DNA from: an uncultured Vicinamibacterales bacterium | GTDB taxonomy: Bacteria > Acidobacteriota > Vicinamibacteria > Vicinamibacterales > UBA8438 | Assembly (NCBI GenBank): GCA_958295905.1 | Contig: OY282382.1 | Coordinates: 992,001-1,056,000, forward strand | Reading direction: 5' to 3' | Length of the DNA stretch: 64,000 bases | Shown here: positions 1 through 64,000 of the stretch, in pieces | How positions within the stretch are numbered: the first letter of the stretch is position 1 | Layout: each line of letters begins with the position of its first letter | Position numbers and translations under genes: made by a program | The notes under the pieces: model-generated | What the model was told of the DNA's origin: nothing | The model's database searches: none | What the model saw: only the letters and a program-made list of their open reading frames with translations

Positions 1-86
1 CTGACCGCGACGGAGATTTCCACGGTCGAGGGGCGGCTTGAAGGGTAGTCGCCGCTCCGCGGCGAGAAACAGAAATCGCCACCGCG

Positions 87-1682
87 ATGCGCCGATTCTC
101 CTCGTACGGTCCCGTCGATACCGACCTGCACTTCCACGCGGCGAGGACGGCGCTGGTCGACCGGGTTCTAGCCGCCCTCACGGGCGGCGGAGGTCCGGAG
201 AACGGCGGGGGGTACATCACCGTCTGGGCGCCCCGACAGCGCGGCAAGTCGTGGATCGTGGGACAGGTGGTGCGGCGGCTGCGCGGCGATCCGCGGCATG
301 GGGGGATCGAAGTCGTCGCGACCAGCGTGGAGCACCTGAAGACGGTGCGGGACGCGGGCGTGGTGATTCGGCGGATCGCGGCCGACGTTGCCGGCGCGCT
401 GGGCATCGACGCGGGGCCGATCCGTTCGGCGGACGAATTCGACGCGGTGTTCAGGGCGGAACGGGGGGCGAAGCCGCTCATCCTCGTGCTCGACGAATTC
501 GACGCGCTGCCCGGGGAGGCCATCGACGGCATCGTGGGGGTGTTCCGGAAGATCCACGGCCATCGGCGGCTGCAGGCAGGCCGACCGGCGGGCGGGATGG
601 ACTACCGGTTGCACGGCGTCGCGTTGGTCGGGGTACGCGGTGCCCTCGGCGTCGACAGCGCCACGGGTTCGCCGTTCAACGTTCAGCAGAGCGTGCACGT
701 GCCCAACCTGACCGAGGCGGAAGTCCGCGGCATGTTCGCGTGGTACGAACGGGAGAGCGGGCAGGCGGTGGAGCCCGCCGTCGTCGGGCGGGTGTACCGC
801 GAGACCGGCGGTCAGCCGGGTCTGACCTCGTGGCTCGGCGAGCTTCTGACCGAGACGCACAACCGGCGGGGTCCGAGCATCACGATGGAGGACTTCGACG
901 CCGCGTACGCCGATGCGGTCGACGCGCTGCCGAACGCGAACGTGCAGCACCTGATCGGCAAGGTCAGGGAGGCGCCGTACCGGGACGTGGTTCTCGACTT
1001 CTTCCAGACCGGGGAGAGGCAGCCGTTCCGCTTCGACGAGCCCCACGTCAATTTCTTGTATCTGAACGGCGTCATCGACCGCGAACCCGCGGCGGACGGC
1101 CGGCAGTACGTCCGGTTCTCCTGCCCGTTCGTGCAGAAGCGGCTGTTCAACTACTTCTCGTCGACGCTGGCCGGCTACACCGGTTCGGTGTTCACCGCCT
1201 TCGAAGACCTGTCCGATACGATTACCGACGCGGGGCTCGACGTCCGGCGACTCCTGCGGCGCTACGAGCGGCACCTGCGGGCGAACCGCGGCTGGCTGCT
1301 GAAGGATGCGCCGCGCCGCCGCGACCTCCGGGTGTTCGAAGCGGTCCACCACTTCGTCCTGTACTCCTTCCTGGATCGGTTCCTCCAGCCGCGGGGGGGG
1401 CGGGTCCACCCGGAGTTTCCGGCCGGCAACGGCACGATCGATCTGCTGATCCAGTACGCGGGCGAGGTCTACGGCCTCGAAGTCAAGAGCTTCACCGATG
1501 CGTACGGGTACCGCCGGGCGCTCGGACAGGCGGCGCGGTACGCCCGGCAGCTCGGACTGGCCAGGGTCACGCTGGTCTTCTTCGTCGACGCTGTCGACGA
1601 CGCCAACCGCGGCGCGTACGAGGCCGTTCACGTCGACGAGACGGGGGTGACCGTCGATCCGGTCTTCGTCGAAACCGCCTGA
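87..1682 (+). CDS. AAA-like ATPase with C-terminal PD-(D/E)XK-like nuclease domain
   Basis: A 531-residue protein. The N-terminal half looks like a P-loop ATPase of the AAA-like (AAA_35-type) group. A Walker A-like APRQRGKS sits at about residues 48-55 and a Walker B LILVLDEFD at about 131-139. Near the C-terminus, GTIDLL followed by YGLEVKSF (about residues 447-467) has the D...ExK spacing of a PD-(D/E)XK nuclease fold. The preference for this frame rests on the motifs, because longer overlapping frames on both strands lack any. The ATG at 87 has no clear Shine-Dalgarno. The role is unknown. Families with this layout are often found in mobile or defence-linked loci, and a second AAA ATPase lies just downstream on the opposite strand. 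The ATPase call is firm; the nuclease assignment is inferred from the motif alone. Confidence 0.82.
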   Translation: MRRFSSYGPVDTDLHFHAARTALVDRVLAALTGGGGPENGGGYITVWAPRQRGKSWIVGQVVRRLRGDPRHGGIEVVATSVEHLKTVRDAGVVIRRIAADVAGALGIDAGPIRSADEFDAVFRAERGAKPLILVLDEFDALPGEAIDGIVGVFRKIHGHRRLQAGRPAGGMDYRLHGVALVGVRGALGVDSATGSPFNVQQSVHVPNLTEAEVRGMFAWYERESGQAVEPAVVGRVYRETGGQPGLTSWLGELLTETHNRRGPSITMEDFDAAYADAVDALPNANVQHLIGKVREAPYRDVVLDFFQTGERQPFRFDEPHVNFLYLNGVIDREPAADGRQYVRFSCPFVQKRLFNYFSSTLAGYTGSVFTAFEDLSDTITDAGLDVRRLLRRYERHLRANRGWLLKDAPRRRDLRVFEAVHHFVLYSFLDRFLQPRGGRVHPEFPAGNGTIDLLIQYAGEVYGLEVKSFTDAYGYRRALGQAARYARQLGLARVTLVFFVDAVDDANRGAYEAVHVDETGVTVDPVFVETA

Positions 1683-1684
1683 AG

Positions 1685-1792
1685 GTCCGCGCAAAAAACA
1701 ACTCCTTCAGAGGCCGTCATCACGCCGTCATGGGATCGACGCCGAATGCGACAGATGCGCAGCATGGAGGCGGCCGAAGTGAAATTGCGCCA
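1685..1792 (+). repeat. Dispersed repeat R1, copy 1 (second copy 47118-47227)
   Basis: About 108 bp lying directly after the stop of the first ATPase gene. It matches 47118-47227 in the same orientation, including the shared cores CACGCCGTCATGGGATCGAC and GCGGCCGAAGTGAA. The two copies differ by a few substitutions and a short indel near the left end. No terminal inverted repeats or coding function can be seen. It may be the remnant of a mobile element or a repeated intergenic module. Confidence 0.85.
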
Positions 1793-1878
1793 CCCCGCCC
1801 GCCTGACGCGGACCGACTACCTCGGCGCGACGGAGTAGCGCGCGGGGGGGCACGGTCGGCTCGGGTCGACCACCGGAA

Positions 1879-2991
1879 TCACGTTGCGTGCTCCCGGATC
1901 CACGCCGCGAACTCCGGGTCGACGAGCGCCCAGCGGCCGGTGTAGGTGTCGGCGAGTCCCGTCCGTTCCAGGCGGCGCAGCGCCGCCTGGACACGTCCCG
2001 CCGACAGCGCCGGTTCCCCGATCTCCCCGCCGACGCGTCGGCGGAACGGCTGGCCGAACGGCTGGTCGGCGCCGCCCGCCAAAGCCCGTGCCGTCGCGCG
2101 CTGAATGGCCGTGAGGGCCAGCCAGGTATCGGGATAGCCGAGGTCGAGGGCGATTCGATCGCGCACCCCGGCGAGAGCCGGCCCGATGTCCAGCCCGGCG
2201 TCGTGCAGCAGTTGCTCGATCAGCACGCGGAAGAAGTAAGGGCTCGCATGCAGCCGCTCGAAGGCGGCGAGCGCGTCCCTGCGGCTCAGCTTCCGTAGCG
2301 CCACCTTGTGGAACGCCGCGAGTATGTGGTCGACGAACGGCTCGGCGAGCGGTGGCAACTCGATCGGCATTGCAAAGTGAAAGAACGGTGCCTGCCGCGC
2401 CGAGAACATCGCGGCCAGTCCTTCGCGGCTCGATCCGGTGAAGACGGTTCGGAGCCGCCCGGAGCGCTTGTCGAGGCTGGTTCGCAACGCGGCCACGAGG
2501 GGCGCATTGTCACGGCTGCGGGCCAGTTCCTGCACTTCGTCCAGGAGCAGGATCGTCTCCTTCCGTCTCCTGGAGACGCGATCCAGCAGGTCGTCGAGGC
2601 GGAGCAGCAGATCGGCCGGCGGCCGGCCCCGGATCGCGGTGAGATCGATCGCGGCCTCCATCCCCGCGCCGGGCGCCGACAGCTTGAGCTTCGGTGCCAG
2701 GGCCAATGCCGAGCTGCGCATCCGATCGCGGAACGTGCCCCGCTGGAGAGACGTTTCCAGGGCGTGCAACAACACGGCCTGCGGAGAGAGGGGCGCCTGC
2801 CAGAAAGACGCGTAGACGACGCGATGCCCCCGCTTTTCCGCGAGTGGTGCGAGGTCCTTGAGCAGGAATTCCGTCTTGCCGGTCCGCCGGGGCGCAAACA
2901 GGGTGAGGGCCTGCCCCGGACCGTCGATCAGCAGTGTCAGGACGCGCGACGTGAACTCGCCGCGCTTGAAGTGCCACGGGTCGGCCACCAT
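1879..2991 (-). CDS. AAA ATPase with winged-helix C-terminus
   Basis: A 370-residue protein. Walker A is APRRTGKT (residues 33-40). Walker B is TILLLDEVQ with Asp151-Glu152. A sensor-like FTGSSREGL follows, and the last 90 or so residues resemble a winged helix, an ORC/Cdc6-like order seen in many stand-alone bacterial and archaeal ATPases. The start ATG lies inside a cluster of TTAGCCA repeats described separately, which suggests autoregulation or a very short leader. The gene converges with the nuclease-ATPase at 87-1682, with the R1 repeat between them. No partner toxin, nuclease or transposase is directly attached, so the biological role is open. Confidence 0.82.
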   Translation of the reverse strand: MVADPWHFKRGEFTSRVLTLLIDGPGQALTLFAPRRTGKTEFLLKDLAPLAEKRGHRVVYASFWQAPLSPQAVLLHALETSLQRGTFRDRMRSSALALAPKLKLSAPGAGMEAAIDLTAIRGRPPADLLLRLDDLLDRVSRRRKETILLLDEVQELARSRDNAPLVAALRTSLDKRSGRLRTVFTGSSREGLAAMFSARQAPFFHFAMPIELPPLAEPFVDHILAAFHKVALRKLSRRDALAAFERLHASPYFFRVLIEQLLHDAGLDIGPALAGVRDRIALDLGYPDTWLALTAIQRATARALAGGADQPFGQPFRRRVGGEIGEPALSAGRVQAALRRLERTGLADTYTGRWALVDPEFAAWIREHAT

Positions 2992-3037
2992 TAGCCAATG
3001 TTAGCCATGCCCGAATAATTTTTCAAGAGTGGCTAAC
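2991..3037 (-). promoter_or_regulatory. Candidate operator: TTAGCCA repeat cluster at ATPase start
   Basis: A perfect 8-bp inverted repeat, GTTAGCCA at 3000-3007 and TGGCTAAC at 3030-3037, is joined by a further direct copy TTAGCCA at 2991-2997 that abuts the ATG of the ATPase gene. An AT-rich stretch in the loop contains TTGAAA on the minus strand and could hold a promoter. The arrangement is what an autoregulatory operator would look like; no binding protein is demonstrated. Confidence 0.45.
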
Positions 3038-3048
3038 CGACCTTGTAC

Positions 3049-3624
3049 TCAAGGAACGCTCGGAACCGAATTGCCCCGCAGGTCGGTCAGGTCGTGGTAC
3101 CCTGCGGCGCGGGCGCGACCTTCGTGGGCGTTGGTGTAGAACCCCGCGGTGTGCAGGGTGATGGTGATCTCGTCGGTCCCGACGTTCTCCCAGTACCAGC
3201 CGTGGATGCCGGTGAACGGGGCGGTGTAAGCGCCGTGGCCGTCCTCGAGGTCCCGGGCGTCGAAGCTCTCGGCGTAGCCGGCGGGGGCGCCGTCCGGCGA
3301 GGCGTGGAAGTTGTAGGTCACCGGGCCGCTCGCGTTCCAGGTGAAGAGCATCGTGCCGCCCTCGTCGAGACGGTAGAAGTACTCCACCCATTCCGCCGGA
3401 TATAGGCTCATCTCGATCTGGTCGACGCGGTACTCGCCCTCCTCGGGGGCGATGGGCTGGGCTTGGCCCAAGGCGAGCAGGCCGAACAGCCGGCCGGTGC
3501 CGAGGGGGTCGATGCCGTACTCGGCCGGAAGGATCGCGCCGAAGAGCACCGCGGCGGCGGTGAGCAGGGCGCTGCCGGTGGTGACGAGGATCTTGCGGCG
3601 CGAGGGCGGCGGCACGTCGTTCAT
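3049..3624 (-). CDS. Membrane-anchored protein partnered with HupE
   Basis: A 191-residue protein. Arg-Arg-Lys precedes a single hydrophobic segment at about residues 12-32, followed by an extracytoplasmic domain rich in aromatic residues (EWVEYFYRL, GIHGWYWEN). The sequence resembles proteins annotated as transmembrane anchor proteins that sit beside HupE/UreJ genes. The ATG at 3624 was chosen because the longer upstream frame belongs to the antisense of other genes and because it starts just before the membrane segment. It lies 32 bp downstream of the HupE-like gene on the same strand, so the two probably form an operon. The job is unknown, possibly assembly or stabilisation of the HupE partner. 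Confidence 0.75.
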   Translation of the reverse strand: MNDVPPPSRRKILVTTGSALLTAAAVLFGAILPAEYGIDPLGTGRLFGLLALGQAQPIAPEEGEYRVDQIEMSLYPAEWVEYFYRLDEGGTMLFTWNASGPVTYNFHASPDGAPAGYAESFDARDLEDGHGAYTAPFTGIHGWYWENVGTDEITITLHTAGFYTNAHEGRARAAGYHDLTDLRGNSVPSVP

Positions 3625-3656
3625 GAGGGAACCCGTGGAGTGAGGAAGGAACCGGT

Positions 3657-4358
3657 TCAGGAAAACAGCACGAACCCCACCATCTGGATGCCCGCGAACA
3701 GGAAGCCGCCCACCATCAGCGCGGTGTTGGCGGCGAAGCTCCAGCGCGGGAAGCTGGGCCGGGCGCGCCAGTAGCCGAGGACCGCCACCACGCCGAACAG
3801 GGCGAGGATCTGGCCCATCTCGACGCCGGCGTTGAAGCTCAGGATGTTGGCCACGAGGCCGTTGTCCGACACCATGAACTCCTGCAGCTTGGTAGCGAGC
3901 CCGAGGCCGTGGAAGAGCCCGAACACGAGGACCGCGGCGCGCGTGTCGGGGGCGACGTTGAACACCCGCTTGAACCCGCCCACGTTCTCGAACCCCTTGT
4001 AGACCACTGACAGCCCGATGATGGCGTCGATGACGTAGGCGTTGACGCTGACGTCGGCGAGCACTCCGACGAGCAGGGTCAGGCTGTGCCCCAGCGTGAA
4101 CAGGCTGACGTAGAGCACGACGTCCCGGAGCCGGCGCAGGAAGAAGATGACGCCGACCAGGAACAGCAGGTGGTCGTAGCCGGTCACCATGTGCTTGGCG
4201 CCCAGATACAGGAAGGGCCCCGGGGCCGGCCCGTCGACCGACTGCACGAACCCCGCGTTGGCACCCTCCATCGGATGCGCGTAGGCGGTGTCCATGCCGG
4301 CGGCGACGGCGAGCCCGACGCCGAACAGGAAGCACAGCGTTGGTCTGAGGATGTTCAC
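3657..4358 (-). CDS. HupE/UreJ-family membrane protein
   Basis: A 233-residue polytopic membrane protein with an N-terminal signal-like helix and about six further hydrophobic segments. The hallmark GYDHLLFLVG lies near residue 60 and FGLFHGLGLA near 155; both are typical of the HupE/UreJ_2 family of metal-permease-like proteins. A GTG start at 4358 gives the expected length, whereas the long open frame upstream is antisense to the fumarase gene. It is the first gene of a probable two-gene operon with the anchor protein at 3049-3624. Substrates in this family have been proposed to be nickel or cobalt, but nothing here (no hydrogenase, no riboswitch) confirms that. Confidence 0.82.
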   Translation of the reverse strand: MNILRPTLCFLFGVGLAVAAGMDTAYAHPMEGANAGFVQSVDGPAPGPFLYLGAKHMVTGYDHLLFLVGVIFFLRRLRDVVLYVSLFTLGHSLTLLVGVLADVSVNAYVIDAIIGLSVVYKGFENVGGFKRVFNVAPDTRAAVLVFGLFHGLGLATKLQEFMVSDNGLVANILSFNAGVEMGQILALFGVVAVLGYWRARPSFPRWSFAANTALMVGGFLFAGIQMVGFVLFS

Positions 4359-4712
4359 GGCACCCACAGTGTATGCTAAACGGTGCCGGTTCGAACCCCC
4401 CGCGGCCGCCACGCCTCCACACACGTCTCCACCAGCACCGGACCCCTCCGGCCCCCCCGCGGCGACACGCGGTAGACGTGCGTCCGGCGCGCGCCGGGCC
4501 GGCGCGCGTGGATCGCACGATCTTGATCCCGGGCCAACGGCCAACCACACCGCAGCGGTTCGCGGTGAACTGCCGGAGCGCGCCCGGAGGGTTGCCAGTT
4601 CAGTCGGCATCTGTCGGCATCCGGGGATCGGCTGCGGTACAATCGGGCGTGGATCCCTCGGGGCGCCGCCCCTCCGGGACCGTGGCCGCGACCAAGTCCC
4701 CCCCGACACACC
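4359..4712. other. Intergenic region between divergent hupE-like and fumarase genes
   Basis: About 350 bp that must carry the promoters for both divergent genes. It is extremely GC-rich. I see no convincing sigma-70 boxes, no small gene with a plausible family match, and no riboswitch fold. A GGTTCGAACC at 4386-4395 resembles a tRNA T-loop but is not part of a tRNA. Confidence 0.6.
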
Positions 4713-6356
<1,644 letters not shown>

Positions 6357-6497
6357 TGTTCGCCGTCCGACCGTGACCCGTCGGCGGGCCACTTGCATTG
6401 CTCGGCCGGCTCACGACCGCGCCGATTTGTGGTATATTTGCCTGATTCGATGGACACCTTCACGTGAGCGGATAGCGCTTTCTCGAATTTTGAGCCC

Positions 6498-7619
6498 ATG
6501 TCAATGTGGCACCACGGCAGCGAAACCCCGTATGACAAGCCAGAACCGCCGGTAAGCGACGGCTATCATCCGTTGCCGCCGGCCTTTCCCTGCGATCAGT
6601 GCGGGGAGGTTCGTCCATCAAAGGACGAACTGAGAAAACACAGATTCGAAGCCCATCCGTTGCACAGGCCGATCCTGTTTCTTCAAGGCCGCGAACTGGG
6701 CGACCACACAATTCGTGTCACGCGTCCTGTGACCGATGATGATGTCCGCCAGAATGACTGTGATCAAGCGTTCCTCAACGGGAGAGAGATCCCAGTTTCA
6801 TCCCTTTCTCGAGAGCTGGCACTAATTTCCTCGGGCGCATGCCAGCTTGAATTAATAAAGACAGGCGTTAGCGCAGTATTCAGGCTCAATTTCGACATCG
6901 CGTCAGTCGACGATCTCGATCGTGTGGAACGACGGTTTTTCGACCTCGTATGTGGACTTCACGGGAACCAGCTTAACAGCCGCGCTATCGACACCTTCAT
7001 ATCAGACACGGCCGTGTTCCCAACAGCCGCGGGCTACGTTGGCGGTATCTGTGAATATCTGTATGGACTCCAGACGAAGAGAGGCCAGCTAGACGCATCG
7101 CGGCCGTATGGGGAATATGTCAACCGATTCAACAGGTCAGTGGATGCACTCACCGCGTACGAACGGCCGCTGGCGAATACAATGGTGGCGGCAGTGGAAT
7201 TTCACTTCAATCACTTTCAGGAAGCGGCTAACCTTGTAACCGGCAACGGTCCCCTCGGCCATGCTGCCAACACCTATGCCTCCTGGGCCTTGGGCCAAGT
7301 GGCTGAATCACGGATGGACGCCGTTCCGAGCGTCGAGCTTGACGAGACGGAAATGGCGATTCTAGATGAAGTGACTGAGAAAATCGTGCGCTGGATTAAC
7401 CGTCCTCTCCAGGAGCTATCCAGATGTTTCCAGACGAAAATAGAATCCATTCTCCAAGATCATCCCGCAACGTACGACGATCTAAAGATACATATGCTAC
7501 TGGCGGAAATGTCCTTCGTCGTAGGGGACGTGGCAGATGTACGCCGGCACGCTAAGGCGCTGCATAACGTCGCCGGAATCGAGACGTGGGCTACGTCAAT
7601 GCTTTCGCGAATTCGATAA
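6498..7619 (+). CDS. C2H2 zinc-finger protein, first gene of three-gene accessory operon
   Basis: A 373-residue protein of unrecognised family. Residues 32-53 form a canonical C-x2-C-x12-H-x4-H zinc finger (CDQC ... KHRFEAH), unusual in a bacterial protein. The remaining 300 or so residues have no motif I recognise and look mainly helical towards the C-terminus. The ATG at 6498 was taken as start; a second ATG lies two codons later. It is 12 bp upstream of the coiled-coil gene and two genes upstream of an Hsp70 relative, so all three are probably co-transcribed. TATATT lies about 60 bp upstream and could be part of a promoter. Codon use is visibly less GC-biased than in the flanking fumarase, a sign of horizontal transfer. 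Confidence 0.72.
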   Translation: MSMWHHGSETPYDKPEPPVSDGYHPLPPAFPCDQCGEVRPSKDELRKHRFEAHPLHRPILFLQGRELGDHTIRVTRPVTDDDVRQNDCDQAFLNGREIPVSSLSRELALISSGACQLELIKTGVSAVFRLNFDIASVDDLDRVERRFFDLVCGLHGNQLNSRAIDTFISDTAVFPTAAGYVGGICEYLYGLQTKRGQLDASRPYGEYVNRFNRSVDALTAYERPLANTMVAAVEFHFNHFQEAANLVTGNGPLGHAANTYASWALGQVAESRMDAVPSVELDETEMAILDEVTEKIVRWINRPLQELSRCFQTKIESILQDHPATYDDLKIHMLLAEMSFVVGDVADVRRHAKALHNVAGIETWATSMLSRIR

Positions 7620-7631
7620 GGTGATCACACG

Positions 7632-8819
7632 ATGAACGCATCCAACCCCAGTGGCGACGACAACGAGAGTACTGCTGTCGACGACAGCGACCAACACGCA
7701 AACCGCGACTCCAGAACCACGGGCGCGGTTGGTGACACGGTTTCGGCGGCGGCCAACAAGGCGGTCGCACCGGATGGCGGTTCAAGGCGCGGGCGGTCTG
7801 CGAAGAAAAAACGCGTAGCGAGTGTAGCCGACCTAATAGGCGGTTGGTACGGTAATGCGAAGACAAAAATCCTCAAGGCACCGACGAAGCCACAAATGCG
7901 TGCTATGGCGACCGCATGGAAGCTGGACGAAACACAGGAACGACATTTGGTGGACTTGGCGTCTGCCGATAGGACATTAGACAAGACTCGTCAATTGTTG
8001 CTGCTCGTGGTGGGGATGCAGGAAGGAGCGATTGCGAGTACAGTGCAGAAGTTTGCCAAGCAAGTGCTTCATAATCACCCTATATTTAACACTCCTTCCT
8101 TTGCAGCCGTATTTGGGAACACACGTACGGCATCGAAGGCAGGTGGCATATCGGGCGAAATAGATGTAGCGAAACTCATTCATCTGGTGATGGCCAATGA
8201 TCTGCGGCTTTTGTTTCCCGCGAAGGAATTGGGAAGAAAGAGAAAAGGGGAACTGGAACGATGCCGGCATAACGCCGCGTGCTGCACTTTGATGTGGTTA
8301 TACCTAAGAGGTCAGATCAGTTGGGATCTGGCAATAAACTATCTGCGAGAGTATATTTGGAACCCACCGCCGGCTCGACACAAGACCGGATCGGAGATGT
8401 TGCGCGCAGTGATGGGTGCACGTGATATCGCGGCAGCGTCCGTAGCGTCTGCGTTGGTGGAAGAACAACTACGGGTGGCGCGGGCGGCTGAGAACCAAGC
8501 AACGGAGCGGGCTCAGAATGCAGATGCTAAGTTGACGGAGACGGAGACGGAGTTAGCAGAGGCCCGGGGGAGCAACGATGTCCTGCGGGGAAAGTTGGAG
8601 CGGGAGCGAAGGTTACGCGCTGAGGATGCGACGGCGTTGAAGGATGAGTATCAACAGTTGCGGGGAAGAGTTTTGCGGCGACTGCGCGAAGAAATATCAA
8701 TGCTGGAAGACGGCCTGCATGCGCTTAGGCGCGATCCGCCAAAGGTCGGTGTGATGATGGATCACGGTGAGAGGGTAGTAGACGGTTTACGACGAGAAAT
8801 GGAGCGGTTGCGGAGGTAG
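7632..8819 (+). CDS. Unknown protein with long C-terminal coiled coil
   Basis: A 395-residue protein of no recognised family. The first 60 residues are acidic and polar, probably disordered. A central region (about 65-280) contains a basic stretch (RSAKKKRVAS) and helical segments. From about 285 to the end it is a heptad-like coiled coil rich in Glu, Arg, Leu and Ala. GGTGAT eight bases before the ATG is a reasonable ribosome site, and the gene sits 12 bp after the zinc-finger gene and 6 bp before the Hsp70 gene. The coiled coil suggests oligomerisation or an adaptor role, for instance presenting a client to the Hsp70 partner; that is inference. Confidence 0.7.
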   Translation: MNASNPSGDDNESTAVDDSDQHANRDSRTTGAVGDTVSAAANKAVAPDGGSRRGRSAKKKRVASVADLIGGWYGNAKTKILKAPTKPQMRAMATAWKLDETQERHLVDLASADRTLDKTRQLLLLVVGMQEGAIASTVQKFAKQVLHNHPIFNTPSFAAVFGNTRTASKAGGISGEIDVAKLIHLVMANDLRLLFPAKELGRKRKGELERCRHNAACCTLMWLYLRGQISWDLAINYLREYIWNPPPARHKTGSEMLRAVMGARDIAAASVASALVEEQLRVARAAENQATERAQNADAKLTETETELAEARGSNDVLRGKLERERRLRAEDATALKDEYQQLRGRVLRRLREEISMLEDGLHALRRDPPKVGVMMDHGERVVDGLRREMERLRR

Positions 8820-8825
8820 TGGCAG

Positions 8826-10598
8826 ATGAAAGTTGTTGGCTTCGACTTCGGCACGACTAATAGTCTTGTTTCTATCGTCCAGGGAAGACGGGTTGTCAGT
8901 TTCCTGGACGAGGAGGAACGACCCATTCCGTCGGTGGTGTGTTACGAGGGCGGCCGAAAGATCCTGGGGCGTGAGGCGAAGCGGCGGCTTGTGCAGGCGG
9001 GCTTGGGAGTGTACGGCAACATTGTTCGGTCGCCAAAGAAGTATCTGGGGCGTGATGGCGTTACTGTGGAAGGGATCGAGCGGAGCCCGGTAGAGATGGT
9101 GGCGGACGTTGTCGGCCATGTACTGGAAGAGGCGCGGACGAGCGGAGGTTTGCGGGGACAAAATCTGGAAGGCGTTGATGGCGCTGTCGTGACGATTCCG
9201 GTGGATATGGAGGGATTGAGACGTCGCGCTCTTCGGGATGCGTTCAAACGGACCGGGCTGCGTATTGTTCAGTTCATTCACGAGCCGTTTGCGGCACTGT
9301 ACGGTTTTTTCCGAAAGAGAGGTCTGGCGGCGGCACTGAGGCGTTATGACGGCAAACTCTTGCTGGTATTTGATTGGGGTGGTGGGACGCTGGACTTGAC
9401 ATTGTGTCGGGTGAGGAACGGCACGGTTGTGCAGATCAAGAACGATGGTACCGACGAGGTCGGAGGTGATGTCTTCGACGAGACGGTGATGAACGGTCTT
9501 GAACGAGAGGTGAGGGCGACGCGAGGGCTGGATGAGGCCGTAGAAATACGTCAAGGAGCGTGGGCGCGCCTGCTTGATCGGTGTGAACGCGGCAAGATCG
9601 ATTTGTCATCTCGGCGGACGGTGGAGATTCACGTGCCGGATTTTTTCTTGGGGGGCGCGGATGAAGACTTCGGTCACACGCTGGATCGGGACGCGATGGA
9701 GGAGATCGTGGGACCTCTGCTTGAGAAGGGGTTTAAACGCATAGAGCGCATACTGGCGGCAGCGGACTATTCTTCAGAGCAGGTGGCACTTTGCTTGGCG
9801 ACCGGGGGCATGTCGAATATGCCAGCGGTGAAGCGTCGGCTGCATGAGTTGTTCGGGGCGGAGCGAGTAGAGATTCCAGACGGGACCGCTACGCTCGTCG
9901 CAGAGGGAGCGGCAGGAATTGCGGCGGATGGGGTTGGGCTAGTGTTGGCGAAGAACGTTGAGTTGCTGTTGGCGCGAGGAGCGTACCTTCCGCTGGTGAA
10001 GGCGGGGACGGTGATGCCGAAGGAGGGGGACGTTCAGCAGGAAAATTTTGATCTGTACTGCACGGATCCGCGAGACGGCACGGCAAAATTTCAGATTTGC
10101 GCGCCCGTGAGTGCGGGAGGGACGGTGAGGAGTAGCGATCCACGAGTACCGCTGGATATGGTTACGATAAGGGTGGATGCGCAGGCGCGGGCGTTTGGGG
10201 AAAGGTTGAAACTTGATGTGCGGATCGACGACGATCTGGTTCTGGGGGTGCACGCGCGTTCGCTGAATGCGGGGGACGAGGACCGGTGTGAGGTCCACGA
10301 ACTCGAGTTCGGGCTGGAGTTTCCGAGGGGTGGACGAGAGGGGGCGTTTGGGGATGGGTTGGCGGATGGAAATGGGTTGAAGGAGCGTCGCGGGGTGAAG
10401 GGCGCGATCACGATACGAGGCAATATTGCGGATCGGATGGATGATGCGCTGGTTCCGGGGGAGTTTCTCTACGCATACAATCGGTACTACTTTAGTGTGC
10501 AGCGTGATCCGCCGGAGGAGCAAGTGTACGAGAAGACGTACTACGAGCCGTGTGCGGGATGCGGGCGTGCATCGAACGATCCGGCTTGTCGGTGTTGA
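8826..10598 (+). CDS. Divergent Hsp70/DnaK-like ATPase
   Basis: A 590-residue member of the Hsp70/actin ATPase fold. GFDFGTTNS at residues 5-13 is the phosphate-1 loop. VFDWGGGTLDL near 180 is phosphate-2, and LATGGMSNMPAVKRRL near 320 corresponds to the adenosine-binding segment. EPFAALYGFF replaces the usual EPTAAALAYG. The C-terminal part does not resemble a standard DnaK substrate domain and ends in a Cys-rich tail, CAGCGRASNDPACRC, that could bind zinc. A strong GGAGGT overlapping the end of the preceding gene places the ATG at 8826. No DnaJ or GrpE is nearby, so this is not a housekeeping chaperone cluster. The last 58 bp overlap the convergent nuclease-helicase gene. Confidence 0.85.
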   Translation: MKVVGFDFGTTNSLVSIVQGRRVVSFLDEEERPIPSVVCYEGGRKILGREAKRRLVQAGLGVYGNIVRSPKKYLGRDGVTVEGIERSPVEMVADVVGHVLEEARTSGGLRGQNLEGVDGAVVTIPVDMEGLRRRALRDAFKRTGLRIVQFIHEPFAALYGFFRKRGLAAALRRYDGKLLLVFDWGGGTLDLTLCRVRNGTVVQIKNDGTDEVGGDVFDETVMNGLEREVRATRGLDEAVEIRQGAWARLLDRCERGKIDLSSRRTVEIHVPDFFLGGADEDFGHTLDRDAMEEIVGPLLEKGFKRIERILAAADYSSEQVALCLATGGMSNMPAVKRRLHELFGAERVEIPDGTATLVAEGAAGIAADGVGLVLAKNVELLLARGAYLPLVKAGTVMPKEGDVQQENFDLYCTDPRDGTAKFQICAPVSAGGTVRSSDPRVPLDMVTIRVDAQARAFGERLKLDVRIDDDLVLGVHARSLNAGDEDRCEVHELEFGLEFPRGGREGAFGDGLADGNGLKERRGVKGAITIRGNIADRMDDALVPGEFLYAYNRYYFSVQRDPPEEQVYEKTYYEPCAGCGRASNDPACRC

Positions 10599-13500
10599 AG
10601 GTAGGCCGCGGCAGTGGTGAAATCCGCCAGCTCCAGGAAGCGGCAGAAGGGGTTGGCGAGACGCATCTGCTCCGGAGTGCGGCAATCCGGCGTGGGGAGC
10701 GCCGGACTGGCGACGATCGCGGCCACGCAGCGGGCGCGCGAGGTGGCGACGTTGAGGCGGTGCAGGCTGTAGAGGAACTCCATCCCCCGCGGCGCCTCGT
10801 CGGCGGTCGAGGTGGCCATGGAGTAGATCACGATCGGCGCCTCCTGTCCCTGGAACTTGTCGACCGTGCCCACGCGCGCGCCGGTCGGCAGCGTCGCCCG
10901 CAGAACGGCGACATGCGCATTGTAGGGGGCCACGACGAGGATGTCGTCAAGCGTCAGTCGTTCCTGGACACCCTGCCCGTCGATCCAGGCGGCCCCGGCG
11001 TCGAGCAGCTCGAGAAGCAGCGCCGCGACGTATTCGGCTTCCTCGGCCGAGGCGTTCGTGTTGCCGGCATGCTCCACGGGAATGAAGCGCAGGCCGCACC
11101 CGGCCAGCGGCCCCGGCCCGACCACCGCCTGCCGGCCGAGCTCCGGGCGGGCGCGGAGCCGTCCCTCGTAGAACTGCTCCGTGGTGAACGCGCAGATGTC
11201 CGGGTGCATGCGCCACGTGTGGTCCAGGAAGACGCCGCGGGACGGGTCGACGGTCGCCGATTCGCCGAGAAGGTGGCCGAGGGCCGAGACTCCGGCGCCG
11301 GGCGGGTGGACCCCCTGCATGGGCTGATCGAGCTGGCGCGGATCGCCGAGCAGGACGAGGTTTCCCGCGGCCTGGCAAACGGCGAGCGTGTTCGCGAGGC
11401 TCATCTGTCCGGCCTCGTCGATGACGAGCACATCCACTTGGCCGGCCATCTCCGCGCGCGCCCACAGCCACGCGGTGCCCCCGGCGAGGTTGGCGTCGCC
11501 CGTGGCCAGGGCCTCGGCCACCTCCTCGTTGGAAGCGGTTTGGACGATCCGCTCGTCGGGGCAGCCGTCGCCGTCGTTCGCCTTCTGGATCCCGCGCACG
11601 TCGACCGCCGCTTGCCGCGCTGGCCTGCCGCCCGACCCATGTCCGGCGCGTCTACCGGTCCGGCCGTTCTCGACCGGCGGGCTGTCGGCCGAGTCGCACA
11701 CGGCGGCGAGCAGGTTGGAGATCACCTTGTGGCTGTTGGCGGTCACCCCGACCCGCTTCCCGCCGGCGAGCAGGTCGAGGATCATCCGGGCTCCGGTCCG
11801 GGTCTTGCCGCTGCCCGGCGGCCCCTGCACGGGGAGCACCGAGCGGTCGAGCCGCGGGGCGATCCGCAGGACGGCGGCCCGCGGAGCTTCGTCCTGGGCA
11901 ACGAGGCCTTCCCGGGCGGCGAAGCTCGACGTGTTCGGTAGAGACGCCGGGGTTCCGATGCGCGGCGGGACGCGTCTGAGCAGGTCGAACGCCGCCCGCC
12001 GCGGGCTGTCCGCCGCGAAGCCGCCCGACACGACCGCTTCTGCGAGCCGGGCGAGACTCTCCCGCAACACCTTGTTCTGGACGGCGTCGAGCGGCACCAG
12101 CGCCGCCGGGTGCGGCACGGGAGAGCTGCGCCCGCGCTTCAGGTCGATCGTGCCGGCGGTTTCGTCCAGCGCGAACACCGTCCCGCAGAATCCCCGCTTG
12201 AGTTCATCGGATTCGGCGGTGGCGGGGTTCTTCGGCGAGTCTCCGACGGCGATCTCGTGCGGCTGCTCGGGGAAGCGGTAGCGGTGGACGACGGACCTCT
12301 TCACCTGCTCGACCTCACTGTCGTAGGTCAGCACGCCGAGCGTGGCCCGGCTCTCGACGTGCTCCTCCTCGGTGAAGCCGCACCGGTGGAAGAACTCCCA
12401 CCACATGGACTTGTCCTCGCGCCGGTGAAACTCCAACAGGTGCGCCAGCAGCCGCCGCGCCCGCTGTTCGTCGTCCAGCTCGGCGTCGTCGACCGGCAGC
12501 CCGGCGGTGAGCGCCTCGAACAGTGCCGCGGTCTCGACCGCCGGTTCCTGCTCCCGGTCGCGTTCCTCGTCCCGGAGCGCGGGCCGCGGTACCGGCTGTC
12601 CGGTGAGAGCCGGCAGATCGCCCCGGCGTTCTTCCAGCCACGCGGCGAGGCGCAGCGTCGAGAGACAGTCGTCCCGGTTGTAGCCCTCGATCTCGGTCCG
12701 CAGCGGCGGCGGGACCCCGGCCGCGGCGCCCGACTCGAGCCGCACCTCGAACTGAATGAGCGCCCGCGTCGCCGTGGTCAGGTCCACCGCGCGGGCGAAG
12801 CCGTAGAACGGCTCCAGCCTCTTGATCGAGTAGCTCTCGACCGAGGCGCGCAACCCCTGCCGGACCACGCGGTGGAGGTCGACGAACACGCGGCCGCGCA
12901 GAAGCCGGTCGACCTCGTCCCCGCGGGTGGCGTAACGGCTCATCAGGCGCTTGACGGCGGTGGTCTCGTAGGCGCCGTAGTGGTAGACGTGGAAGCCGGG
13001 ATGCTGTTCCCAGCGCGCCATGACGTGGTCGATGAAGCGCTCGAACGCGCGCTTCTCGCTCGCCGGGTCGAGCGCCCACGACGCGTTGTGGTTGCCGTCG
13101 CGGTCCGCGACGCCGAACAGGTACTCGAGCCCGCCGTCCGCTGCGAAGGCGTCCCCTTCGAGGTCGAAGAACATGTCGCCGGCCGACGGCTCGGGCAGCG
13201 CCGCAAGCCCCCGGTCGGGCTCGACCGGCGTGACGAGCTCGTGGATGCGGCGGCCCTCGCGCCGCGCTTGGTCCTGCACCCGCGCCTGCTCGCGGATGCG
13301 GGCCAGCGCGGCCCCGCCGATTCCGTCGGGCCGGGGAGAGAGCGGCAGGCGTAGCGCGCCCAGCGCCGCCATCGTCGTCACCTCCCGTTCGACCAGCCGG
13401 CCCCGCTGGCCGCGGGTGATGCCGGCGACCAGCGAGAGGTGGTCGTCGGCGCGGCGGCGCGCCGCGCAGGACTGCCGCCACTCGCAGATGCCGCAGTGCT

Positions 13501-14164
13501 CGACCGGCTCCGGGTAGGTCTCCGGCGGGGAGGCGGCGTGCGCCTCGAACCGCCGCCGGACGGCGCGGTAGTACGCCGCGTACTCCGCAACCCGGAAGCT
13601 CGCCGGGTTCTGGCTGCCGTCCCCGCCGAGCGCAAGATGAGTCCGCTCGGGTTCCATGCCTTGCGCCTGCGCCAGCAGGTCCGAGTACAGAAGAAGCTGC
13701 AGCAGCGCCTCGCCCTTCGCCCGGCGGGCCAGCTTCGCATCGAGCACCTCGTAGGACCATCCGCCCAGCGCGCTCGGCCGGTCTACTCGGAGCAGGAAGT
13801 CGGGATGGCCGCTCCACCGCCCGCCGTCGTCCTCAAGGCGCCCCTGGTAGATCACGTCGGTCCCGCGGCTCATGGCTTCCCGCGTGCGCGTGGCGGTCGC
13901 CGCGGCGTCCCGGTGCGGGAACGGCATGTCGGATGGCACGATCGTCTCGACGAGGCGCCCGTCGGCCGCGAAGCGATCCAGGAGACCCCGCTCATGCTCG
14001 ATGCCGCGCTGTCGCAGCGCCTCGGCGCGTGGGTCGTCGTACGGTGGCGGCGGATCGACTTCCCCGAATGCCACGGCGCGGCGCAGGCTCGTGAGGTGGG
14101 TGCAGGCGAGATGGCGGCTGAGGTCGGTGGCCGAGAACGAGAGCCGGCCGTTGGCGAGGCGCAT
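10541..14164 (-). CDS. TM0106-type RecB nuclease / RNase H-like / SF1 helicase fusion
   Basis: About 1207 residues. Near the N-terminus, residues 85-190 form a RecB-like PD-(D/E)XK nuclease (GHPDFLL, YEVLDAKLA, QLLLYSDLL), followed by a cysteine cluster CGICEWRQSC that may bind an Fe-S centre. A DEDD-type RNase H-like domain follows (FFDLEGDAF; YNRDDCLSTL). The last 450 residues are an SF1 DNA2/NAM7-type helicase: Walker A QGPPGSGKT near 780, DEAGQM near 915, LLGDPRQL, KFQGQEA and a VATSRAR motif. The gene is intact. ATG at 14164 matches family starts (MRL..GRL); ATG at 14182 is an alternative. It converges on the Hsp70 gene with a 58-bp overlap. Likely DNA or RNA processing, possibly defence. 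Confidence 0.9.
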   Translation of the reverse strand: MRLANGRLSFSATDLSRHLACTHLTSLRRAVAFGEVDPPPPYDDPRAEALRQRGIEHERGLLDRFAADGRLVETIVPSDMPFPHRDAAATATRTREAMSRGTDVIYQGRLEDDGGRWSGHPDFLLRVDRPSALGGWSYEVLDAKLARRAKGEALLQLLLYSDLLAQAQGMEPERTHLALGGDGSQNPASFRVAEYAAYYRAVRRRFEAHAASPPETYPEPVEHCGICEWRQSCAARRRADDHLSLVAGITRGQRGRLVEREVTTMAALGALRLPLSPRPDGIGGAALARIREQARVQDQARREGRRIHELVTPVEPDRGLAALPEPSAGDMFFDLEGDAFAADGGLEYLFGVADRDGNHNASWALDPASEKRAFERFIDHVMARWEQHPGFHVYHYGAYETTAVKRLMSRYATRGDEVDRLLRGRVFVDLHRVVRQGLRASVESYSIKRLEPFYGFARAVDLTTATRALIQFEVRLESGAAAGVPPPLRTEIEGYNRDDCLSTLRLAAWLEERRGDLPALTGQPVPRPALRDEERDREQEPAVETAALFEALTAGLPVDDAELDDEQRARRLLAHLLEFHRREDKSMWWEFFHRCGFTEEEHVESRATLGVLTYDSEVEQVKRSVVHRYRFPEQPHEIAVGDSPKNPATAESDELKRGFCGTVFALDETAGTIDLKRGRSSPVPHPAALVPLDAVQNKVLRESLARLAEAVVSGGFAADSPRRAAFDLLRRVPPRIGTPASLPNTSSFAAREGLVAQDEAPRAAVLRIAPRLDRSVLPVQGPPGSGKTRTGARMILDLLAGGKRVGVTANSHKVISNLLAAVCDSADSPPVENGRTGRRAGHGSGGRPARQAAVDVRGIQKANDGDGCPDERIVQTASNEEVAEALATGDANLAGGTAWLWARAEMAGQVDVLVIDEAGQMSLANTLAVCQAAGNLVLLGDPRQLDQPMQGVHPPGAGVSALGHLLGESATVDPSRGVFLDHTWRMHPDICAFTTEQFYEGRLRARPELGRQAVVGPGPLAGCGLRFIPVEHAGNTNASAEEAEYVAALLLELLDAGAAWIDGQGVQERLTLDDILVVAPYNAHVAVLRATLPTGARVGTVDKFQGQEAPIVIYSMATSTADEAPRGMEFLYSLHRLNVATSRARCVAAIVASPALPTPDCRTPEQMRLANPFCRFLELADFTTAAAYLQHRQAGSFDARPHPAHGS

Positions 14165-14217
14165 GGAGCGGGACGATAGCATGAAGCTGCCGCGGCCCGC
14201 CGGTCGTCTCGAACGGG

Positions 14218-14329
14218 GCAGGCACGCCGTCGCGGCGACGGCCGACGGCTACTCCCCGCCGGGCGGTTCGTTGCGTACAGGCGAAGCTAGAGCGCAGGCA
14301 CGCCGTCGCGGCGACGGCCGACGGCTACT
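14218..14329 (+). repeat. Direct repeat pair, 36 bp, period 76 bp
   Basis: A 36-bp sequence containing CACGCCGTCGCGGCGACGGC occurs at 14218-14253 and again, identically, at 14294-14329 in the spacer between the nuclease-helicase and the nucleotidyltransferase operon. The intervening 40 bp are not repeated. It belongs to a set of similar pairs in this window with a period near 74 bp. Confidence 0.9.
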
Positions 14330-14413
14330 GAACCCGCGGCCACGCGACCCACGCCGCGGCCGGAGCATGGGGCGGCAACCACACGTGCGACACTCTAGAC
14401 AGTCTCAACCCGG

Positions 14414-14932
14414 GTGGACATGCGAGCGACTGAATCGAAACAAGCGGACGCCGGCGTTCTCGCGAGGACCGCGGCGGCAAAGCTCAGTGAACTGGCTGCC
14501 GAAGCCCAAGCCGGCTGGGACGAGACGACCCTCGAGCGGCTCATCGTCAAGGGCCTCACCCGCTACTACCACGGCATCGACGACGTCGCGCGCAGGGTGC
14601 TCGCCGCGGCGGAGCCGCCGCTCACCGCCACCGTCTGGGACGCCGTGATCGCGGCTACCGTTGAGCACGCGTGCACGACGCACGGCGTAGACGTGCCCGC
14701 GTGGACCCAGGCCCCCGAGCGCTTTCTGAAACGGCCCTGGGTCTACCGGCGCGGACCCATCGAGCGAGGCACGGCGCTGGCCAATGCGCCGGCCGCCTTC
14801 ATCCGCCACAATACGTTCATCGAACCGCGAAACCTTGACGACCGGGGAGGAGAGCGCCATGTCTGGGCCCCTCACGAGGGCGCGGCTCCTCGAGCTGTTC
14901 GACCGCCTGAACGAGAAGCTGAAGCAGGCTGA
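14414..14932 (+). CDS. Unknown protein upstream of DUF6036-type nucleotidyltransferase
   Basis: A 172-residue protein with no catalytic motif I recognise. It is helical at the N-terminus and has a conserved-looking segment around WTQAPERFLKRPW and AAFIRHNTFIEPRNL. Similar small proteins accompany DUF6036 nucleotidyltransferase genes in other genomes. The gene overlaps the next one by 74 bp, so the pair is translationally linked. Translation can begin at GTG 14414 or ATG 14420; the second is two codons in and equally plausible. The arrangement is reminiscent of a toxin-antitoxin or regulator-enzyme pair, but which role this protein has cannot be told from the sequence. Confidence 0.65.
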   Translation: MDMRATESKQADAGVLARTAAAKLSELAAEAQAGWDETTLERLIVKGLTRYYHGIDDVARRVLAAAEPPLTATVWDAVIAATVEHACTTHGVDVPAWTQAPERFLKRPWVYRRGPIERGTALANAPAAFIRHNTFIEPRNLDDRGGERHVWAPHEGAAPRAVRPPEREAEAG

Positions 14933-15416
14933 TCAGCACGCCGAGGTGTACATCGTCGGCGGTGCGATGATGGCCCTTGCCCACGATGCCCAGCGGGTGA
15001 CCGAGGATGTCGACTCGCACATCCGCCACGGCCGCGAGACGGTCACCGAGGCGGTCGCCGAGATCGCGGACGAAGAGGGCCTGAGCAGGTACTGGCTGAA
15101 CGAGGCCGTGACCCTGCGCTACCTGCCGGCAGACCCGGACCGGGGCGAGTGGCGTGTCTACACCAACACGCACCTGACCATCGAGGGCGCCTCGACCGCG
15201 CGGATGATCGCGATGAAGCTGCACGCGGGCCGCCCCCCCGATCTGGCCGACCTCGACATCTTGCTGAAAGCGGCAGGGGTCAAGACGCGGCGGGAAGCCG
15301 AGCGGCTGCACGAGCTGACCTACGGTACCGAGCCGATGGCGGCTGAGGCCGATCTGTATCTGATCGAACACTACGTCCGCCGTCCGCCGCACCTGGACAC
15401 CGGATCGACACGATGA
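14859..15416 (+). CDS. DUF6036-type nucleotidyltransferase-like protein
   Basis: A 185-residue protein. VYIVGGAMMALAHDAQR followed by TEDVDSHI matches the GGxA...DxD pattern of minimal nucleotidyltransferases of the DUF6036 group. MIAMKLHAGRPPDLADLDILL further on is also typical (a conserved K..A.R..D..D segment). An ideal GGGGAGGAGA about 8 bp upstream fixes the ATG at 14859, well inside the 3' end of the preceding gene. It overlaps the following gene by 4 bp (ATGA). MNT-type proteins often act as antitoxins or modify partner proteins by adding nucleotides; here the partner could be either neighbour. Confidence 0.8.
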   Translation: MSGPLTRARLLELFDRLNEKLKQADQHAEVYIVGGAMMALAHDAQRVTEDVDSHIRHGRETVTEAVAEIADEEGLSRYWLNEAVTLRYLPADPDRGEWRVYTNTHLTIEGASTARMIAMKLHAGRPPDLADLDILLKAAGVKTRREAERLHELTYGTEPMAAEADLYLIEHYVRRPPHLDTGSTR

Positions 15417-15949
15417 GCGGCCACGACGCCACCGCGGCGAACCCGGCGCCGGCGAACGTGGTGGCCGGCCCACGGGAGGAACGCGCCGAGACGGTACTGC
15501 ACCGGCTCGAGGCGCACATGGCCAAGAGCAGGCTGCGCGGCCACATCTACCTGACCGGGCGCACCGTGGTCGAGTTCGCGACCCGCCAGAAGCGGACCGA
15601 CAGGCCGCTGGAACGAAATGTCGGGCCGGCTCCGGTCAGACGCGCTCTCGCGGAAATACTGCGCGGGGAAGAAGAGCCGGAGCGCTGGCTGACGCGCCTG
15701 CGCGCCAGAGCGGCCGGGCAAGCGCCGGCGCCGGCGCTGTGGAACAGCCCGGCCCTGGTGGTGACGGGCGCCATGGCCAGCCGGGCGCTGTGCGCAGCGC
15801 TCGAGCACGAAGCGGACTACCCGGCCGAGACCATCGACCGCCTGATGCAAGAGGCGGACATGGGCGGGAACGAGGTCGCGGCGATGTTTGAGGAAGTGAC
15901 CGGCAAGCCGCTGAGGGCGAGAGTCGGGGCGGGGGGCTTGAAGGAGTAG
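15413..15949 (+). CDS. Unknown protein, third gene of nucleotidyltransferase operon
   Basis: A 178-residue soluble protein without a recognised domain. Its start codon overlaps the nucleotidyltransferase stop codon (ATGA), which implies coupled translation and a shared function. It is rich in Ala, Arg and Glu and predicted mostly helical. A middle segment (TVVEFATRQKRTDRPLE) is polar and basic. It ends 20 bp before the 3' end of the convergent ADOP permease gene. The family is not recognised; the only functional hint is the operon. Confidence 0.6.
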   Translation: MSGHDATAANPAPANVVAGPREERAETVLHRLEAHMAKSRLRGHIYLTGRTVVEFATRQKRTDRPLERNVGPAPVRRALAEILRGEEEPERWLTRLRARAAGQAPAPALWNSPALVVTGAMASRALCAALEHEADYPAETIDRLMQEADMGGNEVAAMFEEVTGKPLRARVGAGGLKE

Positions 15950-15968
15950 AACCCATGGCGCGTCCATG

Positions 15969-18485
15969 CTAATCGCAACGGATCGCCGTCACCGGATCGA
16001 CGCCGGCGGCCCGTCGTGCGGGCAGGTAGCCGGCGGGCAGGCTGGCGGCCAGCGTCACGACGACGGCCGACAGCATGGTCGCCGGGTCGTGGCCGGCGAG
16101 CTCGAACAGTTGGCTTTCGACGAGGCGATTGAGGGCCGACGCGGCCGCTAGTCCGACGGCCAATCCGAGTCCGACGGTCGTCAGGACTTCCTTCATGACA
16201 GAACCCAGCACGTCGCGCCGGGTGGCTCCGAGCGCCATTCGGATCCCGATCTCCTTCAGGCGTCGCACGACATTGTGCGACGTCAGGCCGAAGAGCCCCA
16301 CCATCGCGGTCAGAAGCGCCAGGGCGCCGAACGCGCTGGAGACAACGGCCATTCCCCTCTCGCTGCTCAGGTGATTGGCGCCGATGCGGTCCACAAGCGT
16401 CGTGACGTTTCCGAGGGGAAGTTGTGGATCGATCTCCCGCATTGCGCTTTCTACGGCGGAGACCGCGGCGCGGGGCGGTCCCGTGGTCCGGACGAGGACG
16501 CTTCGCGCGGGCCGGGACAGTTGAGTCGCCGGCAGGTAGAACGTGGGCGGGGCGGCGTCGCGGATGGTGTTGACTTTGGCGTCGCCCACGACTCCGATGA
16601 CCTGGACCTCACGGGGCCCGCCGCGGAAGCGCTGACCGATGGGGCTGCCGCGAAAGAAGGCGTTCGCGAAAGCTTGGTTCACCAAGGCCACCGGCTGGGA
16701 GCCGGGCGTGTCGTCCGGGGAGAACCCGCGCCCCGACAGAAGCGGTATCCGGAGCGTCTCGAAGAAGTCATGGTCGACGCTGAGCATGTGGGCTTCGGGG
16801 CGGTCTGTTCGACCAGCGAGCTCTATCCGAATCCTGATCCCGCCGCCGTCGAGAAGAGTTCCGCCGATGGTCGCCGAGCTCACGGAGCGGATGCCGGGCA
16901 TACTCGACAGCCGATCGTTCATGCGGTGATAGAGAGACGCCGCCTGCGGACCGTCGTACCCGCTCAACTCGGGCCGCAACGTGAACAACAGGACGTTGGC
17001 GGGGTCGAAGCCGAGGTAGGTCTGTTGGAGATTCGACAGTGTTCGCAGGAACAGACCGGCGCCCACCAGGAGAAAGACGGTCAGGGCGACCTGGACGGCG
17101 ATGAGCGAACGGCCGAGCCGCTTGTGCGAACTCGACCACGTGCCCGCGTCCCGTTTGGCGGGGGGGGCGGAGGCAAGACGCGTGGCATGAAGAGCCGGGC
17201 CCGCGCCGAACAGAAGTGCGGCGATGAAGATCAGCAGCGCGGCGAACACGAGGACCGGCGGAGTGAGGATGGTGGCGTCGGCCGGCAACCGCAGCGGCAG
17301 GCTGGTGGACCAGAGGGACAACCACACGGTGGCGAGGAGGCCGACGGCGCCGCCGATACCGGCCAGGACGAGGCTCTCGACCAGCAATTGCGCTGTCAGG
17401 CGGGTACGTGACGCCCCGAGGGCGGCGCGGACGGCGAACTCCCGTTGACGCATCGCGCCGCGGGACAGGAGGAGAGTGGCGACGTTGACGCACACGATAA
17501 GGAGAACGGCGCCGAGCATGCCGGCCACGATGGCGATCCGGGTGATCGTGTGCCGGGATACGTCGGAAACGCCGTGTCGGGCCGAGACAACATGCAACCG
17601 CGGCGGCGGAAGGGGCGGTGACCTGACGGTGGGCGCTTGCGCCGCAGGTCGCGCCGCCTGTCGAAAGGCGAGGTCGAGCTTGGCCTCCACCGTCTCGCGG
17701 CGAACGGCGGGCTTCAAACGCGCCATGACCGCCAGCCACCAAGTGGATGGACTGCGCAGCAGTGAGGCGGGGCCGCGGAGGCGGGGTTCGATGCCGAGTG
17801 GAATGGAGACGTCGGGCGCGTCGGGCAGGCCGCGCGCCATGAAGTCGGGAAGGTCCGCCGGGGAAACGCCGACGATGGTGAACGGCATGCCGTTGATCCT
17901 GATCGTCCCGCCTACGACGGAGCCGTCCGTTCCGTACCGCCGAACCCGGTACTGGTGGCTGATCACCGCGACCGGGTCCGCCGAGTCGTCATCGTCATGG
18001 GGCCTGATCATCCGACCCTCGTCGGCTTCCACCCCCAACGAGGGGTAGAAGTTGCCGGACACGAACTGCCCGGTGACGAATTCCGCCCGCCCGTCGGCGA
18101 ATACGTTCAACGGACCGGATGGAGCGAATGCGAAGAGATCGAACGACGACCGGCCGGCGTGCCGAAGCTGTTCGACGATATCGAAGGGGAAGGTGTGTCC
18201 GCCGCGGCTTACGTCGCCGCCGGCGATGTGGGCGTAGTGGTACGACGCGCGCCGTTCGTTGGGGGGGGCGCCGGACCAGCGCAGAGTCACCAGTTCATCG
18301 GGGTTGGCGACCGGCGGGTGGCCGAGGGCGTAGTGGTAGAAGACGGCGAACAGGGCCGTACTCGATCCGATGCCGAGCGCGAGGGAGAGAATTGCGGCGG
18401 CGGTCCACGCTCTGGTGCTGCGCAGGGTGCGAAGAGCGTGGCGGGCGTCCCGCCGGACTGCTTCCAGCGGGCCGAACCTGAGCAT
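15969..18485 (-). CDS. ADOP-type ABC transporter permease (FtsX/MacB fold)
   Basis: An 838-residue permease of the acidobacterial duplicated orphan permease type. TM1 near residues 30-50 is followed by a MacB_PCD periplasmic domain, three TMs (FtsX core) near 370-490, a second periplasmic domain, and three C-terminal TMs. SRGAMRQREFAVRAALGASR and LKEIGIRMALGATRRDV are the two FtsX core signatures, one per half. No ATPase is adjacent on this strand, consistent with the orphan arrangement. ATG at 18485 follows AGGAAGGAAGG. An in-frame ATG at 18575 would add 30 residues. Probably an efflux or lipoprotein-handling permease; the substrate is unknown. Confidence 0.88.
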   Translation of the reverse strand: MLRFGPLEAVRRDARHALRTLRSTRAWTAAAILSLALGIGSSTALFAVFYHYALGHPPVANPDELVTLRWSGAPPNERRASYHYAHIAGGDVSRGGHTFPFDIVEQLRHAGRSSFDLFAFAPSGPLNVFADGRAEFVTGQFVSGNFYPSLGVEADEGRMIRPHDDDDSADPVAVISHQYRVRRYGTDGSVVGGTIRINGMPFTIVGVSPADLPDFMARGLPDAPDVSIPLGIEPRLRGPASLLRSPSTWWLAVMARLKPAVRRETVEAKLDLAFRQAARPAAQAPTVRSPPLPPPRLHVVSARHGVSDVSRHTITRIAIVAGMLGAVLLIVCVNVATLLLSRGAMRQREFAVRAALGASRTRLTAQLLVESLVLAGIGGAVGLLATVWLSLWSTSLPLRLPADATILTPPVLVFAALLIFIAALLFGAGPALHATRLASAPPAKRDAGTWSSSHKRLGRSLIAVQVALTVFLLVGAGLFLRTLSNLQQTYLGFDPANVLLFTLRPELSGYDGPQAASLYHRMNDRLSSMPGIRSVSSATIGGTLLDGGGIRIRIELAGRTDRPEAHMLSVDHDFFETLRIPLLSGRGFSPDDTPGSQPVALVNQAFANAFFRGSPIGQRFRGGPREVQVIGVVGDAKVNTIRDAAPPTFYLPATQLSRPARSVLVRTTGPPRAAVSAVESAMREIDPQLPLGNVTTLVDRIGANHLSSERGMAVVSSAFGALALLTAMVGLFGLTSHNVVRRLKEIGIRMALGATRRDVLGSVMKEVLTTVGLGLAVGLAAASALNRLVESQLFELAGHDPATMLSAVVVTLAASLPAGYLPARRAAGVDPVTAIRCD

Positions 18486-19169
18486 GGGTTTTCCGCCTTC
18501 CTTCCTGAGGCGGCGAGCCTCGTTGGGATCACTCCGCCGCCGCGTGGATGACGTCGTTGCTCGTCCGCATGCCAACCCTCCTGTCCGGCGCCGGGCCGGT
18601 GCGTGGGTCCCGCCGTCCCCGCCGGCCGGGGGATTTTCGACGGTTCACTCTCCAAGAGGGTCTTGAAGGTCGTAAGCTTACCAGGTTTCTCGATTTTTTG
18701 GATCGTGCCGGCGGGTCTCGGGCAGGGGCATCCCACGCCGACTGCGCGTGACGTCTCGCCCCCGAGTCGAGGGGTCGCCACCGTCTTGCCGACCGGCCGC
18801 CGCCGCGTGAGACCCACGATTCCGCACGTCCGGAGCCCCGGGACCCGCCACGATGCCGCCTGCGCACGGCGGCGGCGGAGCGTGGGATGGTCCTGGGGTC
18901 TCGGGAGTCCTGGTAAGAGGGGGCGCTCGACGATCGGACGCGACAGGGCGGCGTGCTCGATGCAGGCGCACGGCTGCGTTCGCCGGGAAAGATGCCGTCG
19001 GTGCGCGGCGTCGGCGTGCGGGCGGGTGGTCCTTGAGGTCGCGGAGCCGCACGACGGTCGTACATCGTAGTCCGTTCGAGATCGAGATCGGCGTGGCCGC
19101 GGGTTTGGGCGCCGCAGGCCAACGGTGCTATCGTGAGCCGTTCCTCACCGGTTCCGCACGAGACGTGAC
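18486..19169. other. Intergenic region between divergent permease genes
   Basis: Roughly 680 bp separating the ADOP gene from the divergent ABC operon. Both must be promoted from here. It holds several GC-driven open frames on both strands, but none has a family match, convincing start or conserved-looking product. A short AT-rich run, TTTCTCGATTTTTTGGAT, around 18685-18703 may mark a promoter. No RNA gene or repeat found elsewhere in the window was recognised. Confidence 0.5.
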
Positions 19170-20384
19170 ATGGGCATCCTGAAGATGGCGTGGCGCAACA
19201 TCGGCCGCAACCGTCGGCGGACCGCGGTCACGGTCGGCGCGATGACCCTCGGCCTCTTCGCCATGGTCATCTGGTTCGCCATGCTGGAAGGGATGCTGAA
19301 CGACATGGAGGAGACCATCGTCGAGGTCGACGTCGGCGACCTGCAGATGCACGCGCCGACCTACCTCGACGATCCGTCCCTCTACACGGTCATCGACGAC
19401 GTGGATGCGCTGCTTCCCAGACTCGCGGCGGCGGGGTTCCGGGCGAGCGCTCGGCTCGTCGGGGCCGGGCTCGCGGCGGCCCACGACTCGGCCGCAGGCG
19501 CGTCGCTGCGCGGCGTGGACGTCGAGGACGACGCCCGCGTCAGCGTCATCGCGACCCGGCTCGCGGAGGGGGCGTGGCTCGACGACGGCGACCCGGCCGG
19601 TGTCGTGGTGGGACGGCGGCTCGCCCGGTCGCTCAATCTGGCCCTCGGCGACGAGCTGGTGGTGCTGAGCCAGGCGACCGACGGCGGCATCGCGAACGAT
19701 CTCTACACGGTGCGCGGCATCCTCGACAGCGTGAGCGACGGCGTCGACCGCTCCGCCGTCTTCCTCACCGAGGCGGCGTTCCGCGAGCTCTTCTTCATGC
19801 CGGCGGGCGCGCACGAGATCGTGGTGCGCAAGTCGGACGACGTCGAGCTTGCGGCGGCCGTCGAGACGGCGCAGGGCCTGGCCCCCGACCTCGACACGCA
19901 GTCGTGGCGGTCGCTCATGCCGACCATCGCGACCTACCTCGACTCGGCCCGCGCGGCCATGGGGCTCGTCTCCGCCGTCATCTACATCGTCATCGCGATT
20001 CTCATCCTGAACGCGATGCTGATGGCGGTGTTCGAGCGCATCCGCGAGTTCGGCGTGCTGAAGGCGCTCGGCGTAGAGCCGCGCCAAGTGCTGGCCCTCA
20101 TCTTCGTCGAGAGCGGGCTGCAGACCGGCCTCGCCCTCGTGGCCGGCATGGTCCTCGCGGTCCCGACGCTCTGGTACCTGGCCGAGTTCGGCATCGACAC
20201 CGGGGCGCTGGGCGGGGTCACGGTCATCGGCGCCTCCTTCGCGACGGTGTGGCGGGCGTCGGCGTCGCCGGCCGCGTTCATCACCCCGGCGACGACCCTG
20301 GTCGTGCTGGTCCTCCTGGCGGTGATCTATCCCGCCATGAAGGCGGCCCGGATCAGCCCCGTGGAGGCGATGCGGCATCAGTGA
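19170..20384 (+). CDS. FtsX/MacB-type ABC transporter permease
   Basis: A 404-residue permease with four TMs. The first lies near residues 20-42, followed by a long MacB_PCD extracytoplasmic domain (about 45-265). Three C-terminal TMs follow near 270-395, with FERIREFGVLKALGVEPRQV between the second and third, the FtsX core signature. It begins WRNIGRNRRRTAVTVG, as in LolC/E-like permeases. First gene of a permease-permease-ATPase operon with gaps of 175 and 237 bp. Together they probably form a LolCDE- or MacB-like complex that moves lipids, lipoproteins or peptides away from the inner membrane. The substrate cannot be read from the sequence. Confidence 0.88.
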   Translation: MGILKMAWRNIGRNRRRTAVTVGAMTLGLFAMVIWFAMLEGMLNDMEETIVEVDVGDLQMHAPTYLDDPSLYTVIDDVDALLPRLAAAGFRASARLVGAGLAAAHDSAAGASLRGVDVEDDARVSVIATRLAEGAWLDDGDPAGVVVGRRLARSLNLALGDELVVLSQATDGGIANDLYTVRGILDSVSDGVDRSAVFLTEAAFRELFFMPAGAHEIVVRKSDDVELAAAVETAQGLAPDLDTQSWRSLMPTIATYLDSARAAMGLVSAVIYIVIAILILNAMLMAVFERIREFGVLKALGVEPRQVLALIFVESGLQTGLALVAGMVLAVPTLWYLAEFGIDTGALGGVTVIGASFATVWRASASPAAFITPATTLVVLVLLAVIYPAMKAARISPVEAMRHQ

Positions 20385-20487
20385 GGCGGCGCGGTCCCGC
20401 GCGGGCGCGGCCCGGGACAACGGCAAGGCCGGGAACGGCGCCGACGCCGGCGGGGAGGCCCCGAGTTCGACACGAGGCGCCGGTTCC

Positions 20488-20522
20488 CGGCGGGTTGGCG
20501 GGGCGGCGATCGGAGCCGCAGG
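20488..20522 (+). repeat. Spacer repeat shared with 21841-21875
   Basis: Thirty-five bases in the spacer ahead of the second permease gene match the spacer ahead of the ATPase gene (21841-21875) at 28 of 35 positions, ending in AGAGCCGCAG / GGAGCCGCAG. Both lie upstream of genes in the same operon. It could be a repeated regulatory or mRNA-structural element, or chance in GC-rich DNA. Confidence 0.4.
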
Positions 20523-20559
20523 CCGGGTTCGGCGCGCGAATAAGGAAAGGACGGGCGGC

Positions 20560-21807
20560 ATGACGGGCGGCAGTCTCGCGAAGATGGCGTGGCGCAACCT
20601 GTGGCGGAACCGCCGCCGCACGGTGATCACCCTCTCGGCCATCGTCTTCGGCGTCTTCCTCTCCGTCGTCATGATGGCGATGCAGGACCGGAACTGGGCC
20701 GACATGATCCGGCTGGCGGCCCGGCTCGGCGCGGGCCACGTGACCTACCAGCACCCGGAATATCTCGACCGCCCCACCCTGTCCCGTCCCGTGCCGGGGA
20801 CCGGCGGGCTGAAGCGTCTCGCCGCGGGCGACCCGCGCGTCATCCGGGTCGTGGAGCGCATCACCGGGTTCAACATGCTGTCGACGGCCCGCGACAACAT
20901 CGGCGCCGGCTTCATCGCCGTCTCCCCCGAGGAGGAGGACGAAGAAACGCTGTCGCTTCTCGAGGCGATTGTGGAGGGCGAGTTCTTCAGCTCCTCTACC
21001 GACAGGGGGATCATCCTGGGCGAGAGGCTCGCCTCGAACCTGGACGTCGAGCTCGGGTCGAGGCTCGTCTACACCCTGACCGACAAGGCGGGCGAGATCG
21101 TGAGCGACCTCGCCCGGGTCACCGGCATCATCCGCACCGGCTCGCCGAGCATCGACGCGGGCATCTGCCTGCTGCCGATCGGCACCCTGCGCGCGGCGAT
21201 CGGGTTCGCGCCCGACGAGGCGATACAGGTCGCGGCGTTCATCGACGATCAGCGCGTCACCGACCGGGTGGTCGCCGACCTCGCCGACGGGGCCCCGGCC
21301 GGCGTCGCGGTGCTGCCGTGGCACGAGCTGCAGCCGGATCTGGCCGTCTTCATCGCCATGAAGGTCGGCGGCGCGAAGGTCATGCTGCTGGTGCTCGCGG
21401 TGCTCGTGGCCGCCGGCATCTTCAATACCCTCTTCGTCAGTGTGATGGAGCGCCTGCGCGAGTTCGGGATCATGCTCGCGGTCGGCTTCAGTCCGGGGCA
21501 GCTCTTCCGGCTGGTGATGCTGGAGAGCGCCTGGCTCGCCGCCGTCGGCCTCGCGGGCGCCGCCCTCGTCACCATCGGACCGTACCTCTATCTCGCCTCC
21601 ACCGGCATCGACATGTCGGGCCTGATTCCGGCCGATCAGATGGAGGTCGCCGGCGTCGGCATGTCGACCACCATGCAGGTCGGCATCTACGGCGAGAGCG
21701 TGGTCCTCATCGGGTTCTCGGCCCTCGCCGCCATCATGCTGTCCGGGGTCTATCCGGCGTGGAAGGCGGGGCACGCCGATCCCGTCGAGACGATTCGGCT
21801 GGTCTGA
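20560..21807 (+). CDS. FtsX/MacB-type ABC transporter permease (second subunit)
   Basis: A 415-residue paralogue of the preceding permease with the same topology: N-terminal MAWRNLWRNRRRTVITL and TM1, a periplasmic domain of about 220 residues, and three C-terminal TMs with MERLREFGIMLAVGFSPGQL as the FtsX signature. GGAAAGGACGGG upstream of ATG 20560 is a good ribosome site. The presence of two different permease subunits argues for a LolCE-like heterodimer rather than a MacB homodimer. The ATPase is encoded next, after a 237-bp spacer. Confidence 0.88.
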   Translation: MTGGSLAKMAWRNLWRNRRRTVITLSAIVFGVFLSVVMMAMQDRNWADMIRLAARLGAGHVTYQHPEYLDRPTLSRPVPGTGGLKRLAAGDPRVIRVVERITGFNMLSTARDNIGAGFIAVSPEEEDEETLSLLEAIVEGEFFSSSTDRGIILGERLASNLDVELGSRLVYTLTDKAGEIVSDLARVTGIIRTGSPSIDAGICLLPIGTLRAAIGFAPDEAIQVAAFIDDQRVTDRVVADLADGAPAGVAVLPWHELQPDLAVFIAMKVGGAKVMLLVLAVLVAAGIFNTLFVSVMERLREFGIMLAVGFSPGQLFRLVMLESAWLAAVGLAGAALVTIGPYLYLASTGIDMSGLIPADQMEVAGVGMSTTMQVGIYGESVVLIGFSALAAIMLSGVYPAWKAGHADPVETIRLV

Positions 21808-21840
21808 GGGAGTCCGCGCCGCCGGACGGCGCCGTCTGCC

Positions 21841-21875
21841 CGCCGGGTCGGCTGGGCGGCAGTCAGAGCCGCAGA
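21841..21875 (+). repeat. Spacer repeat shared with 20488-20522
   Basis: The partner of the element at 20488-20522, lying between the second permease gene and the ATPase gene. It has seven substitutions in 35 positions without gaps. Confidence 0.4.
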
Positions 21876-22044
21876 AGTTCGCGTCGGCGAACTGCCAAGG
21901 CCCCCGCAGGGCCGCCCGGCGGCGGCTTCCGGTTGGGGACTCGTGGTGAGACCCGCGTTGCGCCGACACCGGTGCGGCGGCGGTGCGGCGGGGTGCAGCT
22001 TCAACGGCCGGCGGTCCGGCCGCGGACCTGGAAGGTGATCCTTG

Positions 22045-22752
22045 ATGAGCGGTGACAACGGTACCGATCCCGTCGTGGAGCTGAAGGAGGTCACCAAGGT
22101 CTACCGGCAGGGGGATCAGCAGGTCGAGGCGCTGCGCGGGCTCACGACGGCGGTGCGGAGCGGCGAGTTCACCGCGATCTGCGGGCCCTCGGGATCGGGC
22201 AAGACGACCGCCCTCAACCTCATCGGCGCGCTGGACTCGCCGACGTCGGGGACCGTCCGCTTGGAGGGAGCCGACCTCGGGACCCTGTCCCGCCAGGAAC
22301 TGAGCCACCTGCGCCGCGACCGCATCGGCTTCGTGTTCCAGGCCTACAACCTGCTGCCGATCCTCAGCGCCTACGAGAACGCCGAGATCGTGATGGCGGT
22401 GCAGGGGGTGGCCGAGGCCGAGCGCCGGCCGCGGGTCATGGCGCTGCTGGCCCGCGTCGGGCTCGAGGGGCTCGAGGACCGGCGCCCGGCCGAGCTCTCC
22501 GGCGGCCAGCAGCAGCGGGTCGCCATCGCGCGGGCGATCGCGGCGGGGCCGGCCGTGGTGCTGGCCGACGAGCCGACCGCCAACGTCGACTCGACCACCG
22601 CCGACGCGCTGCTCGAGATGATGGAGACCCTGAACCGGGAGCAGCAGGTCACCTTCCTGTTCTCGACCCACGACCCCCGGGTGATGGCGCGCGCGCGGCG
22701 CCTGATCCGTCTCGTCGACGGCCGCATCGAGAAGGACGATGTGCGCGGCTGA
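22045..22752 (+). CDS. ABC transporter ATP-binding protein (LolD/MacB type)
   Basis: A 235-residue ABC ATPase. Walker A is GPSGSGKTT, the Q-loop is FQAYNLLP, and the signature is [16 protein letters not shown]. Walker B is [12 protein letters not shown] and the switch His lies in [10 protein letters not shown]. The length and the Y-N-L after the Q-loop fit the LolD/MacB/FtsE branch. GGAAGGTGA six bases before ATG 22045 fixes the start; a TTG one codon earlier is less likely. It energises the two permeases encoded immediately upstream. It stands alone, not fused to a permease as in MacB, which supports a Lol-like three-component system. Confidence 0.93.
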
Positions 22753-22792
22753 CGGCGCCGCGCCCCGTGGCCGGCCGCCGGATCGCAGCACT

Positions 22793-23920
22793 CTACTTGG
22801 GCTGCGAAGCCGCCGACCCGCCCGCCGCGAGTTCGAGGAGTGAACGGGCGCGGTCCGGGTTCCGCGATTTCGAGCGCGTGCCCGTCATCGTCTTGGTCTG
22901 CCGCTGCCTGCCGCCGTCGCCGGGAAGCGGATCGGCGTCACCGGCGGGCCACAGGATGCCCGGACGCGGCACGCGGTAGTAGTTGGACGGGGCCTTCGGA
23001 TCGGCGGCGGCCCTCGCCGTCTCCCGCGGATCGCGAACGAAACGGCCGAGAGCCGCTTCGCAGTAGTCCTCCAGAAGCTCGATGCAGACCCAGCGCCGGC
23101 CGATGCGTTCGCAGACCTCGCCGGTGACACAGCTTCCGGCGAAGGGATCGACCACCAGGTCGCCGGGTTCCGTGAGCATGCGGACGAAGAACTCCGGCAA
23201 CTCCGCCGGATACCGGGCCGGGTGCGGCTTCAAGCCTCTCTGCCCGCAGTAGCGCAAGTAGAAGCTGTTGCTCTCGGTGTTCGGAATGGCGAGAAGGTTC
23301 GGCGGAATCGCGGCGCCGTTGTCGACGCCGAAGTTCTCGCTGATCTCATGGCCGGACGGGCGCTTCTTGGCCCTGTAGCCCTTGGCCAGCAGGTCCTGCA
23401 TGCTCGAGCTGTAGGGCTGGAGAACGCGCCGATTGCCCGCCTTCGGCCAGGGCGTCTTGGAGAGCCACCAGACCGTATTGATGGCGTCCTTGACCCGGAT
23501 CCGCCGAACCGTGACCCATTCGGCGGGCGTCGGCAGCTTGGACGGGTTCCACCAGTAGAAGTCCTGCGCAAGGTGGAAGCCCAGGTCCTCGCACAACATG
23601 ATCAAGAGTTTGAAGTGATAGAGGTTCCTCGTCGGGTGGCCTTTGTTCCACGCGCCGCCGATATCGATGACCAGACTGCCGTTGTCCTTGATGACACGCC
23701 GGAATTCCACGGCGAAGGACTTGAACCATTCGACGTATTCATCGGCTTCGACGTTGCCGTAGTCCTTCTTTCTGACCAGCCCGAAGGGCGGGCTCGTCAT
23801 GATCAGATCGACGGACGCATCCTCACGGGCGGCCAACACGTCGATGCTGTCGCCGTGAACGATCCGCCCGAGGGACGTTTGGTGAAAGCCACGGAAATCC
23901 GCGGACCCTTTCTCGGTCAT
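22793..23920 (-). CDS. Site-specific DNA methyltransferase (N4/N6), R-M partner
   Basis: A 375-residue amino-methyltransferase. Motif IV TSPPFG comes early (about residue 43) and motif I DPFAGSCVTGEVCERIG late, the beta-class order for N4-cytosine or N6-adenine enzymes. The middle (about 110-250) holds the target-recognition region. ATG 23920 follows a TAGGAA that overlaps the stop codon of the endonuclease gene 10 bp upstream; the longer version starting at 23974 would overlap that gene heavily and adds no family residues. It pairs with the endonuclease to form a Type II-like restriction-modification unit, endonuclease first. The recognition site cannot be predicted. Confidence 0.92.
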   Translation of the reverse strand: MTEKGSADFRGFHQTSLGRIVHGDSIDVLAAREDASVDLIMTSPPFGLVRKKDYGNVEADEYVEWFKSFAVEFRRVIKDNGSLVIDIGGAWNKGHPTRNLYHFKLLIMLCEDLGFHLAQDFYWWNPSKLPTPAEWVTVRRIRVKDAINTVWWLSKTPWPKAGNRRVLQPYSSSMQDLLAKGYRAKKRPSGHEISENFGVDNGAAIPPNLLAIPNTESNSFYLRYCGQRGLKPHPARYPAELPEFFVRMLTEPGDLVVDPFAGSCVTGEVCERIGRRWVCIELLEDYCEAALGRFVRDPRETARAAADPKAPSNYYRVPRPGILWPAGDADPLPGDGGRQRQTKTMTGTRSKSRNPDRARSLLELAAGGSAASQPK

Positions 23921-23930
23921 GGCTGCATTC

Positions 23931-25304
23931 CTACAGATCGAGCTTCTTGAGATCCATGGCGTGACGAGCCTCACGGGTGAACACGTCGAGGATGGCGGTC
24001 GGGTGGGTCTCGATGCGGGCGAGGTCGCCGCCGTCCACCATGACGATGCACAAATTCGACTCGGCCATGATCGTATTGGCGTAGCGGCGGGCGTCGTCGC
24101 TGATCCGACCCGTCGACACCATGACGACAGCGTTGCTCTTCAACAAGTGCGTGAGCCCGACCTCCTTGGCAACATCGTCGAGGGACACGCGGTCGGTGTT
24201 CTTGCATTGAATCTGCCAGCGTGAGAACACCAGGCGCGCACTCTCGAAGATCACGTCGACTTCGGCCCCGCCGGTGGCTGCGCCCCGCAGGCGGGTCGCC
24301 ACGTAGGTGAGGTCGATGAGCCGCATGAGCTTGAACGCCAGGGCTTCCAGTGCCAGACCGCGGACGTGGCGATCTTCGGACACGAGCTCCTTGCGGATGT
24401 CCCGGAGCGGTTTGCGCAGCAGCGGCCGAAGATCGGCTTGCGCCTGCTGCTCCAGTTGCGCAATGAGGGGTGCGATGAACTCGACCGACAGCTTGTCGGT
24501 CGCCGTAACCCGGAAGGGCTTCGCGCCGCGCCCGGCTTCCCTCGTGCCTCGATCCAGTTCGACGTACCCCGCGTTTCGCAACGGATACAGGACCTGCTGC
24601 GGCAGATTCTTTTCGTTGAAGGTGACGCCGTAGGTCGCCGCCGCGAGTCTCTCGATGTCGTTCGAGAGATGCGGCCCGTCGCCATCCACGTTGGCAAGCG
24701 CCTTCAGATAGGCGCGTTGTTCCGGCGATAGAGTCGCCAGCGCCTCGAATTCCTCAACGCTGACGTGCAGTATCTCGTGAAGTCTGTCCAGATCGACCCG
24801 ATATCCGGAAACGAACACGCCCGCCTTTTCGAGCCAAAGGCGCAACGTGCTCATGTGCTTTCCGCCGCGCGGGACGACGATGCCTCGCTCGCCGAGCGAA
24901 CGACGGAGCGTGGTGAGGTCGATTTTCTCACCGGCGACCTGCATGTCCAGCAGGCACTGGACGAAGTTCATGCCCTGGCGGTTCTTCAGGATGTGTCTGG
25001 CGAAGGCCTCGTGGAGGGCGGTGTCGTCGTGGCGAAGATCGTAGAGGACGCGGCCGGTCTCGGTGAGGGTGGCGTCCGCCTCCTCGATCAGGCCATACGC
25101 CCGCATGGACAGTTTGGTGTTGTTGGCGAGCTTGTTCCTGTTGTCGTCGGACGTCGGATTGGCGGCGAAATAGCGGTCGCGCACGGCGGCTTCGAAACCG
25201 CTCCGCCAGTTCGAGCCGTGTTCGTGCGCCAGCGCGAGAAGAGTCGGCAGGTCGATTTGCGCCGGAGAAAACTCGCTGCCGAAGGGCAGGTCACTCTTGC
25301 GCAC
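23931..25304 (-). CDS. Restriction endonuclease, Mrr-like PD-(D/E)XK
   Basis: A 457-residue protein. The C-terminal 140 residues carry an Mrr-like nuclease fold: GLALEALAFKLMRLI, then EVDVIFE and WQIQCKNT, giving the expected E...D...QxK spacing. The catalytic Lys is in QCKN. The N-terminal two-thirds are helical and probably recognise DNA or dimerise. It starts at ATG 25304. Its stop is 10 bp before the cognate methyltransferase, so the two genes form an operon. With the endonuclease first, delayed methylation would be risky unless expression is controlled, yet no C-protein gene is seen. Confidence 0.85.
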   Translation of the reverse strand: MRKSDLPFGSEFSPAQIDLPTLLALAHEHGSNWRSGFEAAVRDRYFAANPTSDDNRNKLANNTKLSMRAYGLIEEADATLTETGRVLYDLRHDDTALHEAFARHILKNRQGMNFVQCLLDMQVAGEKIDLTTLRRSLGERGIVVPRGGKHMSTLRLWLEKAGVFVSGYRVDLDRLHEILHVSVEEFEALATLSPEQRAYLKALANVDGDGPHLSNDIERLAAATYGVTFNEKNLPQQVLYPLRNAGYVELDRGTREAGRGAKPFRVTATDKLSVEFIAPLIAQLEQQAQADLRPLLRKPLRDIRKELVSEDRHVRGLALEALAFKLMRLIDLTYVATRLRGAATGGAEVDVIFESARLVFSRWQIQCKNTDRVSLDDVAKEVGLTHLLKSNAVVMVSTGRISDDARRYANTIMAESNLCIVMVDGGDLARIETHPTAILDVFTREARHAMDLKKLDL

Positions 25305-25757
25305 GGAGAGACTCCACGTTCACGCGTCGGTAGCCTGGGAACGGACGACGCTTCGGATGGTGACGTATCGCAGGAACTGGCATTGTGGCGGGCTCGCGAT
25401 GTGTTCCATCATTTACGAGCAAGAATCACGCCAAGAGTCGGCGCTGGTGACCGCTCCGTGCTGGCTGATGATACTCCGGGGAGAGAAGAGCCGTCACGGG
25501 CGCAATGCGTCGGGACGGGCATGTCAGATCCGGGCGGGCGCGCAGGCGCCGGACAGGGTTTCAACGGGTGACCGGCGATTCGGCGGCGGGGGCCTCGCCG
25601 GCGCCGGCGTGTGATGGGAGGCGGCGGGGCCGGGCGGCAACCGGCGTTGACGGGCGGCGGCCGGTGATCTTGGGCTCACGGGTAGTGGGGGCGCCGGATG
25701 CCGGACGTCCCGCCCTGCTTGCGCCCGGCGGGACGGTGAGACATCCCGGCGGGGCGG
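25305..25757. other. Intergenic region without a recognised gene
   Basis: About 450 bp upstream of the restriction operon and downstream of the secreted-protein gene. The part nearest the endonuclease (25360-25450) is less GC-rich and probably holds its promoter. No open frame here has a plausible start with family resemblance, and I see no repeat shared with other parts of the window. Confidence 0.55.
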
Positions 25758-26315
25758 TCAGTGCCCCGGGATCATGATGTGGGCGGTGGTGGTGCCCACG
25801 GCCATGAGCCAGGCGCCGCCCTGGCCGGGATTGTCCGGCAGCCCGAGAGACTCGGGCGTGGCGCCGGGTACCGCGATCGTCGTGTGGCTCCTCGCGCTGG
25901 CTTGGTCCGGACCGTTCATCGACGTGAAGAACGAACCGAACTCCGGCGCCAGGCGGGTGCCGTTCGCTTCCGCTTCGTCCACCATCGCGCGCTCGGCCGC
26001 GGCGTCCGCCGCTTCCGCCCGGAACCGCCGGCTCTGCGCGACGCGCTCGAGATTCCCCACGCTGGTGCACTGCACCGCAAAGGGTTGCCGGCGGGCCTCG
26101 TCCGCCCGGCTGTAGCAGACCAGGCGGTTCGTGCCTTCCCTGAGCGTTTCGTAGGTGTAGTCGGCGTTCCACTGGATGACCGCGGTGGCGTCACGGGCCC
26201 GGACCGGCGCGGCCGCGAGGGCCTGTTCGATGAGCTCGGCGTTCGATTGCGCCTGGGCGCCCGTTGCCCCGGCGGCGATGCCGAGAACGAGAACGAGCAG
26301 CACGAAACGTTTCAT
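25758..26315 (-). CDS. Secreted protein of unknown function
   Basis: A 185-residue protein with a classic Sec signal peptide: MKRF, a hydrophobic core LVLVLGIAAGATGA, and cleavage probably after AQA near residue 22. The mature part is small and polar, with a pair of cysteines (LVCYSR and VQCTSVG) that could form a disulfide. AGGGAGAT nine bases upstream supports ATG 26315. It is not linked to an operon; the TctCBA genes diverge from it 290 bp away. The family is not recognised. Confidence 0.7.
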   Translation of the reverse strand: MKRFVLLVLVLGIAAGATGAQAQSNAELIEQALAAAPVRARDATAVIQWNADYTYETLREGTNRLVCYSRADEARRQPFAVQCTSVGNLERVAQSRRFRAEAADAAAERAMVDEAEANGTRLAPEFGSFFTSMNGPDQASARSHTTIAVPGATPESLGLPDNPGQGGAWLMAVGTTTAHIMIPGH

Positions 26316-26606
26316 GGCGGATCTCCCTTCGAGATGGACGAAGTACGCAGCCGTGTGCTGTCGATCATAGACGTTTCTTCGGCTGCCGGCGTTTCGTCCA
26401 TCCCTGCCCCGGCGCTCTCCCGGAATTCTCACGGTACGCACCGGTTCGCCGCCGGCGTTTCCTGCGATTCCCCGGATCCGAGCGGGTCCTGCGTTCGGCG
26501 TCCGCGCGCGTTCAGGCCTTGACCCGCCGGCCGCGGCCACGGTCCGGACGCCGGCGCGGGCCGATTGGGGGATGTAGACGGCCGGCGGTCCTGATACAGT
26601 GCGCTC

Positions 26607-27668
26607 ATGCCACAGGGTCTTGCGACCGCGTGCCGCCGGAGCCTCCCCGGCCCGGGGCCGCCGTTCCGTTTCTGCGCCGTCGCCGTCTGCGTGGTGTTGC
26701 TCGCCGGTTGCGCCGGCGGCGTGGCCCCCGATCGGCCGCCGGACGCGCTGGAGCCGACGGCGGCCGGGTATCCGCGGGGTGCCGTGACCCTCCTCGCGCC
26801 CGCAAATCCCGGGGGCGGCTGGGACCAGACGGCCCGCCAGATCCAGCAGGTGTGGACCGAGGCCGGCATCCTCGGGGTGCCGGTGGAGGTGGTCAACCGC
26901 GGCGGGGCCGGCGGCACCATCGGGCTCGCCGACTTCGTGGCCCGCGGCGATCCGCACACGCTGATGGTCTTCGGGCAGGTCATGCTCGGCGCCATCCGCA
27001 CCAACCGCACGCCGCTCTCGATCGACGATACGGTGCCGCTCGCGCGGCTGCTCGACGAGTACGAGGTGGTTGCGGTGCCCGCCGGCTCGCCCCACGAGAC
27101 CCTCGCCGACCTGATGCGGGACTTTCGCGCCGAGCCGGAACGGGTGAGCTGGGCCGGTGGGTCGGCCGGGGGTATCGACCACATGCTGGCCGGTCTGCTC
27201 GCCCTCGCCGCCGGCATCGATCCCACCCGCGTGAACTATGTGGCCCACTCGGGGGGCGGCGAGGCGGCGGTATCGGTCATGGGCGGACACGTCACCGCGG
27301 GCATCTCCGGCTTCGGCGAGTGGAAGGCCCACGCGGCGGGCGGGCGCATCCGGCTGCTGGCGGTGTCGTCGCCGGGGCGCATCGCGGGGAGCGACACCCC
27401 GACCCTGCGCGAGAGCGGGCTCGACGTCGTAGCCGCGAACTGGCGCGGAATCCTGGCCCCGCCCGGCACCGACGACGAGACCCGCGCCTGGCTGATCGAG
27501 GCGCTGGCGCGCCTGCGGGCGTCGGCCGGGTGGCAGGACATCCTGCGCCGGAACGACTGGGAGGACAGCTTTCTCGCCGGCGCCGACTTCGAGCGCTTCC
27601 TCGAGCAGGAGACCGCCGCCGCCGACGAGATCCTGCGCTCGATCGGCCTCGGCGGGCCGGCGGGGTAG
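26607..27668 (+). CDS. tctC: Tripartite tricarboxylate transporter substrate-binding protein
   Basis: A 353-residue Bug/TctC-family periplasmic receptor, here a lipoprotein: LLAGC places the lipidated Cys at residue 35. The early segment LAPANPGGGWDQTARQIQ is the family hallmark loop that binds carboxylate groups, and WAGGSAGGIDH is the second. It should capture citrate-like or other organic acid anions and hand them to TctA/TctB. It is 6 bp upstream of tctB, and tctA follows, so the whole transporter is encoded here. No two-component regulator gene (tctDE) is adjacent. The exact substrate is not predictable. Confidence 0.9.
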   Translation: MPQGLATACRRSLPGPGPPFRFCAVAVCVVLLAGCAGGVAPDRPPDALEPTAAGYPRGAVTLLAPANPGGGWDQTARQIQQVWTEAGILGVPVEVVNRGGAGGTIGLADFVARGDPHTLMVFGQVMLGAIRTNRTPLSIDDTVPLARLLDEYEVVAVPAGSPHETLADLMRDFRAEPERVSWAGGSAGGIDHMLAGLLALAAGIDPTRVNYVAHSGGGEAAVSVMGGHVTAGISGFGEWKAHAAGGRIRLLAVSSPGRIAGSDTPTLRESGLDVVAANWRGILAPPGTDDETRAWLIEALARLRASAGWQDILRRNDWEDSFLAGADFERFLEQETAAADEILRSIGLGGPAG

Positions 27669-27674
27669 CCGGCC

Positions 27675-28115
27675 GTGCTCCACATGACCCCGGACCGGGC
27701 CTTCGCGGGGGCGGCGCTGGCCGCGAGCGGCGGCTATCTGGCCGCCGGTCTGGCGATCACGGCGCCGGCCGGGGGCTACGATCTGGTCGGACCGCGCACG
27801 TTTCCGCTCGTGATCGGGACCGGCCTCGCGGCCAGCGCGCTCTGGATCGGATGGCGCCCGGCGGCGCCGGCGGCGGCGCCGCCGGATTGGCGGGCGGCGG
27901 CGTTTTCCGCGCTCGTCTTTCTCGCCTACTTGGCCTGCCTCGGGCGGCTCGGCTATCCGCTCGCCACGACCGCGTTCATCGCGGCCGAGGCGAGGGCGCT
28001 CGGCAGCCGCGCTTGGCGCCGCGACCTCGCGGCCGGCGCGGTCATCGCCGGCGCCGCCTATCTCGGGTTCCGGCTGCTGCTCGGCATCCGCCTGCCGGCG
28101 GGGCCCTTCGCCTGA
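27675..28115 (+). CDS. tctB: Tripartite tricarboxylate transporter small subunit
   Basis: A 146-residue membrane protein with about four hydrophobic helices and the typical TctB N-terminus (AGAALAASGGYLAAGLAI ... GPRTFPLVIG). Translation may begin at GTG 27675 or ATG 27684 (both in frame). It is placed between the receptor and large-permease genes as in canonical TTT operons, although the tctA start is pushed 305 bp away by a repeat-bearing spacer. Confidence 0.87.
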   Translation: MLHMTPDRAFAGAALAASGGYLAAGLAITAPAGGYDLVGPRTFPLVIGTGLAASALWIGWRPAAPAAAPPDWRAAAFSALVFLAYLACLGRLGYPLATTAFIAAEARALGSRAWRRDLAAGAVIAGAAYLGFRLLLGIRLPAGPFA

Positions 28116-28150
28116 GGAGCCCGTGGCCAAGAGACCCCGCGGTGTCAGAC

Positions 28151-28414
28151 CGGCGATGCATCCTGCCTGACTGCGTTGTTCCTCGGCGCGGCTTCCGGCT
28201 CCGCGGTCACCATATGCCCAAACCATCATGATCGGGGACGCCGATCACCCCGGCGCCACGACACGTCGGGACAGGTTTCACCGCAACGCCGCGACACGTC
28301 GGGACAGGTCTTACAGCAATATGCTCCTTCGCTACGCCTTGTCGGGTACGGGTGCTCTTCGCCCGCGGGCGCCCTTGCGGCCCGCGGGCGCAACGCGGGG
28401 TTGCGCCGCGGGCT
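28151..28414 (+). repeat. Dispersed repeat R2, copy A (copy B at 42547-42694)
   Basis: The left block 28151-28186 matches 42547-42582 at 34 of 36 positions. The right block 28347-28414 matches 42627-42694 with scattered differences and shares ACGCGGGGTT and CGCCGCGGGCT. The blocks are separated by 160 bp here but only 44 bp in copy B, so copy A may carry an insertion. Within that extra part, a 22-bp motif containing ACACGTCGGGACAGGT is present twice (28255-28276 and 28288-28309). Copy A fills the unusually long gap between tctB and tctA. Confidence 0.75.
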
Positions 28415-28420
28415 GCTGAG

Positions 28421-29932
28421 ATGGACGCCTTGGCGCTTCTCGTCGATCAGTTGGCGGTCGGTTTCGGCGCGGCCCTCGCGCCCGCGAACCTGCTGCTGGG
28501 ACTGATCGGGGTCACGCTCGGCACTGCCATCGGGGTCCTGCCCGGTCTCGGTCCCGCCCTCACCATCTCCATGCTGCTCCCGCTGACGTTGGGCCTGCCG
28601 CCGGTGAGTGCGTTCATCCTGTTCGGCGGCATCTACTACGGCGCGATGTACGGCGGATCGACCACGTCGATCCTCGTGCGGATGCCCGGCGAGGCGTCGA
28701 GCGTGGTGACCGCGCTCGACGGGTTCGAGATGGCCCGCCAGGGGCGCGCGGGGGCCGCGCTGGCGACCGCCGCCATCGGTTCGTTCATCGCCGGCACGTT
28801 CGCCACGGTGATGCTGATGCTCTTGGCCCCGGCCCTGGTCGAGATCGCGCTGGGCTTCGGCCCCGCCGAGTACTGCGCGTTGATGCTGTTCGCGCTGACC
28901 GCGCTCGGGGGGCTGTCCGGGGAATCCCGCGCCAAGGGGGCGTTCGCGATCTGCCTCGGACTCGCCCTCGGGACCGTCGGCATCGACGGCCAGACCGGGC
29001 AGCCGCGCTTCACCTTCGGGGTGGCCGGGTTGCTGGGGGGGATGAACGTCGTGGTGGTGACGGTCGGGCTCTTCGCGATCGGCGAAGTGTTCTGGTACGC
29101 GGCCGCGCGGTCGGCCGCGTGCGGGGCGCGGCCGGCGGTCGCGGGGCCGGTGCGCATGACGCGTGATGAATGGCGCCGATCCTGGCCGGCCTGGATCCGC
29201 GGTGCCGTGATCGGGTTCTTCACCGGCGTCCTCCCCGGCGCCGGGGCCACCGTGGCCGGCTTCCTGTCCTACGCGGCCGAGCGCCGGGTCGCGGGCCGGC
29301 CGGACCGGTTCGGCCGGGGCGCCATCGAGGGGGTGGCGGGGCCCGAGGCGGCCAACAACGCCAGCGCCGGCGGCAGCCTCGTCCCCCTGCTCGCCCTCGG
29401 CGTGCCGGGGTCGGGCACGACGGCGGTCATGCTCGCGGCGTTCCAGATGTACGGACTGCAGCCGGGGCCGTTGCTGTTCACGCAGGACTCCACCCTCGTC
29501 TGGGGGCTCATCGCCAGCCTGTACGTCTCCAACGCCCTGCTCCTGATGTTGAACCTGCCGCTCGTCGGGCTGTGGGTCCGGTTGCTGCAGGCGCCCCGGC
29601 CGCTGCTGTTCGCGGCGGTGCTCGCGTTCTCCACCCTCGGGGTCTATACGTTGAACAACAACCTCTTCGACGTGGCGGTTGCGTACGGACTGGGCGTGGC
29701 GGCAGTCGTCCTGCGCCGCCACGCGGTTCCCCTGGCTCCGATCGTGCTGGCGGTGGTGCTGGGGCCCCTGCTGGAGCAGGAGTTCCGCCGGGCGATGGCG
29801 ATCTCGGTCGGCGACCCGACGGTGTTCGTCACCCGCCCGGTGTCCGCCGCGATCCTCGCGCTGACGGTGCTGACGGCCGCCGCTCCGGCGCTGATGCGCG
29901 TCATCCGGGGCCGGCGGGGGGCGGAGCGCTGA
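28421..29932 (+). CDS. tctA: Tripartite tricarboxylate transporter large permease
   Basis: A 503-residue polytopic membrane protein of the TctA family, usual length about 500. GTAIGVLPGLGPALTISMLL and the later FFTGVLPGAGATVAGFLSY are the paired family signatures; YYGAMYGGSTTSIL is also diagnostic. ATG 28421 was chosen because the protein then begins right before the first helix; a longer in-frame extension to 28352 would be encoded by the R2 repeat. It works with the TctC receptor and TctB to import an organic acid using an ion gradient. Confidence 0.93.
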   Translation: MDALALLVDQLAVGFGAALAPANLLLGLIGVTLGTAIGVLPGLGPALTISMLLPLTLGLPPVSAFILFGGIYYGAMYGGSTTSILVRMPGEASSVVTALDGFEMARQGRAGAALATAAIGSFIAGTFATVMLMLLAPALVEIALGFGPAEYCALMLFALTALGGLSGESRAKGAFAICLGLALGTVGIDGQTGQPRFTFGVAGLLGGMNVVVVTVGLFAIGEVFWYAAARSAACGARPAVAGPVRMTRDEWRRSWPAWIRGAVIGFFTGVLPGAGATVAGFLSYAAERRVAGRPDRFGRGAIEGVAGPEAANNASAGGSLVPLLALGVPGSGTTAVMLAAFQMYGLQPGPLLFTQDSTLVWGLIASLYVSNALLLMLNLPLVGLWVRLLQAPRPLLFAAVLAFSTLGVYTLNNNLFDVAVAYGLGVAAVVLRRHAVPLAPIVLAVVLGPLLEQEFRRAMAISVGDPTVFVTRPVSAAILALTVLTAAAPALMRVIRGRRGAER

Positions 29933-30041
29933 GCCGTCCGGCTCGGGGGCGGCGCGGCGACCCGACGGGCGGGGCTGGAGCGCCGTGCCTGCCGGCGGGG
30001 GGCGGGAGAGGCCGCAGCCGCGGTCCCGGCGCGCCCCGCGG

Positions 30042-30148
30042 TCACCGCGGGCCGCCTCCGCTCCCGCAGGCGAGCCGGCCGGGTGCGGGAGGCTCTCGGC
30101 GTGGCTGCCGACATCACCGGGGGCCGCCTCCGCCCCCGCGGGCGAGCC
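30042..30148 (+). repeat. Direct repeat pair, 35 bp, period 72 bp
   Basis: A TCACCG-GGGCCGCCTCCGC-type 35-bp sequence occurs at 30042-30076 and 30114-30148, with three differences. It lies in the spacer between the convergent tctA and alaC-like genes. Similar pairs with nearly the same period occur in other spacers of this window. Confidence 0.85.
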
Positions 30149-30158
30149 CGGCTCCGAA

Positions 30159-31370
30159 TCACGGGTCCGGCCACTTCTGGAACGCGCGCTTCATCTGCCG
30201 CACCGCCTGCAGCAGCCGCTGGCGGTTCTCGATCAGCGCCAGGCGCACGTAGCCTTCACCCTCCGGGCCGAACCCCCGTCCGGGCGACACCGCGACCTCG
30301 GCGTCGTCCATCAGGCGGCGCGCGAACTCCATCGAGCCCAGGGCGCGGAAGCGCTCGGGCAGCGGCGCCCACACGAACATGCCGGCGCGCGGCGCGTCGA
30401 GGCCGGTCCAGCCGATGCGCCGCAGCCCGTCGACCAGCGTGTCGCGCCGCTCCTGGTACTTGGCGGCCTGCCCGCGCGCGAATCGGTCGCATTCGCGCAG
30501 CCCGATGATGGAGGCGATCTGGATCGCCTGGAAGATGCCGTAGTCGTAGTACCCCTTGATCGCGCCGAGGGCGCCGATGATCGTCGGGTTGCCGGCGCAG
30601 TAGCCGATGCGCCATCCCGCCATGTTGAAGGTCTTCGACATGGTGGTGAACTCGACCCCGATCTCCATCGCGCCGGGGGTGGCGAGAAAACTCGGGGCCC
30701 GGTAGTCGTCGAAGCAGACCTGGCCGTAGGCGAAGTCGTGCACCACGATCAGCTCGTGCCGGCGCGCGATGGCCACCACCTCCCGGAAGAACTCGGGCGC
30801 GACGCAGTGGGCGGTGGGGTTGTGGGGGTAGTTGAGAAAGAGGACCTTGGGACGCGGCGCCAACTGGCTCGATATCTCGCTGATCCGCTTCAGGAACACC
30901 TCGTCGTCGGCGACGGGGACCCCGAGATGGCTGCCGCCGGCGAGCACGACGGCGTAGGCGTGGATGGGGAAGGACGGCGCCGGCACCAGCGCGGTGTCGC
31001 CCGGTCCGAGCAGGGCGAGGCAGAGATGGCTGAAGCCCTCCTTCGATCCGATGGTCGCGATGACCTCCTTGTCCGGGTCGAGACCGACGCCCCAGTGCTT
31101 GTCGTAGTACTTCGACACCTCGCGGCGCAGGTTGTAGAGCCCCGCCGCGGCCGAGTAGCGATGGTTCCGGGGGTCGTTGACCACCTCGCAGAGCTTGTCG
31201 ACGATCGGCTGCGGGGTGGCGTCGGTGGGATTGCCCATCGCCATGTCGATGACGTCGATGCCGGCGCGGCGCTTGCCCGCGAGCAGCGCATTGATGCTCC
31301 CGAACAGGTACGGGGGCAGGCGCGACATGCGCTGGCTGAGATCGATGAAGCCGTTTCCGTCGTGGGTCAT
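30159..31370 (-). CDS. AlaC-like PLP aminotransferase (class I/II)
   Basis: A 403-residue fold-type I aminotransferase. The PLP Lys lies in TMSKTFNMAGWRIGY. Asn in NYPHNPTA, the Asp-Phe-Ala-Tyr in VHDFAYGQ, and the terminal Arg in YVRLALIEN are the other family residues. It closely resembles E. coli AlaC (glutamate-pyruvate aminotransferase) and LL-diaminopimelate aminotransferase relatives; the HNPTA...F..V..... pattern and length favour AlaC. The start is ATG 31370. It is 28 bp downstream of the secreted-protein gene on the same strand. The reaction is probably pyruvate plus glutamate to alanine plus 2-oxoglutarate. Confidence 0.9.
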   Translation of the reverse strand: MTHDGNGFIDLSQRMSRLPPYLFGSINALLAGKRRAGIDVIDMAMGNPTDATPQPIVDKLCEVVNDPRNHRYSAAAGLYNLRREVSKYYDKHWGVGLDPDKEVIATIGSKEGFSHLCLALLGPGDTALVPAPSFPIHAYAVVLAGGSHLGVPVADDEVFLKRISEISSQLAPRPKVLFLNYPHNPTAHCVAPEFFREVVAIARRHELIVVHDFAYGQVCFDDYRAPSFLATPGAMEIGVEFTTMSKTFNMAGWRIGYCAGNPTIIGALGAIKGYYDYGIFQAIQIASIIGLRECDRFARGQAAKYQERRDTLVDGLRRIGWTGLDAPRAGMFVWAPLPERFRALGSMEFARRLMDDAEVAVSPGRGFGPEGEGYVRLALIENRQRLLQAVRQMKRAFQKWPDP

Positions 31371-31398
31371 GGGATCCCCGCCGCCGTCCCCGGCGCCG

Positions 31399-32439
31399 TC
31401 ACCGCGGGCTGCCGCGCTCGTCGGGCTCGTCGGGCGGCGGGTCTGTGTTCTCCGACACGATGACGTTGAACTGCCGGTAGTTCCGGTATCGCGCGATGCC
31501 GACCATGCGTCTGCCGTCGTCCTCCGAGACGCTGTCGCGCATCTCGACCGGAACCCAGAGATTCAGCCTCGGCTCGAGCCCGAACGTGACGCGGGCGGTG
31601 GTCTCGGTCGCCGGCAGCCCGCGGCTGACCGCGGGGTGGTGCAGCTCGAACTCCGTCTCGAGCACCCGGCCCGACTGCGGGTCGAGACAGAAACGGCCGC
31701 GGGCGGGCAGGCTGATGCCCTGGAAGCCCCGCGCCATCGTGGGGTACGCGACCTCCTCGAAGCGCACGTCCCACGCCGCGGCCGCGCCGGCGCAACCCGC
31801 GCGGCCCGTGCGCAGCCGTTCGAAACGAAACCGATCGACGTTGGCCGGGTGCAGGAAGAACAACGGGTAGGTGGGCACGTTGAACGTGCGCTCGGTCGCC
31901 CCCAGGTTGTAGCGGGCGCTCTCTTCGCTGATGCGGCGGGCCTGGGCGAGGGCGTTCGTCCCGCCGTCGACGAACAGCGTGGCCAGCCGGTCCCCCCGCT
32001 CCTCCAACTGCCGGCCGTTGAGCTCGACGACGTCGCGGAAGCCGACCCACTGGCCGTCCTCGTCCACCCGCATCAGCAGGAACTCCGATACGAGCTGCGA
32101 ACGAGCCGGGTTGGCGTTGAAGTTCCGGTAGTAGGTCTGCCGGTAGTCCTCCTCCATCACCACGTTCGACAGATCGTCGACGAAGGTCGCCACGTAGGCC
32201 GCCGCCCGGCCGATCACGTCGTCGAGCCCGGTTCCGTCCTGCGCCGCGGGCAGCGCCGGGTGCAGGGCCAAGCCCAACGCCGCCGCCAGCAGACCGGCCC
32301 GGAACCGCGGTCCGCTCCCGCCCGCGCCTTCGGGGGGCGTCCCGCCGCGCCCGGTCCCCGCCGCGCCCGGCGCCGCCGCGGGCCGGCGATCCCCGGCCCC
32401 GCCCCACCCGACCCGCAGATGCCGCGTCTTGTCCATCAT
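31399..32439 (-). CDS. Exported protein of unknown function
   Basis: A 346-residue protein. After a Gly/Pro-rich leader there is a hydrophobic segment, AGLLAAALGLALHPALPAA, ending in AQDG, probably a signal or anchor near residues 45-66. The mature part contains YRQTYYRNFN and many charged beta-like segments. Two adjacent ATGs at 32439 and 32436 are the likely starts; upstream extension would enter the divergent promoter region. Similar secreted proteins are common in acidobacterial genomes without assigned function. It lies 28 bp upstream of the aminotransferase gene, perhaps an operon by position only. Confidence 0.7.
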   Translation of the reverse strand: MMDKTRHLRVGWGGAGDRRPAAAPGAAGTGRGGTPPEGAGGSGPRFRAGLLAAALGLALHPALPAAQDGTGLDDVIGRAAAYVATFVDDLSNVVMEEDYRQTYYRNFNANPARSQLVSEFLLMRVDEDGQWVGFRDVVELNGRQLEERGDRLATLFVDGGTNALAQARRISEESARYNLGATERTFNVPTYPLFFLHPANVDRFRFERLRTGRAGCAGAAAAWDVRFEEVAYPTMARGFQGISLPARGRFCLDPQSGRVLETEFELHHPAVSRGLPATETTARVTFGLEPRLNLWVPVEMRDSVSEDDGRRMVGIARYRNYRQFNVIVSENTDPPPDEPDERGSPR

Positions 32440-32624
32440 GGGCTCGATTCCACGGTGGATTATAGTGCCGGGTCCGATCGGCGGGCTACGCCCTCGAGGA
32501 CGCCGCGTCGCCAAGCCGCCCGGGCCACCCCCGATTCCCTCGGGACTTCCGTTGGTGGTCCCGATTCTGTCCGGTGTCATAATGACACCGGTGCCCGGCA
32601 TTGAACTACGGTGAGGTAGGTACC

Positions 32625-33806
32625 ATGGACAGACGATCATTCCTGAAACTCGCGGCTGCAAGCCCGGCGCTGGCGGGTCCCGTCGACGCCGGAGGTTCGG
32701 AACGCAACGCGGAGGGCTACGCGGGCGGGACCGGCATCGGCTCGCAGCCGCCCGGTTTCACCTTTTATTCCCCGCTCGCCGAGGCGTGGTACCGCGCCGG
32801 GGAGCACTTCGAGTGGACCTCGACGACTCCCAACAACGAGGGCCGTCGCGTGAGGGTCTTCTACCGGACCTTCGGAAACCGCGCCAACCCGGCGCTCGTG
32901 ATACTCCACGGCTATCCCACGTCGAGCTTCGACTTCCGGGAGATGATTCCCTTTCTGGAAGAGGATTACTTCGTCGCGGTCCTCGACTTTCCCGGCTTCG
33001 GCTTCTCGGACAAGCCGCAGGACGGCTACTCGTACATGCTGGAGGACGACGCGAAGCTCGTCGATCACTTCGTCCGGGAGATCGTGGGGCTGTCCCGGTT
33101 CAATCTCCTCACCCATGATCGCGGCGGCAGCGTCGGCTTCGCGTTTCTGGGCAACTACCTGGCGCTCGAGGAAAAGGCCTACGAGATCACCTATCACTTC
33201 ATCTCGAACGGCGGGCTGTTTCTTCCCCTGGCCAACCTCAGCCGGGGCCAGTACGACATTCAGCACGCGGTGCGGGGTCCCGAGCTGATCCGGAGGCAGC
33301 AGGCCCGGCCCCGGGTGACGGAAGGCACGCCGCAGCAGGTCGCCTACGCCGACATCCAGGCGTTCAACGACGGGATCGGCGCGCGTCTGTACGTCGGCAA
33401 GTACCTCCTGGAGAGGACCGCGAACGAGTACCGGTGGCTGGACAACCTCCGCGAGAGCCCGATCCCCACGGCGCTCATCTGGGGGCTTCTGGACACGGTG
33501 AACCCGCCCCGCATCGGCAATCACATCTGGTACAACTACCTCGACAAGAGGCCGGTGGAGAGCAGCTACTGGCTGCTGCCGACGGCCAACCACTACCTGC
33601 AACGGGACGAGCCGGAAGAGATGGCCGGGATCGTCCGCACCTGCCTGGAGGTGGGTATCCCGGCCCCGGAGGACGAGAACGCGTTCATGCGGACCCTGGC
33701 CCGGAACCGGACCGCGGCGTCGCCCGTCTACATGGGCCGCTCCATCATCGAGAACATCTACTTCCCGGGGGCCGTCGCGTACTCGCCGGACGGGTACCGC
33801 TTCTGA
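32625..33806 (+). CDS. Tat-exported alpha/beta hydrolase, haloalkane dehalogenase/epoxide hydrolase type
   Basis: A 393-residue protein beginning MDRRSFLKLAAASPALAG, a twin-arginine signal. The body is an alpha/beta hydrolase. HGYPTSS forms the oxyanion loop, and THDRGG places an Asp nucleophile at the elbow, as in haloalkane dehalogenases and epoxide hydrolases rather than Ser esterases. Candidate catalytic His lies in TANHYLQRDEPEEM near the end. GAGGTAGG nine bases upstream supports ATG 32625; the open frame extends to a TTG at 32601. Expected to open epoxides or remove halides outside the cytoplasm; the substrate is unknown. It diverges from the exported-protein gene at 31399. Confidence 0.88.
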   Translation: MDRRSFLKLAAASPALAGPVDAGGSERNAEGYAGGTGIGSQPPGFTFYSPLAEAWYRAGEHFEWTSTTPNNEGRRVRVFYRTFGNRANPALVILHGYPTSSFDFREMIPFLEEDYFVAVLDFPGFGFSDKPQDGYSYMLEDDAKLVDHFVREIVGLSRFNLLTHDRGGSVGFAFLGNYLALEEKAYEITYHFISNGGLFLPLANLSRGQYDIQHAVRGPELIRRQQARPRVTEGTPQQVAYADIQAFNDGIGARLYVGKYLLERTANEYRWLDNLRESPIPTALIWGLLDTVNPPRIGNHIWYNYLDKRPVESSYWLLPTANHYLQRDEPEEMAGIVRTCLEVGIPAPEDENAFMRTLARNRTAASPVYMGRSIIENIYFPGAVAYSPDGYRF

Positions 33807-33846
33807 GGCGCCCGCCGGCGCCGCCCCCTTGACCGCAAGCGCAACA

Positions 33847-34099
33847 GGCGCGGGCGCTCCGTGTGCTGAACGTGCCGCCCCATCTAACCACCCGCGCCGC
33901 CGCCGCGGAGGTGCCCGCCGTCGCGCGATCTGCCGCCCCCTTGACCGCAGTGTCGTGACGGCGTGCGAGCCGGACTCCGCCGAGGTGCCGCCGTCGCGCG
34001 ATCTGCCGCCCCCTTGACCGCAGGCCGGCGCGGGCGCTCCATGTGCTGAACGCGCCGCCTCATCTAACCCCAACCTAACCGCCCGCGCCGCCGCCGCGG
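33847..34099 (+). repeat. Nested direct repeats spanning the 3' end of the MutS-like gene
   Basis: Two repeat types alternate as A-B-spacer-B-A. Element B (GTCGCGCGATCTGCCGCC plus flanks) occurs at 33908-33950 and 33982-34023, period 74 bp. Element A, carrying GTGCTGAACG and CATCTAACC, occurs at 33847-33908 and 34027-34099. The second A includes the last codons and stop of the membrane MutS-like gene, so the first A is a duplicated copy of that gene's 3' end. CCCCCTTGACCGCA is also present a third time at 33824-33837. Confidence 0.85.
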
Positions 34100-35930
34100 T
34101 CGGCATGGAGGCTCTCGGGCGCGCCGTCGGCCTCGGGGACGTCGAGGCCGACGGCGCGCATGATCGCGAGGGCGTTGCTGCGCGTCACCGGTCCCGGCTT
34201 CAGGCGGTAGTCGAAGCGCAGGTCGCCGCCGACGACGTGGTCGTCGAAGTGCGCATTGCGCGCCGCGGGGGCGAGCCCGTCGGCGATCTCGGCCAACGAC
34301 AGATCGTGGGTGGTCACGAGGCCGAGGGTGGGCAGCTCGAGCAGCGAGCGTAGGAGGCCGCGCGCGCCGTCGCGGCGGTCGTGCGAGTTCGTGCCGTGGA
34401 ACAGCTCGTCGAGCAGGAACAGCGTCGGGCCGCTGCGCGCGGCGGCGACGATCCGGCCCAGCCGGAGCACCTCGGCGTAGAAGCGTGATCGGCCCGCCTG
34501 CAGCGAGTCCTCGATGCGCAGCGTGGCCCCCGGCGTCAGCGGCGACAGGCGCAGGCGGGCGGCGCGCACCGGCGCGCCCATCAGCGCGAGGACCGCGTTG
34601 ATGCCGACCGATCGCAACAGCGTCGTCTTGCCGGACATGTTCGAACCGCTGACGATCAGCACTCGCGGGGCCGCTCCGAGGGCGACGTCGTTCGGAACCG
34701 CGGCGGCCGCCGGCAGCAGGGGATGCCACAGCCCCTCGGCTTCGTACCGCGGGGGGCCTGCTTCCTCCGCGATCTCGGGGAACGGGTCGGCGGGGTGCTC
34801 CCAGGCGTACGTGCCGAGCGCCGCGAGGGTCTCGAACTCGCCGACGTCGCGGAGCCAGGCGTCGACGCGCGGGCCGTGCCGCCGCCGCCACGCCTCGACC
34901 GCGAACGCGCAGTGCAGGTCCCAGAACAGGACCGCGGCGAGCGGCAGGAACATGATGTTGTGCTGCCAGTCGTGCCGTTCGACCACCCGGCGAAGCCGCC
35001 GGGCGGCATCGTACGCCTCGCCGTCCGGCCCTGCGAGGGCGGCGCGCAGCGCCTGCAGCCGCGCCGTCCGGTACGACTCGCCCCGGAGCACGCGGCACAC
35101 CTGTCCGAGGACGAGCAGCTCGCGGGAGGGCTCGTCCGCGCCGTGCATGATGCGTGTCGTGCGCGGGTGAAACCGATATCGGAAGACCGCGGCGGCGGCC
35201 AGCGCCGCGAGCAGCGGTCCGGGGGTAACCGCGCCCTGGAGCCAAGCGAGCAGCGCCGCCCCGATCAGCACGGTGAATCCGATCGCCGCGAACCGGGGCC
35301 AGACAGCCCGTAGCCGGCTTTCGCCGGCCGCCCACGCGGCGAGACGGTCCGGCCGCACGGTGGTCCGCATTTCCTCGGCGGCGACGTTGATCTCCTCCCG
35401 CAGGTTGATGCGCGGCCGCAGCTCGTGGACCGCCGCCTGCCGCTCGGCGACCTCGGCGCGGTCGGCCGGGGTCTTGAGCCAGGCGGCCAGGGTCTCTTCG
35501 CCGGCCTGCGTCCGCGCGGTGCACAGGAGCTGGAACAGCGAGCCGCCGCCGAACAGATCGAGGTCTTGGGCGTACAGATGCTCGGCATCGGCGAAGCGGT
35601 CGCCGGCGGGCCCGAGCCCGGGCCACCGATCCTCGATCCGCGCGATGCCGTGCTCGTACCAGGCGATGCCGCGCGCCGCGCGCGCCGCGGCCAAGAGCAC
35701 CCGGTCGTGCCGGACGACGAGCGCGGCGAAGGCGCCGGCCGGCGCCGCGAGCCACCACGGGGACAGCCCGCCGCCGAACGTCGCGGCCCCGGCGATCAGG
35801 GCTCCCGCCGCGAAGGTGATCAGGCGCGCGTGGCTCAGCCGGTCGGCCTGCCGCCGCCGCGCCGCGGCCGCGAGCCGGCGCTCGGCGAGCCGGCGCCGGC
35901 AGATTGCCAGCGGGTCCACGATGTCGCCGC

Positions 35931-35934
<4 letters not shown>
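34075..35934 (-). CDS. Membrane-anchored MutS-family ATPase
   Basis: A 619-residue protein. The C-terminal 220 residues are a MutS ATPase domain: Walker A GSNMSGKTT (about 430), Walker B TLFLLDELFHGTNS (about 510) and the LVTTHD switch. Before it is a core/lever-like helical region. Unlike MutS or MutS2, it has hydrophobic pairs near residues 38-75 and 220-258, predicting four TMs. Mismatch-binding domain I and the Smr nuclease are absent. The GTG start at 35934 overlaps the stop of the FadB-like gene by 4 bp (GTGA), so the two are translationally coupled. Function unknown; a role in canonical mismatch repair is unlikely. Confidence 0.85.
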
Positions 35935-38039
<2,105 letters not shown>

Positions 38040-38123
38040 GCGTAATCCTCCGGGCCGGCGGCGCGCCGGCGGTTGCGGGCGGCCCGGGTGCCCGCGGCCT
38101 CGCCGGCGGGCGCCCGGCCGGCG

Positions 38124-40823
38124 TCAATCCAGCCTGGCCAGCTCCGCCGGTCCGACGGGCTCGGCGGGGCCGTGATAGATGGCGTTGAACAACAGCTTGA
38201 AGGTGCCCCGGGTCTGGGTGCGGAAGGCGATCTGGCTGCCCATCGTCACCACCGTCCCCGCCCCGACGTCGAACGCGACGACGTTGGCGCGGTTCCGGAG
38301 CAGCTCGTCCCCGAGGAGCCAGCCGCTCGCCACCATGTCCGCCTCGTCGGGATAGCGCGAGACCGTCTCGGCCGTGACGTCGAAGCTCGGGGTCAGCCGG
38401 TAGGCTTGGTCGAAGCGGAAGAACACCGGCCAGCGCTCGGGCATGCCGAACGCGACCGGGTGCCGCGGATCGAACTCCTGTTTCAGGAGCGACCCCGGGC
38501 TGTAGAAGAGCGCGGTCGGCTCGACCACCCGGTCGCGCAACGTACCGAGCAGTTGGGCGGGGCTCTGGAACGCGTCGCGCAGGGCCTGCTGCGCGTCCCC
38601 GCCCCCGCGCGGCGCCGGGGATTGGGGGCCGCCGGTCGGCAGCACCGGTTCTATCGGCAGGTCCAGCAGGGCGCGGGCGGTGCCGACGGCGCTGCCCAGG
38701 GCCACCAGGGTGCCGCCGTCCCTCACCCAGTCGGCGAGCTTCCGCCACCCCGCGTTCCCGACCCCGAAGGCCCACCGCCACGAGTTGTCGTGCCGCTCGG
38801 GGTCGAGGCCGCCGACGATGCGGCGGCGGGTGGTGCCCGACGGCAGGACGATGACGTCGTAGCGGTCCGCGAGGTCACTCTCGAAGTCGAGCGACGAGAC
38901 CTCGACGTGGCCCAGCTCGTACTGCTCGAACAGCCAGCGCATCCAGCCGCCCGGCATGTTGTTCGCGGCCCGCCACAGCCCGACACGGGTCGGGGACCGC
39001 AGCCGGAACCCCGGCACCGCGGGCGCGGCGTCGGCGCCGTGCACCCGCAGCCCGGTCTCGCGCGACACCGCCTCCAGGATGGAGGCGGCCTCGGGCGACG
39101 GCGGCGCCAGCCAGGCCCCCGGGGCGTGCCCGCGCCCGCCGCTCCGGAACCCCTCGGCCGCGCGGTACAGGGGGACGCCGGCCCGCTGCAGCCGCGCCGC
39201 GGCGAGGAACCCGGCGTTCGACTCCGGGCCGAGCACGTAGGCCCAGCCGGGCGCGGCCGGCATCGGCGGGGCGTCGGGCTGAATCTCGTCCCACCGATAC
39301 AGGTCGGCCCTGACCGGCTCGTCGATCTGCTCGACGTCGACCCCCATCAGCAGCCCCAGCGTCTGCGCGGTCACGTCGTAGGGGGGGATGGGGGGACCGC
39401 CGGGGTAGTAGCGCAGGTCGGGGTAGACCTGCCGCTCCAGCATGGTCTTGGCGAAGGCGCCGGCCGGCTGCGCGAGCTGGATCACCCACGAGCCGGCCGG
39501 ATAGCGCCGCCCGCCGGCCGTGAACCGCGCGCGGGCGCGGTGAATCTCGACCTCGGCGGTGCGCAGCAGCTCGAGCAGCTCCCAGGTTGCGTACGGGTCG
39601 CGCTGCCCGGCGGGGACGGCGAAGGCGTACGGCGCCTCGTCCCGGGTCGTCCAGTCGCGGTGCACCCGGTAGTAGTTCTCCATCCACGTGGTCCGGTTCC
39701 GCGCCACCTCCGTGAGCCCCGCGTAGACGGCGGTGAGCCCGTAGTCGACGATGTCGCCGAGCCGCCACACCCCGCGGTCGTAGGGCATCGGGAAATTGAT
39801 GCGGGCTTCCTGCGGGCCGAGGGGCACGTCGGCGCCGGCCGGGTTCACGTACGGGTCCGCGAGCCGGGCGCTCGCGATCTCGGTGAGGATGCGGGGCTGG
39901 CCGTGGTAGAGCATGTACTGGCGCGCCGGCGCCCACAGGTCGTACTGCTGGCCGTAGACGACCCCGCGCTTGTTCTCGGCGGTGAGGGCGGCGGCCATCG
40001 CCATCCCGATCCGGGCCTGACCCTGGAGCAGCAGGGGATGGATGTTGGGGTCGTGGGGGTCCTGGTAGGGGGGCACGAACATGCGCGCCCCGTTGGGCCC
40101 CATCTGGTGCATGTCGTGGGTGACCTGCGGCTTCAACCCGCGATGGATGTCGAGGGCGAGCCGGGTCTCCTTCTGGGTGAACATGAACCAGTCGCGGTTG
40201 TCGTCGTGCCCCGTGTAGTGGTGGTACAGGTCGGGATAGGTGCGGTCGTAGCCGGTGCCGCGGGTGTCGTACCAGTGGTCGATGACCAGCCGCTGGCCGT
40301 CCGGGTTCTGCGAGGGCACCATCAGCAGCACCACGTTGTCGAGAATCTCGGCGATCTCCGGCGACTGCTCCGTCGCCAGGCGGTGGGCTAGCTCGACGAT
40401 GGCCTGGGTGTTGCCGACCTCGGTCGCGTGGATCGTCGCGTAGAGGAAGTAGAACGGCACGCCTTCGCGGGCGAGGGCCGCCGCGTCCGCCTCCGACAGG
40501 CCGCGCGGGTCGTTCAGCCGGTGATTGATCTCGACGAGGCGGTCGAGGCGCGCGAGGTTGCGCGACGCGCTGATCGTCGCCAAGACGTAGGGGTTGCCCA
40601 GGGTGCTCGTGCCCCGCTGCTCGTAGGTGATCCGGTCCGAACGGTCCGCGAGGAGCTGCAGGTACTCGAGAATCCGGGGATAGCGCGCCAGCTCGCCGTC
40701 GGTCCCGATCTCGAAGCCGAAGTAGTCGGTCGGAGGCGGGATGTCCGGAGCCTGCGCGCGGGCGGCGGCGGTCGACGCGACCGACAGCACGGCGATCCAC
40801 AAGACGGTTCTGATCAGTTGCAT
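38124..40823 (-). CDS. Secreted M14-family zinc carboxypeptidase
   Basis: An 899-residue protein with a Sec signal (MQLIRTVLWIAVLSVAST, cleavage near ARAQA). The M14 catalytic domain occupies about residues 30-350: HATEVGN supplies the HxxE zinc ligands, and VTHDMHQMG contains the third His candidate. The downstream 500 residues, with a glutamine-amidotransferase-like segment (LPSGTTRRRIVG, GGTLVALGSA), match the long architecture of secreted peptidases in acidobacteria and Bacteroidetes. ATG 40823 was preferred to 40937 because it starts right at the signal peptide. Likely degrades peptides in the periplasm or outside the cell. Confidence 0.9.
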   Translation of the reverse strand: MQLIRTVLWIAVLSVASTAAARAQAPDIPPPTDYFGFEIGTDGELARYPRILEYLQLLADRSDRITYEQRGTSTLGNPYVLATISASRNLARLDRLVEINHRLNDPRGLSEADAAALAREGVPFYFLYATIHATEVGNTQAIVELAHRLATEQSPEIAEILDNVVLLMVPSQNPDGQRLVIDHWYDTRGTGYDRTYPDLYHHYTGHDDNRDWFMFTQKETRLALDIHRGLKPQVTHDMHQMGPNGARMFVPPYQDPHDPNIHPLLLQGQARIGMAMAAALTAENKRGVVYGQQYDLWAPARQYMLYHGQPRILTEIASARLADPYVNPAGADVPLGPQEARINFPMPYDRGVWRLGDIVDYGLTAVYAGLTEVARNRTTWMENYYRVHRDWTTRDEAPYAFAVPAGQRDPYATWELLELLRTAEVEIHRARARFTAGGRRYPAGSWVIQLAQPAGAFAKTMLERQVYPDLRYYPGGPPIPPYDVTAQTLGLLMGVDVEQIDEPVRADLYRWDEIQPDAPPMPAAPGWAYVLGPESNAGFLAAARLQRAGVPLYRAAEGFRSGGRGHAPGAWLAPPSPEAASILEAVSRETGLRVHGADAAPAVPGFRLRSPTRVGLWRAANNMPGGWMRWLFEQYELGHVEVSSLDFESDLADRYDVIVLPSGTTRRRIVGGLDPERHDNSWRWAFGVGNAGWRKLADWVRDGGTLVALGSAVGTARALLDLPIEPVLPTGGPQSPAPRGGGDAQQALRDAFQSPAQLLGTLRDRVVEPTALFYSPGSLLKQEFDPRHPVAFGMPERWPVFFRFDQAYRLTPSFDVTAETVSRYPDEADMVASGWLLGDELLRNRANVVAFDVGAGTVVTMGSQIAFRTQTRGTFKLLFNAIYHGPAEPVGPAELARLD

Positions 40824-41087
40824 GGCATGGGCGTGGGGTCCCGCCGCGGGGGACCGCGTGTGTCCGTCCGGGCGCTCTGCGTCCCGCCCTGCGGTGATGG
40901 TCCGGAACGGACGGTCTCGAAACCACCAAAATATCACGATCCGCCGGCCTTCTCCGGGCGCGGCGGGCCGCGGTGCCGCCGCCCCCCCGGGTTGCCGGTG
41001 CCTGGTCGTGGGGACGGCCCCGGTCCGGGCGGTTCACCTGACGGCGCTGCGGGCGGCGGCGATTGCGCTCGAGTGAGGCGGTCTCGC

Positions 41088-42509
41088 CTACTCCAGAAAC
41101 CGCCGGGCGAACGTGACGAAGGCGTGGGTGTCGGCGAAGGTCGAGGCGAGCCCCAGCGAGGCGCGGACCGCGCCCGGACCGTTGCCCCCGTTCAGGCACT
41201 GGCCGAACTCCTCGCGCGTCATCCGGTCCCCGCTGGCCGCGAAGCAGCGGTCGAGCTCGCCGGCCGAGAGCCCGAGGGCCGCCTCCCCCGCCCCGGGATT
41301 GCAGAAGCAGCCGGTCCGGAGCGAGATGCCGGCCCCGGCGGCGCGCGCTTCCACCGTCGGATGCGGGACGATGCGCCCGCCGCCGTCGTGCAGGTTGAAC
41401 GCCACCGTACCGCCGCGGCGATCTGTGGTCAACGGCCCGTAGACGCGGGCGAGGGGCCGGCCGTTGGCGTGGTGCAGGTCCGCCAGCGCACCCAGCAGCC
41501 ACCCCGTCAGGCAGCGCACCCGCCCGTGGATCCGGTCGAGGCCGACCCTCTCGAGAAAGCTCAGGCCGGCATCGACGGCCGGGATGTTCGAGTAGTCGAC
41601 GGTCCCGTCCTCGAACGCCGCCGCCCCCTCGACGAGGACGTGGCGGTCGCTCTGCACCGACGCCACCGTGATCGTGCCCCCGGAGAACCACGGCCGGTGC
41701 AGCTTGCGGAGCGCCCGGTGCCGGGCGATGAGCACCCCGACGCCGGTCGGATGCCCGAACATCTTGTAGAAGGAGAGGGCCACGAAGTCGGGCCGAACCC
41801 GGCTCAGATCGAGCCGGTTGGTCGGCACGAACGCGGCCGCGTCGACCAGCACGTCCCAGCCGAGGGCCTGGGCCCGGGGGACCCATTCGAGCGGATGCTG
41901 CACGCCGGAGAAGTTCGACTGCGCGGGATAGGCGAACAGCTTGTGCCGGGCCGTCCCGGCGCGGGCCAGCGCGCGGTCGAGATGGGCCTCGTCGACCCGC
42001 AGGTCCGGCGGGACCACCGGGAGATAGTCTGTCTCGGCCCCGTGCGCCCGATCGAACTCGCGGATGCCGTTCACCGAGTTGTGGTTGTCGAAGGTCAGCA
42101 GCAGCCGGTCGCCGGGCTCGAACGGGTACGCCTCGCCGACCAGCTTCAGGGCGTGGCTGGCGTTGGCCGTGAACACCACCGCGTACTCGCCCGGCGACGC
42201 GTTGAAGAAGCGCAGGACGTGGGCGCGGCAGCGCTCGACGCCCTCGCCCGCGAGCACCGACGTGGGGTTGACCGAGTGCGGGTTGCCGAGGACGTGGGAG
42301 GCAAGGAAGTCCGCGTGCCCCCGCACCACCGAGACCGGGTAGAGCCCGCCGCCGGTGTAGTCCAGATACACCTGCCCCTGCTCGTCCAGCCGCCCGAACT
42401 CGGCCGCGCGCACGGCGTCCATGCCGCTGTCCGCGTACTCCGGCGAGTCGGCGAGGAACCGTTCGTAGTCGCGGTCGAGGGCGGGGGCGGAGATCGAAGG
42501 TTCGCGCAT
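41088..42509 (-). CDS. MOCOS-like PLP enzyme (class V aminotransferase fold)
   Basis: A 473-residue protein of the cysteine desulfurase superfamily. The PLP Lys lies in SFYKMFGHPTGVGVL (about residue 248), and RTGCFCNPGAGE (about 400) carries the active Cys. Both strongly resemble the N-terminal domain of eukaryotic molybdenum cofactor sulfurase. It lacks the C-terminal MOSC domain. It may mobilise sulfur from cysteine for a cofactor, or act on another substrate. The start is ATG 42509. No molybdoenzyme or MOSC gene is in the window, so the recipient is unknown. Confidence 0.87.
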   Translation of the reverse strand: MREPSISAPALDRDYERFLADSPEYADSGMDAVRAAEFGRLDEQGQVYLDYTGGGLYPVSVVRGHADFLASHVLGNPHSVNPTSVLAGEGVERCRAHVLRFFNASPGEYAVVFTANASHALKLVGEAYPFEPGDRLLLTFDNHNSVNGIREFDRAHGAETDYLPVVPPDLRVDEAHLDRALARAGTARHKLFAYPAQSNFSGVQHPLEWVPRAQALGWDVLVDAAAFVPTNRLDLSRVRPDFVALSFYKMFGHPTGVGVLIARHRALRKLHRPWFSGGTITVASVQSDRHVLVEGAAAFEDGTVDYSNIPAVDAGLSFLERVGLDRIHGRVRCLTGWLLGALADLHHANGRPLARVYGPLTTDRRGGTVAFNLHDGGGRIVPHPTVEARAAGAGISLRTGCFCNPGAGEAALGLSAGELDRCFAASGDRMTREEFGQCLNGGNGPGAVRASLGLASTFADTHAFVTFARRFLE

Positions 42510-42546
42510 GGTGTCTGTTCAGGAGCTCCGGGACGCTGCATTCGAA

Positions 42547-42694
42547 CGGCGATGCATCCCGCCTGACTGCGTTGTTCGTCGGTTACCTTAAATGTCCAAT
42601 CGGCGCTCTCCTCACGCCGGTTCAGGCACGGGCGCTCTTCAGCCCGCCGGCGTCCTCGCCGCTCTCGGCGCGACGCGGGGTTTCGCCGCGGGCT
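42547..42694 (+). repeat. Dispersed repeat R2, copy B (copy A at 28151-28414)
   Basis: The shorter copy of R2, located between the MOCOS-like gene and the exported methyltransferase gene and in the same orientation as copy A. Its inner part (42583-42626) contains TTACCTTAAATGTCC and is less GC-rich than its surroundings. As in copy A, the right end lies just upstream of a plus-strand start codon. Confidence 0.75.
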
Positions 42695-42750
42695 CCCGTG
42701 GGCCAGCGTATCACCACCGGCTGGTATGCTGACAGGGAACGGGGGGACAC

Positions 42751-44124
42751 ATGCATACCGACAGGCGCATCCGGTTGTCGTTGGCCGCGTGGGGGTTCGC
42801 CGCCGCGTTCGGCTTCATCCTGATCGCCGGCGTCGGCGCGTCGGCCCAGACGCCGTCCGCGGACCGGGGGGAACGGCGCCGGGCGCCGGCCGACTTCATG
42901 AGCTTCCAGGGCGCCGGGTGGCTCGAGCGGGCGGAGCGCGTCGACGAGGAGCGGCCCGACCTCGTGCTCGACGCCATGGGGCTCGAGGCGGGTGACGTGG
43001 TCGCCGACGTCGGATGCGGGTCCGGCTACTACGCCCGCCGCATCGCCGGCCGGGTCGCGCCGGGCGGCCGCGTCTACTGCGTCGACATCCAGCCCGAGAT
43101 GCTCGACATCATGCGCGAGCTCGCCGACCGCGACGGGGCGGCCGGCATCGTCCCGGTGCTGAGCGAGCCCGACGACCTGAAGCTGCCGGCCGGCTCGGTC
43201 GACTGGATCGTGCTGGCCGACGTCTACCACGAGATGTCGGACTACGAGGCGATGCTCGCGGGCATGCGCGCGGCCCTCGCCCCCGGGGGGCGCGTGGCCC
43301 TGCTCGAATACCGGATTGAGGACGGCACCGGCGACAACCTCAAGGCCGACCACGCGATGTCGGTGCGTCAGGTGCTCGCCGAGTGGCTGCCGGCCGGGTT
43401 CGCCCTCGTCGATCTGCACGAGTTCCTCCCCGGACAGCATCTCTTCATCCTGAAGGCGGCGGGAGACGACACCGTCGCGGGCGCTCCCATCCGGAACGTC
43501 GACCTGTCGGCGGCGCTCGCGCAGGGCCTCGTCGAGGCCGAGGCGCGGGGCGCGGGCGGGACCGGGGTCAACATCCGCATCCGGAACCTCTCCGGCGGGA
43601 GGCTCGTGGTGACCATGCCGGTGGGGGTGTCCTTCCCCGCCGCGGGCGGGCGGCGGGACATGGTCTCCCGTCGCGACGCCGCCGTCCGTCTGTTCGACGA
43701 CCAGTGGCGCGACTGGGCGGTGCGGTCGGTGGGGCGCCAGCCCGAATGGCCGGCGGCGGGGCCGGGCGACGGTCTCGGCATCGAAGCGCCCGGGGGCCTC
43801 GGCGTCCTTGATGAGCTGATGCGCGCGATGCAGGTCGGCACCTACCGGGTGTCCAACTCGCCGCTGCTCTACATCCCCCGCACCCATAGCATCGAGCAGG
43901 CCGCGGTGTGGATTGCCGACGCCGACTCCCGCTACGACGACATCGCCCCCGCCCTGCGGGACGAGCGGATGCCCGCGCAGTACGCGGTCGCGTTCGCGCT
44001 CGTCTACTGCGACCTCGCCGGCATCGACGTCCGGTCGCGGCGCATCTGGGCGGACCGCGGTCGCGTCTTCGGCCCCCTCCGCGATCAGGGGCTGAACGTC
44101 TGGTATCAGCTCAAGACGCGTTGA
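42751..44124 (+). CDS. Exported class I SAM-dependent methyltransferase-like protein
   Basis: A 457-residue protein. An N-terminal hydrophobic segment (AAWGFAAAFGFILIAGVGA, residues 13-31) ending in SAQT looks like a Sec signal, odd for a SAM enzyme. The methyltransferase domain follows: motif I VVADVGCGSGYYARR (about 85) and post-I YCVDIQPEML, then LADVYHEMSD. The last 220 residues are an extra domain of unknown type. GGAACGGGGGGACAC before ATG 42751 is a good ribosome site. Either SAM is available outside, or the segment is an uncleaved anchor keeping the domain cytoplasmic. The 3' end is duplicated immediately downstream. Confidence 0.83.
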   Translation: MHTDRRIRLSLAAWGFAAAFGFILIAGVGASAQTPSADRGERRRAPADFMSFQGAGWLERAERVDEERPDLVLDAMGLEAGDVVADVGCGSGYYARRIAGRVAPGGRVYCVDIQPEMLDIMRELADRDGAAGIVPVLSEPDDLKLPAGSVDWIVLADVYHEMSDYEAMLAGMRAALAPGGRVALLEYRIEDGTGDNLKADHAMSVRQVLAEWLPAGFALVDLHEFLPGQHLFILKAAGDDTVAGAPIRNVDLSAALAQGLVEAEARGAGGTGVNIRIRNLSGGRLVVTMPVGVSFPAAGGRRDMVSRRDAAVRLFDDQWRDWAVRSVGRQPEWPAAGPGDGLGIEAPGGLGVLDELMRAMQVGTYRVSNSPLLYIPRTHSIEQAAVWIADADSRYDDIAPALRDERMPAQYAVAFALVYCDLAGIDVRSRRIWADRGRVFGPLRDQGLNVWYQLKTR

Positions 44125-44201
44125 AGGGCGTGGTTGGAAGCCCGTGAACGGGCGGGCGCACCCGGCTGAACGTCTGGTATCAGCTCAAGACGCGTTGAAG
44201 G
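44090..44201 (+). repeat. Direct repeat pair, 38 bp, period 74 bp, duplicating a gene 3' end
   Basis: The last 35 bases of the methyltransferase gene plus three bases beyond its stop (44090-44127) recur identically at 44164-44201, including the TGA. The 36 bp between the copies are unrelated. Perfect identity suggests a recent event. Confidence 0.95.
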
Positions 44202-44280
44202 AGCATTTCCGTCAGCGTCTTGGCGGAGAAGTGACGGGGCGGCGGAAGCCCACACTACCGGCACGCTTGTTGGTCGGGCG

Positions 44281-45426
44281 TCAGCGTGCCGCGAGAGTCT
44301 CCGAGCGCACCGTCAGGTCCTCCACCCGGTCCCGGTCCACGGCGACGCCCAGGCCGGGGCGGTCGCGCGGCACCGTCACCATGCCGGCCGCGTCCATCGT
44401 CCACGCCGGCGTGACGATGTCCGACTGCCAGTAGCGGGCGCTGGGGCTGAGGTCGGCCGGCAGCACGAAGTTCGGCAACGAGGCGAGGGCCACGTTGCAG
44501 GCGCGGCCGACGCCGCTCTCGAGCATACCGCCGCACCACACGGGGATGCCGGCGGCGGCGCATCGATCGTGGATGGCGCGCGCCACCGCAAACCCGCCGA
44601 CCCGGCCCGGCTTGATGTTGACGATGCGCCCGCTGCCCAGCTTGAGCATGTCGTCGACCCGATCGAGGCTCGTGATCGATTCGTCGAGGCACACCGGGGT
44701 GGCGAGCCGCTGCTGCAGGGCGGCGTGGCGCAGCAGGTCGTCCCGCCCCAGGGGCTGCTCGATCATCATCAATCCGAAGCGGTCGAACTTGGCGAGGTGG
44801 TCGAAGTCGGCCGTGGTGTAGGCGCTGTTGGCGTCGGCCATCAGCGGCGCCCCGTCTCCCACCGCCTCGCGCACCGCCGCCAGATACGTCACGTCGGCGC
44901 CCGGCTGCACCTTGATCTTTGCCTTCCGGTAGCCCTGGGCGAGAGCGCGGCGGACGACGTCGACCAGCCGCCGGGGATCGTCCTGGATGCCGATGGAGAT
45001 GCCCGTCGCGATCTGCGGGCGGGCGCCGCCGAGGAGGGCGGCGAGGCTCGACTGCATGCGCTCGGCCGCGAGGACCCAGATCCCCATCTCGACCGCCGCC
45101 TTCGCCATGGGGTGGCCGCGCACCGCCGCCTCCAGCCTGGGATGCGCCGCGTCCGGACCGGCGAAGGGCTCGCCGAGGGCCAGCGGGCCGATCCACTCCC
45201 GGATGGCGAGCCACGCGGTGTCGATGGTTTCCGGCGAAAAATAGGGCCATTCGCCGGCCACGCACTCGGACCACGCCGCGGTCCCGTCGGCGTCTCGGGT
45301 CTCGAGGAGGAGGATGCGCCGGAGGTCGGCGGCGCCGGAAGAGATGCGGAACGGCTCGACGAGGGCCATCCGGATCTCGCGAAGCGTGATCGATCTCAGT
45401 CGGATGTTGCTCTCCGCTCTCGGCAC
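44281..45426 (-). CDS. MenC-like enolase-superfamily enzyme (o-succinylbenzoate synthase type)
   Basis: A 381-residue enolase-superfamily protein. ITLREIRMALVEPF at the start, KAKIKVQPG (catalytic KxK, about residue 168), DANSAY, IEQPL, CLDESI and IVNIKPGRVGG follow the MenC/N-succinylamino acid racemase order. The start is decided by AAGGAG seven bases before a GTG at 45426; the frame stays open much further upstream but lacks family residues there. Members dehydrate SHCHC to o-succinylbenzoate in menaquinone synthesis or racemise N-acylamino acids. No other men gene is in the window, so the specific reaction stays open. Confidence 0.88.
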   Translation of the reverse strand: MPRAESNIRLRSITLREIRMALVEPFRISSGAADLRRILLLETRDADGTAAWSECVAGEWPYFSPETIDTAWLAIREWIGPLALGEPFAGPDAAHPRLEAAVRGHPMAKAAVEMGIWVLAAERMQSSLAALLGGARPQIATGISIGIQDDPRRLVDVVRRALAQGYRKAKIKVQPGADVTYLAAVREAVGDGAPLMADANSAYTTADFDHLAKFDRFGLMMIEQPLGRDDLLRHAALQQRLATPVCLDESITSLDRVDDMLKLGSGRIVNIKPGRVGGFAVARAIHDRCAAAGIPVWCGGMLESGVGRACNVALASLPNFVLPADLSPSARYWQSDIVTPAWTMDAAGMVTVPRDRPGLGVAVDRDRVEDLTVRSETLAAR

Positions 45427-45650
45427 GGTGGTACTCCTTGGTTCACCGGAGGCTGCTCCGTCATCGGCCGTCGCCCGCGGTGCCCGCGGAACGCCCGTGG
45501 CGACCCGTATTTCCTTCCGCACCGGCGCCGGCGGCGGGATCGACCTGCGGATCCGGATCCCGGGAGCCGCGGCGCGCCCGCCCGGCTGCGAATCCGAGGT
45601 TCGAAATGGTATCGTGTGGGCATGGCGGCGGTCTTGCAACGACCCCACCC

Positions 45651-46022
45651 ATGCAGACCATGTTGGACACGCACGCCGTCGCCCGCTCACTGACCGATGC
45701 CGACTTCACGCCAGCCCAGGCTGACGTTCTCGTGGATGCGCTCCGGCAGACGGCCGAGCCGGGCGATTCCGTCACGTCGGACCAGTTCAAGGCCGGCCTC
45801 GCCGAGGTGCGCACCGGGATAGCGGCCCTCGATACGCGGCTCTCGACGCAGATCGCCGATGTGCGCACCGAGATGGCCGCCCTTGATACGCGGCTCTCGA
45901 CGCAAATCGCCGGGGTGCGCACCGAGGTCGCGAGCCTCGAAACCCGGCTCGTTCGGTGGATGGTCGGAACCGTGATCGCGACCGCCGGCGTGACCGTCGG
46001 GATCCTCCGCCTGCTCGAATAG
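45651..46022 (+). CDS. Small coiled-coil protein with C-terminal membrane anchor
   Basis: A 123-residue protein. Residues 48-100 hold 18-residue tandem repeats (VRTGIAALDTRLSTQIAD, then VRTEMAALDTRLSTQIAG, then a partial third). They are encoded by 54-bp DNA repeats and should form a coiled coil. A single TM (MVGTVIATAGVTVGILRLL) closes the protein. The layout resembles CCDC90/DUF1640-like proteins. ATG 45651 or ATG 45660 could be the start; neither has a clear ribosome site. It starts 225 bp from the divergent MenC-like gene. Function unknown. Confidence 0.7.
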   Translation: MQTMLDTHAVARSLTDADFTPAQADVLVDALRQTAEPGDSVTSDQFKAGLAEVRTGIAALDTRLSTQIADVRTEMAALDTRLSTQIAGVRTEVASLETRLVRWMVGTVIATAGVTVGILRLLE

Positions 46023-46055
46023 TCGGATAGACAGGAGCGGCGGACGGTCGGATGC

Positions 46056-46874
46056 TCACGGGTCGGCCGCCGTGTTGACGAGATAGAACCACCGTCCGGT
46101 CGCGGCGTCGCGGTGGAGGCCGGCGACCCGGGTGTGCGGAGCGTCGAGGTACGTCGTGAAGGCCCGGCGCAGGTGCTGCTGCCAGCGGCGGGCCGCCTCG
46201 GGGGCGGCGGCCTTCAGGTGCTCGATGTCGGCCGGCAGCTCCACCCGCACCCACGGCGCGCGGGCCGGCGGGGCCGGTTCGGCGCCGGCCGGGGTGGCGA
46301 TGGGCGCCGCCCGCGCCTCGGCGGGCGCCTCGGGCGGGTCGCCGTCGAGGATGCGTTCCACCACCGGGTCGCGCAGCCGCCACTCGACGATCAGCCGGTC
46401 GGTGTCGAGCCCCCGGTGCAGCACGCTGGCGGTGTCGCCGTACATGTCCGGCACGTACTCGACCGGCTCGGCTCCCAGCGCCACGAGGTTCAGGCGGGCG
46501 TTGCGCGACACCAGCGGGTCGAACGACCAGTAGACGCGCTCGACGCCGACCGCCAGCAACTGCCGGCGCTGATGCAGCTTCAGCCGCCGTCCCAGCCCGA
46601 GCCGGCGCGCCTCGGGCCGCACTGCGAGCATGTCCGACCAGTGCGCCGGGGCGCCGTCGCGCACCCCGCTGATGCCGAACACGAACCCCACGAGCCGCCC
46701 GTCGGGCGCGAACGCGCCGGACGCGACCCCGCCCACCCGTTGGCACACCTGGAGGATGGTGGCGGGCGCCACGTCCGCGAAGTCGCGGCCCCAGATGTCC
46801 CGCTGAAGCTGGACGGCCGCCGCGCAGTCGCCGCGGCTGCGCAGGGGGCGGATGATGACATCGTCGCCTGACAC
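46056..46874 (-). CDS. GNAT-fold acetyltransferase-like protein (COG3375 type)
   Basis: A 272-residue protein. The N-terminal half has a GNAT core: the acetyl-CoA loop is approximated by VRPEARRLGLGRRLKLHQR, preceded by GFVFGISG and followed by VYWSFDPLVSRNARLNL. That last segment is diagnostic for the COG3375 predicted acetyltransferase group. The C-terminus is a substrate domain of unknown role. A GTG at 46874 fits the family length; the longer ATG-initiated frame adds an Arg/Pro-rich tract with no family resemblance. Some relatives are neighbours of menC-type genes, which agrees with the MenC-like gene nearby, although the small coiled-coil gene lies between. Confidence 0.8.
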   Translation of the reverse strand: MSGDDVIIRPLRSRGDCAAAVQLQRDIWGRDFADVAPATILQVCQRVGGVASGAFAPDGRLVGFVFGISGVRDGAPAHWSDMLAVRPEARRLGLGRRLKLHQRRQLLAVGVERVYWSFDPLVSRNARLNLVALGAEPVEYVPDMYGDTASVLHRGLDTDRLIVEWRLRDPVVERILDGDPPEAPAEARAAPIATPAGAEPAPPARAPWVRVELPADIEHLKAAAPEAARRWQQHLRRAFTTYLDAPHTRVAGLHRDAATGRWFYLVNTAADP

Positions 46875-47048
46875 GCACGTTAGGATACCGGAAGAAGCGA
46901 TTTTCGGGCCGTCCGCGGCGCTGCCGCCGCCGGCCAAGCGGTGGTGGTGATTCCGATGCCGTTGCGCGCCGCTCACCCGTGGCCCTGCTTCCCGCCGTGC
47001 CGGCCGCCCTCGCCGGCTTCTCCCGGGAAGCCGGAGCCGGGAGGGACC

Positions 47049-47476
47049 CGTGCGCCGGCGGGTGCTGGAAGCCGATAACAACAGTCCCGACGCTGGACGA
47101 CACGGCGGCGGCCATGGGTCCGCGCAAGAACAAACTTCCTTCAGAGGCCGCAATCACGCCGTCATGGGATCGACGCCGAAGGCGCCAGATGCGCGGCATG
47201 GATGCGGCCGAAGTGAAGACTGCGCCACGAAACCGATGCAGCAAACCGGGAATTTATTCTTGCGCCGATCCTATCAGCCCGTGGCAGAAGTTGCGCCGCA
47301 GCCGGCCGGTGCCGTATTCGGCCCGAGAACGTGCCGCGCAGCGGTCGAAGTGCCGAATCTGGACCGATCCGAGCCGTTCCCGCACCACCGCCGGCCAGTT
47401 CCGGCACGCTGCGAAGTTTTGCCACGGACTGCTATGGCTGCGTGCACCGGCGGGTGCTGGAAGCCGATAACGACAG
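47049..47476 (+). repeat. 36-bp direct repeat, period 392 bp
   Basis: The sequence including GGCGGGTGCTGGAAGCCGAT occurs at 47049-47084 and at 47441-47476 with two mismatches. Repeat R1 copy 2 lies between the two copies. The copies could be flanking duplications of a small inserted segment. Confidence 0.85.
47118..47227 (+). repeat. Dispersed repeat R1, copy 2 (copy 1 at 1685-1792)
   Basis: About 110 bp in the same orientation as the copy after the first ATPase gene, 45 kb away. The conserved middle is free of indels over roughly 80 bp, and substitutions are scattered, without a three-base pattern that would betray coding. Confidence 0.85.
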
Positions 47477-47561
47477 GGAGCCCCCCCTGGTCGACGGTAT
47501 TTTCGGCATCGCGCCGGAAACTGCCGGAGACCGCGCTCGAGGCGGCGATGACGGTGTTCGC

Positions 47562-47685
47562 CGTGCGGGGCGGCGTGGAGAGCCCGGTGCAGTGAGGCCG
47601 GTGCGGAGCCAGTGCTCCGCCGGAAAGGCAAATAAAGAAGGCCGGCAGCGCCGTGCGGGCGGCGTGGAGAGCTTGGTGCAGTGAG
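47562..47685 (+). repeat. Direct repeat pair at the mtgA start, period 90 bp
   Basis: A 34-35 bp sequence with GGCGGCGTGGAGAGC and GGTGCAGTGAG is present at 47562-47596 and 47652-47685. The second copy contains the GTG start of mtgA, so the first is a decoy copy of the translation start region. Confidence 0.85.
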
Positions 47686-48433
47686 ACGGTCGCGCATGGC
47701 GGGAGGCAACAGGCGGCGCCGGCGGCGGTCGTGGGCGGCGCGCTTGCGCAGGACCTGCCTCGCCCTCGGCGTCGTCGGTCTCGCGGTCCCGCTGCTTGCG
47801 GTGCTCGCGCTCCGCTGGGTCCCGCCGCCGACCACCGCCTTCATGGTGCGGAGCGTCCAGGCGCGCACGGACGCGGCCGGATGGGCCCGGGCGGGCTACC
47901 GCTGGACCGCCTGGGAGGACATCGCCCCCCAGGCGGCCCTCGCCGTGATCGCGGCCGAGGACCAGCGCTTCCCCGACCACCACGGTTTTGACGTCGATGC
48001 CATCCGCGCCGCCTTCAAGGAAGCCCGGCAGGGCGGGCGCCTGCGCGGCGCGAGCACCATCTCGCAGCAGACGGCCAAGAACCTCTTCCTGTGGCCCGGC
48101 CGCAGCATGGTCCGCAAGGGGCTGGAAGCCTGGCTCACCGTGCTCGTCGAGCTCTGCTGGAGCAAGCAGCGCATTCTCGAGGTGTACCTGAACGTCGCCG
48201 AGTTCGGCGACGGCCTCTTCGGCATCACCGCGGCCAGCGAGCGCTTCTTCGGCAAGCGCCCCGCCGACCTCCGCCCCGACGAGGCGGCGCGCCTCGCCGC
48301 GGTCCTCCCCAATCCCGCCCGGCTGCGCGCCGACCGACCGTCCCCCTACGTCCGCGCCCGCGAGTCGTGGATCCTCGGCCAGATGGACTTGCTCGGCGGC
48401 GTCGCGCTCGTCGAGTCGCTCGCCGGCCGGTGA
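47681..48433 (+). CDS. mtgA: Monofunctional biosynthetic peptidoglycan transglycosylase
   Basis: A 250-residue GT51 glycosyltransferase. After a basic N-terminus a single TM (about residues 24-46) anchors it in the inner membrane. AVIAAEDQRFPDHHGFD holds the catalytic Glu, and GASTISQQTAKNLFLW and VYLNVAEFGDGLFGI are the other GT51 motifs. No transpeptidase domain follows, hence MtgA rather than a class A PBP. It polymerises lipid II into glycan strands. The start may be GTG 47681 or ATG 47696. The first codons lie within a local direct repeat. Confidence 0.94.
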   Translation: MRRSRMAGGNRRRRRRSWAARLRRTCLALGVVGLAVPLLAVLALRWVPPPTTAFMVRSVQARTDAAGWARAGYRWTAWEDIAPQAALAVIAAEDQRFPDHHGFDVDAIRAAFKEARQGGRLRGASTISQQTAKNLFLWPGRSMVRKGLEAWLTVLVELCWSKQRILEVYLNVAEFGDGLFGITAASERFFGKRPADLRPDEAARLAAVLPNPARLRADRPSPYVRARESWILGQMDLLGGVALVESLAGR

Positions 48434-48531
48434 CCGGCATTCGCATCCGCCGCTGCGCTGCGGACCGGGGTGCGTCAGGGTGGGCGTCGATGTCGTTTGT
48501 GTAGGATCGTACAGAAAACATATCGTATGTT

Positions 48532-48789
48532 ATGGACATGAAACCGGTACAGATCACGTTCGACGATGCCTTGCTCAAGAGGCGCGATCGACATCCGACG
48601 GTCCGCAAGCGAGGTCGCTCGGCGGTGCTCCGGGAAGCCGCGGCCGAGCATCTGACGCGCAAGGATGCCGAGGAGATCGACCGCCGCTACCGCGACGGAT
48701 ACCGCGCCGACGGGGCCGCCTCGGACGTCCCGGGCATCGACGAGGAACTGGACGGATGGGCCGCCGAGGGCGCTTGGCCGGAGAGCTGA
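48532..48789 (+). CDS. Antitoxin-like small protein (MazE/RHH type)
   Basis: An 85-residue protein with a ribbon-helix-helix-like N-terminus (VQITFDDALLKRRD, RSAVLREAAAEHL) and an acidic C-terminus (GIDEELDGWAAEG), the usual form of a MazF-partner antitoxin whose tail wraps the toxin. The upstream sequence is AT-rich (GAAAACATATCGTATGTTATG), the only obvious low-GC promoter-like stretch around. Directly downstream is a wrecked mazF 5' fragment, so this antitoxin is orphaned. Confidence 0.75.
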   Translation: MDMKPVQITFDDALLKRRDRHPTVRKRGRSAVLREAAAEHLTRKDAEEIDRRYRDGYRADGAASDVPGIDEELDGWAAEGAWPES

Positions 48790-48875
48790 CGGGCGGGTTT
48801 CGCCGCGGCGGGATCGGGCACTACAGATTCAAGGGGTTCGACAAGCACCGGCCGGTCGTCATCGGTCTTCGGTGA
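48777..48875 (+). pseudogene. mazF-like toxin fragment
   Basis: In the +1-shifted frame overlapping the antitoxin's last codons, the translation RRGGIGHYRFKGFDKHRPVV matches the N-terminal hallmark of MazF/PemK toxins (RRGdiWxYrF...DKrRPVvv). The frame stops at 48875 after about 30 residues where the real toxin would need about 80 more. The rest is missing, replaced by the convergent DUF4236 gene, whose 3' end overlaps it. The Gly-Ile-Gly-His in place of Asp-Ile-Trp also suggests decay. Confidence 0.65.
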
Positions 48876-50160
48876 GGGTGGCCACGATGGCGCCGGCGCG
48901 GAGCGCGTCCGGCGTCGTCAGGCAGGTCGGCGTAGCGACCCCGTCTCGGGTCAGGACGACCAGTTGGCGATCCGGATCCACTTCGACGTCCAGGATCTTG
49001 CTGATGGGGAACGAGGTCACGCCCTGGTGGACCAGGGCCACCCGCCGGCTGGTCACGAGCAGCGTGCCTTCCTTGTCGACCACGTAGCCGCGCACCTTGT
49101 AGCGCCGGCCGTCCCGGGAGAACGAACGCAGCACGCGCCGGTGCAGCAGCCGGCCCTCGCCCTCTAGGTGGCAGACCTCGCGGCTCGAGAGCCTCGCCGC
49201 CGCCTCGACCACGGGCAAGTCGCCGCCGCGAATGGCCCGAAGCTCCCGGAGCTGCCCGATCAGCGCCAGCTCGTCGGCGAGCTCCTCGCCGGTCAGTCCG
49301 AGGGCGGCCCGCGCCCGGTCGAGAGCCTGCTCTTCGGCCTCGGTGAGGTCGTGGTCGCTCACCGCCTCGACGTGCGCCCGCGAGTACGCGTCGAGCCGCG
49401 CCCGTTGCCGGAACTCGGGATCGAGGCGGACAAGCGTCTCGATCTCGGCGAGCCGCTCGAAGGTCTGCGGATCGGTCGCGCCGTTCGAGGCAACGGCCTC
49501 GAGCAGGCCCAGGTACGCCCGCTCCTCGAAGTAGCGCGCATCGTCGGGCGTGAGCCGCGGGTCGCGGCGCGCCGCGACGATGGCGGATCTCTCGTCGTCC
49601 GTGATCGGATCGGCGGCGGCAACGCGCGCGTCGAGCAGGCGGCCGTAGGCGTCGCCGGCCGCCCTCCGCTTCCCCCGCCTTGCGCCGAGGGCGACCAGGG
49701 CCGCGAAGACGGCGGCCGCAACCACCGCGGGGTAGGGCGGCGGCAATAGCAGGCCGGCCGCGACGGCGCCCAGGGCGGGCCATCCGTACGTCGGCGGCGA
49801 TGTCCGGACCGGCGCGGCGATCGCGTCGGGCGCTTGCTCCTGCTCCTTGAACGCGCCGTAGGTGACGCCGGTGTCCTCGGTCAGCTCGATGGGGCCGGGC
49901 GCGGCGGGACGCGCCGCGCCCGCAAGTCCGCCATCCGGGCGTCCGCCTGTGCTCCGCCCGCCTCCTGCGCTCCGCCCGCCTCCGCCTCCCAGGGACTTCC
50001 GATAGTACAGGCCGCCCCGCCCGCCGTGCACGTACGCGCGTCCCGCCGACGACACCCCGAGGCGCGCGCCGGTCACCCCGAATGACGCGCCGACGCCGCT
50101 CTTCGAGAGATTGAACCGGATCGGCCCCGCGCGAAACGACTTCCTGAGATAGAACCCCAC
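48859..50160 (-). CDS. DUF4236-domain protein
   Basis: A 433-residue protein. The first 55 residues are a DUF4236 domain: GFYLRKSFRAGPIRFNLSKS, then GVTGARLGVSSAGRAYVHGG and LYYRKSLG. A Gly-rich linker and two hydrophobic segments near residues 125-165 follow, and then a long charged helical region (about 175-360). The C-terminus carries a PH-like beta-rich segment (KEGTLLVTSRRVALVHQG). The DUF4236 domain has no assigned activity. The gene converges on the antitoxin/mazF remnant. Confidence 0.82.
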   Translation of the reverse strand: MGFYLRKSFRAGPIRFNLSKSGVGASFGVTGARLGVSSAGRAYVHGGRGGLYYRKSLGGGGGRSAGGGRSTGGRPDGGLAGAARPAAPGPIELTEDTGVTYGAFKEQEQAPDAIAAPVRTSPPTYGWPALGAVAAGLLLPPPYPAVVAAAVFAALVALGARRGKRRAAGDAYGRLLDARVAAADPITDDERSAIVAARRDPRLTPDDARYFEERAYLGLLEAVASNGATDPQTFERLAEIETLVRLDPEFRQRARLDAYSRAHVEAVSDHDLTEAEEQALDRARAALGLTGEELADELALIGQLRELRAIRGGDLPVVEAAARLSSREVCHLEGEGRLLHRRVLRSFSRDGRRYKVRGYVVDKEGTLLVTSRRVALVHQGVTSFPISKILDVEVDPDRQLVVLTRDGVATPTCLTTPDALRAGAIVATLTEDR

Positions 50161-50276
50161 AACCGTGTTCCTCGATCGCTATCGTGAACGCCGCCCCGCT
50201 CCAGCCCGGCAATAATGGCCGCCCGATCAACCCCCTGCCGGGGAGTCGGCGCCGCCTTGCCGCAGGCGGCGCCGTG

Positions 50277-50810
50277 CTACGGCACGCACGCTTGGAGGAG
50301 TTTCTCCAAGTAGAGCACATCACGGAATTGCCCCTTGAGCCTGACGTGTCTCTTGGCGATGCCGATTCTCTCGAAACCGAGACGGCCATAGAAGCGAAGC
50401 GCCCGTCGGTTGTCGGCCAGGACCTGAATGGCGATCTTCCGGTAGTCCCGCGCTTGGGCGAATGCAAAGGAAGCCTCGGCGAGCCGCCGTCCAATCCGGC
50501 GGCCGCGATAGCTCGCATGCATCCAGGTCCCGACCGTCGCTACGTGCCGCATGGAATCGGTATAGCGGGCCGAGGCATCGGGTTCGATGCTCTGCATGCC
50601 GGCGATTCCGCCCTCCACCTCGGCCACGAACAACGCGCTGCGCTCGCACAGCCCTTCGATGAAGGCTCGCTCCTCTTCCACCGTGAAGGGGAGGGTCAAC
50701 GCCGTGTATTCCCCTTCCAGGATGACGGCGTTGAGCACCGGCGCGACGGCTTCCGCGTCGTCGGGTGTCGCCTTCCTGATCACGGGTTCCGTCCGCGGGA
50801 GCGCGGTCAT
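50277..50810 (-). CDS. GNAT-family N-acetyltransferase
   Basis: A 177-residue GNAT enzyme. RKATPDDAEAVAPVLNAV starts the fold. VGTWMHASYRGRRIGRRLAEA is the acetyl-CoA binding motif A, and VLADNRRALRFYGRLGFERIG is motif B. Closest in shape to RimI/phosphinothricin-acetyltransferase relatives; the acceptor is unknown. The start ATG 50810 lies 35 bp downstream of the small membrane-protein gene on the same strand, so the two may be co-transcribed. Confidence 0.9.
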   Translation of the reverse strand: MTALPRTEPVIRKATPDDAEAVAPVLNAVILEGEYTALTLPFTVEEERAFIEGLCERSALFVAEVEGGIAGMQSIEPDASARYTDSMRHVATVGTWMHASYRGRRIGRRLAEASFAFAQARDYRKIAIQVLADNRRALRFYGRLGFERIGIAKRHVRLKGQFRDVLYLEKLLQACVP

Positions 50811-50844
50811 CGAACGGCTCTGTCGGGTCTCGGCGCCCGGCGAC

Positions 50845-51279
50845 TCAGGAGGCCCCCCTCGGCAAGCCCGTCACGCTCCAGAGCACGACCGCGGCCGCGG
50901 CGACGTGCTGCGCCATCAGGGTCGCGACGGCGGGTGCCGTGGCGCCCGGAAACGCCTCGCCGGCGCCCTCGGTGAGGAGCCACAGGTCCGGGAGCAGCGA
51001 CACCAACAGGGCGGCGGCGACGACCCGCCGGAACAGCGGGACCGGGCGCTCGGACAGACGCTCGATGGCGAGGGCGGCGCCCAGCCCCGCCCCGACGCCG
51101 ACGACGGTCAGGAAAACGGTGGGTCCCGCCGTCGCCAGCGGCTGAAACTCGGGCGGAATGTCGAAGACCGCGAGTCCCCCCGCCCGCACGACGAGATTGG
51201 CCGCGACGGCTCCGAGGATCGTCCGAAGCCATACCAGCCAGGCTCGAGGCCCCGCCGCTGCCAGTCGGTCCGCACCCAT
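50845..51279 (-). CDS. Four-helix membrane protein, DUF6069-like
   Basis: A 144-residue membrane protein with four hydrophobic helices (starting near residues 12, 45, 84 and 118) and little else. GGGGAGGATGAGCCC directly before ATG 51279 is a strong ribosome site and decides the start against longer versions of the frame. The topology and length fit the DUF6069 group. Function unknown. Confidence 0.7.
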   Translation of the reverse strand: MGADRLAAAGPRAWLVWLRTILGAVAANLVVRAGGLAVFDIPPEFQPLATAGPTVFLTVVGVGAGLGAALAIERLSERPVPLFRRVVAAALLVSLLPDLWLLTEGAGEAFPGATAPAVATLMAQHVAAAAVVLWSVTGLPRGAS

Positions 51280-51797
51280 GGGCTCATCCTCCCCTTCGCG
51301 CCGCCCGCCTTCCGCCCCCCGAGCCGGTCCAGTTCGTCCGTCCAGGCGTCCTCGGTCAGAGCCGGTCCCGCTCGTCGGTCCGGGCGTCGCCGCCGTCAAC
51401 CGTCCAGTTCGTCCAGAGGGTATACCAATGCGGGCGTTCCGGCATGTTGCGCGAAGCGGTACGGCTTCGACACCAGGATCGCCGCCACCTCGTCGCAGCT
51501 CGCCCTCCACGCCACGAAACGTCGGGACATGTTCACAGGAAATCTGACGTGGGCCAGGAGTCTGCGCCGCAGGAAAATCAGCCCCCACATATGGTGGAGT
51601 TGAAGGGGTCAACGACGACTATATAAAGGGGTCTAATCGTGCCAAAATCGTTCTACGGCGCAGACTCCCAGCGCATCGACACGATTAAAAATAGGGTTTC
51701 CGGGGGCACTCACCTCGAACCGCAAGAGTCCTATGCGGAAAAAAATACGTCGTTCGACCCAAGTCTGTCTGTCCGAAACTTATGACGTGACGGACCA
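51280..51797. other. Low-GC, repeat-bearing intergenic region
   Basis: No gene supported. Part of it is strikingly AT-richer than the rest of the window (51580-51760). It holds a 13-bp inverted repeat (51557-51569 and 51656-51668) and most of repeat R3 (51673-51799). CGAAACGTCGGGACATGTT at 51517-51535 resembles the paired motif in repeat R2 copy A. A 64-codon open frame on the minus strand (51396-51590) has no recognised family. Confidence 0.6.
51557..51668. repeat. Inverted repeat flanking 86 bp of AT-rich DNA
   Basis: GGAGTCTGCGCCG at 51557-51569 is perfectly inverted at 51656-51668. The 86 bp between contain ACTATATAAAGGGGTCTAAT. The layout of about 112 bp with inverted ends is like a very small non-autonomous element, but no target duplication could be identified. 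Confidence 0.6.
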
Positions 51798-51799
51798 CT
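51673..51799 (-). repeat. MITE-like repeat R3, copy 1 (copy 2 at 55842-55966)
   Basis: A 127-bp sequence that reappears at 55842-55966, same orientation, about 88 per cent identical by eye. It includes ACCTCGAACCGCAAGAGTCC and GAAACTTATGACGTGACGGA. Both copies end just beyond the stop codon of a minus-strand gene. A 7-bp stem (GTCCGTC / GACGGAC) is intact in copy 2 and retained through G-T pairing here. Either a mobile element or a repeated transcript-end structure. Confidence 0.85.
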
Positions 51800-52838
51800 A
51801 GTCCGCCAGATGCTCCCGGAGGAACGCCAGCGTGCGCGGCCAGGCATCTTCCGTCGCGCGGCGATTGGCGTCCAGGCCTTCCTGGGCCTTCAGAAAGACG
51901 GTCGCTCCGTCGTAGACGATCGTCTCGAACGACTTCCCGGCGGCAGCCATCGCCGCGGTCGCCCGAGGCAACGTTGCGGCGGTCCGGAGGTCGCCGCCAT
52001 ACAGGCCGAGCACCGGCGCGTCGATCCGGGCGTAATCGGATTCCGTCTCCGGAACTTCGCCGTAGAAGACGACCAGCGCCGCCAGCTCGGGCCGGTCGAC
52101 CGCGTAGGCGAAGCCGGCCGAGCCGCCCCAACTGAACCCGACCATGCCGAGCCGCCCGTCGGTGGACGGCAGGTCGAGCGCCCAGGCTCGAACGGCGTCG
52201 AGCCAGTTCGTTCGTTCGCGCGGCTCGATCCGCGGTGCGGCGGCGAAGATCCCGCCAGGCGTCACGTCCGCGAAGAGATCTGGGGCTACCGCGATGAACC
52301 CCTCCGCGGCGAGGGCGTCGGCGACGCTCCGTACCCAGTCCGACAGCCCGTACAGATCGTGAACAACGATCACGCTCGGCGCGGGCGACCGCTCGGGGTA
52401 TGCGACCCAGGTGCGGACAGGTGCCGCGCTTCCGGGAAGCTGGACATCGACGAACTCGGCACGCCGGGGCGATGCGGCGAGGTCGCCCCGCGCCGTGGCC
52501 CCGCTCGGCGGCAGATGCGGGGCGGAGACGGCGACAGGGGCGTCGCCGCCAACGACGACACCCACCACCGCGGACAGGACGCCAATCTGGCCCAGGGCGA
52601 CCGCGAGGAGAACGATCGGACCGACGGCGGCGACGATCGGCGTGTTCCGGCTCATCATGGCTTCCCTCCTGACCCGCTTTACGGTTCGTCCGCAACAGGC
52701 CCTCACACTCTGTCTCCAGAACCACCCGGTAGACCGGCCGCGCCGCCGCCACTCTTCATACAGATCGCCCACCAGAGGGTCGCAGGAAGCGTCCAGCCGG
52801 CCGAGTAGCCATGTCGCAAGTCTGGGCGGGCTCCTCAT
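51798..52838 (-). CDS. Dienelactone hydrolase-family protein with permease-prefix-like N-terminus
   Basis: A 346-residue protein. Residues 1-60 (RLATWLLGRLDASCDPLVGD, then WFWRQSVRACC) resemble the short cytoplasmic prefix of acidobacterial FtsX permeases. A TM (about 68-95) leads to an alpha/beta hydrolase of the dienelactone hydrolase family. The nucleophile elbow is GFSWGG (Ser, not the usual Cys), and the Asp is in YGGD. Where homologues have His in G-A-x-H-A-F, this reads DGATVFLK, so the catalytic His appears lost. Its ATG overlaps the PadR stop (ATGA), proving coupling. Function uncertain; possibly inactive. Confidence 0.78.
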   Translation of the reverse strand: MRSPPRLATWLLGRLDASCDPLVGDLYEEWRRRGRSTGWFWRQSVRACCGRTVKRVRREAMMSRNTPIVAAVGPIVLLAVALGQIGVLSAVVGVVVGGDAPVAVSAPHLPPSGATARGDLAASPRRAEFVDVQLPGSAAPVRTWVAYPERSPAPSVIVVHDLYGLSDWVRSVADALAAEGFIAVAPDLFADVTPGGIFAAAPRIEPRERTNWLDAVRAWALDLPSTDGRLGMVGFSWGGSAGFAYAVDRPELAALVVFYGEVPETESDYARIDAPVLGLYGGDLRTAATLPRATAAMAAAGKSFETIVYDGATVFLKAQEGLDANRRATEDAWPRTLAFLREHLAD

Positions 52839-53170
52839 GTCCGTCCCCGTTCCAACTGCGGCAGACCCTGCCACAGCAGGGACAGCGTCACCCGCGTGGA
52901 ACGCGCTTCGCGCACCCCATCCGGTGTCGCTCGGAAGTACCGCTTCGCGCGTCCGCCGCGTTCCGGCGTCGGGTCTCCGAGTCGGGAGCTGACGAGGCCC
53001 TTGGCCTCGAGGCGCTCCAACGCCGCGTAGACGCTGCCGACCCCGACCTCGCGGCCGGTGCGGGCTTCCAGCGCACTCAGGATCGTGACCCCGTAGGCGG
53101 CGTCGTCCAGCCGGATGACCGCCAGCAGCACCATCAGCTCGAAACTTCCCAGGAAGGGCCTGCCCGCCAT
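52835..53170 (-). CDS. PadR-family transcriptional regulator
   Basis: A 111-residue winged-helix protein. The N-terminal LGSFELMVLLAVIRL, the recognition region AYGVTILSALEARTGREVGV and the wing GSVYAALERLEAKGLV are textbook PadR; a C-terminal dimerisation helix follows. It probably represses its own operon. It overlaps the hydrolase gene by 4 bp. In acidobacteria such PadR genes usually precede FtsX-type permeases; here the position is taken by the hydrolase carrying a permease-like prefix. Confidence 0.92.
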   Translation of the reverse strand: MAGRPFLGSFELMVLLAVIRLDDAAYGVTILSALEARTGREVGVGSVYAALERLEAKGLVSSRLGDPTPERGGRAKRYFRATPDGVREARSTRVTLSLLWQGLPQLERGRT

Positions 53171-53349
53171 TTATTCAATTATAGAGAACAAACAAGTGGC
53201 GGCGCAAGAACACCGGATTGCCGCACTCGAAGCGGCCGGCGATCAAACCCACGGCCCCCGCAAAGCTGACGGGTCCGTCGCGCTCACCTCATCGATACTG
53301 GCGCCGCGCGACGCGATCGCCGGCGCGTCCGAGGTGGTAGAGTTCCCCG

Positions 53350-54552
53350 ATGTCCCTTCCCGTGCCCGGAGGGCGGGCGGCGCCGCGGCGCGTCACCCGT
53401 CGAGCCGCGCTCCGGTGGGGCGGCCGGGCGATGCTCGGCGCCGCCGCCGGGGCCGCCTGCGCGGCCCGGCCGCCCTCGGCCACCGGCGTCCGGCCCACCG
53501 GCCCCCGCCTCGCCCGCGTCGCCGTCTCGTGGAATCGAATCATCCGGCGCGTCGTCGGCCTGCGCCCGTTCCGGCCGGCGGGGTTCGTGCTGCGCGCCGA
53601 ACGGATGGGCGATCAGGTCGTCGTGCACAACTACGGCCACGGCGGCGGCGGGATCTCGCTGTCGTGGGGCACGGCCGAGCTCGCGGCGCGCGAGGCGGAG
53701 GCGGCGGCCGGGCGGGAGCGGCGGGCGGCGGTGCTCGGGTGCGGGGTGGTGGGACTCTCGACGGCCCGGCTCCTCCAGCGGCGGGGCTGGACGGTCACCC
53801 TCTACGCGCGCGACCTGCCGCCGCGCACGACCTCGAACGTGGCCGGGGGCCAGTGGACCCCGACGTCGGTCTTCGACCGCGACGCGGCGGCGCCGGCCTT
53901 CGTCGAGCAGTTCGCGCTGGCGAGCCGCATCGCGTACCGCTACTACCAGGACTTCGTGGGGGCCGGCTACGGCGTCCGCTGGATAGACAACTACTACCTG
54001 TCGGACGAGCCGCCGGGCGATGACTGGCTGGCCGGCCTGCTGCCCGACGTGTTCGCAAGCGCGACCGAGCTCGCGCCGCACGAGCATCCGTTCGCGGCGT
54101 CCTCGGTGCAGCGCGTGCGGACGATGCTGATCGAGCCGGCCATCTACCTGAACGCCCTGCTGCGCGACACGCACGTCGCGGGGGGCCGGGTCGTCGTCGG
54201 AGAGCTGCGCGACCGGCAGGAGGTCGCGGCGCTGCCCGAGCGGGTCGTTGTCAACTGCACCGGCCTCGGCGCGGCCGAGCTGTTCGGCGACGAGCAGCTC
54301 CTGCCCGTCAAGGGCCAGTTGACCATCCTGTTCCCGCAACCCGAGGTCGACTACATCGCGATTCAGCGCGGACTGTACATGTTCCCGCGGTCGGACGGCA
54401 TTCTGCTCGGCGGTACGTTCGAGCGCGGCGACGCCAGCCTCGACGTCGACCCGGAGGCGGAACGCCGGATCGTCGAGGGGCACCGGCGCCTGTTCGCGGG
54501 CATGCGGACGGCCGGCGCGATTCCGGCGCGCATGGGACACTATCCGGGATGA
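53350..54552 (+). CDS. Tat-exported D-amino-acid-oxidase-like FAD enzyme, permuted
   Basis: A 400-residue protein with a twin-arginine-like leader (RRVTRRAALRWGG). Residues 66-112 (VVGLRPFRPAGF, VVHNYGHGGGGISLSWG) are the segment that normally closes D-amino acid oxidases, yet they precede the FAD Rossmann motif VLGCGVVGLSTARLL (about 128-142). The rest continues in normal DAAO order (SNVAGGQWTP, NCTGLGA, VKGQLTIL), ending at RMGHYPG where the moved segment would have followed. So the chain looks circularly permuted. It probably oxidises an amino acid or similar amine outside the cytoplasm. No ribosome site is obvious. Confidence 0.82.
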   Translation: MSLPVPGGRAAPRRVTRRAALRWGGRAMLGAAAGAACAARPPSATGVRPTGPRLARVAVSWNRIIRRVVGLRPFRPAGFVLRAERMGDQVVVHNYGHGGGGISLSWGTAELAAREAEAAAGRERRAAVLGCGVVGLSTARLLQRRGWTVTLYARDLPPRTTSNVAGGQWTPTSVFDRDAAAPAFVEQFALASRIAYRYYQDFVGAGYGVRWIDNYYLSDEPPGDDWLAGLLPDVFASATELAPHEHPFAASSVQRVRTMLIEPAIYLNALLRDTHVAGGRVVVGELRDRQEVAALPERVVVNCTGLGAAELFGDEQLLPVKGQLTILFPQPEVDYIAIQRGLYMFPRSDGILLGGTFERGDASLDVDPEAERRIVEGHRRLFAGMRTAGAIPARMGHYPG

Positions 54553-54582
54553 GCTTGGCCCACCGCGACTTCGACACCCCCC

Positions 54583-54720
54583 ATCGGGATCCTTCGCGAG
54601 TACTTCGCCGGTGCGCGCCGCGGGTTCGACCTGCCGCTCGCCCCTGCCGGCACGGCGTTCCAGCTTCGGGGGACGAATTGCGCCGGGAAGACCATCTCCT
54701 ACGACGAGCTCGCACGGCGC
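54583..54720 (+). pseudogene. Methylated-DNA-cysteine methyltransferase (ogt) fragment
   Basis: The translation [20 protein letters not shown] then TAFQL, followed directly by [14 protein letters not shown], matches the middle of Ogt/Ada alkyltransferases (LREYF.G.R..FDLPL...GT.FQ, then GxTxSYgeLA). The link normally between FQ and G-T-x-S-Y is shortened, and the catalytic PCHR half is absent. No start codon belongs to it. It is followed without spacer by a transporter fragment. Confidence 0.7.
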
Positions 54721-54924
54721 CCACGTCAGCGCGATGTACGCCCCGTTCCTGGCCGTCGCCCTCGGCGGTGGGACCCCGCCGGTCCTTGCCGCCCTCGTGC
54801 TGGCGTTCTTCAGCAACCTGTTCGCGTCGATGACCCACTACGGCACCGCCGCCGCCCCCATCCTGTTCGGGTCGGGCAACGTCGACATCGGCACGTGGTG
54901 GAAGCTCGGGGCGCTGACGGGAGT
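54712..54924 (+). pseudogene. DASS-family anion transporter C-terminal fragment
   Basis: [20 protein letters not shown], then [20 protein letters not shown] and [11 protein letters not shown] with GTWWKLG, match the last third of divalent-anion:Na+ symporters, which end in a very similar HVTALYPAFL...NASLTHYGTGPAPI..G. The N-terminal 350 residues are missing and the end runs straight into the DUF4143 remnant. Clearly a remnant. Confidence 0.72.
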
Positions 54925-55758
54925 GCGTCTCCAGAGCTGCTCCGCCAGACATCCGAGACGCTCGCCGGGCGTGCGTCGTTCCACGAGCTCGACGGTTTCG
55001 GCCTGCGTGAGGTCTCCGACCTCGATCGGCTCTGGCTGCGCGGCGCTTTTCCGCGTTCGTACCTCGCCGTTCGATGGCCGCCAGCCGCCACTGGCGCGAC
55101 GACTTCGTCAGGACGTTTCTCGAGCGCGATCTGCCGGTGCTGGGCAACACCGCGCCGTCGACGACGCTGCGCTGGTTCTGGACGATGCTCGCCCACTGGC
55201 ACGGCCAGCTCTGGAACGGCGCCGAGTTCGGCCGGGCGTTCGGCGTCGCGCACACGACGGTCCGGCGCTATCTCGATCTCCTGACCTCGGTGTTCGTGGT
55301 CCGGCAGCTCCAGCCGTGGCACGAGAACGTCGCTAAGCGGCAAGTGCGTTCGCCGAAGGTCTACATCGCCGATTCAGGGTTCTCCACGCGCTGCTGGGAC
55401 TGGGCACGCGCCAAGCGTTGGTCTCGCATCCCAAGGTCGGCGCGTCCTGGGAAGGGTTCGTCGTCCGGCAGATCACGCATTTGTTGTCCGCGAGCTCCGA
55501 TCGGTGCTTCCACTGGTCGACACACTCGGGAACCGAGCTCGACCTCCTCGTCGTGGCCGAGGCAGGCGCTATGGTTTCGAGGTCAAGCGGACGGAGGCCC
55601 CGCGACTGACGGTGTCGATGCGTTCCGCCCTGGACACGCTCGGCCTTCAGCGTCTCGACGTCGTGCACGCGGGGGAACGCCTGTACCGACTTGCGCCGCG
55701 CGTCCGGGCCCTGCCTGCCGCGCAGCTCGCCGCCGAGCTGCGCCCGCTGCCGGGATGA
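54918..55758 (+). pseudogene. AAA/DUF4143 ATPase remnant with three frameshifts
   Basis: Joined across frames, the product reads [18 protein letters not shown] ... [13 protein letters not shown], then [19 protein letters not shown] ... SPKVYIADSG, then HALLGLGTRQALVSHPKVGA ... ELDLLVV, then YGFEVKRTEAPRL to the stop. This is the C-terminal half of the widespread ATP-binding DUF4143 proteins, whose last domain is nuclease-like. Frame changes occur near 55070, 55380 and 55565. The Walker A/B ATPase half is absent, cut off at the junction with the transporter fragment. Confidence 0.8.
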
Positions 55759-55841
55759 TCTGCGCCGCGGTGCGACCGGGCGTGGGCGGCGGCCACCGAC
55801 TCGAAGGACGGGTCCCCGTGTTCCCACCGCCGCGGCCTAGT

Positions 55842-55966
55842 GCATCGCCATGACTAAAAATAGGATCTCCGGGGAACTCACCTCGAACCGCAAGAGTCCT
55901 ATGCAGAGGAAATACGTCGTTCGACCCAAGTCCGTCTGTCCGAAACTTATGACGTGACGGACCACT
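55842..55966 (-). repeat. MITE-like repeat R3, copy 2 (copy 1 at 51673-51799)
   Basis: A 125-bp copy lying between the DUF4143 remnant and the 3' end of the DUF3226-type gene, which stops 12 bp away. A 7-bp inverted repeat GTCCGTC / GACGGAC is perfect here. The AT-rich end TGACTAAAAATAGG is shared with copy 1. Confidence 0.85.
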
Positions 55967-55978
55967 GGCCGTGAATCT

Positions 55979-56629
55979 TCATGACGCTTCGAACACTCGG
56001 CGAAACCACGTCACGAAACGCCCGGCGACCGGGCTGTCGTGGCGGAAGTACCGCGCCCGGATGGCGGACCCGTACGGCAGGCCTGGATTTTCCTGCCATG
56101 CGAGCCAGGCATGCAGGACGGCCTTCCTGACGCCATTGTCGTTGTCCGGGTAGCGCGCTCCCAGCTCTCTGGCCCGCTCGGTCGAGCCGCGGGCGTGCTC
56201 GATCAGCGGGTCCGCCTTGTTGATCAGCGTCTCGAGAAAATGTTCCAGGGCGCCTTCCCGCTGGTTGTCCGGCATGAGCCAGACACCCACTCGGGCGCGG
56301 TACGTCGGGGACTCGCCGACAAATCCAGCGGGCGGGATTGCATCCGGCACTTCCAGATCGAGTTCGCGAAGCCGTGCCGTCATCGCATCCCATCGAGCCT
56401 GGAGCGACGAGTTGGCGTCCAGGACGAAACCGACGGCTCGGCCGCTGCTCGCACGCACGTTGAGTCGCGCATTCGCGAGCAGGGCGTCCTTGCCGCCCGC
56501 TTCTTCGATGGCCGGAAACCATGCCGGCAAGGGCCTCCGACCGTAATCGATGCCGTGCCTCGTGAGGAGCTGCCGGATGGCGTTGCTGTCGTCAGGCCCC
56601 TCGACCCGAAGCTGCGATCGTTCCGCCAC
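55979..56629 (-). CDS. DUF3226-type (TOPRIM-like) partner of AAA ATPase
   Basis: A 216-residue protein starting with VAERSQLRVEGPDDSNAI, the E-G-x-x-D pattern at the front of DUF3226/TOPRIM-like proteins. GFVLDANSSLQARWDAM supplies the second acidic cluster (D-A-N replaces the usual D-x-D). GVWLMPDNQREGALEHFLE is also characteristic (W-x-M-P-D-N...G..E.FL). The GTG at 56629 is 1 bp after the ATPase stop, so the two are coupled. Pairs of an OLD/AAA15-like ATPase and a TOPRIM-like protein are known in antiphage systems (for example PARIS uses AriA with AriB); this pair looks analogous, not necessarily homologous. Confidence 0.82.
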   Translation of the reverse strand: MAERSQLRVEGPDDSNAIRQLLTRHGIDYGRRPLPAWFPAIEEAGGKDALLANARLNVRASSGRAVGFVLDANSSLQARWDAMTARLRELDLEVPDAIPPAGFVGESPTYRARVGVWLMPDNQREGALEHFLETLINKADPLIEHARGSTERARELGARYPDNDNGVRKAVLHAWLAWQENPGLPYGSAIRARYFRHDSPVAGRFVTWFRRVFEAS

Positions 56630-56630
56630 T

Positions 56631-57728
56631 CTACCGCACCTCGATGTTCTGCTCGACCGCCGCCCGGGCATCCGCGGCATCGAAGCTCACGGCCTTGTCC
56701 AGGGACCGCTCGATCTTTTGAACGGAGATGTCCCCGGCCAGATCCGGCTGCGACTCAACGAGGGACGCGAGACCCCGAAGGCAGTCGTAGCTGTGCGTGG
56801 TAGCGAACACCTGGATGGACGAACGCCGGGCTGTCTCGACGACCAGCCGCCACATTTCCTCCATGACCGTCCAGTGGAGGCCGGTGTCGATCTCGTCGAT
56901 CAACAGGATTCCTTTCGTGGTCCGTATGAGCGAAAGCGACAGCGCGAGGAGCCTGCGCATCCCGTCCCCGTAGCTGCCCAGCGGCGTGCGGCGGCCTGCG
57001 CCGCGAAAGCCCAGCAGCACGCCGCCGCGCCCGGAGCGCATCCGTGAATCCGAGTTCGTCAGGAAGTGAATGGAGTCGAGATCGGGTTCGAGCAGCTTCA
57101 TGGCGTTGATCACGTCCGACTCGCGCCCCTCGATCAGCACCTGGTCCCACACGGCGCGCAAGGGATCGAGATCCAGCGAGTCGGGCGTGACGAACTGGAC
57201 GGGGGGCGGCAGTGTCCCCACGGTATCGGACCAGGGCGCGCGGAATCGCAGAAGCCTCGAATCGAGAAGAACGCCGTTTTCGGCGACCGGAAGAACGACA
57301 CGGCGTTTGATCGAAGTGCCTTCAATTTGAAGAACCAGGACATGGAAGTCGTCCGTCTCGTTCTCGAACAGCGACGGTTCGTCGTCAGGATCTGCAGGAC
57401 GCACGGTAACGGAGACTTCGCCCTGCCCGCCATCGGCAAACAGCCGGAAACCAACGCCCGGCTTGAAGCGGTGACCGAAAAAGAAATGCGAAACATCCGA
57501 CCTCATGCCGCGTCCAGGGACGGTTCCCGTGTCATTCAGCTCTCCGCGGCGGTTCGCCGAGCGCGTGAGAACGAACGGATCGCCCTTCGACACCAGAAAA
57601 TGCACCGCTTCCAGGATCGACGTCTTTCCGCAGTTGTTCTTGCCGACGAGCAGATTGACGCGAGCCAGATCGGTCAATTCGTACGCGTCGAATCCCCGGT
57701 ACCCGTCCAGCTTGAGCTTGCCCAGCAT
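56631..57728 (-). CDS. AAA15/OLD-like ATPase (SMC-type P-loop)
   Basis: A 365-residue ATPase of the AAA15/AAA_21 group. MLGKLKLDGYRGFDAYELTDL leads to Walker A LLVGKNNCGKTSILEAV. A signature-like region is YGDGMRRLLALSLSL; Walker B is GILLIDEIDTGLHW and the D/H loop IQVFATTHSYDCL. There is no fused TOPRIM; instead the DUF3226-type partner follows at once. Such ATPases sense or wrap DNA or phage proteins and hold a nuclease effector in check; that is family-based inference. The start ATG is 40 bp from the end of a truncated IS copy, which could have altered its promoter. Confidence 0.88.
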   Translation of the reverse strand: MLGKLKLDGYRGFDAYELTDLARVNLLVGKNNCGKTSILEAVHFLVSKGDPFVLTRSANRRGELNDTGTVPGRGMRSDVSHFFFGHRFKPGVGFRLFADGGQGEVSVTVRPADPDDEPSLFENETDDFHVLVLQIEGTSIKRRVVLPVAENGVLLDSRLLRFRAPWSDTVGTLPPPVQFVTPDSLDLDPLRAVWDQVLIEGRESDVINAMKLLEPDLDSIHFLTNSDSRMRSGRGGVLLGFRGAGRRTPLGSYGDGMRRLLALSLSLIRTTKGILLIDEIDTGLHWTVMEEMWRLVVETARRSSIQVFATTHSYDCLRGLASLVESQPDLAGDISVQKIERSLDKAVSFDAADARAAVEQNIEVR

Positions 57729-57767
57729 ATCCGTTCTCCACTCGCCGCCGTCTTTACCGCACGATAA

Positions 57768-58131
57768 CAGCCCGAGGTAGTCCTCCGTGTTCAGATGGCT
57801 GGCTGAAGGGGCCCGTGGCTCGATGGCGCGGCGACCCGCGCCGAATAAGCAGCAATCGGAAGTAGCGTTCGGGAGCCGGACTCGGCCGGCCCATCATCGC
57901 GTAGAACGGCGCGCACAGGCCTTCGACGAAGGCGTCGAACCCTGCCGCCTCCAGAATCCGGTTCAGGCGCTCGTAGAACGGATGCCCCGCGCTCTGCGGC
58001 AGATCCGCCGTCGCGACCCACATCGATTGCTGCGACCCGTCGTCGCGCACCGTGCCCATCGCCATGCCCGCCAGTGTAGAACGTGAGAGCCGCCCTGTCG
58101 ATCCCTGAATGCCGACTTTCACCACGGGCTG
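57768..58131 (-). mobile_element. Internally deleted copy of the IS1182/IS5-like element
   Basis: A 364-bp element with the same termini as the full-length IS at 62216-63672 (outer CAGCCCG on both ends) but with about 1.1 kb of the transposase removed. The N-terminal 80 or so codons of the transposase (QQSMWVATADLPQSAGHPFY) run into a short piece of the right end. No perfect target duplication is present (ATAA against TCAA), so it may be old or have been generated by a deletion. It could be mobilised in trans by the intact copy 4 kb away. It sits 40 bp upstream of the AAA15-type ATPase gene. Confidence 0.85.
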
Positions 58132-58327
58132 TCAACCCTGATGACGTAGCGACGTGCCGAGCGGTTCCCCGGAGAAGCCGGCCGAATCGGCGCCGGCCGC
58201 CGCCCTGGCCGGCCACGATTGAACCGCGTATACTCGCGAGCGGCGGGCGATGTCCCGCGGCCGGCGCGGGTGGTGCTCCACCCGGGCCGAAAAACCGGCT
58301 GACCCGGTGGCGGGACAGGGATGCGAC

Positions 58328-58942
58328 ATGGAAAAGGCCTTCATCTACTGGGACAACTCCAACATCTTCATCAGCGCCCAGGAGGTCGCGGTCGACCGGG
58401 AGGGCGAAGGCGCTCGATTTCGACTGCGCGTTCACTTCCGAAATCTGATCGAGCTGGCCCGCGCGGGGCGCGAAATTGAGCACGCCATCGCCGTCGGCTC
58501 CATTCCCCCGGAGCTGCGCCACGTCTGGAACCGGCTGGAGAACGAAGGCATCACCGTGCAGCTTCTGGAACGCGGCGCCCTGCAGGGGCGGGAGCAGGGT
58601 GTGGATCAGGCTCTGCAGACCGCCATGCTGCGGGACGGGTTCGACTACAACGGCGATCCCGGCATCGCCGTCCTGCTCACCGGCGACGGGGCGGGATTCC
58701 ACGACGGCGTCGGCTTTCACGCCGACCTCGACCGCATGCGAGGCCGGGGCTGGCGGGTCGAAGTGCTGTCGTGGCGGCACAGTTGCAACCGCCGGATGCG
58801 GGAATGGGCCGAGCGGCACGGGAAGTTCATCGCGCTCGACGACTTCTACGACAGCATCACGTTCCTGGAATCCCCGCCGCCGGGACACCCCGTCGCCAAG
58901 CCGCGCCATGCCGTTCCCGTTGATCTTGGCAGGTGCCGGTGA
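58328..58942 (+). CDS. NYN-domain (PIN-like) ribonuclease
   Basis: A 204-residue protein. AFIYWDNSNIFISAQEV at the start carries the first catalytic Asp of an NYN domain (D-N-S-N). GREQGVDQALQTAML supplies the middle acidic pair region, and VLLTGDGAGFHDGVGF the third (T-G-D-G in place of S-x-D-x-D). EVLSWRHSCNRRMREWAER closes the fold. AGGGATG precedes ATG 58328. NYN proteins are metal-dependent RNases or tRNA/RNA-cleaving effectors. The gene is 190 bp upstream of the interrupted sacsin-like ATPase on the same strand, so the two may form one defence unit. Confidence 0.85.
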   Translation: MEKAFIYWDNSNIFISAQEVAVDREGEGARFRLRVHFRNLIELARAGREIEHAIAVGSIPPELRHVWNRLENEGITVQLLERGALQGREQGVDQALQTAMLRDGFDYNGDPGIAVLLTGDGAGFHDGVGFHADLDRMRGRGWRVEVLSWRHSCNRRMREWAERHGKFIALDDFYDSITFLESPPPGHPVAKPRHAVPVDLGRCR

Positions 58943-60221
58943 TCAGGACCGACGACATGTGCGGAAAGCCGCGTTTGCGTTGCCGCCCAAAAGCCTGTCG
59001 AGCGTCGAAGGCCCGACTCGCCGGCTTCATGCGCGTTGCCACGGGCTATTCCCGGTAGCGCCTCGACGAGCCCGCCGCCTCCCTCGCCATCTACCTCGGG
59101 TGACTGACCACTTGGGCGAAACACGAGGCTGCCATGGCTGAATTCACCGTTTCGCCACTCTCAATCGTCAATCAAATCAAGGCCAACCTGCAGGACCGCT
59201 ACGATACCGGCTCGATCCTGAAGGAACTCCTACAGAACGCTGACGATGCCGGCGCGCGGCGCATCCGGCTCGACGCCCGGTGGGGCTGGCCCGAGGCCGA
59301 TAACCCCCTTCTCCGCGAGCCCGGCCTCCTGGTCGTCAATGACGGCAAGTTTCTCCAGAGAGACCGGCGCGGCATCCTTGCATTCGGCGAGAGCGTCAAG
59401 GCCGCCGATCATGCGGCCATCGGGAAGTTTGGCTTCGGCCAAAAGGCGGTGTTCCACCTCTGCGACGCCTTCGCCGTCCATGCGTTCGGCGACAACGAGC
59501 AAGAACCGTTCAGTCAGGTCGTGAACCCATTCCTCAACGTCGACGCCCCCGGCAATAGATCCCGTCACTGGGATACTCTCAGTGACTCCGACGTGAACAT
59601 CCTGCGCCATGCCGTGCCCGATGAGTTCGACGTTCGCGCCTTCGTCCTCTGGTTGCCCTTTCGCAGCGAAAGCCTGCAACCGGCGGAAAGGTTGGCGTTC
59701 TCAAGCCATCGGCCGTCGATTCGCGAGACGGTCGATGAACTGGCGGAGACAGAAAACCTTCAAACGCTCCTGACGATCCTTCGCCACATCAAGTCTATCG
59801 AGATCCGAAGGCAGGAACGACCGGACGCGGCACCAGCGACGTACTGCGCCGTTCACGTGCGCGAGACGGCGACGCGGCTACGCGGACCGGGGCCAGCGCT
59901 CGTTGGCGCCCAGAACTTCGGCGGGACGATAATAGACACCGGACGCAATCAACCGGCGACGTTCGTCGGCCGTGAGGCGATGAACCCGAACAACCGTCTG
60001 GCGGCCCTACAGCGCAGTACGCATTGGCCCACGACGCCCAGCGTTCTTGATTCACAGCCGAAACCCGAGAAAGGCGAGCCCCACGGAGCAGCTACACTGC
60101 TGCGAACAACTGCCAGCGCCGATCTCCGACCCGACGAACTGACGATTTCCTGGGCCGTCTTCCTGCCGATTTCCGACGACCGGCGGAGCGTGCTTCCCAT
60201 CCCCTCCACGCCGTACCGCAC

Positions 60222-61511
60222 CACTTCTGTCCCACACACCTTCAAGTGAAGGCGGCTTGAACCTTCCATGTCTGATAGAATGATTGGTAGCATAAGTCAT
60301 TCAAAAGACAGGAGATCCAAGCCGTGGCTCATCATAACACAGTCTTCGCGCAGCTTCTCAAGTTCCTTCCGAGACATGAATTCGAGGCCGAAGCTCGCTG
60401 GCACCAGCGCGGTCAGGGGTTGCGCGTCATGAGCCGCTGGGCGCAGTTCGCGGCCCTTGGCTTGGCGCAGTTGACGGGCCGACAGAGCCTGCGGGATATC
60501 GTGAGCAACTTGGCCGCCCAAGGACGCAAACTCTATCACCTCGGCGTGGGGACGGTCAGCCGCTCGTCGTTGGCCCGGGTCAATACCGAACAGCCGTACA
60601 CCCTCTACGAAGCGCTGTTCGAACGCCTGTTGGCCCGCTGCCGGGAGCACGCGCCGAGGCACGGCTTTCGATTCAAGAACAAGTTGTACGCCGTCGATGC
60701 GTCCACCATCGATTTATGTCTGGCGGTCTTCCCGTGGGCGACGTTTCGACGCACGAAGGCGGCCGTCAAGCTGCACGTCGGTCTGGATGAGGCGGGCCAT
60801 CTACCGAGCTTCGTCAGTGTGACCGAAGGCAAGACCGCCGATGTCACGGTCGTCCGCACCTGGATATTTCCGGCCGGCAGCGTGGTCGTGGCGGACCGGG
60901 CGTATATGGACTTCAAGTGGTTCCATCAGTTGCAGGCGCAGGGCGTGACCTTCGTGACGCGCCTGAAGCGGGGCGTGCGGTATCGGGTCACGGACACGCA
61001 CGGCGTCCGCCGCGGGACCGGCGTCATCAGCGACGAGACGATCGAGCTGACGAGCGCTCGCGGCCGGAAGGCGTATGCCGCGCCGCTGCGGCGGGTGGTC
61101 TACAAGGACCCGGTGACGAAGAACCGGTACGTGTTCGTGACCAACAACACGACGTGGGTGGCCAAGACGATTGCGGACATCTACAAATCCCGGTGGCAGA
61201 TCGAGCTGTTTTTCAAGTGGATCAAGCAGCATCTGAAGGTGAAGCGGTTCGTGGGCCGGTCGAAGAACGCGGTCATGACGCAGCTATGGGTGGCGATGTG
61301 CATGTACTTGCTGTTGGCGTATCTCAAGTTCGTCATGCGAGTGAGTTGGAGCCTTCACCAGATGCTGCAGGTCCTCCAGCTCAACGTGTTCGAACGTCGC
61401 CTACTCCAGGAGCTCTTCACGACGCCGTCGCCACCCGGTCCTTCCAGCCCTCCCGGCCCCCAACTGCCGCTGATGTGGGCCTAGAATCGCCAAAATTGTG
61501 GGACACTAGTG
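60222..61511 (+). mobile_element. IS4-family insertion sequence, 1290 bp, 9-bp target duplication
   Basis: The ends are CACTTCTGTCCCACAC on the left and, inverted, CACTAGTGTCCCACAA on the right; 13 of the outer 16 bases match. The 9-bp target GTACCGCAC is duplicated perfectly at 60213-60221 and 61512-61520. The element encodes one intact transposase. Intact ends, duplication and open frame imply a recent, potentially active insertion. Confidence 0.93.
60324..61484 (+). CDS. IS4-family transposase
   Basis: A 386-residue DDE transposase. The first catalytic Asp is in YAVDASTIDL, the second in VVADRAYMDF, and the Glu in SRWQIELFFKWIKQHLKVK, which is the IS4-family Y-(2)-R-(3)-E-(6)-K signature. 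The N-terminal DUF4372-like domain (FAQLLKFLPRHEFE) is typical of one IS4 subgroup. The frame is intact, so the enzyme is probably functional. Confidence 0.95.
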   Translation: MAHHNTVFAQLLKFLPRHEFEAEARWHQRGQGLRVMSRWAQFAALGLAQLTGRQSLRDIVSNLAAQGRKLYHLGVGTVSRSSLARVNTEQPYTLYEALFERLLARCREHAPRHGFRFKNKLYAVDASTIDLCLAVFPWATFRRTKAAVKLHVGLDEAGHLPSFVSVTEGKTADVTVVRTWIFPAGSVVVADRAYMDFKWFHQLQAQGVTFVTRLKRGVRYRVTDTHGVRRGTGVISDETIELTSARGRKAYAAPLRRVVYKDPVTKNRYVFVTNNTTWVAKTIADIYKSRWQIELFFKWIKQHLKVKRFVGRSKNAVMTQLWVAMCMYLLLAYLKFVMRVSWSLHQMLQVLQLNVFERRLLQELFTTPSPPGPSSPPGPQLPLMWA

Positions 61512-62215
61512 GTACCGCACCGGCCCGTTCGGCAACGCCGCAGCCCCCGGTCGGTTCAGCCTCCTGCTGCATGGATACTTCTTCATTGACAGCGGCCGTC
61601 GCCACATCGAAGGCATCCGTGATCAGGTTGGCGCGAAAACGCCGTCGAACCGCGCGGAGCTGGGACGCGCCTGGAACGTGGAGCTTCGAGATGCCGTTGT
61701 CCTGCCTCTCGTTCCGGTGGTCTTGAAGGATGCGCTCGACCGCCAGGTCGCGACGTTCGACGAGATGAAGCGCTTGGTCGGCGCTATCGCAGCGAGCTCG
61801 TGGTTCGACAGCCACCGGGCCGGCATCTGCAAAGACCACACGCTCGTTCTCTCGTTCACGGCACCGCGCGAAATCGGCTGGCGTCTCGCTCAGCATGGCG
61901 CCACGCTTCGTCCGTTGCCGCGCGCCGTTGTCGATGCTCCCGAACGCCTGGAGGCTCTCTTCCCCGATGTCCACTCCTGGGCTCTCCAACGCAACATCAT
62001 CCTGTGCGTCGACCAACGGGCTTGTCTCACAGCGGAACCGATGCGCTGGACCACCGATGAACTTGACTCACTGTTCTCCAACCTGGCTCCGCGTGCGTTA
62101 CAGTCCGGTTTGCTCCCCACGCTGCTCGCCGACTTTCTCGATACCGCGGTGCTGGCGGGTACGGAATCGACCTCGTACGTCCGAGCGATAGTGCCGCACA
62201 TCGTGCGTGCCCTAC

Positions 62216-63672
62216 CAGCCCGTGGTGAAAGTCGGCGTCCAGGGATCGACAGGGCGGCCCCCATGTACTACACTGGCGGGCATGGCAATGGGCACGGTGC
62301 GCGACGACGGGTCGCAGCAGTCGATGTGGGTCGCGACGGCGGATCTGTCGCAGAGTGCGGGGCATCCGTTCTACGAGCGACTGAACCGGATTCTGGAGGC
62401 GGCAGGGTTCGACGCGTTCGTCGAAGGCCTGTGCGCGCCGTTCTACGCGGTGATGGGCCGGCCGAGTCTGGCTCCCGGACGGTACTTCCGATTGCTGCTC
62501 ATCGGGTACTTCGAAGGGCTGGACTCGGAGCGGGGCATCGCGTGGCGCGCGGAGGATTCGCTGAGCATGCGGGCGTTTCTGCGTTTGGCGGCGCCGGCGG
62601 CGCCCCCGGACCATTCGACGATTTCGCGGACGCGTCGGCTGTTCCCGGTGGAGACCCATCAGGCGGTGTTCACTTGGGTGCTGGAGCAGTTGGCGGGGGC
62701 GGGCTTGGTTGCGGGGAAGACGTTGGGCGTCGATGCGACGACGCTGGAGGCGAACGCGGCGATGCGGAGCATCGTTCGGCGTGACACGGGCGAGGATTAC
62801 ACGGCGTTCCTGACCCGTTTGGCGAAAGCTTCCGGCATCGAGACGCCGACGGCGGAGGAGTTGGCGCGTTTTGACCGGAAGCGGAAGAAGAAGACGTCGA
62901 ACAAGGATTGGACCCACCCCCACGACCCGGACGCGAAGGTCGCGAAGATGAAGGACGGCAGCACCCACCTGGCCCACAAGGTGGAGCATGCGGTGGATCT
63001 GGAGACGGGTGCGGTGGTGGGTGTGACGATCCAGGGGGCGGACAAGGGGGATACGGCGACGATGGCCGAGACCCTCGTGACGGCGACGGAGCAGGTGGAG
63101 ACGGTGTTGCCGGAGGCGGCGGGGGTTTCGGAGGTGGTTGCGGACAAGGGCTACCACAGCAACGAGACGATGGTGGATTTGGCGGCGGTGGAGGTTCGGA
63201 GCTACATTGCGGAGCCGGACCGGGGCCGGCGGAGCTGGAAGAACGCGCCGGAGGCTCGGGACGCGGTGTATGGGAACCGGCGCCGGATCCGGGGCAAGCG
63301 GGGCCGGCGTTTGCTGCGGCGTCGTGGCGAGCTGGTGGAGCGTCCGTTTGCGCACCTGTTTGAGACCGGCGGGATGCGCCGGGTGCACCTTCGGGGGCAT
63401 TCGAACATCCTGAAGCGCCTGCTGGTGCACGTCGCGGGCCTCAACCTCGGGCTGCTTCTGCGTCAGGCGATCGGCGCCGGCACGCCCCGCGGCCTGCGGG
63501 GCGGGGTGGTATCCGCCGTCTGCGGGCTGATTGGGCGGTTTGTGGGCCTGTGGAGCGGTCTGGAGCGGCTCTTGACGCGATTCCGGCCCAATTCGGCGCG
63601 GGTCGCCGCGCTATCGAGCCACCGGCCCCTTCAGCCAGCCATCTGAACACCGGGGACTTCTACCTCGGGCTG
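62216..63672 (+). mobile_element. IS1182/IS5-like insertion sequence, 1457 bp, 4-bp target duplication
   Basis: The terminal inverted repeats are CAGCCCGTGGTGAAAGTC on the left and CAGCCCGAGGTAGAAGTC on the inverted right; 15 of 18 match. The target CTAC is duplicated at 62212-62215 and 63673-63676. The single transposase gene is intact. A 364-bp deletion derivative with the same ends lies at 57768-58131. Confidence 0.9.
62282..63646 (+). CDS. Transposase of IS1182/IS5-like element (DUF772 N-terminus)
   Basis: A 454-residue transposase. The N-terminal domain (QQSMWVATADLSQSAGHPFY onwards) is of the DUF772 type. The DDE residues are Asp in LGVDATTLEANAAM, Asp in VVADKGYHSNETM and Glu in GELVERPFAHLFE. 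An insertion of Lys/Arg-rich residues between the first and second Asp (RKRKKKTSNKDW) is common in IS1182-like enzymes. ATG 62282 was preferred because it lies inside the element; an open frame to 62207 would begin in the host gene. The exact IS family needs a database comparison. Confidence 0.92.
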   Translation: MAMGTVRDDGSQQSMWVATADLSQSAGHPFYERLNRILEAAGFDAFVEGLCAPFYAVMGRPSLAPGRYFRLLLIGYFEGLDSERGIAWRAEDSLSMRAFLRLAAPAAPPDHSTISRTRRLFPVETHQAVFTWVLEQLAGAGLVAGKTLGVDATTLEANAAMRSIVRRDTGEDYTAFLTRLAKASGIETPTAEELARFDRKRKKKTSNKDWTHPHDPDAKVAKMKDGSTHLAHKVEHAVDLETGAVVGVTIQGADKGDTATMAETLVTATEQVETVLPEAAGVSEVVADKGYHSNETMVDLAAVEVRSYIAEPDRGRRSWKNAPEARDAVYGNRRRIRGKRGRRLLRRRGELVERPFAHLFETGGMRRVHLRGHSNILKRLLVHVAGLNLGLLLRQAIGAGTPRGLRGGVVSAVCGLIGRFVGLWSGLERLLTRFRPNSARVAALSSHRPLQPAI

Positions 63673-64000
63673 CTACGGGAGGCGCTGCTCGACGAGCATC
63701 GCCCGCTGGCGCCATCCGAGGTCCTCTCCCGAATCCTCTCCAAGACCCCCCCGGGCGCGCTTCTCCCTCTTCCGAAATCGGTCGTACGCCGGCGAGTATT
63801 GCAGGTATTGGCGTCGGTCCAAGCCGAGGTTCTTCCAATTCGAAACGAATGGTCCCCGCACCTGTCGGGCGCTGCCCTTTCGCAAACAGATCTCGGGGGG
63901 CTCCTCCACGGCCTCGAGCCGCTTCTCGTTGACGACAACGCCGACTTGGCCGATCAAGCCGCGACGGCCGCCCTGGGGATGCTCACGGGACACCAGATCT

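Follow-up and report, generated by a model that had tools for sequence, protein, structure and literature searches.

A three-gene cassette encoding a C2H2 zinc-finger protein, a coiled-coil protein and a divergent Hsp70: a candidate bacterial defence system

Introduction

Hsp70-like units, termed CnuD and CnuC, are found in the CoCoNuT type IV restriction systems, where they occur as fusions with McrB/McrC-type proteins or are encoded together with them, and where the Walker A-like motif of the Hsp70-like unit is degenerate (PMC11090510). HSP70 has also been described, as have tubulin and GrpE, as part of predicted GTPase-centric conflict systems (Kaur et al. 2020, PMC7159879). Extra genes have been reported inside BREX loci: BrxU, a GmrSD-type nuclease encoded between brxC and pglX, confers phage defence by itself (PMC8565348), and ORF376 has been reported as a further insertion (PMC10799925).

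The trio of genes analysed here encodes a C2H2 zinc-finger protein (gene 1), a coiled-coil protein (gene 2) and a divergent Hsp70 (gene 3), and it resembles each of these systems in part. Like CoCoNuT, it combines an Hsp70-like unit with coiled-coil proteins in a defence context, but the ATPase residues of the trio Hsp70 are intact and McrBC adjoins a single trio locus (L077). Assignment of the trio to CoCoNuT was rejected, as no NxD McrB-type GTPase lies beside the trio in the window and the McrB at L077, the sole McrB neighbour, carries the classical NIAD (NxxD) motif. The GTPase-centric systems likewise place HSP70 in a predicted conflict system, whereas the trio has no GTPase, tubulin homologue or GrpE, its partners being a C2H2/TPR-like protein and a coiled-coil protein. 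With BrxU the trio shares the ability to lie inside a type I BREX operon, but it has no recognised nuclease and sits between pglX and pglZ. Finally, the trio Hsp70 has the nucleotide-binding domain, the ATPase residues and the beta substrate-binding region (to approximately residue 490) of the DnaK/Hsp70 family (PF00012), and differs from DnaK in its replaced J-docking residues, in a Cys-cluster region that appears to stand at the place of the lid and in its obligate non-DnaJ partners. No description of the trio was found in the open-access literature searched, and it is put forward as a candidate for an undescribed system.

The trio in the window and its island

In the window, by which is meant the whole 64,000-nucleotide stretch of DNA that was analysed, the three genes lie on one strand: gene 1 at 6498–7619 (forward strand; 373 aa), gene 2 at 7632–8819 (forward strand; 395 aa) and gene 3, which encodes the Hsp70-family ATPase, at 8826–10598 (forward strand; 590 aa). 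The gaps are 12 bp between genes 1 and 2 and 6 bp between genes 2 and 3, as the original prediction had given them. It had also been claimed that the first two genes are less GC-rich than their neighbours, which is borne out by GC fractions of 0.545 and 0.556 against 0.692 and 0.721 for the upstream and downstream flanking genes, but the Hsp70 gene (0.589) is GC-poor too. A scan for promoters and terminators gave no signal above that of shuffles. The convergent neighbour (10541–14182, reverse strand) is indeed a nuclease-helicase fusion, in which PDDEXK, RNase H-like and AAA_11/12 domains were found; its 3' end and that of the Hsp70 gene overlap by 58 bp, tail to tail, and it is treated as context and not as a core component.

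The Hsp70 gene is absent from two other genomes of the window's genus. In one of the two, homology to the window ends where the fumarase gene does, at position 6354, and starts again at 19098; between these points lie 1.36 kb in that genome and 12.7 kb in the window (6355–19097). The island is absent there, and the trio therefore belongs to a variable, apparently acquired, region that it shares with the nuclease-helicase and other genes. Among the latter is a nucleotidyltransferase/DUF6036-like gene with a partner (14784–15949), a pair that by eye is toxin–antitoxin-like. AAA ATPases and a restriction–modification (R-M) system had also been reported for the window, and these genes were recognised by eye only, the R-M pair being a DNA methyltransferase-like gene and its 457-aa neighbour (22793–25304, reverse strand). 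Further along, a sacsin-like N-terminal fragment is followed directly by a transposase-like gene (59134–61484), which by eye is a defence-type gene broken by an insertion.

Distribution and linkage of the three genes

The trio was found in the same gene order at 21 independent loci (two plasmids being counted as one), which are drawn from the Acidobacteriota, Nitrospirales, Candidatus Binatia, Gamma- and Betaproteobacteria and Actinomycetota and from five IMG/VR contigs. A chance origin is excluded because gene order and close spacing are kept across these loci. A second genome of the window's phylum encodes an Hsp70 with 62% identity and has both partners, and two conjugative plasmids of Paenarthrobacter carry an Hsp70 that is 47% identical across the whole protein, including the tail, and is likewise preceded by genes 1 and 2. 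The Hsp70 C-terminus, scanned against a collection of bacterial and archaeal genomes, yielded 13 loci, in Nitrospirales, Candidatus Binatia (two), Gammaproteobacteria, Acidobacteriota (two, one of which is the genome with the 62% identical Hsp70), Oxalobacteraceae, Arthrobacter (three), an actinobacterial assembly, Micromonospora and Mycobacterium. The order gene 1, gene 2, Hsp70 holds in all 12 of the loci that are uncut by a contig end, about half of which have 4-bp stop–start overlaps; at the thirteenth (L020) the contig edge leaves only the end of gene 2. One further Micrococcaceae genome has this cassette as well. A first scan of viral contigs with the Hsp70 C-terminus alone returned nothing; scans with gene 1 and full-length Hsp70 profiles gave five more loci, each with gene 1 upstream, a middle gene and the Hsp70, including divergent forms in which Hsp70 identity is 39–40%. 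At two of the viral-contig loci the assignment is partial, as the middle gene of L077 was assigned by position only and gene 1 of L076 is cut by the contig end.

The three genes are also rare, and where one is found the others are found with it. Searched for separately in 235 Micrococcaceae genomes, gene 1 and the Hsp70 C-terminus match the same two genomes and no others; one of these was the centre of the search, which gives a sampled frequency of about 1 in 234. A search of 297 genomes of the window's phylum returned gene 1 from that of the window alone, and the copy from the gammaproteobacterial locus (L018) has no counterpart in 50,697 phage genomes. Three short, weak matches to gene 2 in the 297 phylum genomes (E 4e-4 to 7e-4) were treated as noise. 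Gene 1 is single-copy in 11 of the 12 trio genomes searched whole, the exception being the L020 genome, in which the contig ends at the locus. The three families show correlated pairwise distances (Pearson 0.93–0.96 overall; Spearman 0.77–0.87 in the non-actinobacterial set), as would be expected for joint inheritance, although some correlation would arise from shared ancestry by itself. In distant phyla the trio is thus an obligate, patchily distributed unit. Co-occurrence in distant phyla near defence genes had been set beforehand as the test of the original prediction and was found; the genes recur together well beyond the window, and their spread is not that of vertical inheritance within one clade.

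In most actinobacterial loci (Arthrobacter, Paenarthrobacter, L026, L028 and L049) a fourth gene, of 446–461 aa as called, lies directly 3' of the Hsp70 gene; its members match no Pfam family over cut-off and no PHROG family. It was not detected in L027, in the window or in the other lineages, and the three-gene core is for this reason regarded as the minimal unit. Neither this gene nor the TPR-like domain of gene 1 nor the mobile edge of the island had figured in the original prediction. In both Paenarthrobacter plasmids gene 1 is broken by the same IS3 element, at a different point in each, and in one plasmid the element has broken the fourth gene too (8460–10851 in L006; 8397–10851 and 13767–16370 in L007).

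Features of the three proteins

Genes 1 and 2 had been described as lacking a recognised family, and no family match over cut-off was obtained for either. The AlphaFold2 model of the gene 1 product (pLDDT 83.8) comprises a C2H2 unit, with strands followed by a helix at residues 42–52, a beta domain at 59–133 and helical repeats at 137–373. The four zinc ligands (C32, C35, H48 and H53) of the finger (residues 30–53; 6585–6656, forward strand) are invariant in every copy that covers the region, and a 13-sequence profile of gene 1 matched solved C2H2 fingers in the PDB (2i13, E 2.4e-13). The hairpin and helix of the finger are visible in the model, and Pfam returned C2H2 matches for the window protein alone only below threshold. 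Judged by the profile and the model, the predicted finger is a true C2H2 unit, as had been proposed, even if the single protein falls below the Pfam cut-off. An N-terminal MGFWHTG-type motif is kept in all copies except the divergent L077 and L078, and its conservation supports the start codon. Structural matches to the repeats (residues 136–373; 6903–7616, forward strand) are mostly TPR proteins, with a best Z of 8.1, a value that common helical arrangements also reach; no Pfam TPR match was found in gene 1, and the structural matches support the description of the region as TPR-like as a fold class only.

The gene 2 product is laid out as a disordered N-terminus, a helical domain, a helix or coiled coil of about 100 residues and a conserved C-terminal motif. 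Pfam gave nothing meaningful for it and a fold search no informative structural neighbour. GrpE was considered on account of a short motif that is GrpE-like by eye, and was rejected at an hhalign probability of about 0.5% with no match to PF01025.

The gene 3 product matches PF00012 with 163.5 bits against a cut-off of 20.6 (E 8e-48), which places it in the Hsp70 superfamily; against the NCBIfam DnaK equivalog TIGR02350 it reaches 153 bits, under the cut-off of 822.55. Within the nucleotide-binding domain (8826–9926, forward strand), K71, E153, D183 and T188, which correspond to DnaK K70, E171, D194 and T199, are invariant across 21 sequences. DnaK R167 and N170 are residues on which a J-domain docks; at the R167 position the trio proteins have Q, with H or S in two copies, and at the N170 position an invariant H. 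The beta substrate-binding region is recognisable up to approximately residue 490, at which point similarity to DnaK stops, and the alpha lid appears to be replaced by a family-specific region that ends in a Cys cluster (YYxPCxxC...DPxCRC; 10539–10595, forward strand), at the place of the Hsp70 lid and tail. All 20 copies that extend to the cluster have C576 and C579, and 19 of them have C588. The original prediction spoke of an altered C-terminus and a Cys-rich tail, and that is what the alignment shows alongside a normal ATPase domain. The description of gene 3 as an Hsp70 without DnaJ, and as a poor fit to a general chaperone, is equally sustained: besides the replaced docking positions and the loss of similarity to DnaK at the lid, no HPD motif occurs in any trio protein of sets A5–A7.

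Genomic context and alternative roles

On an IMG/VR contig (L073) the trio is nested within a type I BREX operon that is complete, in the order brxA-brxB-brxC-pglX-[trio]-pglZ-brxL, with best E-values for the BREX genes all below 1e-60. The pglX stop codon is 2 bp before the ATG of gene 1, and the Hsp70 stop codon overlaps the ATG of pglZ. McrB (E 2e-71 to solved McrB) and McrC (6e-24) are encoded directly upstream of the trio at L077. The trio adjoins DISARM drmA/drmB at L027, an SNF2/HKD helicase with a type III methyltransferase in the Oxalobacteraceae (L022), a DUF4011-helicase-MTES_1575 nuclease at L018, a type I methyltransferase at L023, a gene of similar look together with a sacsin/TmtA-like gene at L024, and an Mrr-like nuclease at L025. 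Type IIG and DUF262 genes lie near the trio on the Paenarthrobacter plasmids, and the same kind of PDDEXK/RNase H/AAA nuclease-helicase stands beside it in the window and at L028. No defence neighbour was recognised at L017, L021, L026 or L049. None of the three proteins has a match in PADLOC 2.0 at E up to 1, and their only NCBIfam matches are far below cut-off. PADLOC families numbered 128, compared with 76 in a control of 78 proteins taken at chosen positions in the same genomes, and no measured enrichment of defence genes is claimed from these counts because the control drew a CRISPR locus. It is the nesting in BREX and the diversity of the partner systems that carry the argument for defence. 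The original suggestion of an undescribed defence-type system thus finds its counterpart in an obligate unit that is patchily present in distant phyla and lies inside BREX or beside McrBC, DISARM, type I and III R-M or nuclease genes. A putative role of the trio in defence is considered quite likely.

An Hsp70 fold with intact ATPase residues is also what would be expected of a stress or proteostasis cassette, in which an accessory Hsp70, served by an adaptor and a cofactor of its own, guards a specific host client against heat, oxidation or metal and spreads horizontally, and some loci do stand among housekeeping genes with no defence neighbours. The rarity and patchiness of the trio, its position within BREX and beside varied restriction genes and the loss of the J-docking surface argue against such a role, which is regarded as unlikely.

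The tight junctions at L073, which point to translational coupling inside the BREX operon, and the many different large systems that adjoin the trio would also suit a dedicated machine for the folding or assembly of large restriction complexes such as BREX, McrBC and DISARM. The partner systems are, however, mutually unrelated, and the cassette also stands alone, for example after nrdF at L049, so that an accessory of its neighbours is distinctly unlikely to be what the trio is. A function in the maintenance, transfer or establishment of plasmids and islands, suggested by the conjugative plasmids, the IMG/VR contigs and genes near L018 and L074 that by eye resemble integrases or recombinases, is very improbable given that most loci are chromosomal without transfer genes, that one is surrounded by the genes of a BREX operon and that IS3 breaks gene 1 in both plasmids, which consequently do not need it.

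Proposed mechanism

Returning to defence, it is judged moderately likely that the trio is an autonomous, mobile and undescribed module against phages or mobile elements, with the Hsp70 ATPase as its motor. In the mechanism proposed, gene 1 would act as a dedicated adaptor in place of DnaJ, a role suggested by its domain type: its finger and beta domain would recognise the nucleic acid or nucleoprotein of the invader, and its TPR-like repeats would bring in the Hsp70. The gene 2 product, again going by domain type, could act as a scaffold, its coiled coil oligomerising the complex, and might assist in the nucleotide cycle as well. The Hsp70, for which the original prediction had proposed the part of a sensor or switch, would be an ATP switch, such that hydrolysis clamps the apparently lid-less protein on a hydrophobic segment of a bound phage protein, which would then be remodelled or sequestered so that replication or assembly is blocked. 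Remodelling or sequestration is preferred over cleavage because no nuclease or toxin domain, nor any other effector domain, was recognised in any trio protein; gene 2 or the beta domain of gene 1 could still conceal an effector. Taken as a whole, this scheme of adaptor, scaffold and motor is tentative and rather doubtful. That the trio is a self-contained immune system whose sole recognisable enzyme is an Hsp70, in which a zinc-finger/TPR-like adaptor and a coiled-coil partner stand in for DnaJ and GrpE and invader nucleoprotein is disabled without a nuclease, NADase, pore or toxin, is judged possible rather than probable.

If correct, the proposal would describe immunity in which a chaperone-type ATPase, working with an adaptor other than DnaJ, takes the part that a nuclease or metabolite-depleting effector would otherwise play, and it would show how a dedicated recognition protein can programme an Hsp70. 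At about 4 kb the trio is compact, its boundaries are clear and it has invariant residues, which makes it directly testable.

Other genes near the loci

Some further genes were noted around the loci. A dynamin-type GTPase with a C-terminal PLD-like MIT_C domain is encoded directly upstream of gene 1 at L022 (3580–6498). At L023 the region 3' of the four-gene cassette (12478–16350) encodes a kinase-domain protein followed, by eye, by vWA-like and PP2C-like genes. Another Hsp70-like gene, distinct from that of the trio (27% identity), is found at L079 (5965–13108) beside a UvrD-type helicase gene and drmA, with genes that are AbiE-like by eye upstream; no zinc-finger or coiled-coil partner was detected at that locus, and it is a second, separate Hsp70 in a DISARM-like setting.

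What the first reader, a model, noticed from the sequence alone, without database searches (positions are those of the whole stretch)
8826..14164. Hsp70 operon and nuclease-helicase gene overlap tail to tail by 58 bp
The Hsp70 reading frame ends at 10598 while the convergent TM0106-type nuclease/helicase ends at 10541. The Cys-rich Hsp70 tail is therefore encoded antisense to the helicase C-terminus. Convergent transcription of this kind can produce antisense interference and suggests the two units have been inherited as one block. The fusion protein combines two nuclease folds and a helicase in one chain.
Basis: seen in the sequence. Interest (0 to 1): 0.5.

Follow-up and report, generated by a model that had tools for sequence, protein, structure and literature searches.

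The report
Chance overlap beside mobile Hsp70 cassette
The 58-base overlap looks like a chance scar where a foreign three-gene Hsp70 cassette came to lie against a helicase gene, but the cassette itself is notable because distant relatives of it sit inside BREX anti-phage defence operons.

Summary
The overlap is real: Hsp70 ends at 10598, the convergent nuclease-helicase at 10541. It is not a conserved unit. Helicase DNA homology stops at 10623-10631 in 10 of 10 relative loci; the window's frame then runs on 27 residues, and its last 19 match the antisense of another cassette's Hsp70 tail (15 of 19). Such read-through is expected (63% of antisense positions). The cassette (ORF1 zinc-finger protein, ORF2 coiled-coil protein, Hsp70) has 54-59% GC, the flanking genes 69-72%. 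ORF1 is absent from 59 of 59 relatives; seven cassette-bearing genomes or records lack the helicase; two same-genus genomes lack about 6355-19100 at this place. 'Inherited as one block' is not supported. The Cys-rich tail is a C4 motif in 9 of 9 family members, the window's included. Unexpectedly, the cassette lies between pglX and pglZ in two diverged BREX operons, and near other PADLOC defence genes in three further loci. I read it as a mobile, defence-associated Hsp70 cassette; its function is untested.

The parts
6498..7619 (+). ORF1: C2H2-like zinc finger (C32, C35, H48, H53) plus a predicted beta region and helical repeats, 373 aa
   Evidence: zf-C2H2 below cut-off; C/H invariant in 7 of 7 sequences, the window's included; the IS-interrupted plasmid copy left out of 115; model pLDDT 75
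7632..8819 (+). ORF2: helical protein ending in a long predicted coiled-coil helix and a short helix, 395 aa
   Evidence: model pLDDT 71, helix 266-367 then 372-394; no Pfam (E <= 0.1), PADLOC or NCBIfam (E <= 0.01) match
8826..10598 (+). Hsp70-family ATPase with a C-terminal four-cysteine motif, 590 aa
   Evidence: PF00012 163.5 bits; putative ATPase residues and C576, C579, C588, C590 invariant in 9 of 9 sequences, the window's included
10541..14182 (-). TM0106-type RecB-like nuclease / RNase H-like / SF1-type helicase, 1213 aa
   Evidence: relatives in the same family and order
10541..10598 (.). 58-bp tail-to-tail overlap
10544..10624 (-). 27-residue read-through extension of the helicase after the conserved LELA
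   Evidence: DNA homology stops here; 14 of 17 relative frames end fewer than ten residues after this point, three 17 or more; residues 1195-1213 match the antisense of the L034 Hsp70 tail, 79%
10596..10624 (.). stretch that most likely holds the junction between cassette-derived and helicase-derived DNA
   Evidence: Cassette protein homology runs to the last Cys codon 10593-10595; helicase DNA homology starts at 10623-10631
6355..19100 (.). variable island absent at this place from two same-genus genomes
   Evidence: fumarase homology ends at 6354, homology resumes at 19098 (G002) and 19123 (G001); 1359 and 902 bp of other DNA lie between there

Best explanation
Shown: the helicase frame has lost its own stop at the point where its homology ends and reads on 27 residues, the last of them through DNA of the Hsp70 cassette read backwards; the three-gene cassette (ORF1, ORF2, Hsp70) has lower GC and lies head-on against it in an island that two same-genus genomes lack at this place. 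Inferred from this: the overlap is a junction scar. Shown: the cassette is a conserved, sporadic unit carried by distant bacteria, in the seven tested cases without the helicase, and in two diverged BREX operons it occupies the slot between pglX and pglZ. Inferred: it is a defence-associated accessory module. Inferred mechanism: the Hsp70 is an ATP-driven switch (its putative ATPase residues are conserved). ORF1, through its zinc finger, and the Hsp70 C4 tail recognise a client (phage protein, nucleic acid or a defence enzyme). ORF2 is the coiled-coil bridge. ATP cycling holds or releases a defence complex, with the PglX/PglZ enzymes in the BREX form and unknown partners in stand-alone copies such as this one.
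For: Junction. Composition. Read-through control. Empty site in 2 of 2 same-genus genomes. ORF1 in 0 of 59 relatives. Cassette without helicase, 7 of 7 tested of 9 genomes or records. Nine distinct cassette loci: window; L032/L033; L034 and L035; L076 and L077; L078; L084; L100. BREX slot twice: L077 (PADLOC BrxB 1.3e-75, BrxC 0, PglX 0, PglZ 1.6e-294, BrxL 1.2e-303) and L100 (BrxL 4.2e-299, PglZ 1.6e-303, PglX 0, BrxC 0); their Hsp70s are 45% identical. Other defence neighbours: type IIG gene 6.1 kb away on a conjugative plasmid; PDC-S37 488 bp away, with a phage-type integrase 2.6 kb upstream of the cassette; PDC-M19B and M19A starting 5.5 and 6.4 kb away. Putative ATPase residues invariant in 9 of 9, aligned to solved DnaK.
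Against: The window copy has no BREX genes beside it; its host has PglZ loci elsewhere, so any BREX partnership here would be in trans. L034 and L078 were not scanned with PADLOC, and of L076 only two neighbours were, without a match; I saw no defence gene by eye in the L034 ORF list. No base rate was measured for how often a random gene lies near PADLOC families. The cassette proteins themselves have no PADLOC match except a weak one of the L100 ORF2 to LmuB (E 5.5e-4). Neither ORF1 nor ORF2 has a confident fold match, so the recognition and bridge roles are guesses. No expression or phage data.
Confidence: 0.72

Rival explanations
1. The overlap is a selected regulatory arrangement: convergent transcripts interfere and tie expression of the Hsp70 operon to that of the nuclease-helicase, and the pair travels as one unit.
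For: The two frames do overlap; no terminator-like site lies in the overlap, so run-through transcripts are conceivable.
Against: No other genome or record examined has the pair (local stretches of two more); the length of the helicase tail varies in relatives; base composition differs sharply; the overlap length is what chance read-through gives.
Confidence: 0.05
2. The cassette is an ordinary mobile stress chaperone set (Hsp70 plus co-chaperones), with no defence role; its defence neighbours reflect shared mobility on islands and plasmids.
For: Putative Hsp70 ATPase residues are conserved; mobile contexts: conjugative plasmid, integrase near L084's cassette and recombinase on L076.
Against: Two diverged BREX operons carry it in the same internal slot with touching or nearly touching genes: L077 pglX-ORF1 gap 2 bp and Hsp70-pglZ overlap of 4 bp; L100 gaps 6 and 54 bp. 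Island co-residence does not explain that. No J-domain or GrpE match in ORF1 or ORF2 by Pfam (window and plasmid copies).
Confidence: 0.2
3. The cassette is a phage sensor that guards protein folding: phage proteins that engage the dedicated Hsp70 trigger ORF1/ORF2 signalling to an effector, as host DnaJ is needed for sensing by bNACHT25.
For: Precedent that a chaperone mediates phage sensing (PMC12169576, abstract and section list seen); dedicated Hsp70 with conserved partners.
Against: No effector domain is recognised in ORF1 or ORF2; stand-alone copies would need a partner not identified here.
Confidence: 0.2

Closest known systems
Type I BREX (brxB, brxC, pglX, pglZ, brxL)
   Same: Two cassette homologues are embedded in such operons between pglX and pglZ; the label 'type I' is mine from the gene set, brxA was not scanned, and brxB was seen only in L077.
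   Different: The window's cassette stands alone. In PADLOC 2023 the L077 cassette proteins match nothing and of the L100 ones only ORF2 weakly matches LmuB. The main text of a 2026 BREX survey holds no word beginning with 'hsp' (PMC12839542, abstract, section list and term searches).
CoCoNuT systems (McrBC relatives with Hsp70-like units)
   Same: Hsp70-like unit with coiled coils in a defence setting (PMC11090510, passages).
   Different: The passages describe Hsp70-like units fused to McrB or McrC parts with degenerate Walker A-like motifs; here the Hsp70 is a separate protein with conserved putative ATPase residues, and no McrB/McrC match is found in the cassette.
DnaK-DnaJ-GrpE chaperone machine
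   Same: Hsp70 nucleotide-binding domain aligned to solved DnaK.
   Different: Far below the DnaK equivalog cut-off (153.1 against 822.55 bits); four-cysteine tail at the C-terminus; no J or GrpE match in ORF1/ORF2 by Pfam and no GrpE match of ORF2 by hhalign.
TM0106-family nuclease-helicase (TIGR03491 + AAA_11/AAA_12)
   Same: Score above the family cut-off and full architecture. In PADLOC it also matches helicases of other defence systems, best MkoA 9.7e-35, in the helicase part.
   Different: Only the last 27 residues, which are read-through.

Membership tests
Hsp70 / DnaK superfamily | Nucleotide-binding domain with phosphate-binding and adenosine motifs | tested here: met
   PF00012 163.5 bits; D7, T10, T11, K71, E153, D183, G185-187, T188, G327, G328 invariant in 9 of 9, profile aligned to DnaK 4rtf; residue roles recalled
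Hsp70 / DnaK superfamily | Substrate-binding beta domain | tested here: inconclusive
   Only a sub-threshold match over positions 459-490 to 4rtf, though one other DnaK (5obu) aligns to position 490; Pfam HSP70 match of L032 extends to profile position 491
DnaK equivalog | Score over the curated DnaK cut-off | tested here: not met
   TIGR02350 153.1 against 822.55 bits
Type I BREX operon | pglX, pglZ, brxC, brxL around the gene | tested here: not met
   None among the 9 window proteins of 4713-18575 scanned with Pfam and 7 of these scanned with PADLOC; met for L077 and L100
CoCoNuT | McrB-like GTPase or McrC unit fused to or encoded with the Hsp70 | tested here: not met
   Hsp70 is a stand-alone 590-aa frame; no McrB/McrC match in the cassette or the adjacent genes scanned
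GrpE nucleotide exchange factor (considered for ORF2) | Profile match to GrpE | tested here: inconclusive
   hhalign of the ORF2 C-terminus (8 sequences) against 6 of 14 fetched GrpE loci: probability 0.3% or less (8 loci dropped because my recalled motif did not find them); no Pfam match at E <= 0.1; fold searches unhelpful
TM0106-family nuclease-helicase | TIGR03491 domain plus SF1-type helicase domains | tested here: met
   270.5 bits against 97.45; AAA_12 88.0, AAA_11 46.3 against 27

The most novel reading that the evidence does not exclude
ORF1-ORF2-Hsp70 is a previously undescribed, mobile, chaperone-based anti-phage module that works alone in some genomes and forms an integral extra part of a BREX subtype (pglX-ORF1-ORF2-Hsp70-pglZ-brxL) in others.
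Probability: 0.45. Interest if true: 0.75.

Novelty: new variant of a known kind. Interest (0 to 1): 0.48.

Why it matters
The overlap itself is ordinary and need not be followed up. The cassette matters because open questions about how BREX works persist (abstract of PMC12839542); an Hsp70 with two fixed partners in the middle of BREX operons would bring an ATP-driven chaperone switch into a defence system in which my searches found none described, and the two operons make that directly testable by single-gene removal.

Tried and rejected
Block inheritance of Hsp70 operon and helicase: rejected. Antisense origin of the Cys tail: rejected; the four cysteines are invariant in 9 of 9 sequences, and the helicase is absent from the 7 other genomes or records tested. 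The reverse is what happened: residues 1195-1213 of the helicase match the antisense of the L034 Hsp70 tail. GrpE identity of ORF2, suggested to me by eye: no support. Foldseek had no match at E <= 0.001 for ORF2 or ORF1; VIA-align rows for ORF2 (coiled coils, 14-3-3, Z up to 7.2) lie in the range its notes call uninformative.

Searches with little or no yield: the search for related loci with ORF2 alone in genome contigs, nothing; Hsp70 C-terminal patterns in viral contigs, nothing; ORF1 and full Hsp70 alignments in viral contigs, only the two contigs already held. Plasmids, 72,556 records: Hsp70 matched 240, of which 20 were listed, two Paenarthrobacter plasmids at 46.8% and the other 18 at 27.1% or less; ORF1 matched the same two only; ORF2 none, although those plasmids hold a diverged ORF2, so that search was insensitive. 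Phages, 50,697 records: Hsp70 matched 36, the 10 listed at 29.9% or less; ORF1 (L077 version) none.

Rarity of the cassette: 2 of 396 (own phylum), 2 of 369 (class of L034's genome), 1 of 396 (phylum of L035's genome; same contig number and place as G339, so probably that genome again; L035's own ORF1 is cut off by its contig end and was missed), 2 of 398 (phylum of L034's genome). The samples overlap in part and each contains its own starting genome.

Literature: searches listed 15 of 101, 0, 5 of 5, 20 of 53, 20 of 149, 12 of 46, 0 and 14 of 14 papers; among the listed, only the CoCoNuT papers put an Hsp70-like unit into a defence system as far as their titles, abstracts' starts and the passages read show, and PMC12169576 uses host DnaJ. 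DefensePredictor (PMC13092281) has no Hsp70, DnaK or chaperone in its main text (term search). A search for TM0106 with helicase gave no paper. The library lacks most subscription papers, so prior description cannot be excluded.
Full report
Observation. The helicase has a TM0106-family RecB-like nuclease part over its curated cut-off, an RNase H-like part and SF1-type helicase parts.

The overlap is a scar. In the ten relative helicase loci fetched with flanks, DNA homology to the window ends between 10623 and 10631 in 10 of 10, at the last conserved residues (...CRFLELA; alanine codon 10625-10627). In 17 relative helicase genes the frame then ends after fewer than ten residues in 14 and after 17 or more in three (G017, G026, G022); protein alignments run to residue 1186-1197 in the same-family loci and to 1201 and 1209 in two distant ones. 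The window's frame runs on 27 residues (1187-1213), 18 of them wholly opposite the Hsp70 frame. Residues 1195-1213 match the antisense of the Hsp70 tail of another cassette, L034, at 79%, which shows directly that this end is cassette DNA read backwards. On the other side, the Hsp70 family is alignable to its last cysteine (10593-10595), and the other 8 of 8 members carry 1 to 19 further residues where the window stops. The junction therefore most likely lies within 10596-10624. As a control, the antisense strand of the cassette was read from every position: 63.4% of the 4001 starts that meet a stop stay open for at least 18 codons. A published survey found 124 of 178 convergent overlaps above 60 bp to be 3' extensions, and most of the other 54 conserved only in very close species (PMC2478687, passages).

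Not one block. ORF1, ORF2 and Hsp70 have 54.5, 55.6 and 58.9% GC; fumarase to the left has 69.2% and the helicase 72.1%. ORF1 is found in 0 of 59 relatives at E <= 0.001; the helicase at E <= 1e-50 in 16 of 59; many of these assemblies are incomplete. In both same-genus genomes fumarase is followed, after 902 or 1359 bp of other DNA, by sequence that in the window starts near 19100, so cassette, helicase, AbiEii-like cluster and MacB-like gene all lie in an island that is variable at this place. Of the nine window genes from fumarase to MacB, only the helicase was found in the ten relative helicase loci, so the helicase too changes neighbours. Three whole genomes and four records with the cassette lack the helicase at E <= 1e-20 (0 of 7; records may be fragments, and that call had no positive control of its own). 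Two more cassette genomes were checked only in 19.5-kb stretches: none in L100, and in L084 only a 23% match to helicase motifs of a different protein.

The cassette is a conserved unit. Besides the window, the order ORF1-ORF2-Hsp70 was read in seven further loci and its last part in an eighth: Paenarthrobacter conjugative plasmids (two near-identical records counted once; ORF1 interrupted by IS3 in both), a gammaproteobacterial MAG (L034), two viral-collection contigs (L076, L077), one genome of the same phylum (L078), two genomes reached from L034's class and phylum (L084, L100), and a Bryobacterales MAG whose contig starts inside ORF2 (L035). Hsp70 identity between loci is 43-71%, ORF2 16-43%, ORF1 24-49% (ORF1 without L032 and L035). 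C576, C579, C588 and C590 of the Hsp70 tail are invariant in 9 of 9, and C32, C35, H48 and H53 of ORF1 in 7 of 7, the window included. Putative ATPase residues are invariant too, and the profile aligns with solved DnaK (their roles are recalled). The cassette is rare: 2 of 396, 2 of 369, 1 of 396 and 2 of 398 genomes in four partly overlapping samples that include their starting genomes, and 2 of 72,556 plasmid records by ORF1.

Defence setting. In L077 the cassette (8001-12173) is inside a BREX operon: brxB, brxC, pglX, then ORF1-ORF2-Hsp70, then pglZ and brxL. In L100 the same slot is used: brxC, an extra gene, pglX, ORF1-ORF2-Hsp70, pglZ, brxL. The two Hsp70s are 45% identical, close to the lowest value of any pair (43%), so this is not one recent copy. 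On the Paenarthrobacter plasmid a type IIG restriction gene (E 1.8e-290) lies 6.1 kb away and DUF262 genes on the other side. In L084 a PDC-S37 helicase-nuclease (E 0) converges on the cassette at 488 bp, and a phage-type integrase lies 2.6 kb upstream. In L035 PDC-M19B and M19A start 5.5 and 6.4 kb away. L034 and L078 were not scanned with PADLOC; of L076 two proteins were, without a match. In the window the AbiEii-like gene (E 1.2e-4 in PADLOC) and the helicase, which matches MkoA and other defence helicases in its helicase part, are the nearest candidates. I measured no base rate for such neighbours, so only the repeated BREX slot carries strong weight.

Mechanism. Shown: an Hsp70-type ATPase with conserved putative active-site residues and a C4 tail is encoded with a zinc-finger protein and a coiled-coil protein in every locus where the contig reaches. 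Inferred: an ATP-driven switch that holds or releases a client or a defence complex. The models of ORF1 (pLDDT 75) and ORF2 (pLDDT 71) gave no confident fold match, and an idea that ORF2 is GrpE-like failed a profile comparison (6 of 14 GrpE loci used). A chaperone-mediated sensing precedent exists (host DnaJ with bNACHT25; PMC12169576, abstract). CoCoNuT Hsp70 units are described as fused to McrBC parts, with degenerate Walker A-like motifs (PMC11090510, passages), unlike this one. The window's host has PglZ loci elsewhere, two of them beside PglX-family frames and one of these also beside BrxL, so a BREX partner in trans is possible but untested.

Novelty. The overlap is ordinary. The BREX-embedded cassette proteins have no PADLOC 2023 match except a weak LmuB one of L100's ORF2, and the main text of a 2026 BREX survey has no 'hsp', 'dnak' or 'chaperone' (PMC12839542, abstract and term searches). 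Searches for BREX with Hsp70, Hsp70 family protein or DnaK listed 20 of 53, 0 and 14 of 14 papers, of which only the CoCoNuT papers looked relevant (listings and starts of abstracts). The library is incomplete, so prior description cannot be excluded.

Noticed in passing
L077:8001-12173 and L100:6224-10536: ORF1-ORF2-Hsp70 cassette between pglX and pglZ in two diverged BREX operons.
   Followed up: partly
window 22793-25304: A type II DNA methyltransferase (PADLOC E 1e-119) with a 457-aa neighbour without a PADLOC match; 22757-25760 has no match in one same-genus genome and 22747-25747 none in the other, so it looks like a second variable restriction-type insert.
   Followed up: partly
window 14784-15416: AbiEii-like nucleotidyltransferase between two small unknown genes; the trio has an 81% identical copy on a 4.3-kb contig of a same-genus genome.
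   Followed up: no
window 14218-14253 and 14294-14329: Perfect 36-bp direct repeat just upstream of the helicase start.
   Followed up: no
L110 (G000:C1:2832500-2852400) and L109 (G000:C1:655000-674900): The window's own genome holds BrxL/PglZ/PglX-like frames (PglX matches split over two frames) and, elsewhere, PglXI/PglZ; a closely similar PglZ frame is also on contig C3.
   Followed up: partly
L032:5460-7851 and L033:5460-7851: On both Paenarthrobacter plasmids copies of one IS3 transposase (same protein accession) interrupt ORF1, at different places, and on L033 another copy interrupts the fourth gene.
   Followed up: partly
L032:10769-12109: A fourth gene (446 aa, no confident family) follows Hsp70 directly on the plasmids; tblastn at E <= 1e-3 finds no counterpart in the window or in the seven other cassette loci.
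   Followed up: partly
L084:13671-19487: A 1938-aa DUF4011/MTES_1575/AAA_11-12 helicase-nuclease (PDC-S37) converges on the cassette there, as a different nuclease-helicase does in the window; possibly coincidence.
   Followed up: no
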